DNA of 24,676 bases from positions 1 through 24,676 of IMG/VR virus record IMGVR_UViG_3300025312_001030; one strand, 5' to 3'. How positions within the stretch are numbered: the first letter of the stretch is position 1; each line of letters begins with the position of its first letter. Under the pieces are notes generated by a model that made no database searches, was not told where the DNA came from, and saw nothing but the letters and a program-made list of their open reading frames with translations. This document shows positions 1 to 24,676 of this stretch, piece after piece. The translations under genes and the position numbers were made by a program. Origin of the DNA: a virus.

Positions 1-137
1 ACGCCGCTATGCAGTTTAATTGAGACCAAATTGTCATCGCCGAGTGTCACTTGAGCAACTTGCCCATCGTCCAACGTGTTTTTGATCGTGGCAGAAAAGC
101 TCAGTCTTACTTCGCTCTCGGCACTGCGTGTCGACAT
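1..137 (-). CDS. RSAES-domain protein, copy D (3' part outside window)
   Basis: A frame too short to be listed as a large gene starts at ATG 137, six bases after AGGAG and 12 bases after the previous stop, and runs open to the window edge. It reads MSTRSAESEVRLSFSATIKN and then TLDDGQVAQVTLGDDNLVS. The MxxRSAES opening, the following alternating strand and the LDDG position match copies A and B, so this is a fourth RSAES copy. Whether it is a stand-alone domain or carries another polyserine arm and spike cannot be seen. Confidence 0.75.
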   Translation of the reverse strand, partial: MSTRSAESEVRLSFSATIKNTLDDGQVAQVTLGDDNLVSIKLHSG

Positions 138-149
138 ATGTTTCTCCTG

Positions 150-2168
150 TTAGGTCCCGTAGTGTCGAGATACAAGCCAGAGGTCGTACGTCACGGCGCC
201 GCCAACCGCACCCAACCGCATCTGATGGCTCGAGGCGTCCACGACAGGCAGGGCCGAGGCCTTAGGCTGCACCAACATGGCCATGCCGCCAGTTTTCAGC
301 GCATTGCCGTCAGCCACCGTAAGTGTCGGCACCCATGTGCAGTAGTTTGTCGGGTTGGTGGGCATTAACTCGAGTCGTCCCGCACCGCCAGTCTTTTCGA
401 CAATAAATACAACGACTTGCTTCTGGACCATGAGTTGGCCCAATGCATCACGCCCGTCTCCAGCCCCGATGTTTTCGCCAACCAGATCGTACAAGTCAAT
501 GTCCTTGGTGGATCCTGCTCCGATTACCCCATCCTTCAGTCGCCACGCCCGCGTGGCTTTGTTGTCCGCGATGCCCGTCGTCAGTACCAAGTCCAGTATG
601 CGAGCCTTCATGGCCGATACGGTTGCAGATGAACCGTCGTCAATCACGTTCTTAATCGTCGATGACACGAACAACTTGATCGATGCCGAAAGTGTGCGGG
701 TACCAATTGCCTGGTCAGTTCCGCTGCAAGAAGATGAAGACGTCGACGATGAAGACGACGAACTAGAAACAGATGACGAAGACGAAGTCGACAGCGATGA
801 CGATGAGGACGTCGACGATGAAGACGTGGATGACGTTGACGAAGATGACGAACTGCTGGCAGAAGAAGATGACGACGAAGTGACTTGCCCGGCCGTCGAA
901 GAGGACGAGCTAGTAGAACTGCTGCTAGAAATTGAAGAGGACGTAGACAAAGTTGAGGACGAACTAGAAGACGAGGACGAGGAAGTTGAAGAAGACGAAC
1001 TCGAGGACGAGCTGGTAGAGCTGCTGCTCGAGGACGAGGAAGACGTCGTCATCGCCGCCGTGCTGGAAGATGAGAACGAAGTCGTCGAGCTGCTTTCGGT
1101 ACTGAGAGACGACTCAGACTCAGTTTGCGAGGACGAGCTACGAGCCACGGTACTGGATGTCGAGCGTGCCACTGTGCTGGAACTAGAGCGAGCCACCGTG
1201 CTGGACGTGCTCATCTCGCCAGACTGGAATGCCCCAAGGTCCCATACCTCTCCGGCAATCAAGTCATGTTTGATGTCGATGTTTTGTTCGTAGCCGCTGC
1301 CCAAGTCCTGGCCGGTTCCGATGGCGTCAGTTCCGAGCTGGAGTGTAAAATCGTCACTACCAGGAGCTGTCCAGATCGCTGTACTGACTTTATTAATGTA
1401 GACAGTCGTGCCCGGCGCTGTGGCATCCGATGACATGTTCCGATCTTTTGTGGCGGCCCACGCACCAGCGTAGTCCGTGGAGCCGTTATCCATCGATATG
1501 CAGTTGCGAACATCGTGGAAGATATTGTCACTGCCGATGCCGTTGCCAGCGCAATTATACACACAGCAGTTGTGAATCGTCACCGCATCGGCAATTCCAA
1601 TCCCAAATCCGGTTGTTGGATTTCCGATGTCGAAGACCAGGCACCGCACTGCACGTGTTGTAGCCCCAGCCGAAATACCCTTGATTCCAATGGGCGTTCC
1701 TGTTGCTGCACCAAATTGATTAGTATGGACAATGCATCGCTTGACTATTAACTCAATGGAATTGGTGCACGCATTGTGTATCAGGCTAAAGTCGTTTGTC
1801 CCGCCAGACGACTGATTGCGGTAAATCTCCAGATCTCGAATTTCTACGTGATAATCTACGGCAGCAGCAAGGTATATCCCATAGTTATCTCCGTTAGTCT
1901 GGGTTAGAACTATGCCGCCTGCAACAATGCCATTATTTGCATTTCCAGATGATGGCTCCAGTATCGCCTTGGAGATCGGATTCGTGCCATTGGCTGCAGC
2001 AAATGATACATGGCTTCCGCTGGCTGTCGACAAGTCATTTAATACCTGGCCGATAGCGATATCACCAGAGATATAGAAGCCATTCGCATTTGTATTTATG
2101 TCATCAGCCCACGCCTGAACACTAGCAAATGTTCCACCAGAACCGATTGTTTTGATCACATTCGACAT
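150..2168 (-). CDS. Fibre with inverted order: beta-helix, polyserine linker, RSAES domain (672 aa)
   Basis: Residues 1-315 are a parallel beta-helix with the opening VIKTIGSGGTFASVQAWADD and closing IAGEVWDLGAFQSG, a module I recall from environmental surface proteins (dIGAFE-type end). Strand repeats such as VEIRDLEIYRNQ and AVTIHNCCVYNCAGNGI lie between. Residues 318-482 are a polyserine linker starting with three STVARS units. Residues 483-672 are RSAES copy C (IGTRTLSASIKLF, ADNKATRAW, DIDLYDL, GRDALGQ, GNALKTGG, LVSRHYGT). The order is thus the mirror image of the 1046-residue protein: same anchor, same linker, but the spike is N-terminal. GGAG lies seven bases before the ATG, which directly follows the previous TAA. 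Likely a second virion adhesin. Confidence 0.8.
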   Translation of the reverse strand: MSNVIKTIGSGGTFASVQAWADDINTNANGFYISGDIAIGQVLNDLSTASGSHVSFAAANGTNPISKAILEPSSGNANNGIVAGGIVLTQTNGDNYGIYLAAAVDYHVEIRDLEIYRNQSSGGTNDFSLIHNACTNSIELIVKRCIVHTNQFGAATGTPIGIKGISAGATTRAVRCLVFDIGNPTTGFGIGIADAVTIHNCCVYNCAGNGIGSDNIFHDVRNCISMDNGSTDYAGAWAATKDRNMSSDATAPGTTVYINKVSTAIWTAPGSDDFTLQLGTDAIGTGQDLGSGYEQNIDIKHDLIAGEVWDLGAFQSGEMSTSSTVARSSSSTVARSTSSTVARSSSSQTESESSLSTESSSTTSFSSSSTAAMTTSSSSSSSSSTSSSSSSSSSTSSSSSSSSSSTLSTSSSISSSSSTSSSSSTAGQVTSSSSSSASSSSSSSTSSTSSSSTSSSSSLSTSSSSSVSSSSSSSSTSSSSCSGTDQAIGTRTLSASIKLFVSSTIKNVIDDGSSATVSAMKARILDLVLTTGIADNKATRAWRLKDGVIGAGSTKDIDLYDLVGENIGAGDGRDALGQLMVQKQVVVFIVEKTGGAGRLELMPTNPTNYCTWVPTLTVADGNALKTGGMAMLVQPKASALPVVDASSHQMRLGAVGGAVTYDLWLVSRHYGT
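723..1217 (-). repeat. Polyserine linker tract in the 672-residue fibre
   Basis: About 495 bases encoding Ser with scattered Thr, Leu and Val. The STVARS motif occurs three times at the beta-helix side, the same motif as in the distal linker half of the 1046-residue fibre. Serine codons are mixed. Confidence 0.85.
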
Positions 2169-5100
2169 TTACGCGCTCCAGTCTCCATCAATACAGTGGG
2201 CCGTGCGATCGTAAACTGAGTTGTCGCAGCCTTGTGCGCTGTAATGCGCACTTGTTTCATGAAGTCGCCAATTGCCGTTTCTCCAGTCAACAAACCCAAC
2301 ACCATCCATGTTGTAGCCAGAGTCGCCAGGACCGGTTGCAAGATTATAGTTGTTTGGGAATTTTGTCGAATTGTTGAGGCTCGAATCTGCTAGGACCATT
2401 ACGTTATTCTCAAAGGTCCAGCGATTATCTCCTATGACATATGACAATACAGTTATGTCATTCGCACCACCGTCTCTGCCGAGTAGTCCACATGTGATGT
2501 TGTTTTCGTAAATGAACTGGCCGACAAGCCCGAAGCCATCTTCCCAAAGCGCAACAGCATTGGTAGGTGAAAACCAAGGCGTCAGACCGGACAACTCGTC
2601 AGTTACCCAACTGTTGCGGCGGAAACAGATGTCCTCTAAACGATCCCATTCTGGCGAGGATGTATTAAACTCGTATTCTCGCTTGCCGAGCTGCGAAAGT
2701 TTACCAAAATCCTCGATCAAATTGTGCGATACTGTTAGTCGCTTTGTTGCAAAGCCATCATTCGGTGGCGAGTACAATCCATCGCTTCCTGAAATCCGGA
2801 ATCCTCCGTCAATCGTGTCGAAGTGGTTGTATCGAATCTGCACGTCGTAAATGCCAGACCAGGAAATGTCAGCACGTGGCGTCAGAATCACGACATAAGA
2901 ATCTGTGCAATAACCACGTTGGAAATAGTTGTCCTCAATCAGGAACCGCTGGCCATATTTGATTTCAAACATGTTTTTGCGGTTGCGGGATCGCCCGTCG
3001 TAGTCGGCCTCCGTCGGAATCCAATATGTAGGCCTGACGATGTGATTGCGGCGATAGCTGTGCAAGTCTGGCAACACGTCAGTTTCTGGATGGCTCGCAC
3101 CGCCCCAGAACACTGGCATGCTCCCCTCAAGATGGCAGTTGTTTACTGCCCATTCCTTACCGCGCGTCCCACCAATCGATGGCGCATCTTGCGTTTCTGC
3201 AGACAGCTCCTTGCAATAAGTGTCTTTGATCACAACGCGATCTGCACCATAACTGTAAAATCCTGAATCGCATTCCGTAAATGTCGTCGCACCGAAAACT
3301 GTACCTGGCCTCGGGCTCTCGACCCAGCACCGATGAAACTCGATGTCATACGGATCGTTGTTAACATCTTGGAAAGCTTCGTTAAACACAACGATGTAAT
3401 TCACGCGGTATTGCGTCGGTTGATCGGCTTCAAAACGAATACCCTCAAAAGAGAGATGGTGACTTCCTGGGCCAACATGCATTGCGCCGGCAACTTGCTG
3501 TCGTGTGCGAAACATCGGCATGTTGCCGATATCACTTGGTCCAATCCGCTGGTCAAAACCTGGCAGTAATGCCATGGCAGCGGATCGGATTGTGACGAAC
3601 TTACCGGATCCAACTCGCCATGGCGGCGCCGTCTTCTCTGTCAGGACTGTTCCCGGCAGAATCTCTATAACGTCGCCAGCCTCTGCGTTGACATAGGCCG
3701 TGTTCCAAGATGTGTCGTCCGTGACGGTGAACGTGGGAGCCGCCTGATATGCACTGGTCGTAGGCGTCACCACAGCCGAGTAGTCGGTGTAGCTCCAGTC
3801 CGGCCAAGTATTCTCAACTCCTCGCACGCGAAAACTGTATGTCGTGGCCGCATCGAAGCCGGCCATATCCACCCCGTTGTCGTACACGCTCCGCACGTGG
3901 TTCCACCGCCCGCCACCGTCCTGCACCTCCACGTCGTACCAGTTCACCCCGGTTGCGTCCCACGAGAGGCTGATCTGGTTGTAGGCCCACACGGTAGCCT
4001 GCAGATTCTCAATGGATCCTGTGATTGACGAGCTCGTGGACGTTGTTTCAACGATTGTCGAAGAGGTGGACGAACTGGAGGAGGTCAGTGAAGCAGCCGT
4101 GCTAGACGTAGTTTCGCCGATTGTGCTGGAAGTAGATCGCGCCACGGTACTTGATGTCGATCTCGCAACGGTACTTGAGGATGAGCTTTCGGAGCTTGAG
4201 CTCGACGACGTCGTCCTGGCGACAGTCGATGATGTCACGCTGGCTACCGTGCTGGAGCTCGAGGTAGTCCGCCCCACGCTGCTCGAGACAGACGTTGTCG
4301 ACTGGCCGACTGTACTAGACGTAGTTCTCCCAGCCGTGCTGCTGGACGAGGACGTAACACCGGATTCCATCGAGCTCGATGTGGACATCGTTTGGCTCGA
4401 ACAACTCTTCGATGTTGAAGAACTGGTCCTGGCAATCGTGCTGCAGGATGAATTCAGGCTCGAACTGAAACTGGACCAGCTGGATGAGCTTACGCTTTGC
4501 GAGGATGAAGTTATCGTCACAGACGAGATAGACTGCGAGCTCGACGAACTTGACGACACGGATAGACTGCTGCTCGAGGAACTAACGGATAGCGAGCTCG
4601 AGGATGAAGACATAGACAGAGAAGAGCACGATGATGAAACTGAGAGGGACGAACTCGAGGACGACACGGAGAGAGAGCTCGAGCTGCTGACAGAGCTACC
4701 AGAGACAGATGTCGTCATGGAACTGAGTGAAGATGTCGACAGCGTGCTGCTGGAGGACAACTGGTCGTCATGGCGGCCGATTAGGTAGACACGGTATGTC
4801 ACGTCGCCGCCGTTGGCACCCAGACGCAAAACGTGACTCGAGCCATCCTCGACATCAAACGCATCTGTGTGCGACTGATGCATGAGCGCCACGCCGTCAG
4901 TCTTCAGGGCATTTCCATCCGCGACCGTGAGTGGCGGTACCCATGTCAGATAGTTGGCTGGCTGTGTAGGCATGACCTCCAATTGCCCGCTACCGGAAAT
5001 CTTCGCGATCCCCAGAGATACGATCTCCTCCATGGCCAGAGCCTGGCCGAGCCCATCACGGCCAGCCCCGCCGCCGGTGTTCAGTCCAGCCATGTCGTAG

Positions 5101-5309
5101 AGGTCTAAGTCAACCACATTCCCGCTCGCTATCGTACCCTCGTACCCCCAACCTCGATTCGCCTGATCGGATTCCACTCCAGTCAGCAAATGCTGCTTCA
5201 ACACCCAGCCGCCCACCTTTACGCTCGTCCGCCATCCATCGTCGACAGTGAGCATCATGGTCGACTTGACCAGAAGCTGGATATCGCTCTCCGCCGAACG
5301 GTTGGCCAT
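2169..5309 (-). CDS. Large fibre: RSAES domain, polyserine linker, FN3, beta-helix (1046 aa)
   Basis: Residues 1-183 are RSAES copy B (MANRSAESDIQLL, SDQANRGW, DLDLYDM, GRDGLGQ, GNALKTDG, DVEDGSSHVLRL, LIGRHDDQ). Residues 184-432 are a polyserine linker, first LSVSSSSSS-type units, then STVARS/STVGQS/STIGET units. Residues 433-518 are a fibronectin type III domain (ENLQATVWAYNQISLSWDA, TTYSFRVRGVE). From about 520 to 1046 is a right-handed beta-helix (GDVIEILPGTV, FEGIRFEAD, NMFEIKYGQRFLIEDNYFQ, YDVQIRYNHFDTIDGGFRI), resembling environmental PL6/pectate-lyase-like surface proteins. Likely an adhesin or glycan depolymerase hung on the virion through the RSAES domain; catalytic residues not identified. 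There is no signal peptide. The TAA is immediately followed by the next ATG. Confidence 0.8.
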   Translation of the reverse strand: MANRSAESDIQLLVKSTMMLTVDDGWRTSVKVGGWVLKQHLLTGVESDQANRGWGYEGTIASGNVVDLDLYDMAGLNTGGGAGRDGLGQALAMEEIVSLGIAKISGSGQLEVMPTQPANYLTWVPPLTVADGNALKTDGVALMHQSHTDAFDVEDGSSHVLRLGANGGDVTYRVYLIGRHDDQLSSSSTLSTSSLSSMTTSVSGSSVSSSSSLSVSSSSSSLSVSSSCSSLSMSSSSSSLSVSSSSSSLSVSSSSSSSQSISSVTITSSSQSVSSSSWSSFSSSLNSSCSTIARTSSSTSKSCSSQTMSTSSSMESGVTSSSSSTAGRTTSSTVGQSTTSVSSSVGRTTSSSSTVASVTSSTVARTTSSSSSSESSSSSTVARSTSSTVARSTSSTIGETTSSTAASLTSSSSSTSSTIVETTSTSSSITGSIENLQATVWAYNQISLSWDATGVNWYDVEVQDGGGRWNHVRSVYDNGVDMAGFDAATTYSFRVRGVENTWPDWSYTDYSAVVTPTTSAYQAAPTFTVTDDTSWNTAYVNAEAGDVIEILPGTVLTEKTAPPWRVGSGKFVTIRSAAMALLPGFDQRIGPSDIGNMPMFRTRQQVAGAMHVGPGSHHLSFEGIRFEADQPTQYRVNYIVVFNEAFQDVNNDPYDIEFHRCWVESPRPGTVFGATTFTECDSGFYSYGADRVVIKDTYCKELSAETQDAPSIGGTRGKEWAVNNCHLEGSMPVFWGGASHPETDVLPDLHSYRRNHIVRPTYWIPTEADYDGRSRNRKNMFEIKYGQRFLIEDNYFQRGYCTDSYVVILTPRADISWSGIYDVQIRYNHFDTIDGGFRISGSDGLYSPPNDGFATKRLTVSHNLIEDFGKLSQLGKREYEFNTSSPEWDRLEDICFRRNSWVTDELSGLTPWFSPTNAVALWEDGFGLVGQFIYENNITCGLLGRDGGANDITVLSYVIGDNRWTFENNVMVLADSSLNNSTKFPNNYNLATGPGDSGYNMDGVGFVDWRNGNWRLHETSAHYSAQGCDNSVYDRTAHCIDGDWSA
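4014..4760 (-). repeat. Polyserine linker tract in the 1046-residue fibre
   Basis: About 750 bases encoding Ser/Thr runs with two textures: a domain-proximal half of S-L-S-V/M-S(5-8) units and a distal half of STVAR/STVGx/STIGE units. Serine codons are mixed, arguing for selection on the protein rather than replication slippage alone. Confidence 0.85.
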
Positions 5310-5312
5310 TTG

Positions 5313-5819
5313 TCACGCCTGCAGATACTCCGCGTCAATCAGTACGTCATACTGCAGCACCCACACCCATTCATCGTCGTCTTCTCTCGCGTGGAAGTCA
5401 GGTCCTCGCTTCACGATCACTATCTTGTCGTCTGTCATCTCCCAAGGTGCCGTATTTGGATCAAATGCCTCGGCTACCTCTTTCGCAAGTCTGATGCAGA
5501 TCGACTTGGCAGACTCGGCCGCAGTACTTTTGGCGTGAATCCGGAACGCCACGAGTATCTGCTGCAACTGGTCTTCCCGCTGCGCCGCAGTGTGGCCGCT
5601 CATGTGGGCCATCACGACCGGGATCGACTTTTCGTACACTACGTACGGGCCTGGAGGTGTAGGCCTCGCAAACCCGTCGTTCAACGCCTGGTACTTGTCA
5701 ATCAATCTGTCCGCTGCAGGCCACTCCAGCTTGATCGTCGTGTCCAGGCCGGCGTCGTCCCACCGCTGGTTGATGGCTCCGTCAAGCGTCCAGCTTCCTC
5801 TGGTGTTTGGGATAGCCAT
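5313..5819 (-). CDS. Tail-terminator-like protein, stand-alone copy (168 aa)
   Basis: Paralogue of the N-terminal domain of the preceding spike. Shared blocks in order are GSWTLD, RWDDAGLDT, PPGPYVVYEK, FRIHAKSTAAESAKSICIRLAKEVAEAFDP, RGPDFHA and VLIDA. The start ATG (MAIPNTRGSW) is chosen because it gives the same spacing to the first Trp as the paralogue; a GTG two codons upstream overlaps the previous stop and is an alternative. Length and fold pattern (helix near the start, central strands, long Ala-rich helix) suit neck or tail-terminator proteins that cap the tail tube. Having no linker or spike, it may be the true terminator, with the fused copy a spike anchor on the same ring. The next gene starts 3 bases after its stop. 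Confidence 0.75.
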   Translation of the reverse strand: MAIPNTRGSWTLDGAINQRWDDAGLDTTIKLEWPAADRLIDKYQALNDGFARPTPPGPYVVYEKSIPVVMAHMSGHTAAQREDQLQQILVAFRIHAKSTAAESAKSICIRLAKEVAEAFDPNTAPWEMTDDKIVIVKRGPDFHAREDDDEWVWVLQYDVLIDAEYLQA

Positions 5820-5821
5820 GG

Positions 5822-8026
5822 TCACACAAACTTGTAAAGCCTCAGTTGGTAAATATCCACAATAATTTCGGTGTCTTGACTGGCGTCCCCGTCCAGATCT
5901 TGCATGCCGTTATCCCAAGCGGCAAATTGTGGCGAGATGTCAGACCGGATATCGTCCACCGTAAATGAACCGCTGAGCCAACGGCTGTGCGTGTCCCAAA
6001 GCGTCAGCCCCGTGATGGCCCCAGACACTGGTGCAATCGAGAAGCTGCCAAGCGAGTTCGTCTGGCGATTCGCCACCGATAAGCTTTCCCGAGATGCACA
6101 ATATGTCCCTGCGACGGATGTCGTTGCCTTGATTTGAGCAGTGAAAAAATAGCTTCCAGGCGAGCTCAAGGCCACGGCCCAGAACGGTCTCCAGTAGGCT
6201 GTGTCTGTCCCACTCGTGGCGTCGAAGCAGCCGCCGGGCCAAGTGATCCGAATCCGCTCCGGGTCGCTCGCCGTCCCGCTCCCAACGATCGTCGCTGTCG
6301 GCCTGTCGCCGGGGTCTGTCCAAACCGTGTCCCAGTTCGTGCAACTCGCGTTGCCGAACCCAGCCGGCGGCAGCGTGATGTTCGCGACGTTGACTAGGTA
6401 TTCGTCGCCGGCCCCGGCTGCACCTACCAAATACAAGTCAGGATCCACGCTCGGGTCTAGGTAGTAGTCCTCGACGAACTCATTCCGCAACCGAGATATT
6501 CTGTCGAGCCTCGCCTGATTGTCCCGCCAGCCGCTGTGGCCAGCCATCTTGATCCTCGTGCAGTTGGCCAGTTTAAACTGGGAGAACCTGTAGCCGCTGG
6601 CCCCGTGGCTCGTGCCTCGCCCGTTGTTGGCCTCAAACCATGCCCTCCAGTCATTCGGCGCCCCATCGTTCGCGACCTTGACACCTCCGCTCCGCCGGTC
6701 GCCGCCGCAGTCACGGGCCAGAAGCCCGTAGCCATTGCAGGATTCGGCCCAGAGGTGAGCACGATTGCCGTTGAACTGCTGCAGTTTGAATCCGGCACCC
6801 TCACACAACTGAATCCGGGCATCGACGTCCCCGGCATGCAGCCTGGTGGCCACGATCCCGTGGCCGCTACCCTGCTTGATCTGCAGGTTCTGGATCCGGG
6901 CCCCGTCGGCATCCTCCAGCCAGACGCCGTAGCTGCAGGTCTCGGCCTCCACGTCGGTCCAGTCCTCGTGGTCGATTGACCCAGCCCCAGTGAAGTCATC
7001 GATCTTGACATCCTCCAGCACGACACCCGATCCCCCGTAGACGAACTTGATCACGGACCCATCGGACTCGAAAGCCAGGCCTCGAATCACAACACGAGGC
7101 ATCTGCCCCGACCCGCGCGTGATCTGGAAGATCGGCGTTGCCGGCGTGGCCGCATTCACGCCGAAGATCTTCGAGCCACCGAAGAACGTCAGGTGCGACA
7201 TATTTCCGGCCCCGCCCACCGTGATCGCGATCGCCCCAGCTGACAGGTCCAGGTAGACATTGGCCGGCTGACGTTTGCTGTCGAGATAATCCACAGGTCC
7301 GCGGAACCCCAGCTCGACAGGCTCGTTGACACGGGTGGCAAGATATGCGATCAGTGCTGCCCTGTTGGCCACGGCCGCCGCCTGGCTGTCGTATACTCCG
7401 CCGATGTCGCCGAAATCCAGCACGTCGTCCTCCTCAGCAATAGGCTCCGTAACACTCGAACAACTTGAGGATGACGACATTGATGTGGTCGACGTCTCGG
7501 AGAAGCTGCTGCTCGAACTGAACTCGGCCTCGCCGCCAAAGGCCCCCACTGTCGCGTCCACCAGAATCGAGAACTGCAGCGTCCACGACGCCTCTTGTTC
7601 CCCCTCCTGGTCGTGCCAATCCGGGCCCCGCTCCGTCACGACATGCGCAACGCCATCGAATTGGATAGCATTGTGGGGGTCGAAGGCGGCAGCGATCTTC
7701 TTCGCCAGCCGTTGAGCAATGCTCTTCGCGCTCTCGCTGCTCGTATCCTGTGCGTGCACCTTGAATCGAAACGTCCACCGTTGCAACTCCCTATCGTCTC
7801 CGCTGTTGTCAATCCCTGTCATCCTCGCCAGTATCTCCGGCTCGTCTTTCTCGTACACGCAGTACGGACCTGGCGGCTCCGGTCTGGCCATCCCGTCGTG
7901 CAGCGGCTCGTACTCCATCGCAGTCGGATCGAGCCATTCGGCGCGGAAGTCGGTGTCGAGCCCTCTTGATTCCCAGTGTGCCGCGATCGCCTCGTCCAGT
8001 CGCCACGTACCTGCCTCCGTAGCCAT
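5822..8026 (-). CDS. Terminator-like domain fused to a beta-helix tailspike (734 aa)
   Basis: Residues 1-166 are paralogous to the whole next protein: PPGPYCVYEKDEP, RFKVHAQDTSSESAKSIAQR, AFDP and RGPDWHD are shared. The position after gp10 and the pattern FxVHAxxx(S)xxxAxxIA resemble tail-terminator proteins. Residues 169-192 are a short Ser/Thr linker. From about 202, DFGDIGGVYDSQAAA is the Pectate_lyase_3-type opening of a right-handed beta-helix, which continues to about 560 with repeated strand turns (VVIRGLAFESDG, ARIQNLQIKQGSGHGIVA). The rest is a beta-sandwich-like C-terminal region (SYFFTAQIKATTSVAG, EIIVDIYQLRLYKFV), possibly carbohydrate binding. It is probably a virion-attached spike that binds or cuts host glycan; catalytic residues are not identified. 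The start overlaps the preceding stop. Confidence 0.8.
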   Translation of the reverse strand: MATEAGTWRLDEAIAAHWESRGLDTDFRAEWLDPTAMEYEPLHDGMARPEPPGPYCVYEKDEPEILARMTGIDNSGDDRELQRWTFRFKVHAQDTSSESAKSIAQRLAKKIAAAFDPHNAIQFDGVAHVVTERGPDWHDQEGEQEASWTLQFSILVDATVGAFGGEAEFSSSSSFSETSTTSMSSSSSCSSVTEPIAEEDDVLDFGDIGGVYDSQAAAVANRAALIAYLATRVNEPVELGFRGPVDYLDSKRQPANVYLDLSAGAIAITVGGAGNMSHLTFFGGSKIFGVNAATPATPIFQITRGSGQMPRVVIRGLAFESDGSVIKFVYGGSGVVLEDVKIDDFTGAGSIDHEDWTDVEAETCSYGVWLEDADGARIQNLQIKQGSGHGIVATRLHAGDVDARIQLCEGAGFKLQQFNGNRAHLWAESCNGYGLLARDCGGDRRSGGVKVANDGAPNDWRAWFEANNGRGTSHGASGYRFSQFKLANCTRIKMAGHSGWRDNQARLDRISRLRNEFVEDYYLDPSVDPDLYLVGAAGAGDEYLVNVANITLPPAGFGNASCTNWDTVWTDPGDRPTATIVGSGTASDPERIRITWPGGCFDATSGTDTAYWRPFWAVALSSPGSYFFTAQIKATTSVAGTYCASRESLSVANRQTNSLGSFSIAPVSGAITGLTLWDTHSRWLSGSFTVDDIRSDISPQFAAWDNGMQDLDGDASQDTEIIVDIYQLRLYKFV

Positions 8027-8133
8027 CAGTCATCACCGAACAAGTCCCTTGCACAGGCGCGGCACAAGATGTTCTGCGTACTCGCTATGCCGATTACCGG
8101 CCTGCCACACCGAACACATGTGTTTTTGGCCAT
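8026..8133 (-). CDS. Tiny zinc-ribbon peptide (35 aa)
   Basis: A frame between the gp10-like gene and the spike gene encodes MAKNTCVRCGRPVIG, then NILCRACARDLFGDD, with two CxxC knuckles 14 residues apart, a minimal zinc ribbon. The chosen ATG follows AGGAG at six bases. In-frame upstream ATGs at 8169 and 8205 (the latter one base after the gp10 stop) could extend it to 59 residues (MIHPVVKVWQHS...), but they lack a good ribosome-binding site. Its TGA overlaps the ATG of the next gene (TGATG), which strongly supports a real translated gene. Function unknown. Confidence 0.65.
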   Translation of the reverse strand: MAKNTCVRCGRPVIGIASTQNILCRACARDLFGDD

Positions 8134-8206
8134 AGACTGCTCCTGCTCGTCTTTGCTCGCCTGCTCCATACTATGTTGCCATACTTTGACAACTGGGTGT
8201 ATCATT

Positions 8207-8812
8207 TCAAAGTGAAACTGCCTTCACCAGTATCTGCCTGATCTTCGGCTGCATCTCAAGCAGCGTCCGACGTAGGTACGATCTATTCATCTGCGTCTCA
8301 AGCAACAAGCCATAACCATACGTTGTCCCTACAACACCCCAGTCGGGACGTGGCGTCTCGCCGAAGATATTCTTCTGCAAATCGCCAGTCTCTTTTCGCG
8401 GAAACTCGCCTGGTCTCGAGCGGCTTTCTGGCAATACTCGTATCTTCTTGCTTATAGGCCCCTTATACTTCAACACCGACCTGTTGAGATTCAGCTTTAC
8501 TTGGTCCTTGACCAGCTGCGTAGCAAGCTTGATCCGCTTAGAGAATTCAAGTTCTAGGATTTTCTCGAGCTTCTCGCCGTTCCAGACGACAGTGGCTTCT
8601 GTTTTGCCAGTGCGTATCTTGGACATCCGCGACACAGCCGATTTCACGCTTCGGAATGTGCCTTTAGAAATTCCTCGCTCTGCTCCGAGTGTCACTCCTC
8701 CTACCAGGCGTGGCTCCAAATGGATGCCCAACGCTTCGGCCGAGTGCACTCCTCCGGCCTTCACTATCCCCTCGGTAACTGCTCCTCCGACGGTAAAACG
8801 CGGCATGGCCAT
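8207..8812 (-). CDS. HK97 gp10-like neck / tail-completion protein
   Basis: 201 residues. Helices about 83-112 (EKLEKILELEFSKRIKLATQ) precede the family block RVLPESRSRPGEFPRKETGDLQKNI (about 125-149), where RPGEFP and TGDL are diagnostic for gp10-type proteins. The C-terminus GLLLETQMNRSYLRRTLLEMQ is the usual closing helix (normally RPFLRPTL). The ATG at 8812 overlaps the previous stop, but AGGA fits better with a second ATG two codons on (8806), giving MPRFTVGG; both are possible. The N-terminal 75 residues, rich in Gly, are longer than in many relatives. Confidence 0.85.
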   Translation of the reverse strand: MAMPRFTVGGAVTEGIVKAGGVHSAEALGIHLEPRLVGGVTLGAERGISKGTFRSVKSAVSRMSKIRTGKTEATVVWNGEKLEKILELEFSKRIKLATQLVKDQVKLNLNRSVLKYKGPISKKIRVLPESRSRPGEFPRKETGDLQKNIFGETPRPDWGVVGTTYGYGLLLETQMNRSYLRRTLLEMQPKIRQILVKAVSL

Positions 8813-9180
8813 TATCCTGCAAACGTAACTGGTACGTTATTCTCTTCGTTCACCATCACCTTGAATAACTTCCCTAAACCGGCAGATGCATCAGCAAGTG
8901 ATTCAAAGTTGAAGTCTTTTCCGACATAGCTTGGCCCGGCCGTCACGCGAATCAGGTCTCCAGGACGCAATGTCGGCTGCGTTTTGTAGTACACCTTGTG
9001 CGTGATCAACTGGTCCGCCTTCTCATACTGCTGCACCTCCGACTGTCCGACTGTCTGGATCCAGCAACGCACGCTCGTGGCCAACTCCTCTGTGTCCGTC
9101 GTGTTGCCGATGTACTGGTCCCTCGCGTATGTCTTGCGCAGGTGGCTTACCGTGTGCGGAAGTTTTTCCAACAGGCTCAT
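8812..9180 (-). CDS. Head-tail adaptor / head closure protein
   Basis: 122 residues placed between connector and gp10-like genes, the standard location of the head-closure (SPP1 gp16/HK97 adaptor) protein. The sequence is beta-barrel-like: ATSVRCWIQTVGQSEVQQYE, then ITHKVYYKTQPTLRPGDLIRV and KLFKVMVNEENNVP. The RPGD turn and the ITHKVYY strand are typical of this fold. Its role is to close the neck after DNA packaging and bind the tail. It overlaps the connector by four bases, and its TAA shares a base with the next ATG. Confidence 0.75.
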   Translation of the reverse strand: MSLLEKLPHTVSHLRKTYARDQYIGNTTDTEELATSVRCWIQTVGQSEVQQYEKADQLITHKVYYKTQPTLRPGDLIRVTAGPSYVGKDFNFESLADASAGLGKLFKVMVNEENNVPVTFAG

Positions 9181-9989
9181 AGTCTCGCGAGCCCCCAGTG
9201 TCTATATGCCTCGAGTTGCTCCTTGGCCTCATCCGGCAGCGAGACGGCAAGACCTGCTGCCCCAAATGTCCCCCTGTCAACCTGATAGCTATAGTCGCCC
9301 AATCGCTCGCCAAGCAGTGCTCCAGGTGTGAAGCCGGCGATATCCTTCTTCTTCAATGCCATATTTTTTAGAAACTGCGAGATCACCGTGATATGGACAG
9401 CCCGCGTTATTCCCGATCCGTCCACACCGGCAGTCGTGATCACATCGCCTACCAGTGCATCCTCAGTCGCCGTGCCCAGCAATTCAGCCGGCGAGTAGCC
9501 CGCTCGGTACACGACCTTGACTGTTCCGGGCTCGCTCGGCCATGAGCCATATGAGTAAAGCTCACCGCTGTAGCCCACGTTCGTCTGATCCCAATCGCCC
9601 CAATAATCTATGCCTTGGGTGCGCACTGTGTCTAAGTCGAAGCTATTGGCAGCATCGCCATGCTTGGCTGCCGTATCAATTCGCACACTAGTGATGCGCC
9701 GCAATGGCAGATGTGTCAGCTGCAGCGTGTTGTCGCTATCTCGCGATTCCCATATCGCCAGGCCACTACGTGACGTCCAGCGCCCCTCGTAATCGTATCC
9801 TGGCCCGCCGCTCCGCAGGTGCCTCGGAAAGTATTCGGTGTGCGACTTCTGCTCCGGATCGTATTTGAGGTATTGCTTGACGAGTCCTTCAGCCAATGGA
9901 TGCACCAACGACAGAAACCCCTGCTCCTCATCCGTAATGGACGAGGACAACCCCAGTAGCAACTTGATGTCGTCCTGGTTGGCTATCAC
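9177..9989 (-). CDS. Phage head-tail connector protein (gp6/gp15-like)
   Basis: 270 residues with the layout of HK97 gp6/SPP1 gp15-type connectors. An N-terminal helical bundle (ANQDDIKLLLGLSSSITDEEQ, FLSLVHPLAEGLVKQYLKYD) is followed by a beta insertion with LTHLPLRRITSVRID (about 92-106). Next come VKVVYRAGYSP (about 158-168) and C-terminal helices ending GERLGDYSYQ and EQLEAYRHWGLARL. Connectors bind under the portal as a ring to extend the DNA channel. The inserted middle (SGGPGYDYEGRWTSRSG, DYWGDWDQTNVGYSGELYSYG) makes it longer than minimal connectors. GTG start overlaps the preceding stop; the stop overlaps the next start by four bases (ATGA). Confidence 0.85.
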   Translation of the reverse strand: MIANQDDIKLLLGLSSSITDEEQGFLSLVHPLAEGLVKQYLKYDPEQKSHTEYFPRHLRSGGPGYDYEGRWTSRSGLAIWESRDSDNTLQLTHLPLRRITSVRIDTAAKHGDAANSFDLDTVRTQGIDYWGDWDQTNVGYSGELYSYGSWPSEPGTVKVVYRAGYSPAELLGTATEDALVGDVITTAGVDGSGITRAVHITVISQFLKNMALKKKDIAGFTPGALLGERLGDYSYQVDRGTFGAAGLAVSLPDEAKEQLEAYRHWGLARL

Positions 9990-10186
9990 TTTGTCAAATA
10001 TCCTTTCGTTGCCTTACCAGTCCCACGACAGTAAGCACACACTTTTGTCTGCTTTGCACGATTGCTCCTACCGCGATCTCCCCCGGCAATCTTCATTCGT
10101 ATTCGGCCAACGCCATTGCAGTAAACACAATCGCCACCTTCGCCAATTCGGGATGGTCTCTGTGCCTTGATTCTGCTATTGAGCAT
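9986..10186 (-). CDS. Small DnaJ-type double zinc-finger protein (66 aa)
   Basis: The start ATG (MLNSRIKAQRPS) lies five bases after GAGGAGG, which decides it over a longer frame that would begin inside the terminator. Two CxxCxGxG motifs, CVYCNGVG (20-27) and CAYCRGTG (50-57), together form one DnaJ-like zinc site; the linker between them is basic. DnaJ zinc centres bind unfolded protein, and stand-alone versions occur in phages and bacteria as small chaperone or scaffolding helpers; the role here is inference. The stop overlaps the next start as GTGA. Confidence 0.75.
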   Translation of the reverse strand: MLNSRIKAQRPSRIGEGGDCVYCNGVGRIRMKIAGGDRGRSNRAKQTKVCAYCRGTGKATKGYLTK

Positions 10187-10204
10187 TGCTGCCTCCTCTA
10201 TATC

Positions 10205-10250
10205 AAAAAGGGCCGGGTGTAGGTCACAACAAACCTGGCACGCCGGCCCC
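10205..10250 (-). terminator. Rho-independent terminator before the neck genes
   Basis: Minus-strand GGGCCGG (from about 10248) pairs with CCGGCCC (to 10210), and the stem extends inward through GTG/CAC and AGGT/ACCT. It is followed by TTTTT (10209-10205). The next start codon is only 19 bases further on, so no promoter fits between; termination must be partial or regulated. Confidence 0.8.
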
Positions 10251-10303
10251 CGTCCGAGCATTTCGCCCAGTTATCCTACGTGCCGCTTCTTGTTCCTCAC
10301 TCG

Positions 10304-10924
10304 TTAATTAGCTCCGGTCATCATTCGCAGCGCCCCGCTTTGCCGCATAGCCTCCAGAATCGCAACCCACGGCTCAGCGTCATCTTTGTATTTAGCCTTA
10401 CGCTTGCTGTCGTTGCCGACGTCATTCAGTTCCCGCCCCGGAAGAGAATCAATCTGCTCCTCACTCGGGAACTGGCCAGACACAACCTCAAAGGTTGGCT
10501 GCGGCGAGTGCATGGCACCACGCAGCTCGTACAGCAGGGTCTTGAATCGATCCTCATCCAAGACCGTCGTTGTTGGATTCACGTGTGTTATTTCTCGATC
10601 GAATCCGACGATCTTTTGCGAAAGGATATGGCTGATCTGCCTGCATAGCTGAGGATTCTTCTCCAGCGGATCAGTCACGACAACCTTGGACTCCTTCTGG
10701 ACGACTCGCATGTGCAAGCCAGGGACGTCCGGCATCATGGTCATGACACCACTGAGCGATACTTCATTGCCGTCAAGCTTGTATCTGGACCACTTTCCGC
10801 GGAAGCTCAACCCCAGCGTTGTCACTCTGATGGTATTGCTGCTGTCGTCGCCGAACTCAATCTCAAACTCTGGCACATTGACTTTCGTCTTGGTGGGTGC
10901 CGCCACCGCTGTTTGCTCGGACAT
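10304..10924 (-). CDS. Hypothetical protein (206 aa) after the capsid gene
   Basis: ATG start eight bases after GGAG. The N-terminal part is beta-rich (VNVPEFEIEFGDD, IRVTTLGLSFRGKWSRYKL, VSLSGVMTMMPDV). The middle is helical (PQLCRQISHILSQKIVGFD, EDRFKTLLYELRGAMH), and the tail is charged, with EPWVAILEAMRQSGALR near the end. There is no signal peptide, membrane segment or enzyme motif. Genes in this position often encode decoration proteins or head accessory factors, but nothing in the sequence proves that. It is followed by a terminator, so capsid and this gene end one transcription segment. Confidence 0.75.
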   Translation of the reverse strand: MSEQTAVAAPTKTKVNVPEFEIEFGDDSSNTIRVTTLGLSFRGKWSRYKLDGNEVSLSGVMTMMPDVPGLHMRVVQKESKVVVTDPLEKNPQLCRQISHILSQKIVGFDREITHVNPTTTVLDEDRFKTLLYELRGAMHSPQPTFEVVSGQFPSEEQIDSLPGRELNDVGNDSKRKAKYKDDAEPWVAILEAMRQSGALRMMTGAN

Positions 10925-10967
10925 CTTCTGGTCTCCACGATAAAGATTTCATTGCTCGGACAAATTC

Positions 10968-10997
10968 GCGGCAGGCCGGCCGAAGCGGGCCCGCCGC
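10968..10997 (-). terminator. GC-rich hairpin after the major capsid gene (weak or partial terminator)
   Basis: Minus-strand GCGGCGGGCC (10997-10988) pairs with GGCCTGCCGC (10977-10968), ten pairs including one G-U, around a ten-base loop. The following bases are GAATTTG, not a real T run, so it is more likely an mRNA-stabilising or partly terminating hairpin that would favour capsid expression. Confidence 0.45.
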
Positions 10998-11019
10998 ATA
11001 AGCTACGACAGGTGAGAAA

Positions 11020-12618
11020 CTACACTTGCCCGTTGGCCGTATGGGCCACGTACATGCCAGTAGAAGGTGTTCCACCAATAGCAGGCTGTGCCAACTGGCC
11101 GCCGTACCTCGCACGTGCACACACGAGCATATGGTTGTTCCGTACGAGCGTCTGGCCCTCGGTAGTCGACTTGATCTGCAGCCCAAGCCTCTTGTACATG
11201 CGATAATGCGCAAAGTTGCAGAACACTGCCTGTGCATTACCAAAGTCACCCTGGATCAAAAATGGGTGGCCAAGAAGCGTGTAGGTCTCGACGTCGTTGC
11301 CAAACAGGAATCGATCGTCACCAGTGACGCCAGTGGCAATTTGCCGAATCCGGCGGTAAGTAGTCTCATTGGCGGCATAACAAATTCGGTTTCTGTCTCC
11401 TGTCCTGTACTCCTTGGGCACGCCAAACATCAGCTCCATCAGCTTGCCTGTCGTCCACGAACCTGCATCGACAGTGACATTCGTCGAGCCGCTGGCGTTG
11501 TACACGCCATCAGGCTCCGTCGTGCCGTTGCCAACCGCGATCACGCGGTCAAGGTCGTGCAGCAGCACTTCTCCGTAATTCCGTGTCAGCAAGTCGCCAA
11601 ATGCGATCGGCGTGTCAGACAGGAAGTCCAATCCAAGCAGGATCGCACTTTGCACGACATGGATGTTGGTGTCGAACGCTCCCACGAACGCAGTCGTCGT
11701 CACGAGTGGAACCTGCGTTGCCTCGGTATCCGCCCAAGTGATCGTAGGATTCGCGACGACCCCACCTTCAATCCGGCGTCCCCGAGGAATGTTCACCACC
11801 TCGACACGAGGATAAAGTTCTGAGTGGAGCAATGGCTGAGTTAAGATCGAGTCGTCGAATACGATTGGCACGATCTCCAAACCTTGGCTGGCGCCGCTCT
11901 CGTCTAGCACCTGCTTAACTTCCCACTCGGTGAGTCGACGGTTGTAGACATCCTTGCCGCCGTAAAGCTCGTCATCGCCGACCTCGCGGATGCAGCCGAT
12001 CCAATTCATGTTCCTCGCCGCATATTGGATCAACTCTTTGTCGTGATCAGTAATGATTGACTTCGGCATGATGCCTCTGGCAATGAGCGGTCCGAAGATC
12101 ATCATCTTCCCATAGGCCCCATTCACGGCACGATCCAACTCGCTCGGTTCATCAATGTATCGGCCAATATCCATGACTCGCTGGTTGGCCTTCGGGTGAC
12201 TTCGTCCGTTGGCTTCCTTGAGCGGAAACGTCAAAGCCGTCTTGGTCGTCGAGTACTGCTTGTCCGCCGTGATGTGGCGGATATTCGGCTCACCGCCAGT
12301 GACAGGGTCCGCACTCACGATCATGCTCGTCGTGACATTGCTTGTCGGTCTGGCCTTCTGATCCGCTGGCTTTGACAGCGTCGCAACTTGGTTGGCCATT
12401 GCCGCCATGGCATCCTGCATAGACGTCAACGTCTTGGTAAGTACACTGGCCTTGTCGGCGTCCGGGTCCTTGGTTAGCTCAGTGACCTGCTGAGGCGTGA
12501 TGCTACCGTCGCAAATCCCTTCTGCCACAGCTTTGGTGTAACTAGCATCATCTGCATCCTCAGCTACGCCCTTGTTTTGACGAAGCCAAGACTTCAAATT
12601 GTCGGTCAGTTTCAACAT
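11020..12618 (-). CDS. HK97-fold major capsid protein
   Basis: 532 residues directly after the protease, with AGGAG eight bases before the ATG. Residues 1-90 are helical and charged (SYTKAVAEGICDGSITPQQV, then a coiled-coil-like stretch to about 85), resembling a delta or scaffold domain that the protease would remove. The remaining part has HK97 capsid features: LDRVIAVGNGTTEPDGVYNASG (about 360-380) in the A-domain approach, and GHPFLIQGDFGNAQAVFCNF followed by ARARYGGQLAQPAIGG near the C-terminus. It forms the icosahedral shell. Position, length and motifs agree, and no internal break is seen. Cleavage near residue 90 is inference from family behaviour. Confidence 0.9.
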   Translation of the reverse strand: MLKLTDNLKSWLRQNKGVAEDADDASYTKAVAEGICDGSITPQQVTELTKDPDADKASVLTKTLTSMQDAMAAMANQVATLSKPADQKARPTSNVTTSMIVSADPVTGGEPNIRHITADKQYSTTKTALTFPLKEANGRSHPKANQRVMDIGRYIDEPSELDRAVNGAYGKMMIFGPLIARGIMPKSIITDHDKELIQYAARNMNWIGCIREVGDDELYGGKDVYNRRLTEWEVKQVLDESGASQGLEIVPIVFDDSILTQPLLHSELYPRVEVVNIPRGRRIEGGVVANPTITWADTEATQVPLVTTTAFVGAFDTNIHVVQSAILLGLDFLSDTPIAFGDLLTRNYGEVLLHDLDRVIAVGNGTTEPDGVYNASGSTNVTVDAGSWTTGKLMELMFGVPKEYRTGDRNRICYAANETTYRRIRQIATGVTGDDRFLFGNDVETYTLLGHPFLIQGDFGNAQAVFCNFAHYRMYKRLGLQIKSTTEGQTLVRNNHMLVCARARYGGQLAQPAIGGTPSTGMYVAHTANGQV

Positions 12619-12636
12619 ATAAACTACTCCTATTGG

Positions 12637-15600
12637 TTACAAATCAATCGATCTTTCGAAGGCCCGGTACTCTTCCGCAGCGGCGTTGTACGCCGTGAGG
12701 TCGACCACCAAGTCCAACGTATGTTTAACGCGGGCCAGATCGTCTTGACTTGCACCAAGGACGAAGTTGACCACATCGGTTAGATCGGGTTGCTTAGCAG
12801 CAACCTCTTTCTTGATCACATCGGTAATGAGCGGCTCCATGTCGTCTACTGTCATGTGGACGTGGCCCATACAGACGCTCTTGCCTTCCGGCTCTTCCGC
12901 CGGCTTTGCCGATTCAATTACGCTCTGCACTTTGCTCGCGCATCGTTCACACAAAGCCTTGGCAGCTCTCGCCATTTCCATGCCAGAAAGCTCCTCCAAG
13001 TCAGCTCGCACTTCACCCAGCAGGTCCATGTTCTTCTGCGATATCACGCGGCCGGCTTTGATCCGCACAACGGCTGATTCGTGTTCCCCTGGGTATCCGA
13101 AACCGCACGTCTCATGCAGCCAATTGCAAAAGCCCTCTTTGCTCCCGATCTCCCCCTCGAACTCGCCGAAGTCGAATTCCATGCAGTTGCTGAAAAATCC
13201 AGGATCGCTACCAACTGCGTCACATAGCCCGGCAACCATCTCTGCACTCACAGCTTTGTCGAGCTTGACAGACTTGAACCCTTTGGCCCTGGCCCTCTTG
13301 GCACAGGCAGGACAAATCTTCTCCAATACTGACACAGCGATGTCCATTTTGGAATAGTCTCGCCGCATTCTTTGCTGCGACGACAGGCCTCTCACCAGAC
13401 GTCGCTGCTCAGAGACTTTTCCGTAGGCCTTCTCGAGCGCTTCATCGATCTGCATGTCGTCGTCGCGCCTCAGCACGTCCGCGAACGAACAGAGGTCCTT
13501 GATGTGGGCGCCGCTGAACCCAGCTGTCCGCTTCACCATGTCCTCAATGAGATTGTTGGATGCAGAGGCAGACCACACACGGAACATGTCCCGTCTGCAA
13601 TGCTCGTCCGGCAAGTCGAATTGCAGCACGTCGTGGAACCTGCCTGGCCTGTCGATCAAAGTCTCGGGAAGCATGGCTGGATAGTTCGTAGTGAGGAGCG
13701 TCAAAACACCGGTGCGTTTGTCGAGTCCATCAAGCTCCGTCTTCAGCAGATCGAAAGCATAATCACTGAAGAACGAATCAATGTCCTCGAAGCAGATAAT
13801 CGACGGCGCGAGCTCACCTGCAATCTTGAACGCCATGCTGATGCTCGAGGCGCCATACATATCCTTAGCACTGACCCAGATGAATGTAGCATCCGTGTTG
13901 TTAAGCAATGCCCTGGCCGAGAGTGTCTTGCCAGTGCCTGGAGGCCCAAGAAAGATCATGCCTCGGCTGGCGAATTGGGTTCCGCTGCTGGCCAACTTGA
14001 CAGCGCGTTTGAGTGCGATCTTGTTGCCGTCAACCAAAAAGATTTCGTCTAGCGACTGGCCTTTGCGTTCAATAAACCCGCCGCCCAGTCGGAATGCCTC
14101 GCCCTTGAGGTAATTGTTCTCGCGCACCCACTCCCAGCAATCCTCAAAGAACTTAACGCCGCGGTCGTCCACGTCGTAGCGTCTGATTTCCAATCCGTCG
14201 TGATATCTCTGCAAGTCGAGGCAACACTTATGATTGTCACAAGTCCAGAATTGAAAGCCATTCACAATGAAGGTGTCAGACTTCTTGGAGTTCAACTGCA
14301 CTGTTTCTCGTTTGATCGGCCAATCGTGGCCGTAGTCATCCAGGTTCCTCGTGTCGCGAAGATTGGCCGAGTCCATCGCTATCTTCATGGCAGACAGGAA
14401 GTTTCCCATCGCGAAATATGGCGCGAACGTGCTGGTAATGTACAAGTCCTTGACTTCGCACTCCAACCATTGCGATGCCCAGTCGTGCACTGGTACAGCT
14501 GCATATGCTCGCTGGTGCTCAGGGTGAAACTCCGACTGTATCTTCTTCATGTTGAACGGCTGCACATGCTTCGTCCTGATGTCGATACCTCGCACCTGCA
14601 CAGGCCGCTTGCTCGCGTAATGCTTGGCGTACGAGCGCACGACGTCTGACTCGAACTTGCCGCGGCTCCACAACTCCACCACAGCATCGGTATTGCTCGG
14701 CACGCTTACGCCAGAGACTTCAAGGCCCTCGGCTCTCTTGATCCGGAATGAGCCAGTCTCCGCGCCTTTCTCGTCCATCATGGCATCGTAGTCCAGGACG
14801 CGGAAACCATGGCTAAACCGCAGTGCGTCTGCCTCAAACAGCACTGCCGCATCATGTGTCAACTCGTTCATGTCCAGTAGTGCCGAGATCACCGTCAGCT
14901 TGTGTGCCGTGTGCTCCACCTCTCGCAGCACCTTGCCGATCGGCAGAAACGGCTGGTGCTGCCACAACAGCGGTGCCGCTGGGTCCAACTCGAACCCAGC
15001 AGTCTCCAGTACGTCGCCGTCTCGGTCCTGCTTGTCAGTCGTGACTACGTGGCGGAGCAGCATCAGCGTCTTGGGGGGAGGCTCAAGGCCAGAGACGCCG
15101 ATGCCGTCCAGCCGCCCTAAAAAAAGGTCTTTGGCTGTCGCGATACTCTCTAGGGTCATATGGGGCGTTGAACAACAGAGACGTGATTGAGCCTCCTTGA
15201 GAAGTGATTCAACGGAGCAAGTGCGGCCCGTCGAGCAACCAGACTCTTCCATTTGCAGCAAAGCACGGACGTATGGCTCTGCCGTCGTGATACCGTATCC
15301 AAAACGAGATATGGAATTGCGACGGCCCTTTATCCTGGCGACAAATGATTCGTGCATTGAAGCTTCAGGCCTTTGCTCCGATTGGTTGCGGTGCTCCCAT
15401 ATCTTCTGGCAAGCAGCCCGAGCTTCGCTTTCGTCCATGCCGTCCTGTTTGGCGACGCATCGATCGATAAACTCAGACTGGCTCTCTCCTTCGTTGACAT
15501 GCAATTCTTCTTTCCGGCTTGGAACCATGGCAGATCGTTCCTGATGGTGCTGCCACATCGTCTCGCAAGCAGACTGTGCCTCATCCTTGTCTTTGCCTTC

Positions 15601-15816
15601 GGACTCCATCTCCGATACACATCGCCCCATCCAGTCGGACTCAGATTCGTCGTCACCTGGCCCCATCGCATGAGCCTGCTTGCCGTGCTCTTCATACATT
15701 GAATTGCATATAGCCACGGCTTGGTCCTGGTCTTTTGCCGTACCTTCATCAAGCACCATCGGCACACACATGGCCACGAAGTCGTCTTGAGATTGACCTG
15801 GTTTTGGCTTCGGCAT
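12637..15816 (-). CDS. Prohead maturation protease with an inserted AAA ATPase domain (1059 aa)
   Basis: Domains in order: three Cys repeats (about 7-44, 57-91, 111-142; for example QSQDDFVAMCVPM and ESQSEFIDRCV, each ending C-x(3-4)-W/Y); a linker; an S78/U35-type prohead protease (247-385) with the likely catalytic His287 in LLWQHQP and Ser368 in GLEVSGVSVPSN; a Cys/His-containing region (421-600); a full classic AAA ATPase (600-800) with Walker A GPPGTGKT (624-631), Walker B IICFEDIDS, sensor-1 LLTTN, DRPGR arginine fingers (723, 726) and GFSGAHI sensor-2. A protease-tail region follows (895-970) with FCNWLHETCGFGYPGE and IKAGRVISQKN, a motif normally found after phage protease domains. 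Usual phage proteases are 200-400 residues, so the ATPase appears inserted between catalytic domain and scaffold-like tail. It cleaves scaffold and capsid N-termini; the ATPase role is unknown. The major capsid gene follows after 18 bases. Confidence 0.9.
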   Translation of the reverse strand: MPKPKPGQSQDDFVAMCVPMVLDEGTAKDQDQAVAICNSMYEEHGKQAHAMGPGDDESESDWMGRCVSEMESEGKDKDEAQSACETMWQHHQERSAMVPSRKEELHVNEGESQSEFIDRCVAKQDGMDESEARAACQKIWEHRNQSEQRPEASMHESFVARIKGRRNSISRFGYGITTAEPYVRALLQMEESGCSTGRTCSVESLLKEAQSRLCCSTPHMTLESIATAKDLFLGRLDGIGVSGLEPPPKTLMLLRHVVTTDKQDRDGDVLETAGFELDPAAPLLWQHQPFLPIGKVLREVEHTAHKLTVISALLDMNELTHDAAVLFEADALRFSHGFRVLDYDAMMDEKGAETGSFRIKRAEGLEVSGVSVPSNTDAVVELWSRGKFESDVVRSYAKHYASKRPVQVRGIDIRTKHVQPFNMKKIQSEFHPEHQRAYAAVPVHDWASQWLECEVKDLYITSTFAPYFAMGNFLSAMKIAMDSANLRDTRNLDDYGHDWPIKRETVQLNSKKSDTFIVNGFQFWTCDNHKCCLDLQRYHDGLEIRRYDVDDRGVKFFEDCWEWVRENNYLKGEAFRLGGGFIERKGQSLDEIFLVDGNKIALKRAVKLASSGTQFASRGMIFLGPPGTGKTLSARALLNNTDATFIWVSAKDMYGASSISMAFKIAGELAPSIICFEDIDSFFSDYAFDLLKTELDGLDKRTGVLTLLTTNYPAMLPETLIDRPGRFHDVLQFDLPDEHCRRDMFRVWSASASNNLIEDMVKRTAGFSGAHIKDLCSFADVLRRDDDMQIDEALEKAYGKVSEQRRLVRGLSSQQRMRRDYSKMDIAVSVLEKICPACAKRARAKGFKSVKLDKAVSAEMVAGLCDAVGSDPGFFSNCMEFDFGEFEGEIGSKEGFCNWLHETCGFGYPGEHESAVVRIKAGRVISQKNMDLLGEVRADLEELSGMEMARAAKALCERCASKVQSVIESAKPAEEPEGKSVCMGHVHMTVDDMEPLITDVIKKEVAAKQPDLTDVVNFVLGASQDDLARVKHTLDLVVDLTAYNAAAEEYRAFERSIDL

Positions 15817-15817
15817 A

Positions 15818-16240
15818 TCAGCCTCTCTTGCGTTTCAACCAATTAGCATGTCGGTATCGCAACCGCATAGCTGCGTATACTTTCTGCAACGCATCGATCT
15901 GATCGGCGTCGGCAGAAGAAATCCAAGCCCCCAAGGCACCTGTGTTGAACGATGGGGAACCGACAACCTCCGGAAGAGCCTTGAGTACACTCTTGTCCGG
16001 ACGGAATCCCAGTTGCTTGATCCGTGCATTGACAAGTTCCCAATACCCATCGAAGCTGTAGCAATGTTCCGGCTTGTCAACCCACGCTATCCATTGCAGC
16101 GCATGCTCAACGTCAATGCTGAAATAGGATTTGCCAGGCGTCTTCTTGGGGATAACGACTGACTTACCGCCGTCAACACTCGGCGCTTTAGGCTTGCGCC
16201 TTTGCGGCAGTTTCGTGACTGGCTGTTGTGCTGTTGCCAC
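15818..16240 (-). CDS. Hypothetical protein (140 aa) upstream of the protease, GTG start
   Basis: GTG start about seven bases after AAGGAA, 10 bases after the previous stop. The N-terminal 40 residues are basic and Pro/Lys-rich (KLPQRRKPKAPS, VIPKKTPGKS), likely disordered. The rest is a compact alpha/beta domain with several Trp and Tyr (HALQWIAWVDK, FDGYWELVNARIKQLGF, a helix DADQIDALQKVYAAMRLRY) and a basic tail NWLKRKRG. The TGA is followed one base later by the protease ATG, so the two are co-translated. The position just before protease and capsid genes fits a head accessory, but no family is recognised. Confidence 0.75.
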   Translation of the reverse strand: MATAQQPVTKLPQRRKPKAPSVDGGKSVVIPKKTPGKSYFSIDVEHALQWIAWVDKPEHCYSFDGYWELVNARIKQLGFRPDKSVLKALPEVVGSPSFNTGALGAWISSADADQIDALQKVYAAMRLRYRHANWLKRKRG

Positions 16241-16250
16241 GTTGTGTTCC

Positions 16251-17333
16251 TTAGTCGCTCTGAGTGCTTGAAGTCATCTCGGGCTGCGTACTGGACGATG
16301 TGCTGCTCGATGTCGTCAGCGATTCAACGGTAGACGAAGTCGATGAAGTAGATGAGGAGCTAGACGAACTCAGGGATTGCGAAGTCGTCTCTCCAGCAGT
16401 ACTGCTCGTCGTCATACCAGCCGTGCTAGTAGACGATGTCGAGGAAGACGACGACGAACTCGAAGACTGGCTACTCGATGAGGAAGAACTCTGCGAGGAA
16501 GAGGACGAAGATGAAGTCGAAGAGGAAGATGAAGAACTCTGCGATGATGAGCTGCTAGTTTCTCCTGCCACCGTGGATGACGTGGAGCTCGAAGATGATG
16601 AAGATGAAGACTGCGACGACGAGCTGCTAGTAACGCTGGCCACCGTACTCGAAGAGGAAGTTGAAGACGATGAAGAGGAAGAAGACGACACCGAAGAAGT
16701 CGAGGATGAGGAAGAAGACGATTTACTGCTCTGCGAACTGCTGCTCAGAGAACTTGTCGACGATGATGAGGTACTCGAGGACGAACTTTGCGAACTGGCT
16801 GAAGGCTCGGTTTCGCAGCTCTCGGAACTTGTCGATACGCTGCTACTCGTGGAAGACGAAGACGTGGAAGATGAAGACGAAGAAGACGGTGTGGATACTG
16901 ACGTAGACGATGTCGAAGTCGACGACGAACTCGAGAGGCTGCTCGACGAAGAAGATGAAAGCGACGAGCTGCTAGATTGTGATGTCTCGGCTGCGGCTGT
17001 CGAAGACGAGGATGTAGAACTGGACGCTGTTGAGCTTGTCGTCTCCTCGTCATACCAGAGCACACAGAGCCTGCCGGAGAAGACGTCGATCGCTGGCGCG
17101 ATGGTGTCAGTATGGCATCTGCTTACATACTGGTTCTGCCCAGCAACATCTGTTAGCGTCACGAGGATAGGAATGTTGTCTGGCAGACGAATTGCAAATT
17201 CAGTCGCAGATACACTTATTGCCTGGGACGTGATGAGGTCAAATGGCTCAGTCGTCTTGTTCCAGATGGCGATCGTTCTGGACGTCGTCGCGGCAGGGGC
17301 CTGCCTGATGCCGAAAGTCATCAGCGTCGCCAT
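16251..17333 (-). CDS. Serine-rich fibre-like protein with unknown 95-residue N-terminal domain
   Basis: The start is ATG 17333 (MATLMTFGIRQ); the longer frame from 17384 would begin inside the terminator hairpin and is rejected. Residues 1-95 form a beta-rich domain (TIAIWNKTTEPFDLI, ATEFAIRLPDNIPILVTLTD, SGRLCVLWYDEE) of unknown family, plausibly the virion anchor. Residues 98-360 are almost only Ser and Thr, with recurring STVAxxTSS and STAGxTTSS units, and end STQPEMTSSTQSD without a folded tip. That makes it an anchor plus a flexible polyserine arm, unlike the other two Ser-rich proteins, which carry folded domains at both ends. It could be a head fibre or a glycosylated surface brush. 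The next gene follows within 10 bases. Confidence 0.75.
   Translation of the reverse strand: MATLMTFGIRQAPAATTSRTIAIWNKTTEPFDLITSQAISVSATEFAIRLPDNIPILVTLTDVAGQNQYVSRCHTDTIAPAIDVFSGRLCVLWYDEETTSSTASSSTSSSSTAAAETSQSSSSSLSSSSSSSLSSSSSTSTSSTSVSTPSSSSSSSTSSSSTSSSVSTSSESCETEPSASSQSSSSSTSSSSTSSLSSSSQSSKSSSSSSSTSSVSSSSSSSSSTSSSSTVASVTSSSSSQSSSSSSSSSTSSTVAGETSSSSSQSSSSSSSTSSSSSSSQSSSSSSSQSSSSSSSSSTSSTSTAGMTTSSTAGETTSQSLSSSSSSSTSSTSSTVESLTTSSSTSSSTQPEMTSSTQSD
16254..17042 (-). repeat. Polyserine coding tract of the head-proximal Ser-rich protein
   Basis: About 790 bases encode Ser/Thr runs with spaced STVA and STAG motifs. The tract mixes TCG, TCT, TCA, AGT and AGC codons, so it is not a simple microsatellite. 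On the plus strand the same bases read as a long acidic open frame, which is an artefact. Confidence 0.85.
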
Positions 17334-17357
17334 ATGATTCTTCGCTCCGCACCAACG

Positions 17358-17410
17358 AAAAAGCCCCGCCTCAAAAGACGACATGGATATGTCATCTCGA
17401 GACGGGGCTA
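17358..17410 (-). terminator. Rho-independent terminator after the portal segment
   Basis: On the minus strand AGCCCCGTCTC (17409-17399) pairs with GAGGCGGGGCT (17372-17362), an 11-pair stem with one G-U pair, directly followed by a run of T (17362-17358). The loop contains a second small stem, GACAT/ATGTC. The opposite strand lacks a T run, so it acts in one direction. It lies between the RSAES copy A gene and the serine-rich fibre gene. Confidence 0.85.
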
Positions 17411-17481
17411 TTGGGACAATCGCCTTTTTACCCGCGTTCCTCTACTCTGCCATTCATTCTAGATTGCTTAGCCCGGCTCTG

Positions 17482-18054
17482 TCAACTGCTGGAACTGGAT
17501 TCCTCATCGTCATGCCGGCCCAGTACGAAGATATCCCAGTAGACAAAGTCGTCCACGGCCGACACACGCAACCGGTGGCTCACGCCGTCCTCGACGTCCA
17601 GAGCATCAGCCGCAGGCTGGTACAGACAGAGGATTCCCCCTGTTTTCAGGGCATTTCCGGCCGACTGTGTCAGGTGGGGGCACCACTCAACAGCCGCGGC
17701 CGGCACTGACGACAGCACCTCCAGCAACCCGCCGCCACTGGCATTCCGGATCGCAATCAGCACCACTTGCTCAAAAACGGCCGCCTGGCCCAGCAAGTCC
17801 TTCCCGAAGCCCAGACCCACGTTGACCGATTCCCAGTCGTGAAGATCGATCTCGTCCGTGTTGCCCGGGGCGATCTCCCGGTTGAGCGACACCATGGCCC
17901 GGTTCGCCTGGCTCGCGTCGATCCCATCAGCTATCAGCTCGCTCAGCAGCAACTTGACAGCCTTTATGGCGGCTGTCTCACCGGTATCCAACTCGTTGTA
18001 CAGACTGGACTTAAGGCTGAGCTGGAACCAGGATTCTGCAGACCGCGTGCCCAT
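17482..18054 (-). CDS. Stand-alone RSAES-domain virion protein (copy A) with truncated Ser tail
   Basis: The start MGTRSAES was chosen by alignment with the paralogues (MANRSAES at 5309, MSTRSAES at 137) over a longer frame, with GGAGGAA upstream. The 190-residue product shares landmark blocks with two fibre proteins here: ASQANRAM, DEIDLHDW then GKDLLGQ, GNALKTGG, DVEDGVSHRLRV and VLGRHDDE. The pattern resembles a widespread unnamed phage structural protein (NQAD, then DLDL, then PGG, then YDI near the C-terminus), recalled and not searched. The protein stops after exactly five serines, at the point where copy B runs into a 250-residue polyserine linker, so it may be an anchor that has lost its fibre, or the ancestral form. 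A terminator follows. Likely a virion surface or tail component; exact role unknown. Confidence 0.8.
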   Translation of the reverse strand: MGTRSAESWFQLSLKSSLYNELDTGETAAIKAVKLLLSELIADGIDASQANRAMVSLNREIAPGNTDEIDLHDWESVNVGLGFGKDLLGQAAVFEQVVLIAIRNASGGGLLEVLSSVPAAAVEWCPHLTQSAGNALKTGGILCLYQPAADALDVEDGVSHRLRVSAVDDFVYWDIFVLGRHDDEESSSSS

Positions 18055-18058
18055 ATCG

Positions 18059-18289
18059 TCAGAACTTCCTCCGCCACTGGAAGTAACTCTCCTTGACCAA
18101 GCCGCGCTCGATGCGCAAGTCAAGCACGCAGACGCCAGTCTCCCGATTGACCACCGCTTGTCGGAAGCACTGTTCCAGCTCAAGAATCGCCTCAGCGGCC
18201 TTGTCAAGGGTGGCTACCAACAGCACGACACATTCATCCGGAGGCGATTCCTTGATTTCAGGTTTGAAATACTCTGTCAAGCATGACAC
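18059..18289 (-). CDS. Hypothetical protein (76 aa), GTG start
   Basis: The open frame is longer, but the best start is GTG at 18289, five bases after AGGAAG and overlapping the end of the previous gene by 32 bases. The product (MSCLTEYFKPEIKESPPDE...) has an alpha/beta pattern: strand CVVLLVATLDK, helix AAEAILELEQCFRQAV, strand TGVCVLDLRIERG, strand VKESYFQWRRKF. That order resembles small phage ferredoxin-like folds, but no family is recognised. The stop precedes the next ATG by four bases. Confidence 0.6.
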   Translation of the reverse strand: MSCLTEYFKPEIKESPPDECVVLLVATLDKAAEAILELEQCFRQAVVNRETGVCVLDLRIERGLVKESYFQWRRKF

Positions 18290-18629
18290 GATAGCTTCCT
18301 GCTGCTGGCTGCTGCTTGGCAACTTGTCTCCGCATGTCGAATTCAAAGGTAGTCGGCTCCTTGTTCCCAATATTCAGCTTGTGCTCTTCGATCAGCCAGT
18401 AGGCTAGATCGCGGATGGCACACTGCTCGCTCTCGTCGTGCTGGTAGTGGTCCTGCAGATAACGATGGTGCAATTTTCTGGCAGTCAGCAGCAGTGCCGA
18501 TTGCCGCTCAGTCAGCATGAGCACGCCGCCAAGCCGCTTGTACCGCTGGTTCATAACCATTGCGATCCGCCGGACGTTCAGCTCGGCTACCATGCCCAGC
18601 ATATCTTGAGAGCTAGGCACCCGCGCCAC
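18258..18629 (-). CDS. Hypothetical helical protein (123 aa), GTG start
   Basis: The GTG at 18629 follows GGAGG at six bases, which decides the start. The product is almost entirely helical by composition: MLGMVAELNVRRIAMVMNQRY, then LTERQSALLLTARKLHHRYL, then CAIRDLAYWLIEEHKLNIG. It has a His-rich middle (HHRYLQDHYQHDE). There is no membrane segment or enzyme motif. It resembles small phage structural or packaging accessory proteins only in its position. Its end overlaps the next gene by 32 bases. Confidence 0.7.
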   Translation of the reverse strand: MARVPSSQDMLGMVAELNVRRIAMVMNQRYKRLGGVLMLTERQSALLLTARKLHHRYLQDHYQHDESEQCAIRDLAYWLIEEHKLNIGNKEPTTFEFDMRRQVAKQQPAAGSYRVMLDRVFQT

Positions 18630-18650
18630 TGGCCACCTCCGATAATGCGA

Positions 18651-18965
18651 TCATGGCCACCCCATTTCCTTCAATCGAGTTAAGCCTCTCGCAACTGCCG
18701 GAAATGTCACTCGTTTAGCAACCAGTATCTCTTCTTCACCATCGTTTGTCATGGCCCAGACCTGGAGATTCACGTTCTCATGTCCAACATCCTCGCACCA
18801 CAAAGTCCAGTCGCCGAAGTTTATTCCGCATTCCTCGAGGCAAAGATGCTCGTCGTCTGGTTCGCCGAACCCGTAACCAGCAAAGACAGCAGCCGCCTTC
18901 ATGATCAACCGATTACGGCCACGTTGACGCGAAAACCTGCGATCAATTTCGGATAGGATGCTCAT
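18651..18965 (-). CDS. Hypothetical protein (104 aa)
   Basis: ATG start 7 bases after the preceding stop, with GGAG very close to it. A basic N-terminal helix (DRRFSRQRGRNRLIMKAAAV) is followed by a beta-rich, Trp/Cys-containing core (CLEECGINFGDWTLWCEDVG, VNLQVWAMTNDG) and a C-terminal helix ending LTRLKEMGWP. Three cysteines lie close together (about 42-57), but without a recognisable zinc-knuckle pattern. No family is recognised. It is followed 21 bases later by the next gene, whose ribosome-binding site lies in the gap. Confidence 0.7.
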   Translation of the reverse strand: MSILSEIDRRFSRQRGRNRLIMKAAAVFAGYGFGEPDDEHLCLEECGINFGDWTLWCEDVGHENVNLQVWAMTNDGEEEILVAKRVTFPAVARGLTRLKEMGWP

Positions 18966-18972
18966 GGCTCCA

Positions 18973-19191
18973 CTACTGACTCACAATTCTAGCAGGCAAA
19001 TCCACTACACAAGCAATATGCACCAGTTCTCGTTCCAACTGAGTACGCATTCCACCTTCACTCTTGTGCTTCTTGTACTCTTCCAAGAATGTCGGCACGT
19101 GAATCATCACATCAACAAGAGCCTTCCTAGTCATCGCGAGGGTTTTGCCTTCACTGACTATCCGTGCCGTAACACCACAAGATTCTGTCAT
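18973..19191 (-). CDS. Hypothetical protein (72 aa)
   Basis: Start chosen at the ATG overlapping the sialidase stop (TGATG), eight bases after GGGAG; a TTG-initiated extension of five residues is less likely. The product (MTESCGVTARIVSEGKTLAM...) is basic and mostly helical, with a central helix DVMIHVPTFLEEYKKHKSE and a C-terminal helix LERELVHIACVVDLPARIV. No motif or family is recognised. It is followed within 10 bases by the next small gene. Confidence 0.65.
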   Translation of the reverse strand: MTESCGVTARIVSEGKTLAMTRKALVDVMIHVPTFLEEYKKHKSEGGMRTQLERELVHIACVVDLPARIVSQ

Positions 19192-20342
19192 CAATTCGGC
19201 TCCCAAATTGTGGCTGCTATGTACCGCTCAGAATCCCGGCTGTCATTCCAATAGTACGCACTCACGATCTTGCCATCCTGCCGCACAGCCGAGCGCGTGT
19301 ATCCCATGTCCGCACAGCCAGCACCCTGCCGGATTGGACACGGCTCGCTCCACGTCTTGCCTTCGTCAATGCTCACCTGATAAAGGATTCCGTACTTCAA
19401 GTCTCGTCCAGCAGTCTGGCTTCCCCTGATCGCACCACGCCAGCCGTAAACCAATATGAGTGTGCCATCCTGCAACTGCACAAGATCCGGTGGGTTCCCA
19501 GACCGCATTAGCCCCTTTACAGGCACGGAAATCATCTGCCACATCCGGCATTCATCATCGGACCGATACACCACGATCCCTGCCTCAAACGGATCGTCCT
19601 CGGTGCCATACTTGTGCTCGAAGTCTCGCTCCCGCCAGCGGACGGCACAGATCACTGAGCCATTCGGCAATCGCACAGCCGACGGCATAATCCCAAAGCA
19701 ATGCTTTGGCACTTCATCGATCCAAGAGACAAAGTTCCAATAGGCGCCATTCGTTGTTTCAATACAACATGGTTGCCCTTCCTGGCCATCCGATACCTTG
19801 GATGCCGACATGAAAGCTATGCAGCGATTGCAATTGTCCTCAAATGTCAAGTAACACGTGCGAGCAGCGTATCCACGGCCATCGAATTCATCGATCTCAA
19901 ATCCATAGGGCCCTGACCAGGAACGGCCTAAATCGTACGACATATTCCAATAAGATGGTCCGCGATTTATATCAAGCATTCTTGCTTTGAATAAACCATC
20001 GCGGAACCATCCCGGTGTATTGTATTTGGAAAAGCTATACTCACAATCATTTTCGGCTGCTTCGATGTCTCGCTGGTTTATCCCTCGCCTATCGTCTCGC
20101 AATTCAAGCTGGCCTGCCGGTTCCCAGCACTCCCAGATCTCTCCGCCATCTAGCGTCTCAGCCATCATCGGCGTTACTGGCGAGCGTCTGTCGATCGCAT
20201 GGAATCCGCCCTGTAAATCCATCGCCCCAGTCTCAAACCCAACCAGGATACTGCCGTCCCGCTGCCACAACCCATGGTTGGCTGGCCAGCCAGCAAAAAT
20301 GCCGGACTCGCAGTAGACTATCACGTGGCAATACTCTGTCAT
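19191..20342 (-). CDS. Sialidase-like (BNR/Asp-box) six-bladed propeller protein
   Basis: 383 residues with four Asp-box repeats (S/T-x-D-x-G-x-x-W): TLDGGEIW (63-70), SYDLGRSW (135-142), the degenerate SDDECRMW (261-268) and SIDEGKTW (324-331). This is the signature of the sialidase/neuraminidase propeller. The opening (FAGWPANHGLW, then ILVGFE) and ending (DMGYTRSAVRQDGK, then SERYIAATIWEP) match a family I recall as annotated exo-alpha-sialidase in Planctomycetota and related bacteria. There is no signal peptide, so export would have to be in the virion or by lysis. Whether the catalytic Arg triad, Asp and Tyr/Glu are kept cannot be decided without alignment; R331-type positions are not assigned. 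Substrate is unknown: sialic acid or another host-surface glycan. The start overlaps the preceding gene (ATGA) and the stop overlaps the next (TGATG), so it is an integral operon member rather than a stray insertion. Confidence 0.85.
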   Translation of the reverse strand: MTEYCHVIVYCESGIFAGWPANHGLWQRDGSILVGFETGAMDLQGGFHAIDRRSPVTPMMAETLDGGEIWECWEPAGQLELRDDRRGINQRDIEAAENDCEYSFSKYNTPGWFRDGLFKARMLDINRGPSYWNMSYDLGRSWSGPYGFEIDEFDGRGYAARTCYLTFEDNCNRCIAFMSASKVSDGQEGQPCCIETTNGAYWNFVSWIDEVPKHCFGIMPSAVRLPNGSVICAVRWRERDFEHKYGTEDDPFEAGIVVYRSDDECRMWQMISVPVKGLMRSGNPPDLVQLQDGTLILVYGWRGAIRGSQTAGRDLKYGILYQVSIDEGKTWSEPCPIRQGAGCADMGYTRSAVRQDGKIVSAYYWNDSRDSERYIAATIWEPN

Positions 20343-20479
20343 TGCTGCTGTATCCTATTCCATTCCGCCACTGCTTCCAGGACGTTGGCGTCAGCCATCA
20401 TACACTGCCGACACGCTAGGCAATCGTCCGGTACGGGGGATTCTTTCAGGGACCAGGCAGTCGGCTGCTTATCGGGCAC
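20339..20479 (-). CDS. Small Cys-containing peptide (46 aa), GTG start
   Basis: A short frame fills the 126-base space before the sialidase-like gene. It begins with GTG inside the end of the previous gene (11-base overlap), preceded by a weak GGGTAAG site, and ends in TGA overlapping the ATG of the next gene (ATGA). The product reads MPDKQPTAWSLKESPVPDD, then CLACRQC, and closes with a short helix EAVAEWNRIQQQ. The CxxCxxC cluster might bind metal. An alternative shorter form could start at the ATG ATG pair at 20402-20397. The evidence is the start/stop coupling on both sides; there is no homology. Confidence 0.45.
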   Translation of the reverse strand: MPDKQPTAWSLKESPVPDDCLACRQCMMADANVLEAVAEWNRIQQQ

Positions 20480-20684
20480 CTTGCTTACCCAGTGCAATGC
20501 GAATATCGTTATAGATTCTCCCTGCTTTCCGCCTGGCCACTTCTAGCGATATGTCCTCGTTGAATGCGATCTCTGCCAAGGCACCCAACGCCAGATCAAT
20601 TGCAGCGGCCTGTTTGCTGTTTTGCCTCTCGAGTTCCTTGATCTCAAGATCCTGCTCAGCTAAATCGTCTGTCAACCCGTACAT
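20469..20684 (-). CDS. Small coiled-coil protein (71 aa)
   Basis: Starts 3 bases after the previous stop, with GGGGTGA just upstream of the ATG. Residues 5-35 (DDLAEQDLEIKELERQNSKQ and onward) have heptad-like Leu/Ile spacing with strong charge alternation, predicting a short coiled coil. This is followed by a second helix containing EVARRKAGRIYNDIRIALG. It could be a small assembly or adaptor peptide, but no family is recognised. The gene sits between unknown small genes and the sialidase-like gene in the same operon. Confidence 0.7.
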   Translation of the reverse strand: MYGLTDDLAEQDLEIKELERQNSKQAAAIDLALGALAEIAFNEDISLEVARRKAGRIYNDIRIALGKQGAR

Positions 20685-20687
20685 ACT

Positions 20688-20903
20688 TCACCCCTTCTCC
20701 ATGTGCTCCAGCAAGCCAGTCAGCAGCCTTCGCTCCTCTGACTTATCAGTCAATGTAATCCAGCCAGAGGCCACCTGCTTTGCCAATTTTAGCGAATGCT
20801 TGTCGAATGGCTTCGGCTCCGGCGGCTTGTCCAATTCAGCAAGCTTCTGCCGGACCTGGTCAATCGATACGTTCGGTTCACCCCTCGGTGCCAGCACTGG
20901 CAT
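20688..20903 (-). CDS. Hypothetical protein (71 aa)
   Basis: The start is the ATG six bases after a near-perfect AGGAGG, so the short in-frame extension upstream is rejected. The product begins MPVLAPRGEPNVS and is charged and helical, with a proline-rich hinge (DKPPEPKPFDKH, about 26-37) separating two amphipathic helices. The second helix ends ERRLLTGLLEHMEKG. It is cytosolic by composition, and no motif or family is recognised. It overlaps the end of the preceding gene and is followed 3 bases later by another small gene, so it is clearly part of the same translation-coupled run. Confidence 0.7.
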   Translation of the reverse strand: MPVLAPRGEPNVSIDQVRQKLAELDKPPEPKPFDKHSLKLAKQVASGWITLTDKSEERRLLTGLLEHMEKG

Positions 20904-21087
20904 CTTGCACCTCCTCAATCGTTATCCTGTATCTCTTACCCCATTCCAAAAACCTATCGAGACTCTCGAAGTTGTTGTTTGAGAAGTCTAGCAACGTGTC
21001 GGCCATTACAGTCGGTTTCCTTCGTGTGTCGTGTTCATCAATCAGAATGAACATTCGCTGGAATGTGACGTAGGACGAGTCGGCCAT
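20878..21087 (-). CDS. Hypothetical protein (69 aa)
   Basis: The open frame extends further upstream, but the start chosen is the internal ATG (MADSSYVTF) because it follows AAGGA at seven bases and lies two bases after the previous stop. The product is acidic and probably mixed alpha/beta, with a hydrophobic N-terminal strand (VTFQRMFILI) and a central segment FESLDRFLEWGKRY. No signal peptide, membrane segment or motif is visible, and no family is recognised. Its end overlaps the next gene by 26 bases, consistent with a compact co-translated operon. Confidence 0.7.
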   Translation of the reverse strand: MADSSYVTFQRMFILIDEHDTRRKPTVMADTLLDFSNNNFESLDRFLEWGKRYRITIEEVQDASAGTEG

Positions 21088-21089
21088 GC

Positions 21090-21305
21090 TCAGTTCCTTT
21101 CGCTCGATACAGCGCACCTCGGGCAGAAGTCGCCTGCCATCGTCTCTACCCAACCCTCAAGCTTCGGCGGCGCCGGTATCTGGCCAGCACATGTGATCAC
21201 TACCGTTGTGCCGCAACCGTCGCAGATCGCACCGGCGATGCCTTCCAGAACGTCGACGTCTGGCATCTGCTTGCGTAGCTTTGAGAAACGATCGCTGAAT
21301 CCCAT
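21090..21305 (-). CDS. Small cysteine-rich, putative zinc-binding protein (71 aa)
   Basis: The protein has a CDGC pair (C28, C31), a single C39 and a CPRC pair (C61, C64), the arrangement of a zinc ribbon with about 29 residues between the knuckles. The sequence between includes KLEGW and a short hydrophobic strand (TTVVITCAG). It starts 3 bases after the stop of the preceding membrane peptide, with GGTGA close to the ATG, and its last codons carry the ribosome-binding site of the following gene. No known family is recognised. It is one of four tiny Cys-rich peptides in this window. A role in virion assembly, nucleic acid binding or host take-over cannot be separated from sequence. Confidence 0.7.
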   Translation of the reverse strand: MGFSDRFSKLRKQMPDVDVLEGIAGAICDGCGTTVVITCAGQIPAPPKLEGWVETMAGDFCPRCAVSSERN

Positions 21306-21308
21306 GGC

Positions 21309-21467
21309 TCACCAACCCCTCTCAATCAGCCACAGACAGAACTTGATGAACTGAACCCAGAGCCAAAGAATCGGCACAGCAAATATTCCAGTCGCAACCA
21401 ACTCCAGCATCACAAGCATCGACTGTTTGGCTTTGCCTCGACAGTTTCCATATAGGAAGTGCCCCAT
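21309..21467 (-). CDS. Small single-pass membrane protein (52 aa)
   Basis: A 52-residue frame starts 9 bases after the MuF stop, with a good ribosome-binding site (GAGGTGA) six bases before the ATG. It stops 3 bases before the next gene. The N-terminus is basic (GNCRGKAKQ), then residues 17-48 form one strongly hydrophobic segment rich in Leu, Val, Ile and Trp, ending in ERGW. That is an N-in or N-out single transmembrane peptide of the kind phages use as holins, spanin-like helpers or superinfection-exclusion peptides. No family is recognised and the head-gene context does not choose between these. It is supported by tight spacing on both sides and the ribosome-binding site rather than by homology. 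Confidence 0.65.
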   Translation of the reverse strand: MGHFLYGNCRGKAKQSMLVMLELVATGIFAVPILWLWVQFIKFCLWLIERGW

Positions 21468-21476
21468 CGGCTCACC

Positions 21477-22703
21477 TCACAGAATGCTGCTTATTACGGT
21501 ACATAAACAATTTATCCGGTTTTCTGCTGGCAGGTCTGGGTGACTTGGATACGGGATCAAAACGCCGTCCAAATCAAACATCCCGTCGTCGTTTGCCAAA
21601 GTGCCATGGAGAGCGGCATGCGATAACCTCGTAGTTGACCCGAGGGCCGACAACCACTCCTTGCGAATCTCGATCCCCGTATCTTCTGCCAACTCTTCAA
21701 TTCCAGCCGAGTGCCCACTATTGAGCATGGATCCAAGCTCGGTACGAGCCACTGCTGTTGCTCTTGCCTGGGTATACCGCCGCCCATGCTGCTCCACCAG
21801 CCGATTGGCTATGTCGCGGCTATTCAGTCCTTCTTCGATCGCGGCCTTCAGCGTTCGTTCGACGTCACGGCGAGTGCTCGGGGCAATGCCTTCACGCCAG
21901 TAATCCCGCTTGAATGTTTCGTCCAACGTCTCGAAGGCCTGCTCCACCATCCAATCCGGCATCCGCAGGCTAATGTGAAACTCATCCACGATGTCTGATA
22001 GCTCCGGCACGTCGAGATCATACTTGCCTACAAACTGCTCGGCCGTCGTCGGCTTTCGCCGAGTCTTTTTAGTCCGGTGTGGTTTGGTCCGCTTGATGTT
22101 CTTCGTCTCTTCTCGTTGTTGTGCCACTGCCTTGCCGAATGCAGCCAGCAGAGGCGCGGCCGCGGCCTCCATCAACTTGGTCGACTCTAGGTCCGCATCA
22201 AAGTTCTCGTCCAGTAACTTGGCGGCCTGTGCCTCGACGTGCTCTGGATCAGGAGTCCAATCCGAACCAAGGCCAGACACGATCCGCTCAACCGATCCCG
22301 CGAAGTAGTCGTCCAGAACGCCCTCCAAACTCTCAGCTATCTCCTCGTACTGCTTGATGCGGGATTCCTCGATCGCCTTACGAATCGCGCTTCGCACCTC
22401 GATTGACTTCTCTCCTTCCTCATCCTCCTCTTCCTCATCCGGCTCAGCTCTTATCCACTCCTCGCCTTCCTTCAATTCCGGCCCAGCATTCATGTCATGA
22501 TCGGCACTCGCCTTCTCGTATACGATCCCGTTGTCGCCTTTGTAGGGGTTCAGGTGCAACTCGTCACCGTAGCTGATCTCCGCCGGTATGCCGTTCGGGA
22601 AAGCGCGGCATATCGGCTTCTCGCTGGATTCATCGCCGTCTGGCTGCGCAACTCCAGCAAACTGCCGGCATCGCCTCTCGTAGCACTTTGGCGTTTGTAG
22701 CAT
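21477..22703 (-). CDS. MuF-like phage head morphogenesis protein
   Basis: This 408-residue protein follows the portal, the usual MuF position. The C-terminal third has the Phage_Mu_F pattern: QARATAVARTELGSMLNSG (about 310-330), then W, then RLSHAALHGT and a closing RINCLCTV. MuF/gp7-type proteins are minor capsid proteins, a few copies per virion, needed for head assembly or DNA ejection. Residues 7-62 form a separate small module with C7, C12 and C32 followed by AFPNGIPAEI and GDNGIVYE, a short cysteine module I recall from other phage minor proteins. A very acidic stretch (about 85-100) and a long helical region link the two. There is no C-terminal toxin extension; in this phage the metallopeptidase is on the portal instead. 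The start ATG is fixed by overlap with the portal stop. Confidence 0.9.
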   Translation of the reverse strand: MLQTPKCYERRCRQFAGVAQPDGDESSEKPICRAFPNGIPAEISYGDELHLNPYKGDNGIVYEKASADHDMNAGPELKEGEEWIRAEPDEEEEDEEGEKSIEVRSAIRKAIEESRIKQYEEIAESLEGVLDDYFAGSVERIVSGLGSDWTPDPEHVEAQAAKLLDENFDADLESTKLMEAAAAPLLAAFGKAVAQQREETKNIKRTKPHRTKKTRRKPTTAEQFVGKYDLDVPELSDIVDEFHISLRMPDWMVEQAFETLDETFKRDYWREGIAPSTRRDVERTLKAAIEEGLNSRDIANRLVEQHGRRYTQARATAVARTELGSMLNSGHSAGIEELAEDTGIEIRKEWLSALGSTTRLSHAALHGTLANDDGMFDLDGVLIPYPSHPDLPAENRINCLCTVISSIL

Positions 22704-24676
22704 CAGATCACCAACTCTTTCTTCTTTGGCTTCAAGACGCCTTCGTAAAAATCATGCAGTGGCTTTGGAAGTTGCCCTCTATATGACGGGTGCGTATACA
22801 CCGCAAAGCCCTCTGCGAACAGTTCCTCTTTGCTCGTAGAGGCATAGGAACTGGGGAAGTTCTTCTTGTTCTTCATGTCTCGGAATATCTTGACCATGTC
22901 GTTCTTGGCTTTCTCAGTCGTATGCCCATACCATACGTGGTGCCCAGCCTCATGAAGGTAGGTGCCAGTCATTCCGCTCGTCGCGCGAAAGCTTCCGAGC
23001 GTGACAGCGTCCTTCTCATTCATTGATGCTTCGTCGGCAGCCAGTGTTATCTTGCCTTTACTCCGCTCGTATGCCCCCGCGACGCCGCTCTTCTCCGTGA
23101 CGAATTCGGCCTTAACACTGGATAGATTCTGCATCTCGACTTCCGGAATCTCCATATTCTTGAGTTTGCTATAGCGGCTCTTGAGATTCTCAGTAGCTCC
23201 CGATAGTGTATTCACTACTGCGTCAGCTTTTTCTCTCTCGGCCGGCTTCGCATAACTGTCATGACCGCTGAGCTTCGCAACCCCGGAAGGAGCTGACCAT
23301 CCTCCTCCACTTCCACTCCCACCACCGCCTTCCGCGAATTGTCCGCCTTCTGGTGAGCCTGCTGGCTCATGGCTCGGGTTGCCTGGATGCTGCTTTTTGT
23401 ACTGCCATTCAAAGCTTGCCTCAACTGGCGACGGCAGCGACAATTGCCCTTGTGGCGGCTGCTGAAAGCGAATCACTGGTTTGCCAATGATCGCCACGGC
23501 GTCCTCTTCCGATATCCGCAAGTACCGCGTCAGCAACGCGATAGCCTGGTCGATGCCAATCAATCCATAGTTCACTTGCTGCAGCAAACTCAACACCCCG
23601 GTGAAGCCACCGACAAGCTGCGTGATGTTGCTCTGGTCGTCACGTTGATCAAGAGGAGCGAGCCCTAGCACAGCGGATCGTATCTCGTCCTGCGTCACAT
23701 CGCCGTTGCGACGTAGCGTGGCCCATGTCCGCAACAGTTGATCTGGGTCCTCTGTTATCGCTTGCTCGAGGTACACCAGCAGCCGCTTCGGTGTCTCATA
23801 TCGCGGCCCGAGGAAGTCCGTCGCCATCTCGCTTACCGATCCTCCGATCGGGTTCACGACTTGCGTGTTGAACGTCTGCTCGGCAACGACGGCCTGGGCT
23901 TTGTTCACGCCGGTGACCTCGCCAACCACGTATGGATTGACACGATATGTCTGAAAGATTCGCTTCTTGACAATCTCGCCAGACGCCGGCCAGTCCATCT
24001 CTTGGGGCGTCAGGTGCAACTTGTGGACAGACTCGATTAAGGAATCCAGGATCACTGGATCGCCTATGTTGACTGTCTGGCTCAGGACCTCCCGAATGGC
24101 ACGGATGAACTGCCGCCTCTGAGCACCAGTCAATTGTGGCCGTTTTCCAGTGCCAGGATCAGCACCCACTGTCACGATCAGATTCGGGTGGATCCCTCGC
24201 TGAAAAGTCTGGTCCTGCGAACCCTGGATATACCGATCAATTCGCACGGCAGAGAAGCAAGCCACAAGTGGGCTGTACCAACTGCCAGGGTCGGACGGAT
24301 TAGGAAAGTACGCCTGCGTGACGAACTCAGCCGGCACGTCCACGCCTTCGACATCCGACCGCGGCTTGAACTTGTACAGCTTCTGGTCCGACTTGTACTC
24401 CATCCAATGTACCGGAACGGCATAGATGGCCTCCTCGTCGCTGTCGTCGTCTTTGCCGACGATCCAGTAAACTTTGCCGGCGATCTCAAGGTTAGCCACA
24501 GTAAAGTACAGGAATTCGTACTTGTGTTGCAGACTGTTCGGCCGAGCCAGCAGATCTAATACCGGGTGCGAAGCAATCGACTTGATCTCCTGCGAGGAGT
24601 TCGCCTTCTGCTGAACACGCGCAGGGATCTTCTGAAGTCGACGATTGAATGATCGCTCAGGATTCTCTCCGGCGTT
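22703..24676 (-). CDS. Phage portal protein with C-terminal zinc-metallopeptidase domain (5' end outside window)
   Basis: The frame is open through the window edge, so the true start is missing; a GTG at 24499 is internal, because the 59 codons before it read as portal sequence (HPVLDLLARPN, then QHKYEFLYFTVANLEIAGKVYW, the usual portal N-terminal signature). Counting from that GTG, residues 1-350 are an HK97/SPP1-like portal, the dodecameric DNA channel at the head vertex. Residues 371-391 hold NPSHEPAGSPEGGQFAEGG, a linker motif I recall from phage minor head proteins, then a Gly/Ser stretch. Residues 420-598 hold HEAGHH (516-521) and EELFAEGFAVY (558-568), a gluzincin-type HExxH zinc site with a downstream Glu as likely third ligand. 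The peptidase may process virion proteins or act as a delivered effector; that is inference. The stop overlaps the next start as TGATG, implying translational coupling. Confidence 0.9.
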   Translation of the reverse strand, partial: NAGENPERSFNRRLQKIPARVQQKANSSQEIKSIASHPVLDLLARPNSLQHKYEFLYFTVANLEIAGKVYWIVGKDDDSDEEAIYAVPVHWMEYKSDQKLYKFKPRSDVEGVDVPAEFVTQAYFPNPSDPGSWYSPLVACFSAVRIDRYIQGSQDQTFQRGIHPNLIVTVGADPGTGKRPQLTGAQRRQFIRAIREVLSQTVNIGDPVILDSLIESVHKLHLTPQEMDWPASGEIVKKRIFQTYRVNPYVVGEVTGVNKAQAVVAEQTFNTQVVNPIGGSVSEMATDFLGPRYETPKRLLVYLEQAITEDPDQLLRTWATLRRNGDVTQDEIRSAVLGLAPLDQRDDQSNITQLVGGFTGVLSLLQQVNYGLIGIDQAIALLTRYLRISEEDAVAIIGKPVIRFQQPPQGQLSLPSPVEASFEWQYKKQHPGNPSHEPAGSPEGGQFAEGGGGSGSGGGWSAPSGVAKLSGHDSYAKPAEREKADAVVNTLSGATENLKSRYSKLKNMEIPEVEMQNLSSVKAEFVTEKSGVAGAYERSKGKITLAADEASMNEKDAVTLGSFRATSGMTGTYLHEAGHHVWYGHTTEKAKNDMVKIFRDMKNKKNFPSSYASTSKEELFAEGFAVYTHPSYRGQLPKPLHDFYEGVLKPKKKELVI

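Follow-up and report, generated by a model that had tools for sequence, protein, structure and literature searches.

A stand-alone sialidase-like propeller of a bacterial protein family, encoded among the head genes of a phage

Propellers of the sialidase-like fold also occur in phage tail-fibre and tailspike proteins—for example, those of Serratia phage Parlo and Bacillus phage G—and the "endosialidase" of phage pf16 is tail-associated (PMC5587285). The protein described here, P0001, has this fold in common with the Parlo and phage G propellers, which are, however, domains of large tail proteins with 8-14% identity to it, whereas P0001 stands alone and belongs to a cellular family. With the GH33 sialidases, such as the Micromonospora viridifaciens enzyme (1eur) and Porphyromonas gingivalis PG_0352, it shares the Asp-box propeller and the catalytic Asp, the Tyr and the second triad Arg at the same ungapped spacing, but the first triad Arg and the Tyr-activating Glu are absent and the third Arg is out of register. 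Dfer_1899, an uncharacterised protein of Dyadobacter fermentans (PDB 5hx0), carries the same C-terminal signature (YGYR...GIRAR...DLGYP...YYFN), although it is only 16% identical and reads AAFPS in place of WPANHG. Rhizobial proteins annotated as "sialidase family protein" belong to the same family as P0001 (30-38% identity over the full length, mostly without a signal peptide); unlike P0001, several of them are encoded on megaplasmids in the context of sugar uptake, and they retain both a SADEH motif and D163.

The gene and its predicted fold

The window we analysed is an IMG/VR virus record in its full length, 24,676 bases. A first-pass annotation had reported an Asp-box gene at 19191-20342, and this observation is confirmed: the sialidase-like gene is a real coding gene on the minus strand, running from 20342 down to 19191 and specifying 383 residues, while the plus-strand frame over the same interval is interrupted by several stops.

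19191-20342, minus strand: sialidase-like propeller gene, 383 aa (WPAN-motif, Dfer_1899-like), identified from the ORF, its translation, BNR_2, cellular homologues, AlphaFold2 and Foldseek
20339-20497, minus strand: small upstream ORF, 52 aa from a TTG start, with the Cys motif CLACRQC and an ATGA overlap; no Pfam match
18973-19193, minus strand: small downstream ORF (MTESCGVTARIV...) with a TGATG overlap; no Pfam or PHROG match

The coupling proposed on both sides can be read directly at the two junctions. Upstream (CAGCAATGACAGAG), the TGA stop of the 52-aa ORF overlaps the ATG of the sialidase-like gene as ATGA, and downstream (GAATTGATGACAGAATC), the stop of the sialidase-like gene overlaps the next ATG as TGATG. 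Both of the motifs first noticed in the protein, FAGWPANHG (residues 16-24) and GYTRSAVRQDGK (347-358), are present, as are Asp-box-like segments at 63-70 (TLDGGEIW), 135-142 (SYDLGRSW), 261-268 (SDDECRMW) and 324-331 (SIDEGKTW). The reported lack of a signal peptide also holds: the N-terminus forms a propeller strand in the model, and the WPA motif already starts 18 residues in.

P0001 is not a chance ORF, given its match to Pfam BNR_2 (1.4e-6; 28.3 bits, below the curated cut-off of 31.4), full-length tblastn matches on Rhizobiaceae (Ensifer) plasmids (4e-51, 99% of the length) and confident fold matches. AlphaFold2, run with a 55-sequence alignment, returned a confident propeller (pLDDT 86.6, pTM 0.89) forming a single domain. 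Among solved structures, the best Foldseek match was 5hx0 (2.5e-16, TM 0.65-0.69), which also came first when PDB sequences were searched with a profile (3.3e-25). Next by Foldseek were GH33 sialidases, from ~1e-11; the predicted model thus has the Asp-box propeller fold of GH33. Most matches in the viral structure library belonged to large proteins of the tail or surface, in which they form a domain (8-14% identity). No PHROG matched P0001, and no virion-attachment or trimerisation region is fused to its propeller.

Active-site positions and the cellular family

We placed the GH33 landmarks against 1eur, whose catalytic residues we take to be R68, D92, E260, R276, R342 and Y370; the structure 1w8n, with Gly for the catalytic Asp, marks that residue. 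Columns were counted over 55 aligned members, 51 of them cellular. GH33 reference genes came from Bacteroidota and Actinomycetota; the BNR_2 proteins of one Tautonia genome had proved unsuitable as references and were replaced.

20190-20192, minus strand: codon of D51, at the GH33 catalytic Asp (acid/base) position; as far from the first Asp-box, without gaps, as D92 is in 1eur
19299-19301, minus strand: codon of Y348, at the catalytic Tyr nucleophile position; aligns without gaps to the region around Y370 in 1eur, and likewise by hhalign
19638-19640, minus strand: codon of R235, at the second triad Arg position; aligns without gaps to the region around R276 in 1eur, and likewise by hhalign
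19686-19688, minus strand: codon of M219, at the Tyr-activating Glu position; ungapped spacing to R235

Part of the GH33 active site is strongly conserved—Y348 is invariant (55/55 aligned members), R235 and R302 are each invariant among cellular members (51/51) and D51 is conserved in 47 of these 51. The Tyr-activating Glu (E260 of 1eur) is instead missing, with Met at this position in 50/51 cellular members, and the first triad Arg (the RIP arginine, R68) falls on G18 of the WPAN motif, a Gly in 50 of the 51. The triad of P0001 is therefore incomplete: Arg2 is kept as R235, Arg1 is G18 and R342 has no exact counterpart in register, a role in which R302 may serve. A comparison with the GH33 profile (hhalign, 98% probability) paired the Asp, Arg2 and Tyr regions as the ungapped spacing does; it opened a gap at M219-P220, so the equivalence of M219 with E260 rests on the ungapped motif. 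Y363-Y364 are also kept. Of 97 columns with 90% or higher conservation among cellular members, P0001 is changed at 20, including R15I, W28R, E31S, R62E and D163C.

Because the Glu and the first Arg are missing in nearly all cellular members, their absence is a property of the family and not of decay in the phage. With two of the six defining GH33 residues gone, P0001 is not a canonical sialidase and should not be filed under GH33, an identity that we dropped once these two residues had been tested. The original description of the protein as sialidase-like is sound for the fold, Asp, Tyr and Arg2, but with two residues absent family-wide an identity as a sialidase is not established; nor is the active site wholly lost, with D51, Y348 and R235 in place.

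By homology, P0001 is a member of a large, uncharacterised bacterial family. A single search of 84,980 genomes with an alignment of rhizobial homologues yielded 235 relatives, of which the best 80 were kept; these 80 include Acidobacteriota, Planctomycetota, Latescibacterota, Poribacteria, Chloroflexota, Paenibacillaceae and others (best 9e-70), and full-length bacterial relatives are 30-43% identical to P0001, ~43% being the maximum. Full-length homology together with the invariant columns WPA, H48, R235, R302, D345, GY and YY places P0001 among the WPAN-motif "sialidase family proteins", for which we found no characterised member and a literature search returned no paper. Outside Acidobacteriota and Planctomycetota, relatives mostly lack a signal peptide: short N-termini without one were found in Latescibacterota (8/8), Chloroflexota (11/11), Poribacteria (18/23), rhizobia (5/6) and the viral rows (9/9). 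In rhizobia and Devosia, the bacterial genes neighbour sugar ABC transporter genes or SemiSWEET; other neighbours, named from reading their sequences by eye, are presumably sulfatases, Gfo/Idh/MocA-type oxidoreductases, epimerase/isomerase-like proteins and Zn-dehydrogenase proteins.

Genomic setting, viral homologues and origin

Read from right to left, the order of genes is portal, MuF-like, six small ORFs, the sialidase-like gene, four ORFs, a poly-Ser gene, a 140-aa ORF, protease-AAA and capsid.

22703-24676, minus strand: portal protein gene, upstream of the sialidase-like gene (Pfam/PHROG scans)
21477-22703, minus strand: MuF-like head morphogenesis gene, flanking (Phage_Mu_F 2.6e-11, phrog_2468 1e-26)
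16251-21467, minus strand: accessory block of mostly small genes holding the sialidase-like gene (ORFs, scans, comparison with loci L139 and L140)
12637-15816, minus strand: S78-like prohead protease fused to an AAA ATPase domain, flanking (Pfam/PHROG scans)
11020-12618: major capsid protein gene, downstream (Pfam/PHROG scans)

The accessory block spans about 5 kb between the MuF-type and prohead-protease genes, and those small ORFs around the sialidase-like gene that were scanned gave no convincing Pfam or PHROG match and no recognisable head function. Two prophage-like loci of planctomycetes, L139 and L140, have their homologues of portal, protease and capsid close-packed with no block of ~5 kb between portal and protease, so the sialidase-like gene appears to sit within an accessory insertion, which probably shares its transcription with the head genes; in a third such locus (L138), the portal lies on the opposite side of the capsid. 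The first-pass placement of the gene inside the head-gene operon is borne out by position, with portal and MuF upstream and protease and capsid downstream, but not by the adjoining ORFs scanned.

Several other features of the window are of separate note. The 1059-aa ORF at 12637-15816 joins its S78-like protease (residues 281-383) and AAA domain (620-734) in an unusual fusion beside the capsid gene, and the C-terminal part of the portal protein (~residues 521-633) has weak matches to zinc metallopeptidases (PF15887, 7.5e-5; PF07737, 0.0015). A domain of ~180 aa occurs in three copies with 38-41% identity, all on the minus strand—alone upstream of the poly-Ser gene (17482-18054), at the start of a 1046-aa protein (4761-5309) and at the end of a 672-aa protein (162-707)—and is possibly a virion surface domain. 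The poly-Ser gene itself (16251-17384, minus) encodes a 377-aa protein that is largely poly-Ser/Thr past ~residue 115. A 170-aa protein (5313-5825, minus) is 45% identical to the N-terminus of the adjacent 734-aa protein (5822-8026, minus), a tandem duplication, and a 71-aa ORF within the small-gene block (21090-21305, minus) has two CxxC pairs (CDGC, CPRC) and is zinc-ribbon-like.

Among 50,697 named phages, tblastn with P0001 found no homologue at E 0.01; when the threshold was relaxed to E 10, the matches were all weak (E 0.3-0.5) and fell on tail proteins or proteins without a name. With the homologue from L093 as query there was no match, and a T4-like homologue gave one, covering 22%. 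Together with the many bacterial homologues, this agrees with the initial view that the protein resembles a cellular family and not the known phage endosialidases. Scans of viral contigs recovered the gene or relatives of it from L002 (the same phage), L091 and L092 (T4-like), L093, L095, L096, L097 and L098, along with a decayed 5' fragment in L094 (9986-10216) inside a phage tRNA-gene cluster, making it rare in phages at the sensitivity used (about nine records in 2.9 million contigs). In L091, the gene (4601-5803) follows clamp, clamp loader subunits, RegA, dUTPase and two unknowns and precedes DNA polymerase, which also comes directly after the gene (2775-3935) in L092. The copy in L096 lies near a collagen-like fibre gene and MptE-like, methyltransferase and glycosyltransferase matches, these last three weak.

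The contig from the same phage, L002, is identical to the window over ~5 kb (one mismatch) up to nucleotide 716 of the gene, past which it is ~21% divergent, with 49 mismatches and no indels in the last 232 bases.

19394-19626, minus strand (L002 10717-10949): 3' part of the gene where L002 switches to a divergent allele (nucleotide comparison)

Either L002 has recombined with a diverged allele or the assembly has joined two strains at this point; a search for the continuation of the divergent allele matched only L002's own contig. The mismatches fall mostly at third codon positions (33 third, 9 first, 7 second; chi-square p 2.7e-6) and the estimated dN/dS for the pair is 0.12, so in either case the divergent allele evolved under protein constraint. 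Four contigs (L099, L100, L118 and L119) have one of their ends in the interval 17502-21030, pointing to variation among strains in this region. Two of these, L118 and L119, come from different samples and both start exactly at 17502, suggesting an assembly branch point between strains.

Phylogenetic analysis did not bear out a donor among the Planctomycetota, the group whose homologues had been proposed for comparison. A 95-row tree set the viral rows on one side of a branch, with long stems and a program warning of long branches meeting. In a 48-row mixture-model tree, the position of P0001, whose end branch measures 1.93, was not resolved among Acidobacteriota, Planctomycetota and the T4-like pair, though it lay outside a group of Chloroflexota, Poribacteria and rhizobia (support 100/100). 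Given this position and the very long phage branch (1.4-1.9 changes per column), we do not accept a planctomycete donor; in both identity and tree path, the cellular sequences closest to P0001 come from Acidobacteriota (Bryobacterales, 43%). The comparisons support either an old acquisition from a bacterial donor or acquisition from an unsampled lineage. Capsid matches occurred in 5/294 planctomycete genomes (best 4e-19), 0/297 acidobacteria and 31/299 Bacillota (weaker, best 5e-10), a weak and not decisive hint of a planctomycete-type host.

Candidate functions

We give about even chances to the reading that P0001 is a putative intracellular auxiliary glycan-processing enzyme. As a soluble, presumably cytoplasmic, single-domain propeller of the sialidase superfamily, it would exert a glycosidase-type or related glycan-processing activity on host carbohydrate inside the infected cell, the substrate probably being a saccharide that lies within the cell or faces the cytosol rather than a sialoside. 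The phage would profit from a reshaped glycan or sugar metabolism of its host, surface-glycan precursors being one example, and the gene would be auxiliary cargo of the accessory block as opposed to one for a structural protein. Such a role is suggested by full-length relatives in many bacterial phyla, which, Acidobacteriota and Planctomycetota aside, mostly lack a signal peptide; by sugar-related gene neighbours in bacteria; by the retained active-site core (D51, R235, R302, Y348 and Y363-Y364); and by the T4-like replication-cassette loci and the position in L096 beside methyltransferase- and glycosyltransferase-like genes (weak scores). The gathering of allele differences at third codon positions also counts in its favour. 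Against it stand the 20 of 97 conserved columns changed in P0001 and the putative virion surface proteins ~1.1 kb downstream, and since the equivalents of Glu260 and Arg68 are missing family-wide, the chemistry could differ or be absent.

The first-pass annotation had raised recruitment as a virion enzyme, which we now consider unlikely. P0001 would then decorate the head or neck and trim host surface or extracellular glycans on contact, as might be expected of a translationally coupled gene in a head-gene operon whose block also holds the poly-Ser protein and a domain copy (17482-18054) with ~40% identity to parts of putative tail/virion proteins (2169-5309 and 150-2168), with those surface proteins so near downstream. 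The single propeller has no virion-binding or trimerisation region, however, the T4-like homologues are located in a replication cassette and the phage propellers that match its fold are mostly parts of large tail proteins.

We are similarly doubtful of a non-catalytic propeller, lectin-like or regulatory, in which the sialidase pocket binds a sugar. The family-wide loss of the GH33 Glu and Arg1 and the altered conserved columns of P0001 are what such a protein might show, but Asp, Tyr and Arg2 at exact spacing and the sugar-related cellular neighbourhoods favour catalysis.

A host-derived GH33 exo-alpha-sialidase, cleaving sialic or related nonulosonic acids, is very improbable: the Foldseek and profile matches to GH33 and the retained Asp, Tyr and Arg2 are countered by Gly18 at Arg1, an uncertain Arg3 and Met219 for the Glu in nearly all 55 aligned members. 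Transient cargo, acquired without benefit to the phage and now decaying, would fit the rarity of the gene and the decayed L094 fragment in the tRNA cluster of another phage, but we hardly credit it in view of the full-length open frame, the divergent allele's codon-position bias against amino-acid change and the long branches that imply long persistence.

Returning to the intracellular glycan-processing enzyme, we offer one broader and decidedly tentative proposal: that a sialidase-fold family with altered residues (Asp, Tyr and Arg retained, Met-Pro in place of Glu and the WPAN loop in place of the first Arg) runs an undescribed intracellular glycan reaction, and that phages of unrelated types have retained it as a means of redirecting the host's sugar or surface-glycan metabolism while they infect. 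Phage "sialidases" are usually taken to be tailspike depolymerases, whereas P0001 is stand-alone and apparently cytoplasmic. Phages of several unrelated kinds carry such a protein, in one case within a head operon and in two within the replication cassette of a T4-like phage. This makes it a candidate for manipulating host glycans from within the cell, and it directs attention to a large, uncharacterised bacterial family and to its recurring phage-borne branch.
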